DNA of 64,000 nt. It comes from Chaetoderma sp. LZ-2023a (lineage: Eukaryota; Mollusca; Caudofoveata; Chaetodermatida; Chaetodermatidae). Made by a program: the position numbers and the translations under genes. How positions within the stretch are numbered: the stretch's first letter is position 1; every line of letters begins with the position of its first letter. The notes beneath the pieces were generated by a model that saw nothing but the letters and a program-made list of their open reading frames with translations, had not been told where the DNA came from and ran no database searches. Where the stretch lies: positions 85,543,964 to 85,607,963 of the forward strand of contig CM067366.1 of NCBI GenBank assembly GCA_034401795.1, given 5' to 3'. Positions 1 to 64,000 of the stretch are shown here, piece after piece.

Positions 1-225
1 TAGGTGGTTTAAGGTATCCTGATCATAATTAGATGCGGTGCCACGTGATTCTATCAAGGGAACCCATTAAAAATGGCGGATTCAAAATGGCCGCATTCCC
101 AGCGGAAAATCTGCATTACTCAAGTTCTAGATGGAGTAGAGGGCTGGAATTGATGTCAAATTAAGGGTTTCTTGGGTCACTGGTTATGATTTTACCCATT
201 ACAATACTCTAAATAGATAAACATG
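1..225. repeat. left terminal inverted repeat of the 1-2814 element
   Basis: This arm pairs with about 2590-2814. The outer 190 bp match almost base for base, with scattered substitutions such as aaggtatcc against aagatatcc. The match weakens past position 185 but can be followed to about 225, after which the ATT microsatellite begins. Confidence 0.85.
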
Positions 226-235
226 CTAAAAAATA

Positions 236-272
<37 letters not shown>

Positions 273-346
273 GTTGTTGTTTTTGTTGTTGTTTTTGTTG
301 TTGTTGTGGTGGTGGTGGTGGTGGTGGTCGTCGTCGTCGTTGTAGC
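236..346. repeat. compound trinucleotide microsatellite (ATT/GTT/GGT/CGT)
   Basis: Runs of ATT, then GTT with TTTTTG interruptions, then GGT, then CGT sit just inside the left inverted repeat of the first transposon. Poly-Asn, poly-His and poly-Gln open frames here are artefacts of the repeat. Confidence 0.95.
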
Positions 347-665
347 ATTTGTAAATTAGTAGTATTATTGTTAAACGTTTGTACACACATGTTCCGGGCG
401 GAACATTTTAGAAACACATTTTCGCTACTCAAAACAATTGGTCTACACGTTTTCTCCAGTAAAATTAATTGTATGCCAGCCCCTCGCTTCGCCAAGCATT
501 ATTTCGTTGCGGATTTCCATATAATTATTGTAGTTTCCTAAACTCACACTGACTATTTAAATATATAAGGAGAATACATAGCTGCATAGCAATCACGCGC
601 ACGCGTATTGTGCTCTGCTTATAGACAGACACAATAGCCTATTATATTCTCGCATTCAAGTCAAT

Positions 666-2352
666 ATGTCAAAGAAAGTGAAATTGACATCTGATCCCAC
701 AGTGGATTTAGCACACACGAACTGGTCCCTGTGTGTTATTTGCCAGCAGTTCACAACGGAGCATCTCATAGATCTATGTAGTAACACAAATCGTGACAAT
801 GTGATTACGAGTTATAGGTCATTAGCTGATAACCTTGATAGGCTACAGCAACTCCATGCCCTTCCACCATACCTGGATCTATATAGGTTGAATGATGGAT
901 CTGGAATTGCGGAGACGCTCATAGAAAACTGTGCTATGTGGCACACATCTTGTTGGCATCTGTAGCCGGACTCGGGTTGATCGCAAAAGAACAATTGGAC
1001 TTTGTTCAAATCAAAACAGAGAAAGAGTACCAGAACCAACAAGAAGCTTGTTGCAATGAAGAGAGATGTACAGTTATTCTCTAGACTGTGCATTTCCTGC
1101 CAATCCAGAGACGGAGACCTTGATTCATTCTTTGAGCATGAGAATCATCCATGGCTTCCATCACTTGCTGAGAGCAACGCAATGCGCCAAGGCAGCAAAT
1201 CAGATCTGATGGGATATTTGGAAGCATTAGTAGCTCGTGCAGCTGATTGAAGTGAAGATCATTGACGGAGCAGCTATGATGCATAATCTAGATCCCAAGA
1301 AATCAAACGTGGTCGTGAACACATTTGGAGATTTTGCAGAGCACGTCTTCCTCCCACACATTGTTAGACAACTACAGACGGTTAAAAGATTGGATGGTAT
1401 ATGGGACGTGTATAAGGCTGGAAGCTTCAAGACACACGCTAGAGAAGTACGAGGCCATGGTGAAGCTCTTCGTGTTGCATCGAGTACAAGACTCCCTCAA
1501 AATTGGAAAACTTTCCTACGAGTTGATGCAAACAAAACAGGCCTCTTCACCTTTCTCGCACATACATTGGAGTCATTCGAGCTACCAGAAGGAAAGATAC
1601 TCGTCACAACATGTGAGGAAAACGTACTGATGAGGCAAAAGCATGACGTCTCACAACTCGCGCCATGCATGTAAGGTGAAGCAGATAGTAGAATGTTGCT
1701 CCACGCCTTCCATGCATATCACCAAGGTTATCGAACAACAATGATTCATGCTACAGATACAGACGTCGTAGTCCTAGCCATACAGACAGCAAACTTTCTT
1801 CATGGGTGTGATCTCTGGGTCGCATTTGGCCACGGGAACACCTTCCGCTATGTATCAGCTCATGGCATTGCAACTTCAGATCTATTCAAGTCACTATTTA
1901 GGAGACTGTCTGATGCCCCAGCGTCTCTGTGTGACAATGACATGAAAACGCTGGAGAGGTTTGTCGTACTACTGTACAAACGCACATCACCATTGTCAAA
2001 GGTTAATGAGGCACGAAAACGGCTTTTCGCTTTTGGTAACAGGCAGCTAGAAAACATTCCTCCGACCAGTGCAGCTCTGCTGCAACACACCAAACGTGCT
2101 GCGTTCCAGGAAGGTCATCTTTGGGGCCAATCACTCCACGCAACTGCAAAGACGCCATCGCCAGCTGACTGGGGTTGGGTCAGAGATGGAGACACTTGGT
2201 CACCGCAATGGAGTTTGCTTGCAGACGCATCTAAGACATCCCGGGAACTCGTGAAATGTGCTTGCAAAAGTAATTGCACTGGCAGATGCAAATGCTATAG
2301 ATCCAACTTACCTTGTACACAGTTGTGCTCATGCGGTGCACAGTGCGTGTGA
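666..2352 (+). pseudogene. broken FEN1/XPG-like transposon protein with CXC tail
   Basis: This is the decayed coding region of the 1-2814 element. An N-terminal Cys/His cluster (CVICQ, WHTSCW, then CISCQ) spans about 726-1105. It is followed by a stretch resembling the first XPG block (IIDGAAMMH near 1259-1285), the second acidic block (GEADSRMLLHA, about 1675-1707) and the third (ATDTDVVVL, about 1753-1780). A nine-cysteine tail CACKSNCTGRCKCYRS then LPC...CSCGAQC (2256-2350) matches the tesmin/CXC pattern. Reading needs one frameshift near 1240 and crosses in-frame stops at 963 and at 1672, the latter just before the acidic block. The GCD helix-hairpin-helix motif of the intact relative is missing because the frame jumps from HGIA to TSDLF, an internal deletion. 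The product is surely non-functional. Confidence 0.8.
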
Positions 2353-2589
2353 CGTCTGTGAATCATGATTCAACAATCAGCAGCATCATATATAGCCTTG
2401 CATACTCTAATAGGATAATTGAACGTATCTATAACTACCATTACTTGGTTCGATATTAAGAAATCAAGTAATTTAAACTATTTCTAGATGCTATATTGCT
2501 TTTGTTCTCAAGAGATGGATCTTTTAGATAACACATCTTAAAGAGCCACCGTCTTTCAACATCAAACACAGGTGGTCGCTATGGACGGA

Positions 2590-2814
2590 TTGATATTTAC
2601 ATATTTAGTATTGTAGTGAGTAGAATTATAACGATTGACCCATGAAACCCCTAATTTGACATTAATCCCATCTCTCTACTCCGTCTAGAGCTTGAGTAAT
2701 GCGAATTTTCCGCTGGAAAGGCGGCCATTTTGAATCCGCCATTTTGAATGGGTTCCCTTGGTAGAATCACGTGGCACCGCATCTAATTATGATCAGGATA
2801 TCTTAAACCACCTA
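2590..2814. repeat. right terminal inverted repeat of the 1-2814 element
   Basis: This is the reverse complement of the window's first bases and ends CTTAAACCACCTA. It includes the GATCATAATTAG segment and the GGCGGATTCAAAATGG segment found in the left arm. Confidence 0.85.
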
Positions 2815-3450
2815 TATGCCAAATTTCATGCTTTCTGCCAGAATGGAACATCTTTTTCACATATCTGCCCTACTATACCTCTAGATGACAGTAAACAGCT
2901 TGATGATCGTTTGATTAAAACTGGCTTAAAATAATTAATTTTCAAGTCAGGGCGCAAAAACGCATGAGTCAGCATCTCCATCGAGTGCATTCTAGTTGTT
3001 GTTTTTTAAAAATATTTTAATAAATCTGTTTCTACTGGAGGGATCATCTCACAGCTTAAGGGGGGTTGGGTGGCTTTCCTTGGGGTCCCAAAGTCGTATG
3101 CCAATGTTGGAGTCAAAATCTAAAATGCACCAGCAACAGCTTTCAGCAACATTGTTTTCAAAATAGACATTTTTCAGTAAGGCTGGTTCTACTGGAGATG
3201 TGTTCTGCAACAGCATTCAGCAAAATCATTTTCAAAATAGACACTTTTAACATAGCGACAGCCAGATTGAGGATTATATCAACACATTTATTCTTGTTAA
3301 ATTATTGATTCAATAGCGTCATAATAATCTTCTCCTGATTGACAGTGATCGTGCCTCATTGGGGAGGTAGTACGGTGTTCTAACACTCAAACACACCCAT
3401 GCATACGCCACTGGATGCTGATGTAAATAAGCTCACTCCTATTTCAATAG
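2815..3450. other. non-coding, holds a dispersed repeat
   Basis: No gene is visible. About 3130-3260 has two local copies of a phrase like CAGCAACATTGTTTTCAAAA followed by TAGACA and a TTCTACTGGAG motif. The same phrases recur at 40140-40330, so this is an unclassified dispersed repeat. Confidence 0.5.
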
Positions 3451-3451
3451 A

Positions 3452-3855
3452 GGGATTTATATCTGGATATGCCCCGCCCATTTCCAGCACAGCTCCGCCC
3501 ACCTTTACGCGTGTTGGAATCAATTTATATACTTTAAGGGCCGAGTCACAAATGTCCCAAATTCCAAGTAACTATACAGGGAAGATGATGAATATTTTGA
3601 AAACTAATGTGACTGGGTTCTGTTGCTGCCTATGGCAACAACAGCGCCCGATCAAATTAGTTTCAAAATATTCAATAGAATGTTTATTAAATAGAAAACT
3701 CTTCAAAACATTCAATTCGTGCACTTGGCGGACCTTTCCCGTCCACGACAGAGCTAGATACGTTACTATATATTGTGACGTCCGCCTACTTGTGACGTAT
3801 TTCAGTATGACGTCATATACCAAGTGACAGAGTCGTTCCATCCATTGCTTCAAGA
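3452..3855 (-). mobile_element. CRE-rich MITE copy A
   Basis: This is a reverse-orientation copy of the window's main MITE family. The GC-rich CCCCGCCCATT end is at left. A central hairpin follows, with TTGAAAACTAATGTGACTGG against its inverted partner in AAATTAGTTTCAAAATATTC around a TGTTGCTGCC/GGCAACAACA stem. An arm with TGACGTCA-type motifs is at right. The edges are approximate. Confidence 0.75.
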
Positions 3856-4371
3856 CTATATATTTCTGAACAGTTTCAGTACACATCACCTAGAAATGCA
3901 GAAACACGGATAGGCCCGACTTAGTCTAGGGGCAAAATCTAAAAAGAGCCTAGAAGTTCACTTCCGAGACGACGCAAGTGAAGCGTGTGTCACCCATGCC
4001 AGTTATTACCTATGACCGATTGTGATCGCCTTAAGCCCGGATGAGACATAAATTTCATTTATTTTGGCAAGTTATGGCGTCAGCAAGATGGTGGTCATTA
4101 CTGAAAAATCTGTATTTACAAAAACGGCAATATCTAGTCAGCCGTCTAACCCTTGATGTTATATTTGGTCAGGGTCGATCCTTTGGCACAGTCAATGGAT
4201 ACAAATAACATCTGCATTATAGAACATCATGTGAAAATGTTAGATGGGATATAACTAATCACTGGTAATGTTTTGACATAGATAAATAATACATGCAGCC
4301 TCTTTACACGGTATGTATGTATAATTACTGTATTCTGCGGCTGTAGTAGTAGAAACATCCTACATCTGCAA
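3856..4371. other. non-coding, nothing recognised
   Basis: No coding signal or repeat could be identified. It may hold the 3' non-coding part of the minus-strand transposon fragment to its right. Confidence 0.4.
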
Positions 4372-4632
4372 TCAGTCCTTCTTTGCTTTTGCCCACTGTG
4401 GCATGTCCTCAGCCGAAATCATTAGCTTCCTCAGGTCCATTCTTGATTTGAATGTACCGAGTCCTGCTTTCTTGAGACCACCTCGTAGCACAGTAGCTCC
4501 ATCTATTGGATTCACATTTTTACCGCTACATTGAGTAAGTTCAAAATACGTATTTGGTAATGGGTCACTCACCAAGAGATGGTTCTGCATATCACCTGTG
4601 GTAGGATCTGTATACCAGCCATAGTCAATGGG

Positions 4633-4978
4633 CCTTTTCATACATCATATGACGTCATAATCAACTGCGTGACGTGTAGGATGACGTCATAATCATTACG
4701 TCATGAATGACTCGATTTAGTCCGTCTTTAACTCTTAATAGTCCGTCAGGTTGTATGAATTGTATGTCTTTACTATTTAATAAACTTGATGTTGCATATT
4801 TTGAAACTAATTTGACTGGGCACCTAGTCAAATTAGTTTCAAAATATTCAACAGCTTACCTGTTTAGTTTTCCGGAAATTGATAATCAGCGCGTTCAGGG
4901 ATCAATCGATCCCAGCACGAGCGAAGTGAGGGTGGAGCTTGGCTAGAGATAGGCGGGGCATGGCTAAAACTGGAAAGG
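4633..4978 (+). mobile_element. CRE-rich MITE copy B
   Basis: Begins near CCTTTTCATACATCATATG and ends AAAACTGGAAAGG. It carries repeated ATGACGTCATAATCA motifs in the left arm, the TTTGAAACTAATTTGACTGG central palindrome and the GTGGAGCTTGGCTAGAGAT end. It interrupts the minus-strand transposon pseudogene. Confidence 0.85.
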
Positions 4979-5485
4979 AGACTTGTAATTCAATAACAGG
5001 TTGTACTATGGCCGACGAATATGAAACACGACTTTGATAGTGAGAACGTTTACTGTGTTGGCGGCAGTTTCTCAAGATTTTTTCTTCGTCTTTTTTTAAA
5101 AGCCTTTAACGAACGTCATTGGCAGCTGTGTCAATTGTATGTTAGGAGTATTGTCGATAAATTAACTCCTTTATCCTGGCCGTAGCTGTGTCAATCAGGA
5201 GACCGACACCGAGACAATCCAACAAACTAACATGATTCTGAAATATTTTCCATGTGATCTTCTTATCCAGCTCATATAACTGACTTACAGTGTCTGCCAC
5301 AGCCGGTCACTGCATGATAAGCTGGAAGGGTCTCACGGACATGTTCACTTATTGTGATTTCATGAACTGCCATAAAACGCCATTGTTTGGTCTGTTCCTG
5401 TATTGAACCGGACCTCGCCGCTAAGTTGAATTGCAAAGTTCACTAATAATACCAATATATTAGTGCCGGCGGATGATTTAATTAA

Positions 5486-5844
5486 CCTTTCCAGTTTATG
5501 TGACGTTATAATCAACTAAGTGCCTTGTAGGATGATGTCATAATTAATTATGACACGAGGGATGCGATTTAGTCAGTCTTTAACGCTTAGTCAATGGCAC
5601 GGTGTACGAATTGTATGTCTACTACTTAATAAACATTCTGTTTAATATTTTGAAACTAATTTGACTGGTCGCTGATGCTTCCATAGGCAGAAATCAAATT
5701 AGTTTCAAAATATTTAACAGCTTACCTGTATAGTTTTCTGGAAATTAATAGTCAGGGAGTTCAGGGATTACTAGATCCCAACACGAGCGAGGTGTGGGTG
5801 GAGCGTAGCTAATGATGGGCGGGGCATAGCTAAAACTGGAAAGG
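5486..5844 (+). mobile_element. CRE-rich MITE copy C, best-preserved ends
   Basis: This copy shows the family termini most clearly: CCTTTCCAGTTT at 5486-5497 and its exact reverse complement AAACTGGAAAGG at 5833-5844, a 12-bp inverted repeat. The order is a CRE-like left arm, central hairpin around 5640-5715, then the GTGGGTGGAGCGTAGC and GGGCGGGGCATAGC end. No clear target-site duplication could be assigned. It lies inside the minus-strand XPG-transposon remnant. Confidence 0.85.
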
Positions 5845-6613
5845 TCCATTGTTCATCCATATCCTGCTTTGGCAGCTGCTACTGCATAGAGAGTACTGCG
5901 CATGTGTGCCTCATCATGATTTGACATCAGCGCAGTTACATCTGCCACAGTACATCATTTTGCAGCCAACCTATCAATAAAGCCACCTGACCTTACACCC
6001 TCTCGATCATGCAGATAGGACCTTGCATTGTTCATAACTAGGTAGACTCAAGAAATTCTCAAATTCTGATATCTTCTCAGCAAGATCAGTAAACTGTTCT
6101 CATTTACTGGGCAATGGAACGCTCCAGTTTTCAATCTTATGCCGAATTGACGTCTTACTTCCATACTTACTGGTAGGTCGATCATACCTGTCAAAGACAA
6201 CATCTACTCGAGAAGAGGTACTCAAATGACTAACCACGGCTGCTACGAATACATCAGTAAGATCGCCAAAGTTCTTTGCTGACGTTAATTTCCCAATTGC
6301 TTGAACCAGGGCATCTATGATAGTGAATGTTTTACGTTTCATGCTGTGAGAAATGCTACCACTGTCGTCGCTGCTTCAAGAATTAGTCCAAGTTCTGACC
6401 TATTATTTGTAGACGTTTGTTGGCCCGTGATGTTAGCAAGTGACAGAGGAACAGGTGACTGTTCATGGCACATAACTATTCACGACATGCTTCTTTTGAA
6501 ACTAACAAGCATTTAAATAGATTTCTAACAGCTTTAAATAGCTTCTTTTCTGAACTACTGCTGAAACACGTTGCACATGGTACATTGATTTTCATGTCAA
6601 ACTGTTTAATTGA

Positions 6614-6996
6614 TCTTTTCACTTTTAGCTATGTCCCGTCCATCTCATTCTAAGCTCCACCCGCACCACGTTCGTGTTAGGATCGATCGATCTCTGAACT
6701 CCATTACTATCAATTTCCAGAAAACCACACAGGTGAGCTATTGAATATTTTGGAACTAATTTGACTGGGTGATGTTGCGGCCTATGGCAGCAACAGCGTC
6801 CAATCAAATTAGTTTCAAAATATTCAATAGCGTGTTTATTAAATAGTAGAGACATACAATTCGTGCAACGTGTCGGACTATTAAGAGTTTAAAGACGGGC
6901 CAAATAGAATCATTTATGACGTAATGATTATGACGTCATCCTGCACGCCGCTTAGCTGATTATGACGGCATATGATAGACGGATACTCTGGAAAGG
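6614..6996 (-). mobile_element. CRE-rich MITE copy D
   Basis: Reverse-orientation copy. TTTTAGCTATGTCCCGTCC is at left and CTCTGGAAAGG at right, with the central AACTAATTTGACTGG and AAATTAGTTTCAAAATATTC palindrome between. TGACGTCATCC lies in the right arm. Confidence 0.85.
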
Positions 6997-8354
6997 TGAA
7001 TTGTTGTAACATATCATCTAGGTTTACATCTTGTGTACTTAAGCGAGATTTTACAAAATCGCTTAACTTGGTTTCGCTTCGCATTGGCGCAGTCATAAGA
7101 GCAGCTGTTGTGTTTAAAGGAGCTATATTACATGTTGTCAAGCGAGGCACACAATATCAACGCTATTGTTACTAAAACACCAAACATATTCAATTGTTCT
7201 ACTATTTTTAGCATCTTATTTGTCACGCGTAGCATAAACAAGGCCAGAGTCGGTGAAATGCTGACCAGTGGTGACCATGGATTTCTTGGGAAAGGCTCGG
7301 AAACCACATGTTGAAGTCGGAAAAGGCCTGATTTGACCAGTTTTCTTCATGGGACACCCCGGGGATGGATATGGCATGTTCTCGGCAAAGACCAGGCCTC
7401 TATTACAAAGATAGCTGTGTACGAAACATCAGAAGGAACGTGTAAGACAGGACATCATAAAACAACCTCGCATTGCAAAGTGGGCTGCGAGACAGGGCAA
7501 ATGGATGTAAATCATTATTGGGGCACATGAAAAAGCTCACCGAAGACAGACACAAATGGAGTGACTTTGCCATTGTCATTATGCTGATTTTCTGGTGTGA
7601 TGAGATTTTGATAGTAAAAGCGGTGGATTGATTGAACAGTACAGCATGCGTGTAACTGTCCAAATACTCATGAATCCATAGTCATATCGCCACCTTTGAA
7701 TGTAATCATGCTTCTAAATATATATCTCATCAGTGAATTGGTCCGATCTGTCACTCAAGTATCATAATCAAAATACGTCACTTATTAACTGACGTCACAA
7801 TAGAATGGTGTTTGGTCCGTCACGAATGTGGCAAAGGTCTGGTTAGGTGTGAAAATGAAAGATGCACATGTCAATTTTAGGTCTGGAGACTTAGATTCCG
7901 GATATCGTGTGTGACTGCAGGCCAGAGATGAAGAAAAACAGTCATAGATTTTATAGAAGCCATTGATAGACAACCCTTGAAATCCCATGTATATTGTTTT
8001 GGCAATAGTTTATTACGCTACCTAAACAGCCAAGCATCAGAGAGCAGGTACATATGAAGTGTAGCTAGAAACTGGCATTAGGTTATGATGACACGTTTTC
8101 TCCGGGATCAGTTCGTAGCGAGGAAATGCCTCTCACACTGGTACCAGCATCTTTAAGGTGGCCTGATTAACCAGGTTGGGACGTTATATGACCTGGCATG
8201 CTCATTAAAGATGGCAATCATATTGCATCAGGCGACTGATTTCCGTCTCCCCTGTTGTATTGCGACTAGACACGACAACAAATCGATGAACTGAAGGAAT
8301 GCATGAGCCTATTGGCTGAAACTGGCAAGTGCATTCTTGTTTTATGTCCAATAA
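6997..8354. other. non-coding, mostly unrecognised
   Basis: No gene is supported. About 7735-7800 carries TCTGTCACTCAAGTATCATA followed by a TGACGTCACAAT motif, a divergent relative of the MITE arm that recurs near 16072-16150. The rest, including 7240-7560, resembles nothing I know. Confidence 0.4.
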
Positions 8355-8740
8355 AGGATCGATTTCTAACTGTGACTCGGCCATTTCTCGATAATCTCCA
8401 CCCACGTTTTGTGCGTATTGGAATCGATTTATATCCTTTGATCCCGGAATTCTCGGAATCCCATTTGCAAGGTAAGAGAACAGTTAAGCTGTTGAATGTT
8501 TTGAAACTAATATGGCTGGGTGTTGTTGCTGCCTATGGCAGCAACAGCGCCTAGTCAAATTAATTTCAGAATATTCTACAAAATATTTTATTAAATCGCA
8601 AATCCATCAGACATATAATTCGTACACTTGACGAAGTTTCCGAAGTTCATAGCACACCTAGATACGTCATTCATCATATATTTTGATTGTGACGTCAGCC
8701 TGCATGTGTTAAGAGTGACAGATTGTATCCATCCATTGGG
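8355..8740 (-). mobile_element. CRE-rich MITE copy E
   Basis: Reverse-orientation copy with a rearranged left end. TCTCCACCCACGTTTTGTGC is followed by the palindrome TTTTGAAACTAATATGGCTG with CAAATTAATTTCAGAATATT, and the arm ends near ATCCATCCATTGGG. Confidence 0.75.
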
Positions 8741-9689
8741 TTTTCTGTTTTCGTTTAGTTGAAGGTGATGGGGTTACTGGGTCGCGCTGGAGACTAGTGG
8801 AGCGGCGTAAGGGAAGTAGTTTTTTTCGCATCAATGTACAGTAAAACGTGTACAGGGAGAAATTTCATAGCAAATTTATCACATGTACTTAGTAAGTTCT
8901 CAATGAGGATGCGATTTAGCGAGTTCCAAATAAGATCTTTCTAAACGAGCGTGATAAATTTGATATGAAATAATAATGAGTTTACAATTCTATTTAACGC
9001 ATAAGCTATTATTTCTCATTTTCACAGCATTTATATTATATTTTTACGTGCTGTCGGTCGGTCGGTCATTCAAATTTTTTACACTTCTGACCAAGCTGCC
9101 TAAGTCGATACACAACTATAGTACGTTCGCACTTATTCTAACCGCTGTTGTGCTTCGCAATTGAGAGGTCTGACCAATTGTTAGTGCGTATATTGACAAA
9201 CACGACATCTAAAGGGTGGGAGGAGCTTGGCTGGAGATGGATGTGGCATAGCTAAAATTGGATTCCTCCATTGAAGATAAAAAATGACACGTAATAGCGT
9301 AATGGATAGTATGCAATGTGATATAATCTCGCTTATGTCATAAAATTGATTCTAAATCAAACTAAAATTTAATTAAATATGACGTTTTAAAACCGTATTA
9401 CTTTTCGCTCACAAACCAGAAACGACAAATTCCTTATGATGCAAAAAAATTACGGAAATCTCTGCTGAATTTGTTTGAAACCTAATTCGACTGGGAGTTG
9501 TACAGGTTCTAAATACTCAGTATCTATCCTGGGCGGTTGTTTTGAAATCGAGAGCTCTGAAATTCCAATGGCAAAATGGTCAATGGAAGAACCTCGATAT
9601 GTCCAGATCTGACAACAGCATATCGCATATATAGATCCAGTATTTTTATTGATTCAAGATAACTTTATTCAAGGAAATGTAACAGAGGG
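8741..9689. other. non-coding, one MITE end fragment
   Basis: At about 9213-9268 the terminal MITE motif AGGAGCTTGGCTGGAGATGG with GGCATAGCTAAAATTGG is present without the rest. The remainder is AT-rich with no recognised content. Confidence 0.5.
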
Positions 9690-10258
9690 ACACATTTCTA
9701 GCTATGCCCTGCCCATTCCTAGCGATGTCCCGCCCATTCCCAGCGATGCCCCGCCCACTGCTAGCGATGCCCCGCCCATTTCTAGCTATTCCCCGTCCAT
9801 TTTCAGGTATGTCCGCGCATTACTGGCTATGTCCCGTCCATTTCTAGCTATGTCCGCCCATTTCTAGCTATGCCCATCTATTTCTAGTCACGCTCCGCCC
9901 GCGTTCTGCGCATGTTTGGATAGATTTATATACTTTTAGCCCTGAATTATCAGGATTACAATTTCAAGGTAACTACGCTGATAAGATGTTGGATATTTTG
10001 AAATTAATTTGACTGGGTGTTGTTGTTGCCTATGGCAGCAACGGTACCCAGGCAAATTAGTTTCAAAATGTTCAACAGAATGTGTATTAAATAGTAAATC
10101 CATCAAAGTCATACAATTCAGACTTGACGAACTATTCCAGCTTCTTGACGGAGTATTCTCTGTCAATTATTATTGTGACGTCAATTCCTCAACCTACATA
10201 TCACATGATTTATTAATACGTCATATACTTGAGTAACAGGCCGGATCCATCCAATAGC
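9690..10258 (-). mobile_element. MITE copy G with expanded terminal sub-repeat
   Basis: Reverse-orientation MITE. Its central palindrome is at about 9985-10080 and its CRE arm at about 10170-10258. Instead of the usual two terminal sub-repeats it has roughly ten degenerate units of about 20 bp (9695-9900), each a variant of CTAGCTATGCCCCGCCCATT. On the other strand this reads AATGGGCGGGGCATAGCTAG, the sequence from which the 16-32 kb minisatellite can be derived. Confidence 0.8.
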
Positions 10259-10335
10259 CGTCAATGAGACGAACACAGATGGCGCATTTCTTACTCTCGC
10301 CCCGTAAAGGGAGGAGGGTATTGCGATCGATCAGT

Positions 10336-11098
<763 letters not shown>

Positions 11099-11830
11099 TG
11101 CATCCGGAGCTGTCTTAAAAATTACTAATCAAATGTGGCTTAAATTTAACACAACGAAGGAACGTGCCGTTATCGCCAGACGGATAAATGAGCCGGATCA
11201 GGATCGGATTCCAGTCTCAATCTACAAATATCTCGAAAACCTTTTGTTCGATTTGGCTCAAATGTTAGCACACGAAAAGGTGTCACCAGATAATAGAAGT
11301 CCACAAAAAAGAATGAAAATCTTGAAAAAAAATTCGAGTATGCCTAAATCTTGATAACTAAAAAAGAACCGGAAGATCCGAAAACATTTTATAATGTGAC
11401 AAAAACAGGAGGGCGGGTTTCTGCGACCTCTGATGGCTCTTGTTTACAATATCGTGTTAAACATGCGCTATTATCACGGCTGTCACTCCGACTGGCAGAC
11501 GACGTACAGCACTAATTAGTATTCAGTAGCTATTCAAGACGCATACGGTGTTGCTAAGAGACCGCCAAACTGACAATTCTACTTAGCTTATCGAGTCATC
11601 AATATACCGGTATTGGCCATATTGCGCACTTTCCTAAGAATGGTATGGTGTGTGCGTATGCGCGTTCTTCATTCCATCTATCTACAGTACAGGTCAGAAA
11701 TAATTAAGTTTTCAAAACAAAATAAAACGTACCGTTGAATACAGTACATTTCTTACATCGTGTTCAAAATTGTACTAACTAACATATTTCTGTTTTTGTT
11801 TTTTAAACGTGTTAACTTATTAGCACTGCT
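11099..11830. other. non-coding, nothing recognised
   Basis: A short open frame at 11133-11354 (plus, 73 codons) is Lys-rich and matches no family I know. I do not call it a gene. Confidence 0.4.
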
Positions 11831-11831
11831 G

Positions 11832-12207
11832 TTCAGGGCCGTATTTAGATATGTGGGGGCCCTGGGGCAAAGAATGAGAGGGGGGTCTGGGTGTCCTCCC
11901 CCAGAATTTTTTTACACCTAGGTGCTCTGAGACGGCCAGAGAGTCTATTTTAGGGTGAATTATGGCGCTTTCTTTCGTTGTAAAATTATTTTATTTTGCA
12001 AATTTTTGTAATTAACATTGTTGCCGAACACCAAACAAGAATTGGCCCCCCCCCCCAAATATTAGACTAGAATTATAATGCATGATTAAGAGTTCTAAAC
12101 TAATAAAGTTTGTTTTAAATGTCCTATAACTTCCAAAAAAGTGCATAATTTTTTTTTTCATTTTTAAATTGTGGGGGCCCCTTGCTTGAGGGGGGCCCGG
12201 GGCTTGT
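11832..12207. mobile_element. possible hAT-like MITE, right end lost
   Basis: Starts CAGGGCCGTATTTAGATATG followed by GGGGGCCCTGGGGC and ends in GGGGGCCCC-rich sequence directly against the next MITE. CAGGGCCG starts with internal GGGGGCCC are common in hAT-type MITEs. No matching right terminus or duplication is visible. Confidence 0.35.
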
Positions 12208-12478
12208 AATCAGCTAAGCGGCGTGTAGAGTGACGTCATAATCATTACGTCATAAATTAGTCTATAGCTCTTATATAGTCCGACGCGTTGTACAAATTAT
12301 ATGTCTCTACTAGTTAATAGACATAGCAGCAACAGCACCCAGTTAAATTACTTTCAAAATATTCAACATCTTACCTGTATAGTTTTCTGGAAATTGATAG
12401 ATCGATCGATCCCAACATGAGCGACGTGTGGGTGGAGCTTAGATAGAGATGGGCGGGGCATAACTAAAAATGAAAAGG
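12208..12478 (+). mobile_element. CRE-rich MITE copy H, internally shortened
   Basis: The left arm with GTGACGTCATAATCATTACG leads straight to the right half AGCAACAGCACCCAGTTAAA, so the left half of the central palindrome is deleted. The GGGCGGGGCATAACTA end is present. Confidence 0.75.
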
Positions 12479-12482
12479 TTCA

Positions 12483-12836
12483 TTAAAGGTGCATATTCAC
12501 AGCAAAATTTCTGAAAATACAAATGTTTAAATTATACACTTCTAGAGGCTTAAACTGTGAGCATATATGTAATGAAATGAAATAAATTTTACATACGATG
12601 ATTCCATTCCATATAAATTAATATAATTTTTTAAGTTACGAAATTGAAATAGAGGCACGGGCCTCTATTTCAATTTCGCAACTTAAAAATTTCTATTAAT
12701 TTATATGGCATGGAATCATCATATGTTAAGATTTATTTCTGTTCCATTACACATAGGCACATACTTTAAGCTTATAAAAGTATGCAATTTTAACCACTTT
12801 ATTTTCAATCATTCTGGTGTGAACACGCACCTTTAA
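12483..12836. mobile_element. 346-bp palindromic MITE flanked by TTAA
   Basis: The element at 12487-12832 starts AGGTGCATATTCACA and ends with the imperfect complement TGTGAACACGCACCT, flanked by TTAA at 12483-12486 and 12833-12836. Both arms run about 170 bp to a centre near 12660, where GAAATAGAGGC meets GCCTCTATTTC. TTAA duplications are typical of piggyBac and Kolobok groups; nothing here decides between them. Confidence 0.85.
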
Positions 12837-13488
12837 GCTTGGCCGTCATATAGCGTCGGTGTGTATCTAGGGTTAAGTTATATTGTTTGTCGTCGAACTT
12901 GCACATCTGTTGTTCATTTCCTGTTTCCAACGTGTCACTAATCTATCCACAATCGATCATAATTATTGTGTTAGTGTTATATAGCCCTACAGGGTAGAGT
13001 CAGGCTCACTGTAGCAACATGACTATGGTTGCGAAGGCGCTGTGCAAATGAATTGTTAGTACATCATTCTGTTGATTCCTCTTTTCGTTCGTAAGATGTT
13101 CCATTAATTCCATTGGTCGATTATTGTTCCGTGAAAACAAATAACCAATATACGATGGATAAATTTTATATAATCCAGTTCTCAATGGAGATAGAGGATT
13201 ATTCACGCGTCGTATTTCAGAGCAGGAACTACACATGCGTTATAAAGTTGCTTGGTTTGGTTGATACGGAGTAGCGATGTAAAATTAGGCTGATTGACAA
13301 GTGACTAGTGATAGACCATGATGTTTAACTAGTAACTAATCTAATAATGAATATTGCACCGTAGGTTATTTACAAGGCATCGAATTATTCTATTGATTGA
13401 CGACCGAGCATAGATGCACCTGTATCGTCAAGTAACTGTCGTCTATTGATATGAATATCAATGATGCAAACAATGTGTTATATACAGG

Positions 13489-13538
<50 letters not shown>

Positions 13539-13929
13539 GCTGTTTGCAGACATATTGTTAGTTCAACTGGACCAGGTGTCAAGGCGAGCGTATAACACCA
13601 TCCATCAGTGATTTCATTCCTTATAATGACCCTCCACCATCTCCTCTCCACTCGTTCCTCTCATCCACGCCACGCTCACCCCCACTCCGGCCCTCCTCCC
13701 CATTGACTGTTGCTCGGAGCACTGATTTGTCAATTATGTTGGCAACCATCTTGAATTTCGCGAGATTCCCAATAAATCAAATTAAAAGACAATACATTTT
13801 GAACAGCTTAGCTGATTTGAGGCGAACTTATCTGGAAAGAAATAACAGTAGTAGGCGTCCGATCATTTGTGCAGAAATCCGATAGCAATGCTCACAGCTA
13901 ACGTTACGAACCTAGGCCTATACCTACGT
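12837..13929. other. non-coding with a GTT microsatellite
   Basis: A (GTT)n run of about 17 units lies at 13490-13540. The open frames in this stretch (13006-13236 minus, 13703-13885 plus) match no family. Confidence 0.5.
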
Positions 13930-14007
13930 AAATCATGACGTAATTAATTATGACGTCATCCTGTAGTTGGTGATGACCTCATATGATTGATGGATAAACT
14001 GGAATCC
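13930..14007 (-). mobile_element. MITE arm fragment
   Basis: Only the CRE arm is present: ATCATGACGTAATTAATTAT, then GACGTCATCC and a GATGGATAAACTGGA end. Confidence 0.6.
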
Positions 14008-14027
14008 TTAATCGTTAGACCATTGTA

Positions 14028-14099
14028 CAGGGGAGGGGTTGGGTGGGTGTGGGTTGGTGGGGTTTGGGGTGGGGTAGGTGGGGGGGGGGGGGGGGGGGG
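14028..14099 (+). repeat. G-run with quadruplex potential
   Basis: Many GGGG/GGGTGGG blocks end in an uninterrupted run of about 20 G. Four or more runs of at least three G with short loops fit the usual quadruplex pattern on the plus strand. The run may also be an assembly weak point. Confidence 0.8.
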
Positions 14100-14742
14100 C
14101 TGACAGTCATCTGATTTTCATGATGCATAGATTATCAAATCATGAACATAAACCTGGAGTTCTAATTGTGGAAAACGTGGATATAGAGGTCAATTTTGAT
14201 GTCTTTAGCATGAGTACATCCAAGGATCCAGCAATTCTAGTATTTTCGTCAGTTTCGAATGGCCGTTTTGGCGCCGTATTGGATGTCTGGCCAATAAAAA
14301 TTATCAAGCTGTACAAATATTTGCTTCCAATAGATTCCAAATGCTTGGTAACATGGACACAGAGCCCACATTTCTGGTCCTAGCCCCAAAGTTATAGTGA
14401 TATTCGTGATATCCAGGGGTCTGGGCAGCCATCTTGGATTTTTTTCACGTGTCACAGCGCAAAAGCTTACACACCCTTTGAAAATAATCATCTTCCACCA
14501 ATATGAACTCATACTAATCAACAGAAAACATTTATACATTTCCAACCTGTTAGATGATTTCCAGTGACAACACTACTAGCTGTGTATTAGCCTCGGGTGA
14601 ATAAATCTAAAACTCTTCTAGCTAGTGTCTGTGATAGCAAACGGATTGTAGCAACAGCAACTATCTTCACTGGGGCATTTGCCGTAACATGATAAGGGGT
14701 GTACTCATAATTTGGTCAACGTGTACTAAACAAGTCCAATGG
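14100..14742. other. non-coding, nothing recognised
   Basis: Overlapping opposite-strand open frames (14078-14383 plus, 14249-14545 minus) share no motif with any known family and are not called. Confidence 0.4.
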
Positions 14743-15060
14743 CCCTTTCCAGTTTATCTATCCACCATATGACGTTATAATCAACTGCGTGAAGTGTAGG
14801 ATGGCGTCATAATCAATGACGTCGTGAATGGCGTGGATAAGCACGTCAGGAACGCATAGTTGGCGACGGACTAAAGCATTGTTGTACGAATTGTATGTCT
14901 TTACTATTTAATAAACATGTTGTTAGATAGTTTTAAAAACTTCAATAGCTTATCTATATAGTTTTCTGAAAATTGATATTCCAGGGATCGATCGATTCCA
15001 GCACGAGCGAAGTGTGGGTGGAGCGTAGCTAGAAATGGGCGGGGCATAGCTAAAACTGAA
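14743..15060 (+). mobile_element. CRE-rich MITE copy J, centre deleted
   Basis: Starts CCTTTCCAGTTTATCTATCC and ends GGGCGGGGCATAGCTAAAAC. The CRE arm and terminal sub-repeats are kept. The central palindrome is reduced to a short AAAACTTCAATAGC junction. Confidence 0.8.
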
Positions 15061-15735
15061 TTTCTTAATTGTAAGAACCTAAACAGGATAGTGCGCTTTT
15101 CATTCTCCTATCTCGAAACATCCTAACAGAGATATTGAAATTAAACAAATTCGTCACACGCAACCCCCACCCCCGAATCGTAACATATAGACGAAGCGAC
15201 GTCTGGAGTACGACGGGTAGCACTATGGGGAGGTAATTATGCGTTTGATTCTAATGCGTTCTGTAATTTCCGCAAATGAGTTAGTTCTCTTGATTAGCGT
15301 AGAGAGCAAAGTTAGGCCTGTGTATTGTACGTTCCAGTCGAACGCACAATTATCGGCATAGCCAGCCAGAGCGGCGTACATTTATGGTAAACGCACTGGA
15401 TAACGGTTAGCCATAGTTCGCCAGTTGGGGAGAGACAGGTGTATATTTTATTACATTTTCAGACTCAATTCCTGACCTATATAGAACGAGATTACTGACA
15501 ACTGATCAGCACGTTATAGTGGACTCACAATGAACTGGCCTCATAAACTATAAGCACTATGCGTCAGGTGAGTTTGTTTAACTTTGTTAGCGTTTCTATG
15601 TTATATGTATGTTAACAATCACGATGGTCTCTCCGTGTTGGTTACTATCGCATTGACCCAGACGCGTTGTCCTCGTGCATATAGAGGATCTCAAACGAGT
15701 TAAATGTATGTTATCGCAAAATTATCAAGCGAGTA
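15061..15735. other. non-coding, nothing recognised
   Basis: No gene is supported. A strong splice-donor-like CAGGTGAGT occurs at 15565-15573 after a 3-codon open frame, but no matching exon can be seen. Confidence 0.4.
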
Positions 15736-16090
15736 TAATTTTATAAATATCATTTTGAATGACCTTTCTCTGGTAGATCATGTTTGATGAACGCCTCACA
15801 TGATGTCGAGCTTCCTCACGTGGGACAAGAACTCGCCAGAATGCAGTTATCCAATGTGAATACGCTACTTGAGCTATGAGGGATCAGATCTGTCACTCAA
15901 CTATATGACGTTTAATAAATGTCATTTTGAACGAATTTTTTGAGCGAGTCGGTCTTGTTTGATGATCGCATTGCATGAGGTACCCGTCACGGTTGACGAG
16001 AAATTATAATGCAATTAACACGTCGCATCAGAAGTGAATACGCTAATTATGTGATGATAATGGAGGGTTCTGATCTGCCACTCAAGCATT
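15736..16090 (+). repeat. two-copy tandem duplication of about 180 bp
   Basis: AAATATCATTTTGAATGACC with GTTTGATGAACGCCTCACAT (from about 15746) recurs as AAATGTCATTTTGAACGAA with GTTTGATGATCGCATTGCAT (from about 15917). GTGAATACGCTA and the GATCTGYCACTCAA phrase are also repeated at the same spacing. The copies are clearly diverged. Confidence 0.7.
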
Positions 16091-16265
16091 TGATGTCATA
16101 GTCAAATAAGTCACATATTAGCTGACATCACAATCACAATAACATAGACCCGCCATGATAATAGCAAAGACCGGCAGGAAAATGTACATTGTATGGTTTT
16201 CATGAACTTTCAAATTAATAAACATTTTGTCGATTATTTTTGGCATGAATCCCAAAGTGTGCGGA
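16072..16265 (+). mobile_element. MITE-like arm flanking the minisatellite on the left
   Basis: Holds a CRE-like stretch (GATGTCATAGTCAAATAAGT and TGACATCACAAT), an AATTAATAAACATTTTGTCG segment equivalent to the MITE interior, and AAAGTGTGCGGAGCTTAGC, equivalent to AAGTGTGGGTGGAGCTTAGC. It runs without a break into the minisatellite. Confidence 0.65.
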
Positions 16266-18189
16266 GCTTAGCTAGAAACGGGAGGGGGTAGCTTGAAATT
16301 GGAGTGTAGCTAGAAATGGGAAGGTGTAGCTAGAAATATGAGAGTGTAGCTAGAAATGGGACGGTATAGCTAGAATTGGAGTGTAGCTTGAAATGGGGGA
16401 GTGTAGCTAGAAATATGAGTGTAGCTAGAAATGGGATGGTGTAGCTAGAATTGGAGAGTGTGGCTAGAAATGGGAGATGTTTCGCTAGAAATGTGAGGGT
16501 TTAGCTTGAAATGGGAGGCTGTAGCTTGAATAGGATCGATGAAGCTAGAAATGGGAGGGATGTGGCTAGAAATGGGATGGATGAAGCTAGAAATGGGAGG
16601 GATGTGGCTAGAAATGGGAGGGATGAAGCTAGAAATGGGAGGGATGTGGCTAGAAATGGGAGGGATGAAGCTAGAAATGGGAGGGGTTTAGCTAGAAATG
16701 TGATGATTTAGCTAGAAATGGGAGGGTTTAGCTTGAAATGCGATGGATGAAGCTAGAAATGGGATGGATGAAGCTAGAAATGGGATTATGAAGCTAGAAA
16801 TGGGAGGGGTTTAGCTAGAAATGAGAGGGATTTAGCTAGAAATGGGAGGGTGTAGCTTGAAATGGGATGGATGAAGCTAGAAATGGGATGATGAAGCTAG
16901 AAATGGGAGGGATGTGGCTAGAAATTGGATGGATGAAGCTAGAAATGGGAGGGATGTGGCTAGAAATGGGATGGATGAAGCTAGAAATGGGAGGGATGTG
17001 GCTAGAAATGGGAGGGATGAAGCTAGAAATGGGAGGGATGAAGCTAGAAATAGGAGGGATGTTGGTCGAAAAGGGATGGATGAAGCTAGAAATGGGAGGG
17101 GTTTAGCTAGAAATGTGAGAGTTTTGCTAGAAATGTGAGGATTTAGCTTGAAATAGGAGGGTGTAGTTTGAAATGGGATGGATGAAGCTAGAAATGGGAG
17201 GGATGTGGCTAGAAATGGGATGGATGAAGCTAGAAATGGGAGGGATGTGGCTAGAAATAGGAGAGATGAAGCTAGAAATGGGATGGATGAAGCTAGAAAT
17301 GGGAGGGATGTAGGTAGAAATTGGATGGATGAAGCTAGAAATGGGATGGATGAAGCTAGAAATGGGGGGGGGGTGGGGTTTAGCTAGAAATGGGAGGGTT
17401 TGGCTTGAAATGGGAGGGCGTAGCTTGAAACGGGATGTATGAAGCTAGAAATGGGAGGGGTTTAGCTAGAAATGGGAGGGTTTAGCTTGAAATGGGAGGG
17501 TGTAGCTTGAAACGGGATGGATGAAGCTAGAAATGGGATGGATGAAGCTAGAAATGGGAGATGTGGGTAGAAATGGGATGGATGAGGCTAGAAATGGGAT
17601 GGATTTAGCTAGAAATTTGAGGATTTAGCTGGAAATGGGATGGATGTGGGTCGAAATGGGATGGATGAAGCTAGAAATGGGAGGGGTTTAGCTAGAAATG
17701 TGAGAGCTTAGCTTGAAATGGGAGGGTGTAACTTGAAATGGGATGGATGAAGCTAGAAATGGGATTGATGAAGCTAGAAATGAGATGGGTTTAGCTTGAA
17801 ATGGTAGAGTTTAGCTTGAAATGGGAGGGTGTAGCTTGAAATGGGAGGGTGTAGCTTGAATTGGGATGGATGAAGCTAGAAATGGGATGGATAAAGCTAG
17901 AAATGGGAGTTAGAAATGGGATGGATGAAGCTAGAAATGGGATGGATGAAGCTAGAAATGGGATGGATGAAGCTAGAAATAAGAGGTATTTAGCTAGAAA
18001 TGTAAGGGTTTAGCTTGAAATGGGAGGGTGTAGCTTGAAATGGGATGGATGAAGCTAGAAATGGGATGGATAAAGCTAGAAATGGGAGGGATGTGGGTAG
18101 AAATGGGATGGATGAAGCTAGAAATGGCATGGATGAAGCTAGAAATGGGAGGGGTTTAGCTTGAAATGGGAGGGTGTAGATTGAAATGG

Positions 18190-20660
18190 GAGGGATGTGG
18201 CTAGAAATGGGAGGGATGTGGCTAGAAATGGGAGGGATGGACTTAGAAATGGGAGGGATGTAGGTAGAAATGGGATGTATGAAGCTAGAAATGGGAGGGG
18301 TTTAACTAGAAATGTGAGGGGTTTAGCTGGAAATGGGATGGATGAGGGTAGAAATAGGATGGATGAAGCAGAAATGGGAGGGATGAAGCCAGTAATGTGA
18401 TGGATGAAGCTAGAAATGGGAGGGATGTAGGTAGATATGGGAGGTATGAAGCTGGAAATAGGAGGGTGTTGCTAGAAATGGGACGGTATTGATAGAAATG
18501 GGAGTGTGTAGCTTGAAATGGGATGGATGATGCTAGAAATGGGAGGGATGAAGCTAAAAATGGGATGGATGAAGCTGGTAATGTGATGGATGAAGCTAGA
18601 AATGGGAGGGATGTAGGTAGATATGGGATGTATGAAGCTGGAAATAGGAGGGTGTTGCTAGAAATGGGAGGGTATTGATAGAAATGGGAGTGTGTAGCTT
18701 GAAATGGGATGGATGATGCTAGAAATGGGAGGGATGTGGCTAGAAATGGGAGGGATGAAGCTAAAAATGGGATGGATGAAGCTAGAAATGGGAGGGATGT
18801 ATGTATAAATGGGATGGATGAAGCTAGAAATGGGATGGATGAAGCTAGAAATGGGACGGGTTTAGCTAAAAATGTGACGGTTTAGCTTGAAATGGGAGGG
18901 TGTAGCTAGAAATGAGATTGATGAAGCTGGAAATGGGATGGCGGAAGCTAGAAATGGGAGGGATGTGGCTAGAAATGGGAGAGATGTAGGTAGAAATGGG
19001 AGGGATGTGCTAGAAATGGGAGGGATGTGCCTAGAAATGGGAGGGATGTGGCTAGAAATGGGAGGGATGTAGGTGAAATGGGAGGGATGTGGCTAGAAAT
19101 GGAAGGGGTTTAGCTGGAAATGGGAGGGTGTAGCTGGAAATGAGAGGGATGTGGCTAGAAATGGGAGGGATGTGGCTAGAAATGGGAGGGATGAAGCTAG
19201 AAATGGAATAGATGAAACTAGAAATGGGAGGGATGTAGGTAGAATTGGGATGGATGAAGCTAGAAATGGGAGGGGTTTAGCTAGAAATGTGAGGATTTAG
19301 CTAGAAATGTGAGTGTTTAGCTTGAAATGGGGTGGATGAAGCTAGTAATGGGATGGATGAAGCTAGAAATGGGAGGGATGTAGGTAGATATGGGAGGGAT
19401 GTGGCTAGAAATGGGATGGATTAAGCTAGAAATGGGAGGGATGTAGGTAGAAATGGGATGGATGAAGCTAGAAATTGGAGGGGTTTGGCTTGAAATGGGA
19501 GGGTGTAGCTGAAAATGACAGGGATGTTGCTAGAAATGGGAGGGGTGTGGCTAGAAATGGGAGGGATGAAGCTAGAAATGGAATGGATGAAGCTAGCAAA
19601 GGGAGGGATGTAGGTAGAAATGGGATGGATGAAGCTAGAAATGAGAGGGATTTAGCTAGAAACGTAAGTGTTTAGCTTGAAATGGGAGGGTGTAGCTTGA
19701 AATGGGATGGATGAAGCTAGAAATGGGATGGATGAAGCTAGAAATGGGATGGATGAAGCTAGAAATGGGATGTATGAAGCTAGAAATGGGATGGATGAAG
19801 CTAGAAATAAGAGGTATTTATCTAGAAATGTAAGGGTTTAGCTTGAAATGGGAGGGTGTGGCTTGAAATGGGATGGATGAAGCTAGAAATGGGATGGATA
19901 AAGCTAGAAATGGGAGGGATGTGGGTAGAAATGGGATGGATGAAGCTAGAAATGGCATGGATGAAGCTAGAAATGGGAGGGGTTTAGCATGAAATGGGAG
20001 GGATGTGGCTAGAAATGGGAGGGATGTGGCTAGAAATGGGAGGGATGGACTTAGAAATGGGAGGGATGTAGGTAGAAATGGGATGTATGAAGCTAGAAAT
20101 GGGAGGGGTTTAGCTAGAAATGTGAGGGGTTTAGCTGGAAATGGGATGGATGAGGGTAGAAATAGGATGGATGAAGCAGAAATGGGAGGGATGAAGCTAG
20201 TAATGGGATGGATGAAGCTAGAAATGGGAGGGATGTAGGTAGATATGGGAGGTATGAAGCTGGAAATAGGAGGGTGTTGCTAGAAATGGGAGGGTATTGA
20301 TAGAAATGGGAGTGTGTAGCTTGAAATGGGATGGATGATGCTAGAAATGGGAGGGATGTGGCTAGAAATGGGAGGGATGAAGCTAAAAATGGGATGGATG
20401 AAGCTAGAAATGGGAGGGATGTATGTAGAAATGGGATGGATGAAGCTAGAAATGGGATGGATGAAGCTAGAAATGGGACGGGTTTAGCTAAAAATGTGAC
20501 GGTTTAGCTTGAAATGGGAGGGTGTAGCTAGAAATGAGATTGATGAAGCTGGAAATGGGATGGCGGAAGCTAGAAATGGGAGGGATGTGGCTAGAAATGG
20601 GAGGAATGTGGCTAGAAATGGGAGAGATGTAGGTAGAAATGGGAGGGATGTAGCTAGAAA
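18190..20660 (+). repeat. higher-order duplication inside the minisatellite, 1808-bp offset
   Basis: The segment starting at 18197 recurs nearly unchanged from 20005, including rare variants such as GGATGGACTTAGAAATGGGA. From 18887 against 20509 the offset is 1622, because the first copy carries an extra internal duplication of about 186 bp. Confidence 0.75.
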
Positions 20661-23600
20661 TGGAATAGATGAAACTAGAAATGGGAGGGATGTAGGTAGA
20701 ATTGGGATGGATGAAGCTAGAAATGGGAGGGGTTTAGCTAGAAATGTGAGGATTTAGCTAGAAATGTGAGTGTTTAGCTTGAAATGGGATGGATGAAGCT
20801 AGTAATGGGATGGATGAAGCTAGAAATGGGAGGGATGTAGGTAGATATGGGAGGGATGTGGCTAGAAATGGGATGGATTAAGCTAGAAATGGGAGGGATG
20901 TAGGTAGAAATGGGATGGATGAAGCTAGAAATGGGAGGATTTAGCTAGAAATGTGAGGGTTTAGCTTGAAATTGGATGGATGAAGCTAGAAATGGGATGG
21001 ATGAAGCTAGAACTGGGAGGTATATGGCTAGAAATGATAGGGATGAAGCTAGTAATGGGATGGATGAAGCTAGAAATGGGAGGGATGTGGCTAGAAATGG
21101 GAGGGGTTTAGCTTGAAATGGGAGGGTGTAGCTGGAAATGAGAGGGATGTGGCTAGAAATGGGAGGGATGTGGCTAGAAATGGGAGGGATGAAGCTAGAA
21201 ATGGAATGGATGAAACTAGAAATGGGAGGGATGTAGGTAGAATTGGGATGGATGAAGCTAGAAATGGGAGGGGTTTAGCTAGAAATGGGAGGATTTAGCT
21301 AGAAATGTGAGTGTTTAGCTTGATGAAGCTAGAAATGGGAGGGATGTAGGTAGAAATGGGATGGATGAAGCTAGAAATTGGAGGGGTTTGGCTTGAAATG
21401 GGAGGGTGTAGCTGAAAATGACAGTGATGTTGCTAGAAATGGGAGGGATGTGGCTAGAAATGGGAGGGATGAAGCTAGAAATGGAATGGATGAAGCTAGC
21501 AAAGGGAGGGATGTAGGTAGAATTGGTATGGATGAAGCTAGAAATGGGAGGGGGTTAGCTAGAAATGGGAGGATTTAGCTAGAAATGGGAGGGTTTAGCT
21601 TGAAATTGGATGGATGAAGCTAGAAATGGGATGGATGAAGCTAGAACTGGGAGGTATATGGCTAGAAATGAGAGGGATGAAGCTAGTAATGGGATGGATG
21701 AAGATAGAAATGGGAGGGATGTGGCTAGAAATGGGAGGGGTTTAGCTTGAAATGGGAGGGTGTAGCTGGAAATGAGAGGGATGTGGCTAGAAATGGGAGG
21801 GATGTGGCTAGAAATGGGAGGGATGAAGCTAGAAATGGAATGGATGAAACTAGAAATGGGAGGGATGTAGGTAGAATTGGGATGGATGAAGCTAGAAATG
21901 GGAGGGGTTTAGCTAGAAATGGGAGGATTTAGCTAGAAATGTGAGTGTTTAGCTTGAAATGGGATGGATGAAGCTAGAAATGGGATGTATGGATCTAGAA
22001 ATGGGAGGGGTTTAGCTAGAAATGGGAGGATTTAGCTTGAAATGGGAGGGTGTAGCTTGAAACGGGATGGATGAAGCTAGAAATTGGAGGGATGTGGGTA
22101 GAAATGGGATGGATGAAGCTAGAAATGAGATGGATTTAGCTAGAGATGTGAGGGTTTAGCTGGAAATGGGATGGATGAAGCTAGAAATGGGATGTATGGA
22201 TCTAGAAATGGGAGGGGTTTAGCTAGAAATGGGAGGATTTAGCTTAAAATGGGAGGGTGTAGCTTGAAATGGGAGGGATGTAGGTAGATATGGGAGGGAT
22301 GAAGATAGAAATGGGATGGATGAAGCTAGAAATAAGAGGTATTTAGCTAGAAATGTAAGGGTTTAGCTTGAAATGGGAGGGTGTAGCTTGAAATGGGATA
22401 GATGAAGCTAGAATTGGAATGGATGAAGCTAGAAATGGGAGGGATGTGGGTAGAAATGGGATGGATGAAGCTAGAAATGGCATGGATGAAGCTAGAAATG
22501 GGAGGGGTTTAGCTTAAAATGGGAGGGTGTAGATTGCAATGGGAGGGGTGTGGCTAGAAATGGGAGGGATGTGGTTAGAAATGGGATGGATGGACTTAGA
22601 AATGGGAGGGATGTAGGTAGAAATGGGATGGATGAAGCTAGAAATGGGAGGGGTTTAGCTAGAAATGTAAGGGATAGCTAGAAATGTGAGGGTTTAGCTG
22701 GAAATGGGATGGATGAAGCTAGAAATGGGAGGGATGTAGGTAGAAATGGGAGGGATGTGGCTAGAAATGGGAGGGATGTGGCTAGAAATGGGAGGGATGT
22801 TGGTAGAAACGGAGGGATGAAGCTAGAAATGGGATGAATGAAGCTAGAAATAGGAGGGATGTGGCTAGAAATGGGAGGGATGTAGGTAGAAATGGGATGG
22901 ATGAAGCTAGAAATGGAGCGGTTTAGCTAGAAATGTGAGTTTAGCTAGAAATGTGAGGGTTTAGCTTGAAATGGGAGGGTGTAGTTTGGAATGGGATGTA
23001 TGAAGCTAGAAATGGGATGGATGAAGCTAGAAATGGGAGGGATGTGGCTAGAAATGGGAGGGATCAAGCTAGAAATGGGATGGATGAGACTAGAAATGGG
23101 AGGGATGTAGGTAGAAATGGGATGGATGAAGCTAGAAATGGGATGGATGACGCTAGAAATGGGAGGGTGTTAGCTTGAAATGGGAGGGTGTAGTTTGAAA
23201 TGAGAGGGATGTGGCTAGAAATAGGAGAGATGTGGCTAGAAATGGGAGCGATGTAGCTAGAAATGGGAGGGTTGAAGCTAGAAATGGGATGGATGAAGCT
23301 AGAAATGGGATGGATGAAGCTAGAAATGGGAGGAATGTAGGTAGAAATGGGATAGATGAAGCTAGAAATGGGAGGGGTTTAGCTAGAAATGTGAGGATTT
23401 GGTTAGAAATGTGAGGATTTAGCTTGAAATGGGATGGATGAAGCTAGAAATGGGAGGGATGAAGCTATAAATGGGAGGGATGTGGCTAGAAATGGGAGGG
23501 ATGAAGCTAGAAATGGGATGTATGGAGCTAGAAATGGGAGGGATGTAGGTAGAAATGGGATGGATGAAGCTAGAAATGGGAGGGGCTAGAAATGGGAGGG

Positions 23601-26600
23601 TTTAGCTTGAAATGGGAGGGTGTAGCTTGAAATGGAATGGATGAAGCTAGAAATGGGAGGGGTTTAACTAGAAATGGGATGGATGTTGCTAGAAATGGGA
23701 GGGATGTAGCTTGAAATGGGAGGGATGTAGCTAGAAATGGGATGGATGAAGCTAGAAATGGGATGGATGTGGCTAGAAATGGGAGGGACGTGGCTAGAAA
23801 TGCGAGGGATGTAGGTAGAAATGGGAGGGATGTGGCTAGAAATGGGAGGGATGTAGCTAGGGATATAGGTAGAAATGGGAGGGATGTGGCTAGAAATGGG
23901 AGGATGTAGCTAGAAATGGGAGGGATGTCGGTAGAAATGGGATGGTTGAAGCTAGAAATGGGAGGGGTTTAGCTAGAAATGTGATGATTTCGCTAGAAAT
24001 GTAAGGGTTTAGTTTGAAATGGGATGGATGAAGCTAGAAATGGGATGGATGAAGCTAGAAATGGGATGGATGTGGCTAAAATGGGATGGATGAAGCTAGA
24101 AATGGGAGGGATGTGGCTAGAAATGGGATGGATGAAGCTAGAAATGGGGGTGATGTGGCTAGAAATGGGAGGGATGAAGCTAGAAATGGGATGGATGAAT
24201 CTAGAAATGGGAGGGATGTTAGTCGAAATGGGGTTGATGAATCTAGAAATGGGAGGGGTTTAGCTAGAAATGTGAGAGTTTTGCTAGAAATGTGAGGGTT
24301 TAGCTTGAAATAGGAGGGTGTAGTTTGAAATGGGATGGATGAAACTAGAAATGGGAGGGATGTGGCTAGAAATGGGATGGACGAAGCTAGCAATGGGAGG
24401 GATGTGGCTAGAAATGGGAGAGATGAAGCTAGAAATGGGATGGATGAAGCTAGAGATGGAGGGATGTAGGTAGAAATTGGATGGATGAAGCTGGAAATGG
24501 GATGGATGAAGCTAGAAATGGGAGGGGTTTAGCTAGAAATGGGAGGGTTTAGCTTGAGATGGGAGGGTGTAGCTTGAAACGGGATGGATGTGGGTAGAAA
24601 TGGGATGGATGAAGCTAGAAATGGGATGGATGAAGCTAGAAATGGGAGGGGTTTAGCTTGAAATGGGAGGGTGTAGCTGGAAATGAGACGGATGTGGCGA
24701 GAAATGGGAGGGATGTGGCTAGAAATGGGAGGGATGAAGCTAGAAATGGAATGGATGAAGCTAGAAAAGGGAGTGATGTAGGTAGAATTGGGATGGATGA
24801 AGCTAGAAATGGGAGGGGATTAGCTAGAAATGTGAGGATTTATCTAGAAATGTGAGGGTTTAGCTTGAAATAGGATGAAGCTAGAAAAGGGAGGGATGAT
24901 TCTAGAAATGGGATGTATGAAGCTAGAAATGGGAGGGGTTTAGCTAGAAATGGGAGGGTGTAGCTTGAAACGGGATGGGTGAAGTTAGAAATGGGATGGA
25001 TGAAGCTAGATATGGGAGGGATGTGGGTAGAAATGGGATGGATGAAGCTAGAAATGGGATGGATTTAGCTAGAAATGTGAGGGTTTAGCTAGAAATGGGA
25101 TGGATGAAGCTAGAAATGGGAGGGATATGGCTAGAAATGGGAGTGATGAAGCTAGTAATGGGATGGATGAAGCTAGAAATGGGAGGGATGTAGGTAGATA
25201 TGGGAGTGATGTGTCTAGAAATGGGATGGATGAAGCTAGAAATGGGAGGGATGTAGGTAGAAATGGGATGGATGAATCTAGAAATTGGAGGGGTTTGGCT
25301 TGAAATGGGAGGGTGTAGTTGAAAATGACAGGGATGTTGCTAGAAATGGGAGGGATGTGGCTAGAAATAGGAGGGTTTGGAGCTAGAAATGGAATGGATG
25401 AAGCTAGCAAAGGGAGGGCTGTAGGTAGAATTGGGATGGATGAAGCTAGAAATGGGAGGGGGTTAGCTAGAAATGGGAGGATTTAGCTAGAAATGTGAGG
25501 GTTTAGCTTGAAATTGGATGGATGAAGCTAGAAATGGGATGGATGAAGCTAGAAATGGGAGGGATGTGGCTAGAGATGGGAGAGATGAAGCCAGAAATGG
25601 GATGTATGAAGCTAGAAATGGGAGGGGTTTAGCTAGAAATGGGAGGGTTTAGCTTGAAATGGGAGGGTGTAGCTTGAAACGGGATGGATGAAGCTAGAAA
25701 TGGGATGGATGAAGCTAGAAATGGGAGATGTGGGTAGAAATGGGATGGATGAGGCTAGAAATGGGATGGATTTAGCTAGAAATTTGAGGATTTAGCTGGA
25801 AATGGGATGGATGTGGGTCGAAATGGGATGGATGAAGCTAGAAATGGGAGGGGTTTAGCTAGAAATGTGAGAGCTTAGCTTGAAATGGGAGGGTGTAGCT
25901 AGAAATGAGATTGATGAAGCTGGAAATGGGATGGCGGAAGCTAGAAATGGGAGGGATGAAGCTAGAAATGGGAGGGATGTGGCTAGAAATGGGAGAGATG
26001 TAGGTAGAAATGGGAGGGATGTGGCTAGAAATGGGAGGGATGAAGCTAGAAATGGAATGGATGAAACTAGAAATGGGAGGGATGTAGGTAGAATTGGGAT
26101 GGATGAAGCTAGAAATGGGAGGGGTTTAGCTAGAAATGTGAGGATTTAGCTAGAAATGTGAGTGTTTAGCTTGAAATGGGATGGATGAAGCTAGTAATGG
26201 GATGGATGAAGCTAGAAATGGGAGGGATGTAGGTAGATATGGGAGGGATGTGGCTAGAAATGGGATGGATTAAGCTAGAAATGGGAGGGATGTAGGTAGA
26301 AATGGGATGGATGAAGCTAGAACTGGGAGGTATATGGCTAGAAATGATAGGGATGAAGCTAGTAATGGGATGGATCAAGCTAGAAATGGGAGGGATGTGG
26401 CTAGAAATGGGAGGGGTTTAGCTTGAAATGGGAGGGTGTAGCTGGAAATGAGAGTGATGTGGCTAGAAATGGGAGGGATGTGGCTAGAAATGGGAGGGAT
26501 GAAGCTAGAAATGGAATGGATGAAACTAGAAATGGGAGGGATGTAGGTAGAATTGGGATGGATGAAGCTAGAAATGGGAGGGGTTTAGCTAGAAATGGGA

Positions 26601-27359
26601 GGATTTAGCTAGAAATGTGAGTGTTTAGCTTGAAATGGGATGGATGAAGCTAGAAATGGGATGTATGGATCTAGAAATGGGAGGGGTTTAGCTAGAAATG
26701 GGAGGATTTAGCTTGAAATGGGAGGGTGTAGCTTGAAACGGGATGGATGAAGCTAGAAATTGGAGGGATGTGGGTAGAAATGGGATGGATGAAGCTAGAA
26801 ATGGGATGGATTTAGCTAGAGATGTGAGGGTTTAGCTGGAAATGGGATGGATGAAGCTAGAAATGGGATGGATGAAGCTAGAACTGGGAGGTATATGGCT
26901 AGAAATGAGAGGGATGACGCTAGTAATGGGATGGATGAAGCTAGAAATGGGAGGGATGTAGGTAGATATGGGAGGGATGAAGATAGAAATGGGATGGATG
27001 AAGCTAGAAATAAGAGGTATTTAGCTAGAAATGTAAGGGTTTAGCTTGAAATGGGAGGGTGTAGCTTGAAATGGGATAGATGAAGCTAGAAATGGAATGG
27101 ATGAAGCTAGAAATGGGAGGGATGTGGGTAGAAATGGGATGGATGAAGCTAGAAATGGCATGGATGAAGCTAGAAAAGGGAGGGGTTTAGCTTAAAATGG
27201 GAGGGTGTAGATTGCAATGGGAGGGGTGTGGCTAGAAATGGGATAGATGGACTTAGAAATGGGAGGGATGTAGGTAGAAATGGGATGGATGAAGCTAGAA
27301 ATGGGAGGGGTTTAGCTAGAAATGTGAGGGATAGCTAGAAATGTGAGGGTTTAGCTGGA

Positions 27360-30300
27360 AATGGGATGGATGAAGCTAGAAATGGGAGGGATATGGCTAG
27401 AAATGGGAGGGATGAATCTAGAAATGGGAGGGATGTAGGTAGATATGGAAGGGATGAAGCTAGAAATGTGAGGATGTTGCTAGAAATGGGAGGGTATTGA
27501 TAGAAATGGGAGGGGTGTAGCTTGAAATGGGAGGGTGTAGCTTGAAATGGGAGGGTGTAGCTAGAAATGAGAGGGATGAAGCTAGAAATGGGATGGATGA
27601 AGCTAGAAATCGGAGGGATGAAGATAGAAATGGGAGGGATGTGGCTAGAAATGGGAGGGATGTAGGGAGGGATGTAGGTAGAAATGGGAGGGATGTGGCT
27701 AGAAATGGGAGGGATGTGGCTAGAAATGGGAGGGATGTAGGTAGAAACGGAGGGATGAAGCTAGAAATGGGATGAATGAAGCTAGAAATGGGAGGGATGT
27801 GGCTAGAAATGGGAGGGATGTAGCTAGAAATGGGATGGATGAAGCTAGAAATGGAGCGGTTTAGCTAGAAATGTGAGTTTAGCTAGAAATGTGAGGGTTT
27901 AGCTTGAAATGGGAGGGTGTAGTTTGGAATGGGATGTATGAAGCTAGAAATGGGATGGATGAAGCTAGAAATGGGAGGGATGTGGCTAGAAATGGGAGGG
28001 ATCAAGCTAGAAATGGGATGGATGAGACTAGAAATGGGAGGGATGTAGGTAGAAATGGGATGGATGAAGCTAGAAATGGGAGGATGTTAGCTTGAAATGG
28101 GAGGGTGTAGTTTGAAATGAGAGGGATGTGGCTAGAAATGGGAGAGATGTGGCTAGAAATGGGAGGGATGTAGCTAGAAATGGGAGGGTTGAAGCTAGAA
28201 ATGGGATGGATGAAGCTAGAAATGGGATGGATGAAGCTAGAAATGGGACGAATGTAGGTAGAAATGGGACAGATGAAGCTAGAAATGGGAGGAGTTTAGC
28301 TAGAAATGTGAGGATTTGGCTAGAAATGTGAGGGTTTAGCTTGAAATGGGATGGATGAAGCTAGAAATGGGATGGATGAAGCTAGAAATGGGAGGGATGT
28401 GGCTAGAAATGGGAGGGATGAAGCTAGAATTGGGATATATGGAGCTAGAAATGGGAGGGATGTAGGTAGAAATGGGATGGATGAAGCTAGAAATGGGAGG
28501 GGTTTAGCTAGAAATGGGAGGGTTTAGCTTGAAATGGGAGGGTGTAGCTTGAAATGGAATGGATGAAGCTAGAAATGGGAGGGGTTTAACTAGAAATGGG
28601 AGGGATGTTGCTAGAAATGGGAGGGATGTAGCTAGAAATGGGAGGGATGTAGCTAGAAATGGGTGGGATGTGCCTAGAAATTGGAGGGATGTTGCTAGAA
28701 ATGGGACGGTGTTGCTAGAAATGGGAAGGATGTAGCTAGAAATGGGAGAGATGTATCTAGAAATTGGAGGGATGTAGCTAGAAAAAGGGAGGGATGTAGC
28801 TACAAATGGGATGGATGAAGCTAGAAATCGGAGGGATGAAGATAGAAATGGGAGGGATGTGGCTAGAAATAGGAGGGATGTGGCTAGAAATGGGAGGGAT
28901 GTAGGTAGAAATGTAAGGGTTTAGCTTGAAATGGGAGGGTGTAGCTTGAAATGGGATAGATGAAGCTAGAAATGGGAGGGATATGGCTAGAAATGGGAGG
29001 GATGAATCTAGAAATGGGAGGGATGTAGGTAGATATGGAAGGGATGAAGCTAGAAATGTGAGGATGTTGCTAGAAATGGGAGGGTATTGATAGAAATGGG
29101 AGGGGTGTAGCTTGAAATGGGAGGGTGTAGCTTGAAATGGGAGGGTGTAGCTAGAAATGAGAGGGATGAAGCTAGAAATGGGATGGATGAAGCTAGAAAT
29201 CGGAGGGATGAAGATAGAAATGGGAGGGATGTGGCTAGAAATAGGAGGGATGTGGCTAGAAATGGGAGGGATGTAGGTAGAAATGGGAGGGATGTGGCTA
29301 GAAATGGGAGGGATGTAGGTAGAAACGGAGGGATGAAGCTAGAAATGGGATGAATGAAGCTAGAAATGGGAGGGATGTGGCTAGAAATGGGAGGGATGTA
29401 GGTAGAAATGGGATGGATGAAGCTAGAAATGGAGCGGTTTAGCTAGAAATGTGAGTTTAGCTAGAAATGTGAGGGTTTAGCTTGAAATGGGAGGGTGTAG
29501 TTTGGAATGGGATGTATGAAGCTAGAAATGGGATGGATGAAGCTAGAAATGGGAGGGATGTGGCTAGAAATGGGAGGGATCAAGCTAGAAATGGGATGGA
29601 TGAGACTAGAAATGGGAGGGATGTAGGTAGAAATGGGATGGATGAAGCTAGAAATGGGAGGGTGTTAGCTTGAAATGGGAGGGTGTAGTTTGAAATGAGA
29701 GGGATGTGGCTAGAAATGGGAGAGATGTGGCTAGAAATGGGAGGGATGTAGCTAGAAATGGGAGGGTTGAAGCTAGAAATGGGATGGATGAAGCTAGAAA
29801 TGGGATGGATGAAGCTAGAAATGGGACGAATGTAGGTAGAAATGGGACAGATGAAGCTAGAAATGGGAGGAGTTTAGCTAGAAATGTGAGGATTTGGCTA
29901 GAAATGTGAGGGTTTAGCTTGAAATGGGATGGATGAAGCTAGAAATGGGATGGATGAAGCTAGAAATGGGAGGGATGTGGCTAGAAATGGGAGGGATGAA
30001 GCTAGAATTGGGATATATGGAGCTAGAAATGGGAGGGATGTAGGTAGAAATGGGATGGATGAAGCTAGAAATGGGAGGGGTTTAGCTAGAAATGGGAGGG
30101 TTTAGCTTGAAATGGGAGGGTGTAGCTTGAAATGGAATGGATGAAGCTAGAAATGGGAGGGGTTTAACTAGAAATGGGAGGGATGTTGCTAGAAATGGGA
30201 GGGATGTAGCTAGAAATGGGAGGGATGTAGCTAGAAATGGGTGGGATGTGCCTAGAAATTGGAGGGATGTTGCTAGAAATGGGACGTTGTTGCTAGAAAT

Positions 30301-30520
30301 GGGAAGGATGTAGCTAGAAATGGGAGAGATGTATCTAGAAATGGGAGGGATGTAGGTAGAAACGGAGGGATGAAGCTACAAATGTGATGGATGAAGCTAG
30401 AAATCGGAGGGATGAAGATAGAAATGGGAGGGATGTGGCTAGAAATAGGAGGGATGTGGCTAGAAATGGGAGGGATGTAGGTAGAAATGGGAGGGATGTG
30501 GCTAGAAATGGGAGGGATGT
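27360..30520 (+). repeat. higher-order duplication inside the minisatellite, 1578-bp offset
   Basis: 27904-28331 and 29482-29909 are almost identical unit for unit, as are the rare GGGTGGGATGTGCCTAG variants near 28660 and 30240. A third, partly matching block follows from 30384 (offset about 1183 for 29706 against 30889). An older related block lies at 22966-23414. Confidence 0.8.
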
Positions 30521-31750
30521 GGCTAGAAATGGGAGGGATGTAGGTAGAAACGGAGGGATGAAGCTAGAAATGGGATGGATGAAGCTAGAAATGGAGCGGT
30601 TTAGCTAGAAATGTGAGTTTAGCTAGAAATGGGAGGGTTTAGCTTGAAATGGGAGGGTGTAGTTTGGAATGGGATGTATGAAGCTAGAAATGGGATGGGT
30701 GAAGCTAGAAATGGGAGGACTGTGGCTAGAAATGGGAGGGATCAAGCTAGAAATGGGATGGATGAGACTAGAAATGGGAGGGATGTAGGTAGAAATGGGA
30801 TGGATGAAGCTAGAAATGGGATGGATGACGCTAGAAATGGGAGGGTGTTAGCTTGAAATGGGAGGGTGTAGTTTGAAATGAGAGGGATGTGGCTAGAAAT
30901 GGGAGAGATGTGGCTAGAAATGGGAGGGATGTAGCTAGAAATGGGAGGGTTAAAGCTAGAAATGGGATGGATGAAGCTAGAAATGGGATGGATGAAGCTA
31001 GAAATGGGAGGAATGTAGGTAGAAATGGGACAGATGAAGCTAGAAATCGGATGGGTTTAGCTAGAAATGTAAGAATTTGGCTAGAAATGTGAGGGTTTAG
31101 CTTGAAATGGGATGGATGAAGCTAGAAATGGGATGGATGAAGCTAGAAATGGGAGGGATGTGGCTAGAAATGGGAGGGATGAAGCTAGAAATGGGATGTA
31201 TGGAGCTAGAAATGGGAGGGATGTAGGTAGAAATGGGATGGATGAAGCTAGAAATGGGAGGGGTTTAGCTAGAAATGGGAGGGTTTAGCTTGAAATGGGA
31301 GGGTGTAGCTTGAAATGGGATGGATGAAGCTAGAAATGGGAGGGGTTTAACTAGAAATGGGACGGTGTTGCTAGAAATGGGAAGGATGTAGCTAGAAATG
31401 GGTGGGATGTGGCTAGAAATTGGAGGGACGTGGCTAGAAATGGGAGGGATGTAGGTAGAAATGGGAGGGATGTGGCTAGAAATGGGAGGGATGTAGGTAG
31501 AAATGGGAGGGATGTGGCTAGAAATGGGAGGATGTAGCTAGAAATGGGAGGGATGTAGCTAGGGATGTAGGTAGAAATGGGATGGATGTGGCTAGAAATG
31601 GGAGGGATGTAGCTAGAAATGGGAGGGATGTAGCTAGAAATGGGAGGGATGTGGATAGAAATCGGAGGGATGTAGGTAGAAATGGAGGGATGTTGCTAGA
31701 AATGGGAGGGATTAAGCTAGAAATGGGAGGGATGTATCCAGAAATGGATT

Positions 31751-32022
31751 TATTGATATAGACTGAATGAGGAGGTGCCAGATAAATAGCCAAATATCTG
31801 GAGTCACGGTAGCTACACCAGCTCCCAGGCAAATTGATTTCAAAATATTCAGTAGAATGTTTATATAAATTGTAAATCTATCAAACACATACAAATCGTA
31901 CAATCGATAAACTTTTCGAGCTTCATGACTGAGAGCTCTAGCTCTACGCCATTTTGACTGTGACGTCAGCAAATTCGTGATGTATTTGATCATGACGTCA
32001 GAGTGGCATGTCGGATTCCTCT
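31751..32022 (-). mobile_element. MITE-like arm flanking the minisatellite on the right
   Basis: Contains CAAATTGATTTCAAAATATT, AGTAGAATGTTTATATAAAT, ACATACAAATCGTACAATCG and GTGACGTCAGCAAATTCGTG. This is the second half of the central palindrome plus the CRE arm, in the same order as copy G. The array therefore ends in MITE sequence as well. Confidence 0.7.
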
Positions 32023-32784
32023 ATTTAAGTCTTCTAATATTGAAAAATACAATATGTCACTACATCGCGATTCTTTATGCGTGGTATAGCCTACATCACG
32101 ATATTTTCGAAGACGCAATCGTGCACCCCACTACTATGCAACCGCTAGTCCATAATGCAAATAATGGCGCAGCGGGTCAATGCGCCTTCATAGTTTACAT
32201 TTAGTGTAGGCTTTCGTACTTTATTGTCGTAATCATGGGCGTAATCATAGATCTGTTCTTATAGCTAGAATAAGACGATTATAGACTAAACCTAGAATAC
32301 AATTTTAATAGAAAGCTAAAGTCGCGCGATCCAGACTACAAATCGTATTTAAGAGGATTTTCCCGTATAAAGTAGATTAACCACATAAAGCTTGCTACAA
32401 AAAGACAACACATTTATATATTCCCCTAGGCATACAAATTCTTCAGCAGTAACTTGACTTGTTCCATGAAATAAATTGTAACCGCTAATCCGATTTATTA
32501 ATGAAAATCTGGTCATAATTTGCTAGGAGCTTGTGGGTGTTCCCAATCTAACTATTCACGTTTTAGTTGCGACTCGCAACTGGCATAAGTTAAGTCGATC
32601 GATCGGTCGCTGTTAGCCACCATGTCAGCCGGTTACATTTTTGACAATATCTAACAAAGCTGCTTAATTTCATCTACTACCGTATATCGGGTACCGGTAA
32701 TATTCCGGTATATCGGATATATCATTATTGCATTCACATTGTTAGAAGGTAATCCTGGACATGACGGCTTCTCACATTACCCGG
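32023..32784. other. non-coding, nothing recognised
   Basis: AT-rich unique-looking sequence. No supported open frame or repeat. Confidence 0.4.
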
Positions 32785-32787
32785 GTT

Positions 32788-33482
32788 AGTGCCGCTTTCC
32801 ATGTAAGCTTGTATGCGCGCTTTTCTGCTAGCAGAAAAGTCGATCCAGTGCATTTAGATAGAACCATTTCCATGTGAGCTTTTCAGCGCGCTGAAATTCT
32901 CTCGCTTAAAAACAAGTCGCGCAGTTCGCGACTTTTCTGCTCGCGAAAAGTCGGTCTAGTGAATTTCCTATATATACATTTCCACGGGCGCTTGTCCGTG
33001 CCGCTGACACGCGCGCTTGTTATGTATGTTGATCTTGTGCGCATGCGTGTTGCCTTATAAGCAGGTTATTTTGCAATATTGCCTTTGAACGTTATGCAAA
33101 TATAATAATGATGCCGTGCAACCTGCATTTTCTTTTGTATTATTTGTGCAAGAGACAAGGAACTCGCATTTGTATGATGCAGTTGCTGCAGTTGACAAAC
33201 CAAAAAAGAGTGCACAGATTTTGGGTGCAGATATTGTTCTACCAGATCAGTTAACCGCTCCTGTTTTGAAAGTTCAGCATCAAGTACCTCTCCTTTGCAC
33301 TTTTGCGACATGACAGTGTAGTGTGTAGGAAAGTAGAAATTGATCAAAGATATGCAGAACTAGAGCTTCAAATTCTCTTGCCTACGCTAGGAAAACAGCC
33401 GGATTCGCTGGTAAACTCGCCTGCGTGGAAATAGACAAACCCGCGAGAACACGTGAGCATAAAAGCTCACATGGAAAGCGGG
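32788..33482. mobile_element. non-autonomous TIR element, CCGCTTTCCATG ends
   Basis: GCCGCTTTCCATGTAAGCTT at left pairs with AAGCTCACATGGAAAGCGGG at right. The left side also has several internal GCGCG/TTTTCTGC foldback stems. The termini are reminiscent of GGGCCCGTTTCCATG-type Harbinger/hAT ends, but no transposase or clear duplication is seen. Short open frames on both strands (33066-33347 minus, 33116-33313 plus) match nothing I know. Confidence 0.5.
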
Positions 33483-33600
33483 CCTTATGTTGGGTCGTTT
33501 GATCTTACACAAATGGTGGCGATGAAGCTATCCGGCAGACAGCGAAAGTCCTTTACGTAAGCGAGACCATAGCGCTACCTGGCAGAGAGCAAATTAATAT

Positions 33601-33795
33601 TATTCCCTTACCCAGTGGAGATGCCATGGGCAGCAACAGCACTCAGTTAAATTAAGTTTCAAAATATTCAACAGCTTACCTGTATAGTCACGTTGATATT
33701 TGATTTCTGTGATTTCAGAATTCGGTTGATCTAATCACGGGCAAAGCGTGGGCGAAGGTTAGATAGAAATGGGCGGGGCATAGGTAGAAATGGAT
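33601..33795 (+). mobile_element. MITE copy L, right half only
   Basis: Starts within the central palindrome (GCCATGGGCAGCAACAGCAC) and ends in GGGCGGGGCATAGGTAGAAA. The CRE arm is absent. Confidence 0.75.
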
Positions 33796-33851
33796 CCCAC
33801 TAATAACTTGTACGTTAATCGAAATATCGAAAAACAATGCTTCCCGAGAGT

Positions 33852-34247
33852 CCTTTCCACTTCATCCATCCATCATATGCCGTCATAATTGACGTGTAGA
33901 ATGACATCATAATCAATGACGTCATTGTGACGTCGTGAATGACGTAGATAAGTACGTCACGAACGCATAATTTGAAGACGGACTATGCGTTGTTGTACGA
34001 ATTGGATGTCTTTATTATTTGATACATATTTTGTTGAATATTTTGAAACTAATCTGACTGGGCGCTGTTGCTGCCATAGGCAGCAACAGTGCCTAGTCAA
34101 ATTAGTTTCAATCTATTTAACAGCTTATCTGTACAGCTTTCTGGAAATTGATAGTTAGGGAGTTCAGGGCTCTATCGATTTCAACACGAGCGAAGTGTCG
34201 GTGGAGCTTAGCTAGAGGTGGGCGGGCCTTAGCAAAATCTGGAACGG
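33852..34247 (+). mobile_element. CRE-rich MITE copy M, full length
   Basis: Starts CCTTTCCACTTCATCCATCC and ends AAATCTGGAACGG. Five TGACGT or ACGTCA motifs lie at 33885-33970. The central hairpin is intact: GGCGCTGTTGCTGCCATAGG pairs with CAGCAACAGTGCCTAGTCA. Confidence 0.85.
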
Positions 34248-34389
34248 TCCATTGCATAGACAGCAATAGCATTATCAACATCTGCTATCGGAGTAAGAAT
34301 GCATGCTACTAACAATTAGCACTACTACTTAGCCGATTATTCTCCTGATCAAATATGTCAGCTAATTAAGTCATAGTCATAGTTTTTAG

Positions 34390-35060
34390 TTTTTGCGTTT
34401 AGCAAAACTTCTCTGCTTATACTTCAGGATCAATTAAACCTATTGCAACTAAACTTGGCTATGTGGTTTCATATGCCGCTAGGAAGTAGCAAGATGATAC
34501 TGAGGGCACAAGGTCAAAGATCAAGGTCACTGTGACCTTGATACAAAACTGATTTCTACAATGTTAAGTTTTTGCGCTTAGCAAAACTTCTTGGCTGATC
34601 TTTCAGTATTGGTTAATCCTATTGCAACTAAGCTTGATTACATTGTTAACTATAATGTTAGGAAGCAGCATGCTGACACTGGTCACAACGTCAAAGGTCA
34701 AGGTCATTCTGACCTCTATCAAACTTTGTTACTTTTTAATGTTAAGTTTTTAGGCGTAGCAAATCATATCATTTTATATTTCGGGATTGCTTAACCCTAA
34801 TGGAACACAACTTGGTTACATGGTTGCTTATGCCAAGAGGATACGGGATGGTGACATGGAGGTCACCAGGTAAAAGGTCAAGGCCATTCTACTATTGCTA
34901 TTTGACCTCTGTTTTTTTAACCTTAAGTTTTTCCATTCAGCAAATCATTTATATTTCAGGATTGATTAATCCTATTGGAACTAAACTTAAATAGATGGTT
35001 GCCTATAATGTTCGGAAAGCAGCATGGTAGCACGGAGGTCACACAGTCAAAGGTCAATGG
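34390..35060 (+). repeat. diverged tandem repeat of about 175-185 bp with nuclear-receptor-like palindromes
   Basis: Four monomers share the order GTTTTTGCGCTTAGCAAA, a TTCAGGATTGRTTAATCCTA phrase, GGAACTAAACTTG, GGTTGCCTATAATG and AAAGGTCAAGGTCA. The first holds AGGTCACTGTGACCT (34524-34538) and the second AGGTCATTCTGACCT (34701-34715), both perfect palindromes with a 3-bp spacer. Monomers 3 and 4 are degenerate. Related monomers occur at 52540-53430. Confidence 0.8.
34524..34538. promoter_or_regulatory. AGGTCAnnnTGACCT palindrome
   Basis: Matches the consensus oestrogen-response-element arrangement (IR3 of AGGTCA). It is also overlapped by TCAAGGTCA, the ERR/SF-1 extended half-site, on both strands. 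The sequence match is exact; function in this genome is unproven. Confidence 0.5.
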
Positions 35061-35213
35061 TCAATGCCGGTGTTATGATACAATTATGTTACAAATGAAG
35101 AAGAGTACCCCGAATGTTATGTAGAGCTGAAATTTCCAATTCAAGCCGAGTAAGGTAAATACCCCTTAAATATTATAATACAGTGTAACGTAATTCGATT
35201 TTGGGCGGGCATC

Positions 35214-35819
35214 GTGAACACTGGATATGGAAAGCTCTGGTCTATTCTTTACTATGCCTGCCTACAGTATACAGATACGAAGAATATCAAGTTTAAATGG
35301 ATAGAAAAAGTTAAAGAAATACTAACAATAACAGGATTTGATACAGCCTTTAACGCAGAAAACGTAAATAAGACTAGCATCACTAGGCAGGTAAGAATAG
35401 CTTTACAAACTCAATTCAATGAAAAATGTAGAGCTGAAATTTCCAATTCAAGCCGATTAACGTTTTACAATAACATAACGAGTGATTCGGTATTTGAAAA
35501 ATATTTTGTTGTATTGCCATATCGCGACGCTATAACTCTGTGCAACTTCCGAATATTAAATCACCAACTAGACGTCGAGGCCAAGAGATGGGAGGGAATT
35601 ACCCGAAATGAGCGCATCTGTAATGCATGTAATTGCATAGGTGACGAATTGCACTTTCTTTTTCATTGCACAGCATTTAGCACTGAACGACAAAGACTAA
35701 ACCCTTCTTACTACCTAACCAATACCTCGATAGAAAAAGCTAAAGGACTTCTTTCAATATGCAACACCCCAGTTCTCCAAAAAATGTGTAAATACCTTTT
35801 ATATGCCAAGAAAAAATAA
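35214..35819 (+). pseudogene. LINE ORF2 C-terminal fragment
   Basis: A 201-codon open frame without upstream RT domains. Its Cys/His cluster RICNACNCIGDELHFLFHC near residues 140-158 is the zinc-finger-like tail usual after the RT of many non-LTR elements. Such 5' truncation is normal for LINE insertions. It is followed by a TTTA-repeat tract and a 3' UTR-like region. The clade cannot be assigned from this part alone. Confidence 0.7.
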
Positions 35820-35860
35820 GTTAACATGTCTATTATCGCTGTTATTAATGTAATTAGTAT

Positions 35861-35899
<39 letters not shown>

Positions 35900-36025
35900 T
35901 TAACCGCGTGATAATCACTGTATATTTTGTCACTTTACACGCCATAATATTTGTTATAAATATGTACCCTCTTATGCTGCCTCTGTAGCCTGAGTGCCAT
36001 AAGCGTGAAACTGAAACCGTGACAA
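35820..36025 (+). repeat. LINE 3' region with (TTTA)n
   Basis: (TTTA)n at 35850-35902 is followed by AT-rich sequence and a GAAACTGAAACCGTG end. It continues from the ORF2 fragment and probably belongs to the same insertion. Confidence 0.55.
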
Positions 36026-36414
36026 ACAGGAGGAGGGCGAATTTGCCATACGAGTTGTCTTCATCTAGTTCCTGAATTCGCCGTCTGACTGAGAGAGCTT
36101 TGTGGCGCTGCTATCCCCCCCCCCCCCACCCCCACCCGTAGCTGGTCGTTTGACCGTTAACAACTCAGACATGCGAATCTTCACACCTTCAGCGGTACTC
36201 TTTGTTTCTGCGGTACGCGGTCTACTCTGCCCGATAATTGGTGTCTCCAGTTCCACTCATTTAAAATGCATAGATTGTTACCTTGGCGCATTAAAACGCT
36301 GTTTTGTCATCTCAGCTCTGACAATTTGGCATTTCCCCTAATGTCGTTTTTTTTCGAAAACAGAGAAGCGGGAGTAGTCTGAAATCTATGTTTCTAGAAT
36401 AAACACCGGAAAAC
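36026..36414. other. non-coding with poly-C tract
   Basis: A poly-C/CCCA tract at 36114-36140 underlies short open frames on both strands. No gene is supported. Confidence 0.5.
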
Positions 36415-36640
36415 TGTTGAATAACATATTTTAAAACTAATTTAACATTAAACTGCTGCTACCTACGGAAATCCAATGGCATATGGCAGCAACCTCTTCC
36501 AGTCAAAATAATTTTAAATATTCAACATAATATTTCTTACATCATAAAAATGTACATGAAGTTATTAAAAATACTAGATTGAAAAATAAGAAATAAACAA
36601 ACAAACAAACAAACAAATAAATAAATAGAGCGGGCGGATG
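36415..36640 (+). mobile_element. diverged MITE centre plus AACA/AATA tail
   Basis: TTGAATAACATATTTTAAAA and CAGTCAAAATAATTTTAAAT form a decayed version of the MITE central palindrome. An AACA-repeat tract (36597-36630) follows. Confidence 0.5.
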
Positions 36641-37019
36641 GGTGGGGCGGGCAAACGAATGCGTTGATAGAGGCTATGTTATGTTGGTGCAATATCATAG
36701 TTTAGAGTCAGACTTGAGAAATGTACTCAAATAACAAAAACACTATTATTGAGTCTTGTCCGACCTGACGAAAATCCACGTCTAATTTTGCCTGTCTATA
36801 ACGGGCACGTTATGAAACATCAGAGACTGTATTAAAGACGGCCAGCCTTTAACAAAATTGCTTTTCGTACTGAATGTTTTGCTGGCCACAAGAATTTTTT
36901 AAATGTGTGGTCTTATGACAACTTCTCTGAAAGAACTACTATCGTATGGACCTTCAAAATGGGTTCATAACAAACAGTTTGTACCATATACGTATACGAG
37001 GGGAGTGCTATAAGTAAGA

Positions 37020-37273
37020 GGCGGGAAGGGCGTGAATAGGGTAGCCCTTGCTGGGCTCGATTAACCGTTTCGTGATGAAACCGACCAAAACCGGCATCTG
37101 TAGTGGTTTTGAGTAATTTCCATTTACAGGCTAGGAGAATACTATTTTTGAAATTTACCACTGAAATGACTGGCTCGGTAACCGAGCCAGTCACTGCAGT
37201 GGTAAATTTTCAAAAATAGTCTTCTCTTGGCCTGCAAATGGACATTCAATAAGCACATGTTTTAAAGGGTTAA
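37020..37273. mobile_element. palindromic MITE, CCCTTTAAC family, copy 1
   Basis: ATACTATTTTTGAAATTTACCACTGAAATGACTGGCTCGG-type left arm (split here at CCACTG) pairs with its complement around AACCGAGCCAGTCA near 37182, and the copy ends in TAAAGGGTTAA. The left end is unclear. The family is defined by the complete copy at 50463-50694. Confidence 0.65.
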
Positions 37274-38135
37274 TGTTTATCACATTTGATCATCCAAAGT
37301 TCGCCCAACATGATATGCATTGGACTTGGCCAATGGTTCCGGGGATTTTTTGCAATCCGAGTGCAAGCCAATAATATTAACCCTATCAACTCAAAAGGTC
37401 AACACACCAAAATCCTTCCCGATATTCTGTTTGGTATTTTCAGGCTAACATGACTGGGGGGGGGGGGCTGTCGCTGCCTCTAGCAACAACAGGGTCCTGT
37501 TGGATTTGATTCAAAACATTCATCCGTTTCCCGTTGAAATTGACATTCTGGTAACTCACGGTTCGAAGGGTTACTATGAACATATGGGTATTGTTATGTA
37601 GGCCGTAAGTGTGTATATATTTATACTGCATTGTATAATTAATTGCATGTATTGTCTCCCCATTGTCAAACCAGATGGCCAGCTTATTTCCCTCAACAGG
37701 CCATCCATTTGCATTAGGTCTATCAAAATCATGCAAATTACACTTATAACTTCCGAAAATTAAAATATTACAAACATGTACTCCCCACTGAATATAGCAA
37801 ATGATAAGTTATTATCGGGCTGTATCATTGACTAGCATGCTGAAGCACTCAATGTTCGCCCAACATGAGACTCACTGAACTGGGACAATTGCTCCAGTAA
37901 TATTAATATACTGTCTAATATATTGAATATTACCCCTCCAAACCAAAAAGCCACAACCCAAATCCTTCACTATATCCAGATGGATACTTTCTGCCTGACT
38001 GGTAGCTGTTTCTGTTTATGGCAGAAACAGGTCCCTGTCGGGTCCGTTTCAAAATATTCAACGGCTTGCCTGTAGAGTTACTTTGAAACTGAGTACCTGG
38101 GAACTCACGGCTCGAATGGTTAATATGAACGTATG
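37274..38135. repeat. two dispersed copies of an unnamed repeat with a MITE-like centre
   Basis: 37300-37590 and 37850-38135 share TTCGCCCAACATGA, AACCAAAAGGYC-like and AATCCTTC phrases, a central foldback (CTGTCGCTGCC with AGCAACAACAGGGTCC; GTAGCTGTTTCTG with GGCAGAAACAGGTCCC), GGTAACTCACGGTTCGAA and a CATATGRGTA phrase. They look like diverged relatives of the CRE MITE centre, but with different ends. A poly-G run lies at 37456-37468. Confidence 0.6.
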
Positions 38136-38278
38136 AGTAATTGTCTAGTTATTTACTTCCAAAGAGCACAGGCCTCCCACAGCTAGCAGGAAATAAACAT
38201 ATTTTATTCTACTTGGTTACATGTAAAATAGCTCGGCTGCCATAATTATTGCATGTAATAACTGTTACCCCCAAATTC

Positions 38279-38345
38279 AAGTTCAAGTTCACTTTATTGC
38301 ACTCGGGCTCATCAAGGGCGTATGAGGCTAAAATGTACATAATGA
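38279..38345 (-). repeat. LINE 3' tail fragment
   Basis: On the minus strand it reads TGCAATAAAGTGAACTTGAA followed by a short CTTGAA repeat, a typical LINE 3' terminus. No coding part is attached. Confidence 0.55.
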
Positions 38346-38397
38346 TTGTGGCGGTAGAATGTTAGCTGTTGCATGGATATAAAATTTATAATTCTAT

Positions 38398-38432
38398 AGT
38401 AGTAGCAGTAGCAGCAGCAGCAGCAGCAGTAG
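38398..38432. repeat. AGT/AGC trinucleotide microsatellite
   Basis: Short (AGT)n(AGC)n run. Confidence 0.9.
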
Positions 38433-38496
38433 TACAATTTGATCTACTGCTATCATCATTATCATATCATTCTCATATTGTCATCTCCATCGTAGT

Positions 38497-38700
38497 AGTT
38501 TCTATTATTGTCAAGCATTAGTTCTATGAACCCTGTATTTGACGACGCACTGTCACTAGGATGTAATTTTATCTTTTACAATTTTTCCGACCCGAGTGGG
38601 ATTCGAACATGGCAATTCTATGGCACCTTTAGCCTAGCGTTTAGGAGGCGAATGCTCTACCACCAGACCAACATCCAGAGGACAAAAATCCTCTTTCACT
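38497..38700 (-). mobile_element. tRNA-derived SINE
   Basis: On the minus strand TGGTCTGGTGGTAGAGCATT fits an RNA polymerase III A box, and GTTCGAATCCCACTCGG a B box, about 60 bp apart. The anticodon-stem region does not fold into a normal seven-base loop, so a working tRNA is unlikely. The sequence continues to a tail GGGTTCATAGAACTAATGC with TTGACAATAATAGAAAC, which recurs alone at 39606-39660. Confidence 0.65.
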
Positions 38701-38759
38701 GGACTGGCTTTCAACCACCCGAACCTTCTGATTTTATCCTACATTGTGAAGTGCTATGT

Positions 38760-39022
38760 CAAATTTGGTGATTCTTACGCTTTTTGACCCATAAATGCAC
38801 AAGCCTAGAAACAAGTCCATAAAATCGGCTAGAGAAATGACCATTTGCAGTCCAGAGGACTATTTTTGAAAATTTATGACAGGAATGACAGGCGCGATAA
38901 TCGAGCCAGTATTCCGGTGGTAAATTTCCAAGAATGGCATTGTCTTGTTCTGGAAACGGACATTTCACAATAGATAGACCTAATCGAGGTTTTCCTGACA
39001 AATTTAGTCACTAAAGGGTTAA
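38760..39022. mobile_element. palindromic MITE, CCCTTTAAC family, copy 2
   Basis: Shares GACTATTTTTGAAAATTTAT, a CGAGCCAGT centre, GGTAAATTTCCAAGAATGG and the CACTAAAGGGTTAA end with copies at 37020 and 50463. It is more diverged, and the left TTAA end is not found. Confidence 0.6.
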
Positions 39023-39440
39023 GACATTCGACGGCATGGGTAATGATAATAATTCTACTAAATCTATTGTTTCTGTATGTATGTATAATCGTATGTTATA
39101 ATGTGCTTAGCTGTATTTGTCTACGAAATTGAGAATTAGTTTCTATATTTTAGCACATAAAAATATCGTTATTTCTATTTCTTGCATTGTTTCCAAAGCA
39201 TTTCAGAAGGAAAGAAAGGAATTTACTTTACAATGCTGAATATATCAATGCTAATTTGATTGAAAGTTTGCTGCTGTTGAAAGCATCAGTAGCTTTTGTT
39301 CAAATTACTCTTAATACATTCAGAATATTATATGATTATAAGAAATACATTCCCTAAGTTCCATGTCTGTACATATATGTTAATGAGGGCCTCTGCTAGA
39401 TCAGGCCGTGTACTTGAAGTGCTACCCTCAATAAATAACG
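39023..39440 (+). other. non-coding, LINE 3' tail at its right
   Basis: About 39385-39440 reads GGGCCTCTGCTAGATCAGG then TACCCTCAATAAATAACG before an ATT run, a LINE-type 3' end. The rest is AT-rich and unrecognised. Confidence 0.5.
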
Positions 39441-39499
<59 letters not shown>

Positions 39500-39505
39500 T
39501 ATTAC
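39441..39505. repeat. (ATT)n microsatellite
   Basis: An ATT tract that extends the 3' end of a LINE-like fragment, a common origin of such tracts. Confidence 0.95.
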
Positions 39506-39605
39506 CCATCTCACAACCACACGAATTGACTGGAATTTTGATGGTGTACATTCAAGATATTCTTACTTTTACATTTTCTGAGATCCCTACTGCTAGATCA
39601 CTAGG

Positions 39606-39691
39606 CACTCGCAAGTGTGTAGTTTTTATTATTGTCAAGCATTAGTTCTATGAACCCTGTCTAGTAGTAGTAGTAGTAGTAGTAGTAGGAG

Positions 39692-39784
<93 letters not shown>

Positions 39785-39830
39785 TAGTAGGAGTAGGAGT
39801 AGGAGTAGTAGGAGTAGTCGTCGTCGCTGT
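39606..39830 (-). repeat. SINE tail fragment followed by a long (AGT)n tract
   Basis: 39625-39658 repeats the phrase of 38502-38536 (ATTGTCAAGCATTAGTTCTA plus TGAACCCTGT). It is followed by about 170 bp of AGT with AGG variants. Poly-Thr and poly-Val open frames are artefacts. Confidence 0.85.
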
Positions 39831-41780
39831 CGGGGTAATTTTATTTTTAAATACTAAAAATGTACACAGTTTTCTGATAACAGGCACATTGCATAGGGTT
39901 AATAAATCTTTTGTTTTGCCTGGTTTGAAACCTGCGATAAAGTACTCCAGAATGTATTTTGATCGCTCATCATCGTATTTTCCGCAGGTGCAAATAAAAT
40001 GATTTTCGTCGTCTATTTCATTACATAGACGAAGAGGGGGGGGGGGGGGGGGGCGAGCTTTATTAACCTTTGTTTACTTCGCGACATACGGGTATAACGT
40101 GTGCCAATTTTCAGATCAAAAACTAAAACGAAACAGTAACCGCTTTCAGCAACATTGTTTTCAAAATAAACATTTTTTTCAGTAACTAGTTCTATCGGAG
40201 CGATCTTCTCCAAAATTAGTCGAATGTTTGTCCGCGCTGTCCCGAAGACGTGTGCCCATTTAGGGGGTGAACAGCGAAAACGCAAGAGCAATAGCTTACA
40301 GCAACATTATTTATAAAATAGACACTTGACCGCAGCAACCGGATTGAAAAATATAGCAACGCCACGGGTATTGGTAAACTTTGTCCTTGTTAGATCCGGA
40401 ACGAATCGCTAAACATTGCTCATTCTCCTTCGATCAATACTTACCATTACATTACTCATTGATAATACAGCTATCCTGATAGCTGGCTCTAGGGATCTAG
40501 ATTGAGTAAGCTTTACCGGCTCCTGGAACCTGGTACTCGGCTCCCAACACCCTGGTACCCGCCTGCCAGAGACACTCATTCTTGTCTGCATAGCAACAAG
40601 AGGATACATTGCTTTTTGCGTGGAGAAATCTTAGAGTTTTCTTTGTTTTTCTGTGTGCCTATTTGCTGTTTCGTTTCTGGAATTACTGGATTTACTATGG
40701 AAGGCGACTCTGATTCTCAGGTCGTATTCTTTCTTGTTATTTATCTAGAAATATGGAGACTTATGTCTCTGAAATTTCGTCTGTGTTGCATGTCCCATTT
40801 TCTGACCCCGAAACTGGGACGTGTGGTTACAACGAAATATGCCAGATAAGATCGCCTCCTTTAAATCCCAACGGCGATCGGCCAGTAATATGAAACTAGG
40901 CGTTGACTTACGGGGATTTTTAACACTAAAAATCGGCTTACGTCGTTCAACCGTATGGTCCGAGCGGGTGACGTCACACCCTTTTATTTCTCGCATTATT
41001 TTGGTGAAGGAAATGTTTCATTAATTCGCGCAATTTATTCTTGGTGCTGCGTGCGTTTTGTGCCAGAAACTAGAATTATGTCACGTTTTGCGTGTAATCA
41101 CGATCTTGTTTGCATTGATAGATGATTTCAAAATTCTTGATTAAGATGTGTGTTCTGCGGTTTTACCGTGTTCTACAGCAGTATGTTAATTCATTTTGTT
41201 GTTCCTTCACGTATCGTTTTGGCCTTCGTTTGAGTAGTATAATTTTGAAATTAATTCTTAAATATACCGCGAATGCATTCGATATGGTTCCTGGTTCCGT
41301 GTTTATACATCCTTCAGGATCGATTTATGGGTGTATTATTAGCCCGCTATCGTTCTTGTCACCAGCTTACTCGGTCTTTGTTGTAACGTTGCGGGTGTGG
41401 GGTGCAGGAGGATTAACTTTTAATTTATTGTCAAAATGTTTGAAAGTTATTTGTCTGCCTTCCATTCATGTTTCGTTCCGCTTGCTTATTTTAGGTTTGT
41501 GCTTGTTTTCAGGCCAAGCCTACCCCCACCATCTTTCCCAGAGTGTCACAAATTCGTCAAGGTCACGTTTAAGGACCATGTCTGTTTTCGATGTTCGAAA
41601 TGTAATGTTGATAAATGGTGTAATGTATGTGCAGTGTGGCCCGTCGAGTTTTTGGTCGAGTTCCTTGCCCAGAAGGACTTGGTTGGGTCTGACACGGGGT
41701 CAGGATGTTCGAAAAGAAATCAAGGAGCGTCCGTTTCGGCCCGGTGGGGGGGGCACTCCTCATCTGCAGTAGGAGGGTTC
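39831..41780. other. non-coding; dispersed repeat and possible DIRS 5' region
   Basis: 40032-40054 is a poly-G run. 40140-40330 repeats the CAGCAACATTGTTTTCAAAA phrase found at 3130-3260. The rest up to the gag-like region has no recognised motif. Part of it may be the 5' end of the DIRS element, but I could not identify its terminal repeats. Open frames at 40502, 41122 and 41436 match nothing and overlap each other. Confidence 0.4.
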
Positions 41781-41890
41781 GGAGATGGCACCCACGGCGT
41801 GGTTTGGGCCCGCTATGCAAGGCTTCTTGCATGGCGTCCTGCCCACGCTGGTGTCGTTTCTGATACTGAAGACTGTAGGGCAATCTCTCT

Positions 41891-43458
41891 GTGTCCGGTA
41901 TGGACCCTGTCCTTGGACAGGGTTCTGGACTGGTTACTGTGGGGGATATCTCATATGGCTCCCTGGTGGTCCCGTCGGGCTCCGGTCCAGCAGGTACTGC
42001 TTCTCTGCGGCCACCTCCGGGTGGTCCAGTAGCGGTAGCCGGTCCATCTGGCATGGGAGCCATTCGCCAGGATGGATCCAATGGTTCTTCATCCGGTGAC
42101 GACTCTTCAGGGTCTGAGGATGAGGCGGACGAAGAGGAGAGGTTGTTGCGGCCTGAGATACCACGGGTGGAGAGCATGGAGGTCGATTCCGTCCTGGACG
42201 GAACCGCCCTCCATCTGTCTGGCTTGGCACCCATGATTGAGGCCACACCGGTACCAACACGATGATGGGTGTTGCTGACCAGGCTTCGTACTCGCCTATC
42301 TCACCTGGTCCAGCGACCACACGTGGGGTGCCGTTGGCACCCATGCATGGCCATGGTTCCATAACCTACGATTCTGCACGGTTTTCCGTGCAGACCTACT
42401 CCATTGAACTTGTGTCATGGGGTGGTGGCGGAACCGTGCGGTACCGGTGTTGCTGGCTTTCCAGCAGTGGCTCCTTGCCGGGAGGCTGCTGCTTTTAGAC
42501 CCGTGAATACATCAACAGGTGATGTGTTCATGGGTGTGTCTTCTTTGGAGATGGACTGGTCCGATGCTCTGGCTTGGCTATCCAGGGTGGACCCATCTGT
42601 GGTTTCGGCCACGACCGAGGAAGATATGCCCTGTCCATCGGTAGCGTCGATTCGCACGGGGTCTTGCCCGTGGCTCGGATTCAGTCCATTGGACTGGATC
42701 CACAGTTCAAGGAGTGGCTCGAGGCTATTTATAGCAAGCAACTCTTGACCAAGAGCCAGCTCCCTGCAGCCTCTAGGGAGGCGTGGGCAAGGTGCCGTAT
42801 CCCAAGAGGGGACTACGAGCAGTATGTTGTGGTGCTGATGGTCACTGAGGATGATGATTAGGTTCTTGGGGCTCAGGCACTTGTGGACAAATCCCAAGCA
42901 CACAATGAGAAAGTTCTGTCCCTTTTCGATGAGGGAGTGAGGGCAGCAATGAATGCTGTCAATCACTCATATCGCTTGCTTCAGTAGGCGTGGGCTGAAG
43001 CTGGGGCAGGCCACCCTGTACCACCTGTTACACTTTCTTGCATTAACGACGGCCTTGTGCTGTCGATGGACGCGTTGGCCAGGGTGCAGGCGCATGTAAA
43101 TAAGTCCAGGAGGCAGATGGTCCTTGACCACATGCGTCCAGCTATGGCTGTCAGGGAGCATTTGCTTGGAACGCCCCTGAATGGCCCTAGCATCTTCGGT
43201 GGCCAAGCATGGGCCATCCTAGCAGACACGGCTAACATTGCGCAGAGTCAGTTAGCGGTCAACCTTCAGCTGGAGCTAGTGCATCAGGCACATGCACTAG
43301 GGGCTGTTGCGAAACCGCTAACTTGCCAACCTGCCTTCAACAAGCAGAAGAAGCATAAGAGCAAGCTGAAAGCCGAGCCAGCTCCTTCTGCTCTTGCTGA
43401 GCCTTCTCAGCCGCCTGTGGCTAAGAAGGCGAGGAAGGTTGTGGAGGCTCTACCCTAG
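41891..43458 (+). pseudogene. DIRS gag-like ORF, broken
   Basis: Gly/Ser/Pro-rich N-terminal part with an acidic run SSSGDDSSGSEDEADEEE (about 42095-42147). It is followed, in other frames, by LDPQFKEWLEAIYSKQLL (about 42690-42750) and DALARVQAHVNKSRRQMV with LLGTPLNGPSIFGGQAW (43066-43215), and a Lys-rich nucleic-acid-binding-like tail KQKKHKSKLKAE. DIRS ORF1 proteins are poorly conserved, so identity rests mostly on position before the RT. At least two frameshifts and stops near 42859 and 42988. Confidence 0.6.
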
Positions 43459-43665
43459 CCTAGTAGCTCTGTTCGCCCGAGAGGCTGGAAGGGCAAGGGC
43501 AAGGGTAAGTCCTCCAATGGCGGAAAGAAGGGAGGGGATCGTACCTGAGGGTATGGTAGCTGCCTTCATATCCGTCTGGACTGCGCCTGTGCGACAGGAA
43601 CAGCGGTGCCAGTTATACCAGTCAAGCCAAGACCAAAATGGTTCTCTCTCTCTTGCTAAGAGGGG

Positions 43666-44322
43666 GTGGGGGAGCGGATCGCGAGCCAGACACCCGCATT
43701 AGGTGTCAATGCGCCTATGGTGGGTGGACAGCTCATGAATTTCGTCGAGGCTTGGCCAGGTGTGACGTCAGACAGTCTGGTCCTGGGATGGATATCCCAG
43801 GAGTACATGCCAGAGTGGTGTGATTTCCTGCCACAAAATCTGTCTTTGGCACCTGTCTGGACTCCCGTTCCAAGGGAGATAAGCAAATTAGAAGTTATTC
43901 AAAACAAAGTGTCAGGTTTGCTTCTGAAGGGAGCAGTAAAACCAGCAAACCAGGGCACTTCCGGCTTCTATTCAAATTTGTTCCTTGTCCCAAAGAGCAC
44001 AGGGGGTGGAGACCCGTACTCAATCTCAGGCCATTGAATTGCTTTATCCATACGCCTCGGTTTCAGATGGAAACTCCGAGATCGGTAATGGCAGGATTGA
44101 GGAAAGGAATGTGGTGTGTGTCAATCCATCTGAAAGATGCATATTTTCACATTCCAATGAACAGGGGTTGTCACAGGTTTCTGAGATTCGCATTTCAGAA
44201 TCAGGTATGGAGTTTGTAGTCCTCCCATTTGGCCTGTCGACAGCCCCAAGGGTTTTCACCAGAGTGGTCCTAGCAGTGACAGCGTTTCTCAGAAGAGAGA
44301 ACGTGACGCTTCACACCTACAT
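43666..44322 (+). pseudogene. DIRS reverse transcriptase, N-terminal part
   Basis: Typical DIRS RT blocks are visible: VQN/IQNKVSGLLLKGAV, SGFYSNLFLVPK (about 43960-43995), then after a frameshift LNCFIHTPRFQMET, a SIHLKDAYFHIPM block (about 44122-44160) and VLPFGLSTAPRVFT (about 44218-44260). The usual SIDLKDAY has His in place of the first catalytic Asp. The frame stops where the DNA transposon begins, just after HTY. Confidence 0.8.
44320..44322. repeat. target-site duplication CAT, left
   Basis: The trinucleotide CAT directly before the TAGTCC terminus. The second copy is at 47935-47937. Removing the element and one CAT gives ACCTACATAGACGATTGG, which reads TYIDDW and so restores the expected RT frame at this point. 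Confidence 0.85.
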
Positions 44323-44465
44323 TAGTCCATGAGCTAAAGCTAGGTCAGAATCGTGACGTAGCACACCCAGTATTCGGAAGGTCTGACACTTGCTGTGGCT
44401 TGGGGGACATGTCCCACACATTTTAAGCCCTGTTGTACAAACAAATTGTGGTAGCACTAATTAGT
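44323..44465. repeat. left imperfect terminal inverted repeat
   Basis: Pairs with about 47790-47934. The 6-bp tip, a 19-20 bp block around 44355 and a block around 44430-44455 are conserved. The sequence between is diverged or of unequal length. Confidence 0.75.
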
Positions 44466-44859
44466 TATCCTGATTTCTTTGCATATGGGGTCTAGGCTTT
44501 GGCTGTATCCACAGTGCACAACGATATAAGCATGATCGTGTCATAACTCAAAGTAATATCGTATTAGATTCACCATATATGATATTTAGACGGATATCGA
44601 CCTAACATATATCCAACATACATTTTGCATGCATATACCAAAGGCCAGGGTGAAATGTGAAGGTTATATTTTATGTATGTATACTAACTCCATCATAGAA
44701 TCTGTATATCCAGCTGTACCACTGTTGACAAAGCACCCAGGTAATGGTGGTTGGAATGAGACAGATGGATGTGGTGGTAATCGGTGCGGAAAAACAAATT
44801 AAAATGAATACTACACCTCACATCGCTCTCATTGTCATTGTCTACATATAATTCAAATT

Positions 44860-47439
44860 ATGCCTGTAACACTGCTGCGATTACAATGGCAGTCTTTTTC
44901 CAAATGGGTTCAACAAAATGGACAACATGAAGACCACATTACTCCAACAGAATTGGAGAGTCTGGATGAGAAAATTAAGATGTGCCGAAGCAGCATTGAC
45001 GACTTAGACGCACTGCAAGAAAATTTCAAAGTGGTGTGTATGTACGTGAATAAATTGCAACAGCTGTTCAAATTCTTTAAAGTTGAATCAAGCTCGAAAT
45101 CACACCTGTTCGCATTTTGGAACTCATATATTCATATGGTAGAGCTGCTGCTTGGATTCATAAGAGCTGAGAGAACTGGAGATTGGCAGGCACACCTATC
45201 TGCTACTGCTGCTATGGCGCCATATTTCTACAGCATGGACAGAACCAATTATGCAAGATGGCTGCCAATATATCTTGCGGACATGAAGATGCTTCCAAGT
45301 ACACATCCCCATGTACATGAACAATTCTTGAATGGAAATCATTCCGTAAGTCGCTCAGACCATCCATTCAATCAAGTGTGGACAGATATGGCCTTAGAGC
45401 AATCGATTAATTTGGATTCCAAAAAGCGAGGTGGTATTATTGGAATAACACAAAAGCCAGGAGCTCTGGAGAGGTGGTTTTTAACTAGCCACGAGAGGGC
45501 AGCCATAACAACGGTCACAAAGCAAATGTGTCGGTTACAAGATAGTCACATGTTTGGAGTACATAAGGAAATGGGGACTAATCGAATGAACAGGGATGAA
45601 ACCGATGTGCAGAAGATACTTTCGATGTTCTCATCAGATATAATGACCAATCCCTTTAATATTGCGGAAAACGACGACAGCGAGTGTCTTCCGCTTGTAA
45701 ACATTGCAACTGGCGTGGTATTGCCTAGTGAAATCGCCAAGAGACTTGTTTCCGCCTGTGACATTGGTAAGGAGATTATGGACAATTTTGTTCAGGAGCG
45801 GCTGGACACTAACACGAGAAGCTTTTGGGACACGTTGCCACACTTAAAACTTAAAACATTTGCCAGCCTAGCACAGAAGAAAAAACTCAAAACAAATGAT
45901 GAAAAAATTCACAATGTGAGATCTGACCGCGAACTATTTGGTCGATTAATTATTGCCGCACGGTCCAGAGATGTTGATTTAAAACTAGTGATGACGTATG
46001 AACTGTCTGCTGTTCCACTATCATTGTCACATACGGATGGGACTCTAAGAAAGAATGTGAAAAGTGTTTTGTTAAGTGAACTAGAAAAGGAAGTAAATGT
46101 TGATGGACGGCTTCAACCTGTTGACAAGACAGGCGCATCAGCTTATGTAGTAGATGGCATGGCAATTGTGCAAATGGTTAAAACTGGAGGTACGTCTACA
46201 TTTGGAGAATTGGCTGATAAATACTGGCACATCTTTACAGTTCCACTGAATCAAGAAGACTGCAACAGAGTAGATATAGTTTTTGACAGATATGATAGAC
46301 TGGAATCTCTCAAAGCGGAAGAGCGGCTAAAACGTGGGTCATCAACAGCATTGGAAGTAAAGATTGCTGGAGAAAATACTCCCATTCCAAAGCAATGGGC
46401 CAAGTACATCAGCAATCCAAGCAACAAAAGTAACCTGGTTGCATTTCTCAGCAAGCGGTGGCATGATACTGGTCCAAATATGCTATCTGCCGACAATTGC
46501 GTCATTCTTGCTGGTGGCTTTAACGATGGAATGGATGTTGTTGTCATTTCAGCGAACAATTCGTCGTATTTGGAAGAACTTCGATCAGATCACGAGGAAG
46601 CAGATACGCGTATGATGTTGCACGCGCTACACGCTTCAAAAGACCACATGCGTGTTGTTATACAGTCTCCTGATACAGACGTGGCAGTACTTAGTATATA
46701 TACGTATCGTTCGCTTCACTGTTCTGAACTATGGTTCCGTACGGGAACAAAGGACAAATTGCGATACATACCAATACATACAGTTGCTCAAGTACTGGGC
46801 CCAGCTATCTGTCTGTCTTTGCCTGGGTTTCTTTCTCTTACAGGTTGTGATAGCACTAGTGCATTATTTGGAGTCGCTAAGAGAAAAGCATTCAATCTCT
46901 TAAAGTCATCTGAATGGCATCAGCTTAGCTTAGCCCAACTCGGCGAACATGTTGACTTATCACCGAATACTGCAATTCTATGTGAGAAATTTGTCTGTGA
47001 GTTGTATACCACCAGGGATGTGGGAAAGACAGCGGATGAAACCCGTTATTGGCTCTTTTGTCAAAAGAGACAAAGAAATGAAAATCTTCCACCTACATCG
47101 AATAGTCTAAAGCATCACACCGAAAGGGCCAATTTTCAAGCTCTTGTTTGGAGACGTTCATTGCAAGCTGTTCAGAATCTTCCATCTCCAAATGGACATG
47201 GCTGGAGTATAGTGGATGGTCTACTCAAGCATGTTCTAATGTCAAAGGATCATGCTCCATTTGGATTAATTGAACTCACATCATGTAGATGTCAAAAGTC
47301 TGTCTGCAAAACAACAGATCTATGTCAATGCAAGGATAACAATCTACTCTGCACTGAAGCATGCCTTTGTATGGGAGGTGAAATGTGTGACAATGTTCAG
47401 CATACAATTGTCGAAGATGACTCTGACACGGATGAGTAA
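44860..47439 (+). CDS. transposon protein with FEN1/XPG-like nuclease domain and CXC tail
   Basis: 859 codons, uninterrupted. Residues about 80-230 form a conserved block (HMVELLLGFIRAERTGDW, MDRTNYARWLPIYLADMK, TDMALEQSINLDSKKRGG, PGALERWFLTSHERA) that I cannot assign to a fold. Residues about 425-680 follow the FEN1/XPG plan: VVDGMAIV (D432), VDIVFDRYDRLESLKAEER (D476; compare YVFDG...LK..E..KR of FEN1), HEEADTRMMLHA (E580, D582), SPDTDVAVL (D605, D607) and LTGCDSTSALFGVAKRKAF (D664), the last like the GSDY...GIG.K.A helix-hairpin-helix part. All seven acids needed for two-metal catalysis have a counterpart. Residues about 808-845 hold nine Cys in the tesmin/CXC pattern, a DNA-binding motif. 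Inferred role: DNA cleavage during transposition, in the nucleus. The N-terminal Cys/His cluster of the 666-965 copy is absent, so an upstream exon or a shortened form is possible. Confidence 0.8.
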   Translation: MPVTLLRLQWQSFSKWVQQNGQHEDHITPTELESLDEKIKMCRSSIDDLDALQENFKVVCMYVNKLQQLFKFFKVESSSKSHLFAFWNSYIHMVELLLGFIRAERTGDWQAHLSATAAMAPYFYSMDRTNYARWLPIYLADMKMLPSTHPHVHEQFLNGNHSVSRSDHPFNQVWTDMALEQSINLDSKKRGGIIGITQKPGALERWFLTSHERAAITTVTKQMCRLQDSHMFGVHKEMGTNRMNRDETDVQKILSMFSSDIMTNPFNIAENDDSECLPLVNIATGVVLPSEIAKRLVSACDIGKEIMDNFVQERLDTNTRSFWDTLPHLKLKTFASLAQKKKLKTNDEKIHNVRSDRELFGRLIIAARSRDVDLKLVMTYELSAVPLSLSHTDGTLRKNVKSVLLSELEKEVNVDGRLQPVDKTGASAYVVDGMAIVQMVKTGGTSTFGELADKYWHIFTVPLNQEDCNRVDIVFDRYDRLESLKAEERLKRGSSTALEVKIAGENTPIPKQWAKYISNPSNKSNLVAFLSKRWHDTGPNMLSADNCVILAGGFNDGMDVVVISANNSSYLEELRSDHEEADTRMMLHALHASKDHMRVVIQSPDTDVAVLSIYTYRSLHCSELWFRTGTKDKLRYIPIHTVAQVLGPAICLSLPGFLSLTGCDSTSALFGVAKRKAFNLLKSSEWHQLSLAQLGEHVDLSPNTAILCEKFVCELYTTRDVGKTADETRYWLFCQKRQRNENLPPTSNSLKHHTERANFQALVWRRSLQAVQNLPSPNGHGWSIVDGLLKHVLMSKDHAPFGLIELTSCRCQKSVCKTTDLCQCKDNNLLCTEACLCMGGEMCDNVQHTIVEDDSDTDE

Positions 47440-47789
47440 CATTCTCTCATTTGCTCACATGATAAATATGTCCTGCCAGCTTGTGTAGACATGCACTGCA
47501 TGTCAGTTAAAAGTTTAATTATGAAAAATGTAGAAAACATGGGCATTGTTGTAGCTAAGGTATTGCTAGTCACAAGAAGACCTAAGTGTCCCAATATGTA
47601 CAAAGCAACATACGGGTGTCTTAAACGAGGTTGATTATGTATAAATCTGCGATTTACGATCACTCCTTTCCATTTTGGTTAAGATTGTATTGATATAACA
47701 TGCGCTTAAGTTTGTGAAAAATTTACCATTGTGAAAATTGTTTGAGAGCTACATTCAACACCTATTGTAAATGGGCTTCTCACGGGTTA

Positions 47790-47934
47790 GTGATACCACA
47801 ATTTTCTTGTACAACATGGCTCAGAATATACCCAAGACATCGGTCTAGCATAATATAGAGACAAACCTTCTGAATACTTGGTGTGCTACGAAACCATTCT
47901 TCTAGACCCCTTTTGAAAATTGGCTCCCGGACTA
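47790..47934. repeat. right imperfect terminal inverted repeat
   Basis: Complement of the left repeat, ending GGCTCCCGGACTA. The CAT duplication follows at 47935-47937. Confidence 0.75.
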
Positions 47935-48917
47935 CATAGACGATTGGCTTATCAAGGTGGACACGCCAGCCAGGTTAGGAGTGGATAGTGCTCTAACTCT
48001 GAAATTGCTTTCAGATCTAGGCTTAATGGTCAACAGGGAGAAATCCGAGTTGACGCCGACTCAACACTTCGTTTATTTGGGGATGCGATTCAGTCTCGAT
48101 GAAGGCAGGGTTGACCCATCAGAGCCCAGAGTGGTGTCTCTGTTAGCCATCCTCAGGAGTTTTCGATTTGGAAACCACATTCAGGCGAGGAGGTTTCTTC
48201 AGATGCTGGGCATGGGGCAGGTAATCCTGTAGGCTGCTCTAATGCGAAGACCTATCCAGTTGTATCTGGTGTCTCTGTGGAAGCAGAGAACAGAACCCCC
48301 GTCAAAGCTGGTACCAGTTTTGGAGCCAATAATGTCGCATCTTGTATGGTGGAAGGAGCGTCAGAATCTCCTGGTATGAGTTTCGCTTCACCTACCCCAC
48401 CTCCTGCTGTCCGTGTACATGGATACATCGCTGGAGGTGTGGGGACCTGCCTGGGAGAACACCAGGTTTTGGGCACATGGGCTCTCCAAGACAGTCAGCT
48501 GCATATCAATCTGTTGGAAATGATGGCAGTGAAACTGGAATTGGAAAAGTTTCTTCCAGAAGTCAGGGGCAAGGTGATACTGATATGGCCGGATAATTCG
48601 ACAGTAGTATCGTACATAAATCGCCAAGGCGGGACCAGGTCACTCACACTGTGTATGAAGGTGTGGTACTTGATTCAATGTGCAGGAATTACTCAGTTGC
48701 TTTGAAAGCAGCTCACATTCCTGGGCGATTGAACATTCTGGCGAATGCTTTGTCTCGCAGACAGAGAATTCTGCCAACAGAATGGTCTCTCAACCCTCCA
48801 GTTCTACAAAGGATCTTCGAGCATTGGGGCAAACCAAACGTGGATTTTTTTGGCCACAAAGAAAAATGCTCAAATCATGACTTATGTCTCGCTGATTCCA
48901 GATCCAAATGCCGTTGA
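47935..48917 (+). pseudogene. DIRS reverse transcriptase C-terminal part and RNase H
   Basis: Continues the split RT with DDWLIKVDTPARLGVD, LMVNREKSELTPTQHFVYLG (about 48022-48083) and ARRFLQMLG. RNase H follows in shifted frames: the usual catalytic TDAS..GWG appears as MDTSLEVWG (about 48419-48446) in one frame, INLLEMMAV (the catalytic Glu, about 48506-48532) and WPDNSTVVSYINRQGG (about 48588-48635) in another, and AAHIPGRLNILANALSRR (about 48707-48760) after a further shift. The frames are broken at least three times, so it is inactive. Confidence 0.8.
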
Positions 48918-49016
48918 TACAGACGCTCTGGTGATAAGCTGGAGCTGGATGCACGCTTACGCGTATCAGCCCACCATTCTTCTACAGAAGGTTTTATTGA
49001 AGATCAGGTAGGAGCT

Positions 49017-50180
49017 GTGCCTGGTCCTACTAATAGCGCCATTTTGGTCCAGCAGGGCATGGTTCACAGATCTCCTGGATCTGCTGATGGACAATCCAGT
49101 GCATCTGCCCGAGATTCTGAACGTAATCTCCCAGGCCAATGGCCGCTTCCTATACGAGCAGCCCGAAATTCTCAAATTGACTGCGTGGATGTTATCAAAC
49201 AACGTTCCACGTCGGAAAGCTTTTCTCAACAGGCTGAGAGTTTCACCGCAGCCGCGAGAAGGAGGTCAACCTTCAAGTCATATAATCACAAGGTTAAAAA
49301 ATTTACAGAGTGGTGTGAAGGAAAGGGTATTGATCTCTTTCAATCCACTATTCAGCAAATAGCAGACTTTCTCTGTGAGCTGTTCTTTACAGGAGTGGCC
49401 CCTGTCACAATTGCTGGATACAAGTCAGTTTTGGCATCAGTTATCCTTTGTTTAGCCGACAGGGATCGTCCAGAGGTGGCCCAGTTGAATGTGATGGTGA
49501 AAGGAATGCGCAATCTTCGACCGAAACAACCGGTAGTCATTCCAGCCTGGCAAGCATCTTTGGTGCTTAATGTAACTGGCCAAACACCCTTTAGAACCTT
49601 TGGGTTCGGCTAGTCTAAAGCATCTGACTCTAAAGGCGGTTTTTCTATTGGCAGCTTCCTCAGCAAGAAGGCGCAGTGAGATCCATGTACTTTCAGCAGA
49701 GAGGGACCGATTTATTGTCTCCCGAGAGGGTCTGCCATTGCTGCCAAGAGCAGAGTTTATGTCAAAGAATCAATCTTTGAAAAAACCCGGAAAACTGATC
49801 ATTATACCAAAGCTAACAAGGTTTGATTGTGATGCCAGAGCCTTGTGTCCAGTCCATGCTTTGACTAAGTACAAAAAACGGACAGACTCTCTATGGTCAA
49901 ATGATAGACATCTGTGGATCTGCCATAAGAAGCCATATGGCGCCGCATCCATGGATACTATCTCTCGTTGGGTGGTCGAATGCATTCAGACAACCAACGA
50001 GATTGCGACTGGGCACCAGGTGCAATGTGCTAGGGCTCACGATGTTAGAGGAATAGCCGCCTCGACCGCATATTCAATGGTGTCCCATTAGAGGACATCA
50101 TGGCCGTTGCACAATGGCACTGTGAGTCCTCTTTCACGGATTACTATATGAGGGACATGTTAGACTTCGCCAATCTTTGA
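49017..50180 (+). pseudogene. DIRS tyrosine recombinase, frameshifted
   Basis: The N-terminal core-binding part STFKSYNHKVKKFTEWCEGK (about 49269-49328) and APVTIAGYKSVLASV are followed, after a frameshift near 49605, by the catalytic domain: AASSARRRSEIHVLS (first Arg, about 49651-49695), HDVRGIAAS (His and second Arg, 50038-50064), then after a further shift at about 50087 AQWHCESSFTDYYMRDM with the Trp/His and nucleophilic Tyr, ending at 50180. All signature residues survive although the frame does not. In DIRS elements this enzyme integrates the circular cDNA. Confidence 0.85.
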
Positions 50181-50340
50181 AACGATAGTCTAGGGGCCGC
50201 ACTGCTCATCTCCTTTTGATAACCTTGAAAAGCAAAAGTAGTAAGAACAGACATGGTCAAGCGAGAGGAATTCAACCGTATGGGACACGTATGGGTGGTG
50301 GTGGTGGTGGCGGCGGCGGCGTCGGTGATGGTGGTGTGCC
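50181..50340. other. non-coding with short GGT/GGC run
   Basis: Probable remainder of the DIRS 3' region. A (GGT)n(GGC)n tract at 50290-50335 makes a Gly-rich open frame without meaning. Confidence 0.4.
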
Positions 50341-51310
50341 CTATTCTAGGGATAGGTATCGACCTCAGTACGAATCCCGATTCTCAATTCTACACTACTG
50401 GGATTTAGTAGGGTTTTAGTAGGGTACACCACCCTTAAATTTTAAAAATGCTACTCCATTAACCCTTTAACACTCATATCAGCCCAAAACTACTTCTGCA
50501 GTGGCCTTAAGAAATGTCCATTTACGGACCATGAGAAGACTATTTTTGAAAATTCACCACTGGAATATCTGGCACAATGACCGAGCCAGTCATTCTAGTG
50601 TTAAATTTCCAAAGATGGTTTTCTCTCGGTCTGCAAATTGACATTTTCTGTGAGAAAATTTAAATTTTCTTGAACAAATTCGCGCGTTAAAGGGTTAATA
50701 ATACATCAAACTTGATCAAACTTGAGAGAGGTATTCTAGGGGCAAGGGTAACATAATTACGAATCCAGTAGATTTTTAAATCACTCCTCGATAAAACCTG
50801 AGAGAGATATTCTATGGGTAACTCTTGACACCAGGTCGCAGCACCATTTTCAATTCACTACCCAGATGGGTTTTCGAAGGGTAACCACCCTTAAATATTA
50901 AAATCATTCCTACTCTATTACTGACTAACGGATCTCGATAATTCTTGAAAGGGATATATCCTCGGTAACTCCGGACTTATTACGGAGCCTGATTTTGAAT
51001 TGACTGTTCTGTTGTATTTTAGAAGGATAGCCCATCGTTAAATTTTAAAATCGCTACTCCTTCATTATAGATGAATAGATGTTGATAAAACTTAAGAATG
51101 GTTTTCTACTGCTAGCTCTCGACATCATTAGGGATCCCAATTTTCTCTTCACTGCCCTGATGGGTTTTAGAAGGGTGGCCCAGCTTTCGATTACTTACCA
51201 ACAGATCTTGATAAAACAGGAGGGTGGGTATTCTACATGTAACTATTTACCTCATGATAGAGCCGATTTTCGATTCACCTCATGATGGGGTTTAGAGGGG
51301 CGCCCGCTCA
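50341..51310 (+). repeat. diverged tandem satellite of about 150-190 bp
   Basis: About five monomers share a run of phrases: AATCCCGATTCTCAATTC-like, TGGGTTTTAGAAGGGT, ACCACCCTTAAATTTTAAAA, CTACTCC.TTA, TTGATAAAACTTGAGAG and GGTATTCTA. The first monomer is interrupted by the MITE at 50463-50694. No coding potential. Confidence 0.75.
50459..50698. mobile_element. palindromic MITE, CCCTTTAAC family, complete copy
   Basis: The element at 50463-50694 starts CCCTTTAACACTCATATC and ends GCGCGTTAAAGGG, flanked by TTAA at 50459-50462 and 50695-50698. The centre is a foldback around GACCGAGCCAGTCATT. It inserted into a satellite monomer. Diverged copies are at 37020 and 38760. Confidence 0.8.
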
Positions 51311-51800
51311 GACAGCTTGTAGTAGGCCCACATGATGCTGTTTTCCTGGAATAAAGGCTACTTCGTTCAGGTAACTCATGGGCGTGTACCATGGTACTAC
51401 CCTTGATATTTCTCCTTCCCAGTATAGCTGAATAGCTTTCTTATTCAAGAACTTCCACTTCCGGCTCCGTCTAGGATCACTTATAGCCTATATACTTCAG
51501 GATCCTCTTTTTTAGCTCTATAAATCAGTTGTTATTATCAACAGGCTTTACAGGCGGTTGTCGCCTCACTATTTTCTTTTCCAGCGATGATTCTGGCAAA
51601 TTGCAGAATTAGTGAGCATGAGTGACTTATGGTGTACCTGCGCTTTAACTCGGAGAATAACCATTAAAATTATATATTGCTGGATCAGCAGTATTCTTTT
51701 CTAACAACAGAAGTTACTTCAGAAATCGCTTTTGGAGCAACTTCTGTCATTACCAACGAGCACTGTCGATTAGCTGTGTGATATTAGTTTGCTATTTTGG
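51311..51800. other. non-coding, nothing recognised
   Basis: No repeat or open frame of note. Confidence 0.4.
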
Positions 51801-51854
51801 AATTATGCCTATTTACTTCATGCGTATGCAATGCATACAGATTTGATGTAGACC

Positions 51855-52200
51855 TACTAGGCCACGCCTATCTGTTAGTCTTACCCAAACGTGCGGTGCT
51901 TGGACTGCAGGTACAATGAGCAGTTGCCTTTGTCCTCTCAAGAAGGCATAATGATATATCTTCAAGACTGAACAGTAAAGGTAACTGCCCACTGCAGTCA
52001 TGTGGATCTTATTCTTTCTTAAATCAGACTATATCCAATGCAATCTATGCAATGCAACCTAATTTAATGTAGTTCATTTGCTTATCTGTTAGTCTTACCT
52101 AGGTGTGTAAGGCTTGTATTGCAGGTGCAGTGAGCAGCTGGATTTATGCTTCAGTCTTGAGGATGTATCATTATGACTTCCCTAATGGACACTACCGTGG
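51855..52200 (+). repeat. two-copy duplication with one half inverted
   Basis: CTATCTGTTAGTCTTACCCA and CTGCAGGTACAATGAGCAG (51865-51925) recur directly at 52083-52140. The following block AGGCATAATGATATATCTTC AAGACTGAA (51944-51972) recurs at 52150-52180, but as its reverse complement TTCAGTCTTGAGGATGTATC ATTATGAC. Confidence 0.65.
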
Positions 52201-52427
52201 GGATCTTGTTCTGACAAGTACTTGCCTTTTCAAGATCAGACTGTATCCGATGGTCATTTATAATCAATGTCATTATGGCGTTAGGACATAGCCATTGATC
52301 GTACCTTTAGCGAAATTTTTCTTGTTTTGATAGGTATAGTTGGTATTGGGGAAAATCAAAATTTTCGCCAATATATCGATGGGTTACGATAGTGTTTATG
52401 TCGATAGTCTTTATGTCGGTCTGTTGA

Positions 52428-52482
52428 TAGGTCGGTCGGTCGGTTGGTCGGTCGGTCAGTTGGTCGGTCAGTCGGACCGTAT
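52428..52482. repeat. GGTC tetranucleotide microsatellite
   Basis: GGTCGGTCGGTCGGTTGGTC and variants. Confidence 0.9.
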
Positions 52483-52529
52483 CCAATGACGGTTACCTAT
52501 ATATCTATCGGCATGGTTTCACCCTATTG

Positions 52530-53430
52530 GGAGTAAACCTGGACACATGCTTCCTTATAATGATACCGAGGTCATGAGGTCAAAGTTCAAGGTGACTGTG
52601 AACTCGGTATAAAACTCTACCTTTTACGGTTACGATTTGCGCTTAGCTCAACTTATCCTCTTATATCTCGGTAGGATTTCACTATTGGGACTAAACTTAG
52701 CCACCGGCTTCCTCCTATAAATGGCATGGAACACAATGATATCGGGGTCATGAGGCCAAAGTTTAAGGTCACTGTGAACTTGGTAATAAACTCTATTTTT
52801 TTGCTGTTATATTTTGCACTTAACGCAACATAGCGTCTATTATATCGTCATGGTTTCAGCCTATTGGGACGAAACTTGGCCACATGATTACATATATCAA
52901 CCGGATGGAACACGAATCGAACGCAATGATATTGGGGTCAAAGGTCAAGGCCACGAGAACCTACGTATAATACTCTATAGTTTCCGTTTAAGTATTTCGT
53001 TTTGTTCAATATATCGTCTTATATCTAAGGATTGGTTCAGCCTATTATGAACTTGGACACATGGTTTGCATATATCAACCTGATGCAGCACTGTGACCTT
53101 AATATAAACCTTTCTTTTCGGTTAAAATTTTGGTTTAGCTCAACATATTGCCTTATGTCTCAGGAGTGGTTCACCATATTTGAATTTAACTTGGTCACGT
53201 GTTTATCTATATGAAGTACAATTATATTGAGATCAAGGTGATTGTAATATTTGTATAAAATACAGATGTTAACAGTTTGGTTCGGCTTAGCTGGTCTGGT
53301 CTTTACTTTAGCATTGGCCAAATTATTGGAAATAAGCATAGGCATATAGTATACCTCAACCAGGAGGAGCAGCACAGACATTCAGACATTTGAGGTCAAG
53401 ATCATTGTGATCTTGATGCAACGCTAGATT
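52530..53430 (+). repeat. second array of the GGTCAAGG satellite
   Basis: About five degenerate monomers of about 170-190 bp share the order TTTTGCGCTTAGCTCAAC, TCTCGGTAGGATTTCACTAT, GGGACTAAACTTGGCCAC, ATGAGGTCAAAGTTCAAGG and TGACTGTGAAC. They correspond phrase by phrase to the monomers at 34390-35060, but here the palindromes are degenerate. Confidence 0.7.
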
Positions 53431-53495
53431 TGCATTTGGAAATGCAAATTGCCAAGATTTTTGTCAATATTCCGTCAGTGTAGCACTGAGGTCTT

Positions 53496-53705
53496 GTTTG
53501 TTTTGTTTACGTCTCACTGCCAATATGCATTACAATCCATGCATGGTTTGTTTTGTTTACGTCTCACTGCCAATATGCATTACAATCCATGCATGGTTTG
53601 TTTTGTTTACGTCTCACTGCCAATATGCATTACAATCCATGCATGGTTTGTTTTGTTTACGTCTCACTGCCAATATGCATTACAATCCATGCATGGTTTG
53701 TTTTG
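53496..53705 (+). repeat. 50-bp tandem repeat, 4.2 copies
   Basis: Units start at 53496, 53546, 53596 and 53646 with GTTTGTTTTGTTTACGTCTC and end TCCATGCATG. They are identical by eye. Because 50 is not a multiple of three, the three overlapping open frames repeat every 150 bp and are artefacts. A 23-bp tandem duplication (TTCTTATTAAAGCGATGACA) follows at 53757-53800. Confidence 0.95.
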
Positions 53706-53869
53706 GCATTCCACACTATCCATTCCTTGGAGGCCAGACATTGCACGCTTTGGCGTTCTTATTAAAGCGATGACAACGTTCTTATTAAAGCGATGACAAT
53801 GTGCAGAATATTGTATATTTTAGATGTCATATGATTGTGTTTATACTCGTTAACATGGTACTTAATTCA

Positions 53870-54209
53870 CCTTTCCAGTTTATCCATCCATCATATGACG
53901 TCATAATCAACTAAGTGACGTGTATACTGACGTTATAATCATGACATCATGAATGAGCTGAAATAGTCCATCTTGAAATAGTCCATCTTTAGCGCTTAAT
54001 AGTCCGACACGTTGTAGAATTTGCATGTCTGCTATTTAACAAACATGCTGATAGGCAGCAACACCACCCAGTCGAATTAGTTTCAAAATATTCAACAGCT
54101 TACCTGCATAGTTTCCTGGAAAGTGATAGAGTTCAGCGATCGGTCGATCCCAACACGAGCGTGGTGTGGGTGGAGCTTAGCTAGTGATGGGCGGGGCATA
54201 GCTAAAACC
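53870..54209 (+). mobile_element. CRE-rich MITE copy Q, half of the centre deleted
   Basis: Starts CCTTTCCAGTTTATCCATCC, has ATATGACGTCATAATCAACT in the arm, jumps to the right half of the central palindrome (GGCAGCAACACCACCCAGTC) and ends GGGCGGGGCATAGCTAAAAC. Confidence 0.85.
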
Positions 54210-54918
54210 TTGTATTACATTGGCTCAGTTTACATTTTATGTCAGTACAGGTGTAAACCGTTTGTTTGCGACTGTCACACGCTGTAAACACTGCATATTG
54301 GGTTGGGGCGGAGCATTTAAATATATATATTTGTGAAAATAATGGATATATTTTTTTATTAACTATGAGAAAGAATTCCTGATAATTGTAACGCACATAC
54401 AACAAATGTTCAATTCCTTTTGATTTAAATTACCATTGGTTTATTGTTTGTAATGGTCTTCATTAGGTGTATGCGTGCGTGCGTGCGAGCCTGCGTGCGT
54501 GCGTGCGTGTGGGTAGCGAGGACATAACATCTCCGAGCATAACAGTCAGAGAAACGGTTATGCAAATAGGTACTGAAAGATATTTAAAAACACCCAAAAA
54601 TACTGCATGCCACTGTGCCGCCGCTGGGCCAATACCGGGCCAATGCATCCCGCTATTGGCCCAGTAGCCGGCCAGTAACCTGCGTTATCATGCATTTCAA
54701 TATATCTATGATGTTTAGCGGACGCATTTGTGTGCTTAATAAAGTTGTCGCGTAATCAGATTTTTTATTCCATTTTAAAACATATCTATTACATTACTAT
54801 GTCATACTTGACTCGTAATTCTTTACTCATATTCGTTCGCAGATCTCGTCATCGTAGTGACCTAAACTTCTGTCTGAACAAACTGTACCACAGACGATCC
54901 TATCCCCCAGACGCCGCC
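54210..54918 (+). promoter_or_regulatory. upstream region of the glycosyltransferase gene
   Basis: Contains a GTGC microsatellite (54468-54512) and a GC-rich segment at 54610-54672 with GGGCCAATACCGGGCCAATG and an inverted ATTGGCCCAGTAG, i.e. CCAAT-type boxes on both strands. No TATA box is obvious at a sensible distance. The promoter call is weak; the inverted GGGCCAAT motifs could equally be a repeat. Confidence 0.3.
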
Positions 54919-56202
54919 ATGTTGTTACGTACGCTCACGGCCATGTTGCGACGGTGTTGCCGGGGATGGAACGTGGAGACCGCTTTCGCTACCATAGTAG
55001 TCGTGGCGTGTGTTTGGTCAATTTATATCAGCATGCTAGAGCATGCGCCGAGGTCTATTCGCGATATTCCTAAAGCTGAAGAATTAAGTTTTCATAAAAA
55101 TACAAATCTACATAAACTATATTATAAATCTAGAAATCTTACCACATTACAGAATAATAGTGGAAGTAAAATTCTAGAGAGTAAGTCAACTTCTGTTATT
55201 CTAACGAATCACGTGCTCAAACCAGAGCCGCAAGTGCTGAGGCCGTGGTTTAGTGAAATTAAACCTTTGAAACTCTCCAAAGACATCCTGACTAGGAAAC
55301 ATCCCATACTACACGATATTAAGTATATAATTGAAGGCAAGGATATATGTTCTTCTGGTCGTGTGGACATACTGCTGTACTTCCATAGCTCCGTCAAGCA
55401 CTACACTGCGAGGAAGAATATCCGTCAGACGTACGCAGCGAAGGATAATTTCAAAAGCATAAAAGTTACGGTTGTATTTTTCTTGGGCGTGGCACCAACC
55501 CCTGAAGACGGTCCTGGGGTGGGGTTTGAGAATACACAATATGGAGATATCGTCCAAGGTGATTTTCTAGACACCGCTTCACACTTAACAACAAAATCCA
55601 TTTTCGCGATGAAGTGGATCAGTATGAACTGTGCGAACGCGCGTTACGTAATCAAAGCTGACGACGATGTGTTCGTGGACATCTTCAGTGTATCGGAGAG
55701 GTTGGTTCCAGAGATCTGGCAGAGCACAAAAACAATCATGTGTTATTACCATAAACAGGGCACCGTTCGGATTGAGCGGGATCCTTCTAGCAGGTGGTAT
55801 ATACCGGAAACATTGTTAGCCAATCAAACGCATTACGGTGCGTTCTGTTCTGGCTACGCGACAATCTTCACCACAGATTTAGCGCCAATTATATACGAAG
55901 CATCGTTTGAGGTGCCCTTGATTCCGTCCGTCGATGACGCGTACGCGTTCGGGCTCCTTCTAGAGTATATGAAAGGGGTGAATTTTATCCAAGTCGCGGA
56001 GAAATTGTTGCTTTCGCAGGATCCTTTGCTAAAAGCTTACAAGGAAAAGACAAATATTTTTGTAGCAACGTTGGTAAGAAGAACTGAAGATCTTCATCTT
56101 TTGTGGAATGCATCTATCTCATCCATGACACCATGGGGTCAAGGCCAAGCTAGTGGCCGAATAATGGACATGAGAAACACCGCACTGTCGTCTTTGGCAT
56201 AA
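54919..56202 (+). CDS. beta-1,3-galactosyltransferase-like (GT31) type II membrane enzyme
   Basis: Transfers a sugar, probably galactose or GlcNAc, in beta-1,3 linkage onto glycan chains in the Golgi. The chosen start at 54919 has a strong Kozak context (GCCGCCATGT) and gives 427 residues; the frame is open upstream to 54730 but the extra 63 residues would precede the anchor. Residues 1-20 are basic, 21-40 a signal-anchor, then a stem of about 100 residues. GT31 motifs follow in order: RKNIRQTYA (164-172), VVFFLG, a GDIVQGDFLDTASHLTTKSI block, KADDDVFVD with the metal-binding DDD at 248-250, FCSGYA (309-314) and VDDAYAFG (338-345), where most relatives have EDVYxG. The coding region has no intron, as is usual for many B3GALT genes. 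It is flanked by a MITE and a LINE. The exact donor and acceptor cannot be read from sequence. Confidence 0.85.
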   Translation: MLLRTLTAMLRRCCRGWNVETAFATIVVVACVWSIYISMLEHAPRSIRDIPKAEELSFHKNTNLHKLYYKSRNLTTLQNNSGSKILESKSTSVILTNHVLKPEPQVLRPWFSEIKPLKLSKDILTRKHPILHDIKYIIEGKDICSSGRVDILLYFHSSVKHYTARKNIRQTYAAKDNFKSIKVTVVFFLGVAPTPEDGPGVGFENTQYGDIVQGDFLDTASHLTTKSIFAMKWISMNCANARYVIKADDDVFVDIFSVSERLVPEIWQSTKTIMCYYHKQGTVRIERDPSSRWYIPETLLANQTHYGAFCSGYATIFTTDLAPIIYEASFEVPLIPSVDDAYAFGLLLEYMKGVNFIQVAEKLLLSQDPLLKAYKEKTNIFVATLVRRTEDLHLLWNASISSMTPWGQGQASGRIMDMRNTALSSLA

Positions 56203-56263
56203 AGGCTGTTTTCCGTGTACGCGTATATTGCAGTTTCAGTTTTTCTTTATTCTCTCAGGCCGC

Positions 56264-56315
<52 letters not shown>

Positions 56316-56690
56316 GTAATTTATTGGAATTATTTTTAAAACTTATTTACAATCATTGATCTTGTGTAGGTTCAAGAAATGCAGTTGCCAAATGTCGTCA
56401 TTGCCTGAACAGTATCGACGTGTAGCAACCGCGTTCCCAGTATGGATGCGTGGAAATATATTTTAATAGATTTCTCGATAAACACAATGGCTGTGGGGTT
56501 TTCTCCAGTTTTGAATGGAGAACATAAAACCCATTTCCACATCTTAAGTCTCAATTCCGACTCAACATTTTAGAACTACAATCTAGAGACGTTGGTGAAT
56601 ATATTGAAATTAATTCGCCTGGAAGCCGTTACTATAGAAAACATTAATCGCCTCCAGTCAAACCAATCTCAACATAGTAATAATAATCTA
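56203..56690. other. 3' flank of the glycosyltransferase with ATA microsatellite and MITE-like centre
   Basis: (ATA)n lies at 56265-56313. At 56590-56672 a diverged palindrome (TTGAAATTAATTCGCCTGG with CCTCCAGTCAAACCAATCTC) resembles the MITE centre. No canonical AATAAA is seen close after the stop. Confidence 0.5.
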
Positions 56691-56752
56691 ATAATAATAA
56701 TCTTTATTTAAGGAGGGTATACATCGTCAGTAAACTGATCTTCCCGAGGCCC

Positions 56753-56755
56753 ACA

Positions 56756-56835
<80 letters not shown>

Positions 56836-56855
56836 CGTACGTACGCACGCACGCA
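56753..56855. repeat. (CGCA)n microsatellite
   Basis: About 25 units of CGCA (CGTG on the LINE strand), in the 3' UTR of the LINE. Confidence 0.95.
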
Positions 56856-57154
56856 CACATAAATATATAACTATTTACAAATATACAAAATATACAATAT
56901 TATAACACAAGTAAAATGACTGTTAAATTAGATAATTAACATATTTGTTCATTTTCGATAGATATTACTAAAACAGTATTGCAGAATAATTACCTCGTCG
57001 AATGTCGATGTTCGAATCACCGTTCACGCATACATACGCGCAAGGTCGTACACATTCATTCACACATACACACATACATAGCTATTTAGAAATAAACAAA
57101 ATATGCAATATTAGAACACAAGTAAAAAGGTGAAATCACATTGCCCATATATCA

Positions 57155-58683
57155 CTATAATTTAGTAATATATTCATGTATATTTGATTTGAATGTCAGC
57201 AGAGTAGAAGACTGAGTAATCGTTTCAGGCAGAGAATTCCACAGTTGCGCTGCAGTGTATTTGAAGCTTTTTCTGCCATATTCCATTTTAATCCTCGGAA
57301 GTTGTAGGTGATTGCGTGTTTTGGAACGTAAATTTCTAGTGTGCGCCACCCCAACGGAAGTGAACATGTCTTTCATGTAACCAGGGGCCAGACCATTTCT
57401 AGATTTATATGTCATGATACACATTTTAATTTGCATTCTTTTAGTTAAATTTGTCCAGTTTAATGTTTCATATAGTTGTGCAGATGGTGTCCTGTAAGGC
57501 ATGTCTAATATCACCCTAGCAGCCCGTTTTTGTAGTTTTTCTAAACTGTCCAATAATGTAGGTGAAGACGGGCAAAATACAAGACTACAATAATCAATGT
57601 GTGAAAGGATATACGACTTATAGAAAAGATTTCGTTGCTCAATGCTAAGATAATGTTTATTTTTCCGTAGAATATAAATCAAGGACGAAATCTTTTTACA
57701 AAGTTTGCCTATATGTTCTTTCCATGCAAGCGTATTGTCTATGTATACTCCTAAAAGTTTGTCAGATTCCACAACATTTAAGCTTCCACGATTTGTAGGG
57801 ATTATAACATTATTATTTACTTGTTTCAATTTATGCTTAGTTCCTAACATCATAAACTTAGTTTTGTTCGTATTTAACAACATTTTATTATTTACACACC
57901 ATTCTTCTACCGACTTCATACCGTCATACCGTTAATTAGATTTTCTTGAATTTCAGCGACATTTGAGCTAGCAGCATGCATAGTTGTATCATCAGCATAC
58001 ATATCCATAAGATTGTTGACACACATGGGTAAATCATTAACATATAAAATGAACAGAAGTGGCCCTAAAACTGAGCCTTGTGGTACTCCTATATCGATGG
58101 GCAGTGGTTTAGAATTCTTTCCAGAAATTGAAACGTATTGTTGTCTGCCATTTAAATATGAAGAAAACCACTTTAATGTATTATAGCTGAATTTGTAAAT
58201 ACTTAATTTTTGTAATAGGATGTCATGATTGACAAGATCAAAGGCCTTTTTAAAGTCGATCATAATAGAACCAATAAGGTCGCCATTATCTATGGAAAAA
58301 CGCCATCTTTCTACTAGATTTAACAACGCAGTTTCACATGAATGGTTAGGTCTGAAGCCTGATTGCGACTCCACTAATAAATTATACTTGGTTATAAATT
58401 TATAAATATGATCATGTATGTGTCGTTCAATAACCTTAGAGATAATGGGTAATATAGAGATAGGCCTATAATTGCTAACATTGGTTTTTTAATCAGATTT
58501 ATGTAGAGGCTTTACTTTTGCACATTTCCACATTTTGGGGAATTCTCCCGTAGCTATGCTTTTGTTTATAATAAGTGTAATTGAGGGTGCAATTATTGAT
58601 GCTGCTGCTTTGAGGAAGTGTGCGTTCAATTCATCATAACCAGATGACTTATTTGTTTTTAAGTTGCTAAGTTCTCTGGACAC
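57155..58683 (-). pseudogene. LINE ORF2: reverse transcriptase and C-terminal region
   Basis: RT blocks in order on the minus strand: WKCAKVKPLHKSD (58530-58489), stop TAA, then NYRPISILP, QSGFRPNHSCETALL (58370-58325), IMIDFKKAFDLVNHDILL, GVPQGSVLGPLLFILYVND and MYADDT (catalytic YADD, about 58000). After a frameshift near 57920 the C-terminal part follows: NTNKTKFMMLGTK, LLGVYIDNTLAWKEHI, LQKRAARVILD and YGRKSFKYTAAQLWNSLP. Typical of CR1/L2-type LINEs. One stop and one frameshift make it inactive. Confidence 0.9.
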
Positions 58684-58687
58684 ATAT

Positions 58688-60019
58688 TCAACGGTTATAT
58701 ATGGAATTCGAAACTATATTTTCTGGGACTTTAGTGAAAACATGATCTGATAGCTTATCAAATGCCATTGGCCTTTGTTTTATCATGGAGTGTGTCAGTT
58801 TTGACGCGATTGTACTGAAATATATATTAAAATGTTCAGATTGCATTTGTGGGTTTTGAATTTCACTTCCATTATCATCACAGATTATTGAAGGTAATTT
58901 GTTTGCCTTGGGATTTATGTCTTTTAGAATTTTCCATATATTAGCCGGATTACTTTTTCCTGCTTTTAATTTATTTGCAAAATAATCTCGTTTAGATGCT
59001 TTAATCAAATACGCAACTCTTTGCTTTAACATTTTAAAATGCAACATGTTTCCTACGTTTTTATGATAATCCCTTTCTTTCATTGTTTTTAAAGTTTCTC
59101 TGTTCATCCATCCCGGTTGACATACACGTTTAACTCTGCGTTCAATGACAGGAGCGTGTTTATTTATAATGTTGATGAATTTTGCATACCATTGATCAGT
59201 CGCTTGATCAGGACTACCCAAATAACCTATAGAACGCCAATCACATACAGACAGGTCACTAAGAAACTTAGCTTCATTAAAGCTTTTGATGCTCCTGTAT
59301 TTAATAAGTTGGTGCGAATTTCGAGTTTTGAATGGTTTACATTTGCGTACAGCGAATATTGGATAATGGTCACTTAGTGCCAAAGAGCCGACATGTGACG
59401 ATTGAATTTTGTCTTTATCTGTGACATACACATGGTCAATCAGTTTTGATGTTTTCTCAGTAACTCTGGTTGGATTACGTATAAATTGCTCTAAATGAAA
59501 AAGTTCAATTAAAGACTGTCATTTATGATTATCTGCTTTAATAAGGTCGAAATTAAAATCTCCTACAAGTATAATATCTGAGTTTTCGGAATATACCTTT
59601 TCTAACATAGCTTCAAATTCATCAATCCAGATAGCGGGTGAATCAGGGGGTCTATAGACACAGCCCAATAGGAAAGGCTTGGTCTTAAAGGGTCTAATTT
59701 CAATCCATAGAGTTTCCAGATCATCGGTTTCAAAATGTAGTTTCCTCACATATGAATAGTTATCAGCTATATATAGTACAATTCCACCACCGTCCCGTTC
59801 TTTTCTGTCCTTTCTTTCATTAACATAGCCTTCAATTTCAATGGAGTTATTTGGGATTGTTGATGAGAGAAATGTTTCAGCGGTACAGAAAACTTCGTTC
59901 TTTTTCACACTTCTCCATAATCAGTTTTAACTGGTCAATCTTAGGCACCAGGTGCTGTACATTTAAATGACCAATCCTAATTCCTTTAGAATTAATATTG
60001 AAAGACGGCAGATCAATGG

Positions 60020-60083
<64 letters not shown>

Positions 60084-60134
60084 AGTACGACCGCCGCCCC
60101 CGCCACCACCACAACCAACACCACCATCTAACAA
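58688..60134 (-). pseudogene. LINE ORF2: APE-type endonuclease
   Basis: RIGHLNVQHLVPKIDQLKLI (about 59980-59920) is the start of the endonuclease. After a frameshift near 59890 come GGGIVLYIADNYSYVRK, LLGCVYRPPDSPAIW and VGDFNFDL (about 59560-59540), then an in-frame TGA at 59519 and SHVGSLALSDHYPIFAVRK (about 59400-59345), the SDH end of the nuclease. This is followed by the linker to RT. 59908-58688 is one frame with a single TGA; a frameshift separates it from the RT part. Confidence 0.9.
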
Positions 60135-60261
60135 CCACCGCCGCCACCACCACCACTGCTACTACCACCACCAACACCATCATCACCACCGCCACTAACA
60201 TCATCATCATCATCATCATCAACAGCAGCAGCAGCAGCAGCAGCAGCACCGTCAATTACGC

Positions 60262-60302
<41 letters not shown>

Positions 60303-60540
60303 CCATTGGCATGCTCATTATCATTGCCATGATCGTCGTCATTATCATGATGATCATCATCATCATCATTGTCATGATCGTCATCATTGCCATGATTGTC
60401 AACATTGTCATGATCATCATCATTATCGTGATCGTCATCATTGTCAAGATCGTCATCATTGTCATCATCGTCATAGTTGTCATGATCGTCATCATCGTCG
60501 TTGTCTTCATCAGATGGTATATTATTAGCGCGTATGCCGC
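60017..60540. repeat. microsatellite expansion inside LINE ORF2
   Basis: (ATT)n at 60017-60080, then long CAC/CCG and CAT/CGT trinucleotide runs. On the LINE strand they encode poly-Asn, Gly/Ser and a stretch of more than 70 Asp/His/Asn residues between the ORF2 start (SVCMVCSDESKHCIEYQNYS, about 60670-60610) and the endonuclease. Confidence 0.9.
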
Positions 60541-60970
60541 ATTTTGGCAAGATACCACTATTACTCGTATTGTTACTGAGTAGTTGATATCTATTACTGA
60601 GCAACAGATTAGAATAATTTTGATACTCAATACAATGTTTGGACTCATCACTACATACCATACATACTGAATTGACATCACGTTTACTCGAGGAGTTTAC
60701 TGCGGGAAGACCAGACAGTTTTACATTCATATCAATGTCATTAGTCATAGTCCCGTTAGTAACTGCATCCAAACTGTTCAAACAGTTAGTTTTGCTTATA
60801 TTGTATTTAAAATGTTTGTTTGGCTCTACTTCTTGGCCACGTTCCTAATATACTGGACACGAGTTTAATTTGTGACCGGATCCCATACAACTCCAGCAAC
60901 GGACAGGCTGACCATGCCGACACTTGGTATACCTGTGGTTGGGTTCCCCGCAAAAGTACACGACGGCGAC

Positions 60971-62581
60971 CTATGATCCACGACTGTTTATGTGCAGCTT
61001 ATCTGCGTGATATAACGCGTTGTCTATGGAACCAGGCCTATATGATGAATAAAAGTAATCTGCGGACCTGATCATTGAGAAGTTTAGAAAATGTTCTCTC
61101 ACCTCAAGATGCTTATTGAATGAGCGGATGAAGTCCTGTCGATACTTTGCATCACCACGGGGACATAGCTCGCATATACGTATTTTGCATTCTGGTACTA
61201 GCGTTTGTAGATCCATAATTAAATTGTCCATGGATATAAGGGCATCAGCTAATGATCCATCAGAATTATTTGTACCTGCCATAATAATTATGTCTTTGTA
61301 CGTATGTAAGTCGGAACTTAGTAGTTTGGAGTGAATATCCTCTATCTTCGCTCATCTGAGGCACAAAACCTCAACCGAATCCTGAAGGCCATTGGTGTTC
61401 ACGCCTTTTATTATAGAACTCCCAATTATCAATGTCTTTTTAGGAAGTGTTTTGCTTACTAGCGGGACGCGTGTTGCAGTGGAGTTCTCATTTACCTGCG
61501 GGATACGTTCATGTAACTGATCTGGTGCAGGTCCATTAACCACTCGCGCGTAGCTTATTTGTTTGGAAGTCTTTGGTTTAGGAAGCCTTGGCGCTGGCAT
61601 AGGTTGGTACGCGATAGATCGTGGATATGATGATGACGACGGTTTATTATTAACTTTAGATTCATCAAGAGTTCCATTCACGGTAGCTTCCATGGCAGCA
61701 TGTTGGGTGGTGCATTGCAAAACAATATCAGCAACGGCCATCTCAGTGACTTCTGTCATTGTTTTTGTCTCTGGGCATGTCATCACACCAATTTCATTTG
61801 TCATTTTAATACATTTAGATTGTAAGTCACTGGCAAGCCGCTTATTTTCTTCATGGAGCTCCTTGATTATGACTTCCTTGCTCAGAAGCAGTTCATTAAG
61901 CATAAATAGGTCTTGCTGACTGGGTTGGCTATAACTGAACAAATCTTGCTGCGTGATCTGGTTAAGGCTAGATCTTCGTTGATTACGCGCAGCAGGTGTG
62001 CTGGCATATTCTGGACTGAAGAGCTGCTTAGGAAACGTAGTAGTTTCCGGTGAAAAATACAGTTCATCTTCGTGTAGGGTCAGACCAGAACAGTTTTCAT
62101 TTAAAATGTCGAATTGTTCATTTTGATTTTGAGCGACATCTGCAATACGGGTGTCATTATTATCATTATTACTTTTGTCACCATTGTCATCATCACGCTT
62201 ATCGAATTTATGTTCATCAAATATCATGCGCGACAAATGCAAAAGATCTGTTGCAATCCAGTAGCGACAATTCTCTCCTTGTACATGTATGACGGATGTG
62301 GTTGGGTAGACTGTAACTGTTACATTACACTCGACATCTTCAGAAACAAGACGCTTAATACGGAATATTAATCCATTGTCCTCCTTATTAGTTGACTCAC
62401 CATAGAATTGCTCAAATGTAGAAATCCATTTGGTTATTGAATTAGAATTCTTCACTTTTACAGTTACTGAGTATATGTTGTACTTAATTAAGTAGTTTTC
62501 ATTTTCTTCATAACGAACTGTTTCTATCGCCACACTACTGTTTAGACTGTCCGCACTTGAATCTCCAGCTATTAGAGGCAT
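60971..62581 (-). pseudogene. LINE ORF1 with SGNH/GDSL-type esterase domain
   Basis: 537 codons in one frame with a single in-frame TGA at 61352-61354. Residues 1-130 form a unique N-terminal part; about 170-260 are Asn/Gln/Ser-rich with a predicted helical stretch (LNELLLSKEVIIKELHEENK), probably a coiled coil. The esterase domain begins KTLIIGSSIIKGVN (Ser nucleophile block, about 61443-61400), continues after the stop with DIIIMAGTNNSDG (GxN block, about 61300-61260) and ends ADKLHINSRG (Asp/His block, about 61000-60975). Such esterases occur in ORF1 of CR1-type LINEs. Apart from the TGA it looks intact. Confidence 0.8.
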
Positions 62582-62600
62582 TGCATAAAATGTAGCATCA

Positions 62601-62900
62601 CCAGGTATGACACAGTAGCATTACGGATTATATTAGAAAAGATTTATATACATACTTTGAACCATGACTTCCCAGAATCCCATTTTCACGGTAACTATGG
62701 GGGTGAGCTTTCGAATATTTTGGAGACTAATTTGACTGGGTGCTGCTGCTTATTAAATAGTAAAGCTCTTGAATTCGTACAGCTGAAGGACTTTTCAATG
62801 TTCCTGTTGGACATAGCTACGCCAGTCATTACGTTTTTTGACTGCGCCGTCCCCCTACTGGGGAGGGGTTGGTGGCGGGGTGAGGTTGTGGAGGGGGGGG
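62601..62900 (+). mobile_element. CRE MITE fragment S and flanks
   Basis: GGAGACTAATTTGACTGGGT then GCTGCTGC leads directly to TTATTAAATAGTAAAGCTC and GAATTCGTACAGC. This is the left half of the central palindrome joined to an arm. The CRE motifs are lost. A G-run lies at 62860-62900. Confidence 0.55.
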
Positions 62901-63791
62901 ACTAATTGATTATAACGGCGAGGCTCTACAATATCTGACGGCTCTTGCTAAAATATGTGCTCACTTATTACAAGTGTATACTTACAAAACATAACCAGAA
63001 ATTCTGTCTTGTTTTACAAACATTTTAATTTATTCTTTAGATGTTCTATACCATCGAGTAGGCGGTTTCACAGCACAGCTTATACATGTAAATATATTTG
63101 CAAAGAAAAACTGAAATTCTACCTTGCATCGAAAACGTTTTAATTTATTTTTGAGGTCCTCTATACCAAACGGTGTCAGGTTTCACGGAAACTGGGAGTT
63201 AAAAAACCCTCTAACCATTATCTTTCTGCTTTCAAAGGCTAGGCCTAGTTGTTTCACGGTCAGTACAAGAAAGATTTGTGTAGATTATGTAAACAATAAT
63301 ACTGAAAATTGTCTACATGTGTGCAGCAACGGTTTACGGCAGCAGTTTCCAAAATGAATACAAGTTATCATGTAGTTATCATATGTAGATAAATGTTTGT
63401 AATTTCAGCGATGTATGCGTTAGGTTTTAACGCATTTCTGTCATTCTTACCGCCTCTCAGTATTACCGTATTTCCCTATTTATTTTTACCATAGATTTGT
63501 AGTTCCGTATTTTGCATGCTATTTAAGCAGAATTTCTATTCCAATTAACAAAAAAATAATTTATTTACTTGAGTTTTGGAGGCTACATACATTTCTGATT
63601 GTCTGCGTCAGATGTCAGTCAGCCAGTGAAGATCCAGCGGTCGAGACATCTATTCCATTCCCCCATAGTGAGCGTATGCGTATGAGCGGTCAAGCCAATA
63701 TATATCCTAATCTATGGTTCCAACTAAAAATAGAGGCACGCTCTATCTATCTCTCTAGTTAGCTGTTGGAGACCACAATCCTTTGCGCAAA
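62901..63791. other. non-coding with a local tandem duplication; LINE 5' UTR at right
   Basis: ACATTTTAATTTATTCTTTA and TTCTATACCATCGAG with GGTTTCAC (62995-63075) recur diverged at 63130-63187. From roughly 63600 the sequence is probably the 5' UTR of the LINE that begins at 63792. Confidence 0.5.
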
Positions 63792-64000
63792 ATGGCCGCG
63801 CCTATGCGCAATTCTATACACAACCCGAATATAAGCGTAGCCGTGAGCGGCCACACAATAGGTAGAGTCACTAGTAGTAATGTAAATAGTGTAAATAGTA
63901 AACCCAATCAATTCATCCCAACCTGTATATACACTAATGCCGACAGTGTCATAAATAAACGGGAGGAACTGAAGAGCATTATAGAAGATAATCCCGCGTT
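63792..64000 (+). CDS. start of a LINE ORF2 (endonuclease), cut by the window end
   Basis: ATG at 63792 opens a frame that stays open to the last base (69 codons plus 2 bases). The C-terminal part seen, FIPTCIYTNADSVINKREEL followed by KSIIEDNPA, matches the beginning of APE-type LINE endonucleases, where YTNAxSLxNKxxEL is the usual start of the nuclease fold. The Ser/Asn-rich leader has no known motif. Orientation is opposite to the 56.7-62.6 kb LINE. Confidence 0.7.
   Translation, partial: MAAPMRNSIHNPNISVAVSGHTIGRVTSSNVNSVNSKPNQFIPTCIYTNADSVINKREELKSIIEDNPA

Follow-up and report, generated by a model that had tools for sequence, protein, structure and literature searches.

Satellites derived from MITEs

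By the time satellites are seen, their origin has usually been erased. Satellites originating from MITEs are already known and are represented by Tetris, miDNA4 and Xstir. The second of these was reportedly described by Scalvenzi and Pollet in 2014, and Xstir of Xenopus is said to go back to Hikosaka and Kawahara in 2004. Pearl elements of bivalves bear repeat units longer than the 21-bp unit considered here.

In Tetris (TIR-220) of Drosophila virilis, terminal tandem repeats of a non-autonomous DNA transposon are reported to reach kilobase arrays inside the element, and two allelic copies are described as unlike in repeat number, with unequal crossing-over as the proposed mechanism (PMC4079207). 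The miDNA4 element of Xenopus tropicalis is presented as a MITE that contains either a single monomer or an array whose length varies (PMC12628747, PMC9659126). Pearl elements with BIV160 or Cg170-like repeats are likewise modular MITEs with internal satellite-like repeats; the arrays described inside them comprise up to six monomers (PMC5139131), versus ~750 units at the locus discussed here.

This locus lies in a stretch of 64,000 nucleotides from Chaetoderma sp. LZ-2023a, which is called the window below. As in the description of Tetris, tandem repeats of a terminal region grow inside the element and copies differ in repeat number. However, the Tetris unit has ~220 bp, with reported arrays of up to 66 copies, whereas the unit here has 21 bp and is repeated ~750 times; Tetris is a foldback element whose terminal inverted repeats contain the units, whereas a short element carries its units at the 3' end here. 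Growth of arrays inside the element is also described for miDNA4 (PMC12628747, PMC9659126). That element, however, belongs to the Tc1/mariner MITEs and is presumed to have picked up a tandem repeat by capture, while the array here was seeded by a 21-bp duplication native to the end of the element itself. The coexistence of MITE, tandem array and composite forms is shared with the published picture of Xstir, but the sequence is different and the stem-and-loop model between neighbouring elements is not needed.

The series found here is unusually full, from 2 to ~750 units. A single genome has, at one and the same end of a mobile family, the seed, small and middle-sized arrays and an array of 747 units. 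Several stages in the making of a satellite are therefore on view together, and at least one flank is preserved. Such a series makes the rate, step size and founder effect of satellite birth measurable by comparison of many starts within one genome and its relatives. Among titles and abstract openings in the literature, compared by description rather than by sequence, no such family was found.

The MITE Family in the Window

Without the array, the element is ~300-425 bp long, and the window contains about a dozen copies plus fragments. The element fits a MITE in its terminal inverted repeats, short length and many copies. The aligned ends of subfamily A read as an 18-bp terminal inverted pair, CAATGGACCTTTCCAGTT ... 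AACTGGAAAGGTCCATTG; these repeats vary by copy, and a perfect pair occurs in none of the 13 listed copies. Genome searches with three queries gave 1949, 2161 and 5463 candidates, 40 of each being scored. No clear excess of 2-9 bp flanking direct repeats, sought as target-site duplications, was observed in a small sample of 13 anchorable, old copies. Helitrons and Helentrons (HINE) insert between T and T without duplication and have a 3' hairpin; by eye, 13 copies show no T/T flank pattern, and inverted termini are present. Comparison of the MITE unit with viral contigs, among which records from the window's own genome may be omitted, gave no matches.

Unexpanded copies of subfamily A are located on the plus strand at 4621..4988, 5475..5859, 12187..12489 (with a damaged 5' end), 14728..15083 (closest to the array), 33843..34267 (central palindrome intact, 2.9 units) and 53859..54229, and on the minus strand at 6593..7004. 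Subfamily B is represented by unexpanded minus-strand copies at 3442..3849 and 8345..8744 and by a B-type 3' half at 33619..33802 (plus strand) with two native motif copies 21 bp apart. A solo 3' end with two motif copies lies at 9197..9276 (plus strand). The B copy at 9677..10262 (minus strand) carries a small array of ~9-10 units (9693-9875) at the corresponding position and is an intermediate stage.

The motif pair sits at the 3' end of nearby MITE copies, the second motif copy being exactly 21 bp from the first in all 11 unexpanded window copies tested (≤5 mismatches in 13, a level reached by ~1% of 20,000 random 13-mers; neither the array host nor the expanded copy at 9.7 kb belonged to the set). 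The original prediction, which derived the array unit from a terminal motif present about twice in nearby MITEs, is borne out in this respect. The central palindrome of the element folds strongly in one copy. It is lost in the host of the window array, whereas the host of a long array on C4 (the far C4 array, see below) matches the model continuously across that part; whether an array grows is therefore not decided by the palindrome.

The Array and Its Host Element

The 21-bp minisatellite (plus strand, consensus GCTAGAAATGGGAGGGATGTA) spans 16269-31747 of the window according to TRF, which also calls multiples of 21 over that stretch. Decomposition gives ~747 units (747 by count) with starts from 16265 to 31735, in agreement with the ~15.5-kb minisatellite predicted at 16266..31750. 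When a slightly wider stretch was decomposed, 750 units of 243 distinct types were obtained, the unit spacing being 21 in 551 cases and 20 in 169.

The 5' half of a subfamily B MITE, including the 5' terminal repeat region, lies directly to the left at 16057..16240 (plus strand). By nhmmer it matches model 21-206 of a profile of three other B copies (E 2.4e-20) and model 17-204 of a profile of 10 copies (E 4.1e-16); the profiles were built from alignment rows without the two array flanks, though both flanks had been aligned there. The predicted MITE arm at the left boundary is thus recovered by alignment. It is followed in the profile alignment by the junction and the start of the MITE 3' subterminal part, which leads into unit 1 (16241..16268, plus strand). 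The match of 16254-16286 to model 352-386 is weak alone (E 0.06) but stands in order and adjacent, and an identical junction order is observed at the left flank of a second copy of the locus. The host is devoid of the central third of the MITE, about model 205-351, palindrome included. Further upstream, pairwise alignment reveals a diverged direct duplication of ~180 bp (15739..16096, plus strand), both copies of which include the B 5'-end start, with a weak model match at 15878-15918.

The right boundary is less distinct. At best, the host's own 3' end may be a short, weakly supported tail at ~31737-31756 (plus strand, AGAAATGGAT..TTATTG), proposed from tail scoring and model matches. Against five real tails, 0.4-0.9% of random stretches score as high, a figure partly inflated because the unit motif, common to tails, is in the match; the model matches of this stretch (E 0.06-0.25) include the last unit. 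Compared with the B tail, the right tail of the window array scores 12, the random 95th percentile being 14. Ten of the 15 array ends scored in the genome reach the random 95th percentile and four exceed the 99th, while five, those of the window and of C7 among them, fall below the 95th; the scoring took in the last ten bases of each array and the random control was without these.

The sequence at 31812..32025 is not the other MITE half that had been predicted on the right. It is a separate B copy, 5' half only, on the minus strand (nhmmer, model 23-236, E 1.6e-32). A single MITE split by the array is thereby rejected, both flanks being 5' halves in opposite orientation. A foldback element like Tetris is rejected as well: the units occupy the 3' end of just one copy, and the right inverted half matches the 5' half of the model only. 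The inverted half, which lies ~55 bp past the array tail at the window locus and at its second copy alike, could suggest that the array was born between two inverted copies by a stem-and-loop or foldback route, similar to the stem-and-loop between neighbouring elements that has been proposed for Xstir (PMC12628747). This route is highly improbable, since the 73% identity between the left and right halves does not stand out from the 68-81% seen in other comparisons, and single elements elsewhere bear arrays, even if some of these may have inverted partners nearby.

Very probably, the array has arisen by in-place expansion of the subterminal 3' repeat of one subfamily B MITE-like element, because its period, orientation and place match the native 21-bp motif pair, the host 5' half and 3' start remain on the left, and other family copies carry arrays at that end. 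The unit is part of the element and the array lies within it, the right end being weak in the window. Against this reading stand that weak right end, the missing centre of the host, the 4 of 21 positions at which array and MITE units disagree, the lack of target-site duplications in 13 copies, a divergence that does not simply peak at both array edges, and 18 far C4 units of exactly the commonest window type. The original prediction of expansion within one MITE to ~740 units holds up here, with the 3' start running into unit 1 and the period equal to the native motif spacing. Unequal exchange, or the conversion of larger blocks, could have driven growth to hundreds of units (repeated blocks of up to ~1 kb are visible within the window array), the element centre could have been lost through a separate deletion, and the founder or an early homogenised unit may have carried a C-to-A change at position 13. 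The best reading is of a transposon end whose growth ran away unchecked, and no function is claimed for the array.

Arrays at Other Loci

The far C4 array (C4:109973685-109987170) belongs to a B copy that matches model 18-429 with E 1.5e-35. It comprises ~465 units, and the terminal-repeat tail at its end scores 21, the random 99th percentile being 16. Smaller arrays are found at C4:102280374 (78 units), C4:102285394 (at least 108), C9:22481602 (41), C7:30900933-30902612 (~80), C2:16623526 (78) and C1:40942682 (38).

Part of the MITE body lies directly upstream on the same strand in all 20 pattern loci, which are 16 distinct places and represent the first 20 of 7521 pattern matches, chosen by two perfect units alone; this agrees with the proposed expansion from a MITE end. 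All 16 places attach to the MITE body at the matching model position and strand. An existing satellite captured or invaded by a MITE, as was proposed for miDNA4 in Xenopus (PMC12628747), is thus very unlikely to be the source: all 11 unexpanded copies tested have the motif pair, and attachment to the MITE body was found at 16 of 16 array places, though among the first of 7521 pattern matches only.

Copies not picked for arrays were also considered. At least four units occur in six of 44 such copies, and most have about two. These 44 are profile matches from model ≤310 to ≥365 with rough subfamily labels, taken from the window, L003-L008 (query including the motif pair) and 16 of the 18 loci L031-L048; L037 and L047, which look like duplicates of L036 and L046, were excluded. 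The L031-L048 query held ~60 array bases, and the matches listed, except the two C8 copies, aligned within query 1-184. The window host is outside the set because its 5' half stops short of model 365. The six expanded copies include the L008 array, whose period is 47 bp (9.0 units of 47 bp, entered as 20 of 21 bp). Expansion at this MITE end is therefore recurrent in the genome (at least four units in 6 of 44 copies, and ~38 to 465 in others), which does not support the rarity that the original prediction ascribed to satellites born from a transposon end with both flanks preserved.

Each of the arrays compared has units that are almost exclusively its own. In three other arrays, with 188, 52 and 80 units, none matches a unit type of the window array, and 4.1% of the 467 far C4 units do. 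Eighteen of the 467 are exactly the commonest type of the window array, and because of this the two arrays may not be fully independent. Accordingly, a different course could be considered, in which the landed element or its parent was already expanded, transposition spread the array and local homogenisation came later. Besides the 18 identical units, it is favoured by GCTAGAAATGGGAGGGATG, 194 of whose 196 genome-wide matches are in the window, the second C8 copy and the far C4 array, and by A at unit position 17 (72% and 89% of units in the window and far C4 arrays, respectively), which also turns up, judged by eye, in part of the small 9.7-kb array. However, no 40-mers are common to the window and far C4 arrays, the three other arrays have no unit types in common with the window, and most sampled copies have about two units. 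Spread of a pre-expanded element is thus unlikely, and expansion in place is retained as the preferred reading.

On a broader scale, the MITE 3' end could be a satellite nursery encoded in the sequence, whose built-in 21-bp duplication expands independently again and again, from 2 to ~750 units, each array with its own homogenised unit and some in elements with recognisable ends. The first steps might be favoured if the motif is a subterminal transposase binding site. This generalisation is as likely to fail as to hold.

Second Copy of the Locus and Array Composition

A second copy of the array locus (C8:85732578-85742010) is situated 166 kb away in identical orientation, with flanks ~1.5% different and ~445 units, compared with ~747 in the window. 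Array length therefore varies between copies of one locus, be they alleles or duplicates. Such a copy resembles an unpurged alternate haplotype, so inflated array length or false duplication of the locus by the assembly was considered. An artefact of this kind is extremely unlikely: the two copies have colinear edges and a scrambled interior, an insertion is present in one and absent from the other, and long arrays exist at other loci too. Furthermore, the longest near-identical block within the window array (1065 bp, 99.7%) has scattered differences. Exact repeats of at least 200 bp cover 31% of the window array and 0% of the second-copy array. Divergence of units is greatest at the left array edge, but the right edge is surpassed by a stretch near 23.5-25.5 kb, so that the maximum does not simply fall at both edges.

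At 4 of its 21 positions, the array unit departs from the MITE unit. CpG observed/expected is 0.20 in the array (58 CpG) versus 0.81 in the rest of the window. The loss of CpG named in the original prediction is not CpG decay at the main site, since A occupies position 13 of the unit in 738 of 747 cases, a C-to-A change, and CG is replaced by AG or AT in 677 units and by TG in only 3. T at position 13, of the kind left by CpG decay, is found in four other arrays (30-81%).

The GC skew of the array is 0.78-0.81 in nearly all 1-kb steps. G-quadruplexes are a weak candidate for driving growth: mean G4Hunter is 0.83, 8.7% of 25-base windows reach at least 1.2 (1.1% in the rest), and the pattern with loops up to 7 gives 6 matches across the 15.5-kb array. 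Long open frames on the minus strand within the array are the expected product of the 21-base period.

Array Unit and Its Seed in the Mobile Element

The window holds approximately 12 copies of a short mobile element, together with fragments, and self-comparison and alignment divide them into two subfamilies. The centre of the element is a long palindrome (DNA fold of the copy at 34 kb: -31.6 kcal/mol, z -9.1). As we read the aligned ends, copies of subfamily A are bounded by an inverted repeat of 18 bp (CAATGGACCTTTCCAGTT ... AACTGGAAAGGTCCATTG), and those of subfamily B terminate near ...AGCTAGAAATGGATCCCTCTATTG, with variation among single copies. The 13 copies checked gave no demonstrable target-site duplication; it is by their size, number and inverted termini that the elements are putatively classed as MITEs. 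Beside one MITE copy, at 34380-35060, there are repeated stretches, noted by eye, with motifs resembling AAAGGTCAAGGTCA.

Tandem Repeats Finder places the 21-bp array at 16269-31747. Wrap-around decomposition yields 747 units, mostly of 21 or 20 bases (consensus GCTAGAAATGGGAGGGATGTA), in agreement with the count of about 740 in the original prediction. A second copy of the motif TAGCTAGAAATGG lies exactly 21 bp away in 11 of 11 unexpanded MITE copies tested; therefore, the element itself carries the period of the array. Array unit and MITE unit disagree at 4 of 21 positions, and one of these differences, A at position 13 (738 of 747 units), abolishes a CpG. Since this transversion is present in nearly every unit, it was carried by the founder or homogenised early. 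In four other arrays compared, T is frequent at the same site (30-81%), as would be expected from CpG decay.

Divergence along the array was measured in blocks of 50 units as the mean distance to the nearest other unit. The first block is the most diverged (0.70), and values close to 0.1 occur in several interior blocks. The change along the array is uneven, with 0.46-0.52 in blocks near 23.5-25.5 kb and 0.34 in the last block. Large blocks recur within the array, the longest measuring 1065 bp (99.7%, copies 1578 bp apart).

Host Element of the Array

The element surrounding the array was placed with profiles from which the rows of the array flanks were left out. On the plus strand its 5' half (16057-16240, model positions 17-206, E 2.4e-20 with the subfamily B profile) is followed by the start of the 3' end (16254-16286, model 352-386, E 0.06), the array and a right tail, scored together with the last part of the array (31715-31756, model 370-411, E 0.25, or 0.06 with the B profile). 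Approximately model positions 205-351, the middle of the element, are missing. The left boundary agrees with the one expected earlier. The segment formerly taken for the other MITE half, 31812-32025 (E 1.6e-32), is a further 5' half, in minus-strand orientation; its identity to the left half (73%) is inside the range of the remaining comparisons (68-81%), and it is therefore read as a separate copy.

The right tail is the weakest link of this host reading. Five real tails are matched equally well by only 0.4-0.9% of random stretches, but part of this score reflects the unit motif, which real tails and the array have in common, and is uninformative about the terminal repeat. With only the B tail as reference, the score of 12 stays below the random 95th percentile of 14. 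A second copy of the locus, described below, carries the same right tail.

Second Copy of the Locus

The window (C8:85543964-85607963 of the 2.44-Gb genome) has a counterpart 166 kb downstream on the same contig, which matches window positions 1 to approximately 58 kb colinearly, each copy having insertions of its own. They may be alleles that both remained in the assembly, or the product of a genuine duplication. The flanks adjoining the arrays differ at 1.5-1.6% of aligned bases. The second array (C8:85732784-85741996) comprises approximately 445 units; by eye, the two arrays stay in register over approximately 250 bp at the left edge and 100 bp at the right edge, and their interiors do not. 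Per-position base frequencies of the units are nearly equal in both, so the array was probably already long when the two copies separated. Exact repeats of at least 200 bp cover 31% of the window array and 0% of the second one; the former was enlarged by block duplications after the separation. A small array at 9.7 kb measures 183 bp in both copies. A 50-bp tandem repeat (53496-53705) has 4.2 copies in the window and 17.2 in the second copy.

Expansion of the Same End Elsewhere in the Genome

The same MITE end is expanded at other loci of the genome. A subfamily B element at C4:109973685 carries approximately 465 units in two parts, with an interruption of about 3.5 kb and a good terminal-repeat tail. 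Further arrays are found at C4:102280374 (78 units), C4:102285394 (at least 108), C9:22481602 (41), C7:30900933-30902612 (approximately 80), C2:16623526 (78) and C1:40942682 (38). A subfamily A copy at C8:11792412 (locus L008, 1124-1547) contains nine 47-bp units from its 3' end (97% matches), another way in which this end expands. The C4:109973685 array (loci L025-L028, C4:109962001-110002000) has several other minisatellites around it, their unit lengths including 17, 20, 28, 30 and 40 bp, and is about 0.4 Mb away from the end of its contig.

At 20 of 20 loci (16 distinct places) chosen for two perfect units alone, part of a MITE body lies directly upstream on the same strand; these were the first listed among 4065 + 3456 matches with at most three mismatches (control, 0). 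Most of 44 copies not chosen for arrays have about two units, and six have four or more (5.7, 8.0, 9.9, 19.7, 20.0 in the 47-bp array, and at least 64.4). At 15 array ends, the score for a terminal-repeat tail reaches the random 95th percentile in 10 cases and exceeds the 99th in 4, by a lenient control, as the scored stretch takes in the last ten array bases and the random one does not.

No unit type of the window array is matched by the units examined in the C4:102M (188), C7 (52) and C2 (80) arrays. In the C4:109973685 array, 4.1% of 467 units do so, 18 being of the window's commonest type, and no 40-mer is common to the two arrays. This overlap is the main hint that the two may have some history in common.

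Probable Route of Array Growth

The native motif pair would permit slippage or unequal exchange in 21-bp steps. Once a few units are present, larger misaligned exchanges or conversions would probably insert or delete whole blocks and make the interior uniform. The duplicated blocks agree with this scheme, as do the length difference between the two copies of the locus, their arrays with colinear edges and scrambled interiors, and the privacy of the units; the molecular step itself is inferred. Array growth from repeats inside MITEs and their relatives is described for Tetris of Drosophila virilis and for miDNA4 and Xstir of Xenopus, and reviewed (PMC4079207, PMC9659126, PMC6947457, PMC12628747, PMC5139131), so that the idea is already known. 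Distinctive here are how many units one short element contains, the 21-bp seed that was there beforehand and accounts for the period, and the recurrent expansions, graded in size, of one MITE end in a single genome. Together they make a good natural series rather than a new kind of system.

Other Features of the Window

A 3.6-kb insertion (44323-47931), bounded by the 6-bp duplication CTACAT, is missing from the second copy of the locus, where the empty site is visible; it is probably a mobile element. Its intronless 878-aa open frame (44803-47439) had no Pfam match at E 0.01; aligned over 274 columns, the protein shares 34% identity with that of a frame at 1675-2349. The surrounding region (41000-50100), perhaps a DIRS-type retroelement, gives weak matches to RVT_1 (E 1e-4) and a phage-integrase SAM-like domain (E 0.007), below the curated cut-offs. 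A galactosyltransferase domain (PF01762, E 7e-29) is found in a single open frame at 54712-56202. The LINE-like region at 57155-59920 (minus strand, several frames) includes a clear RVT_1 domain in 57916-58488 (E 4e-27).
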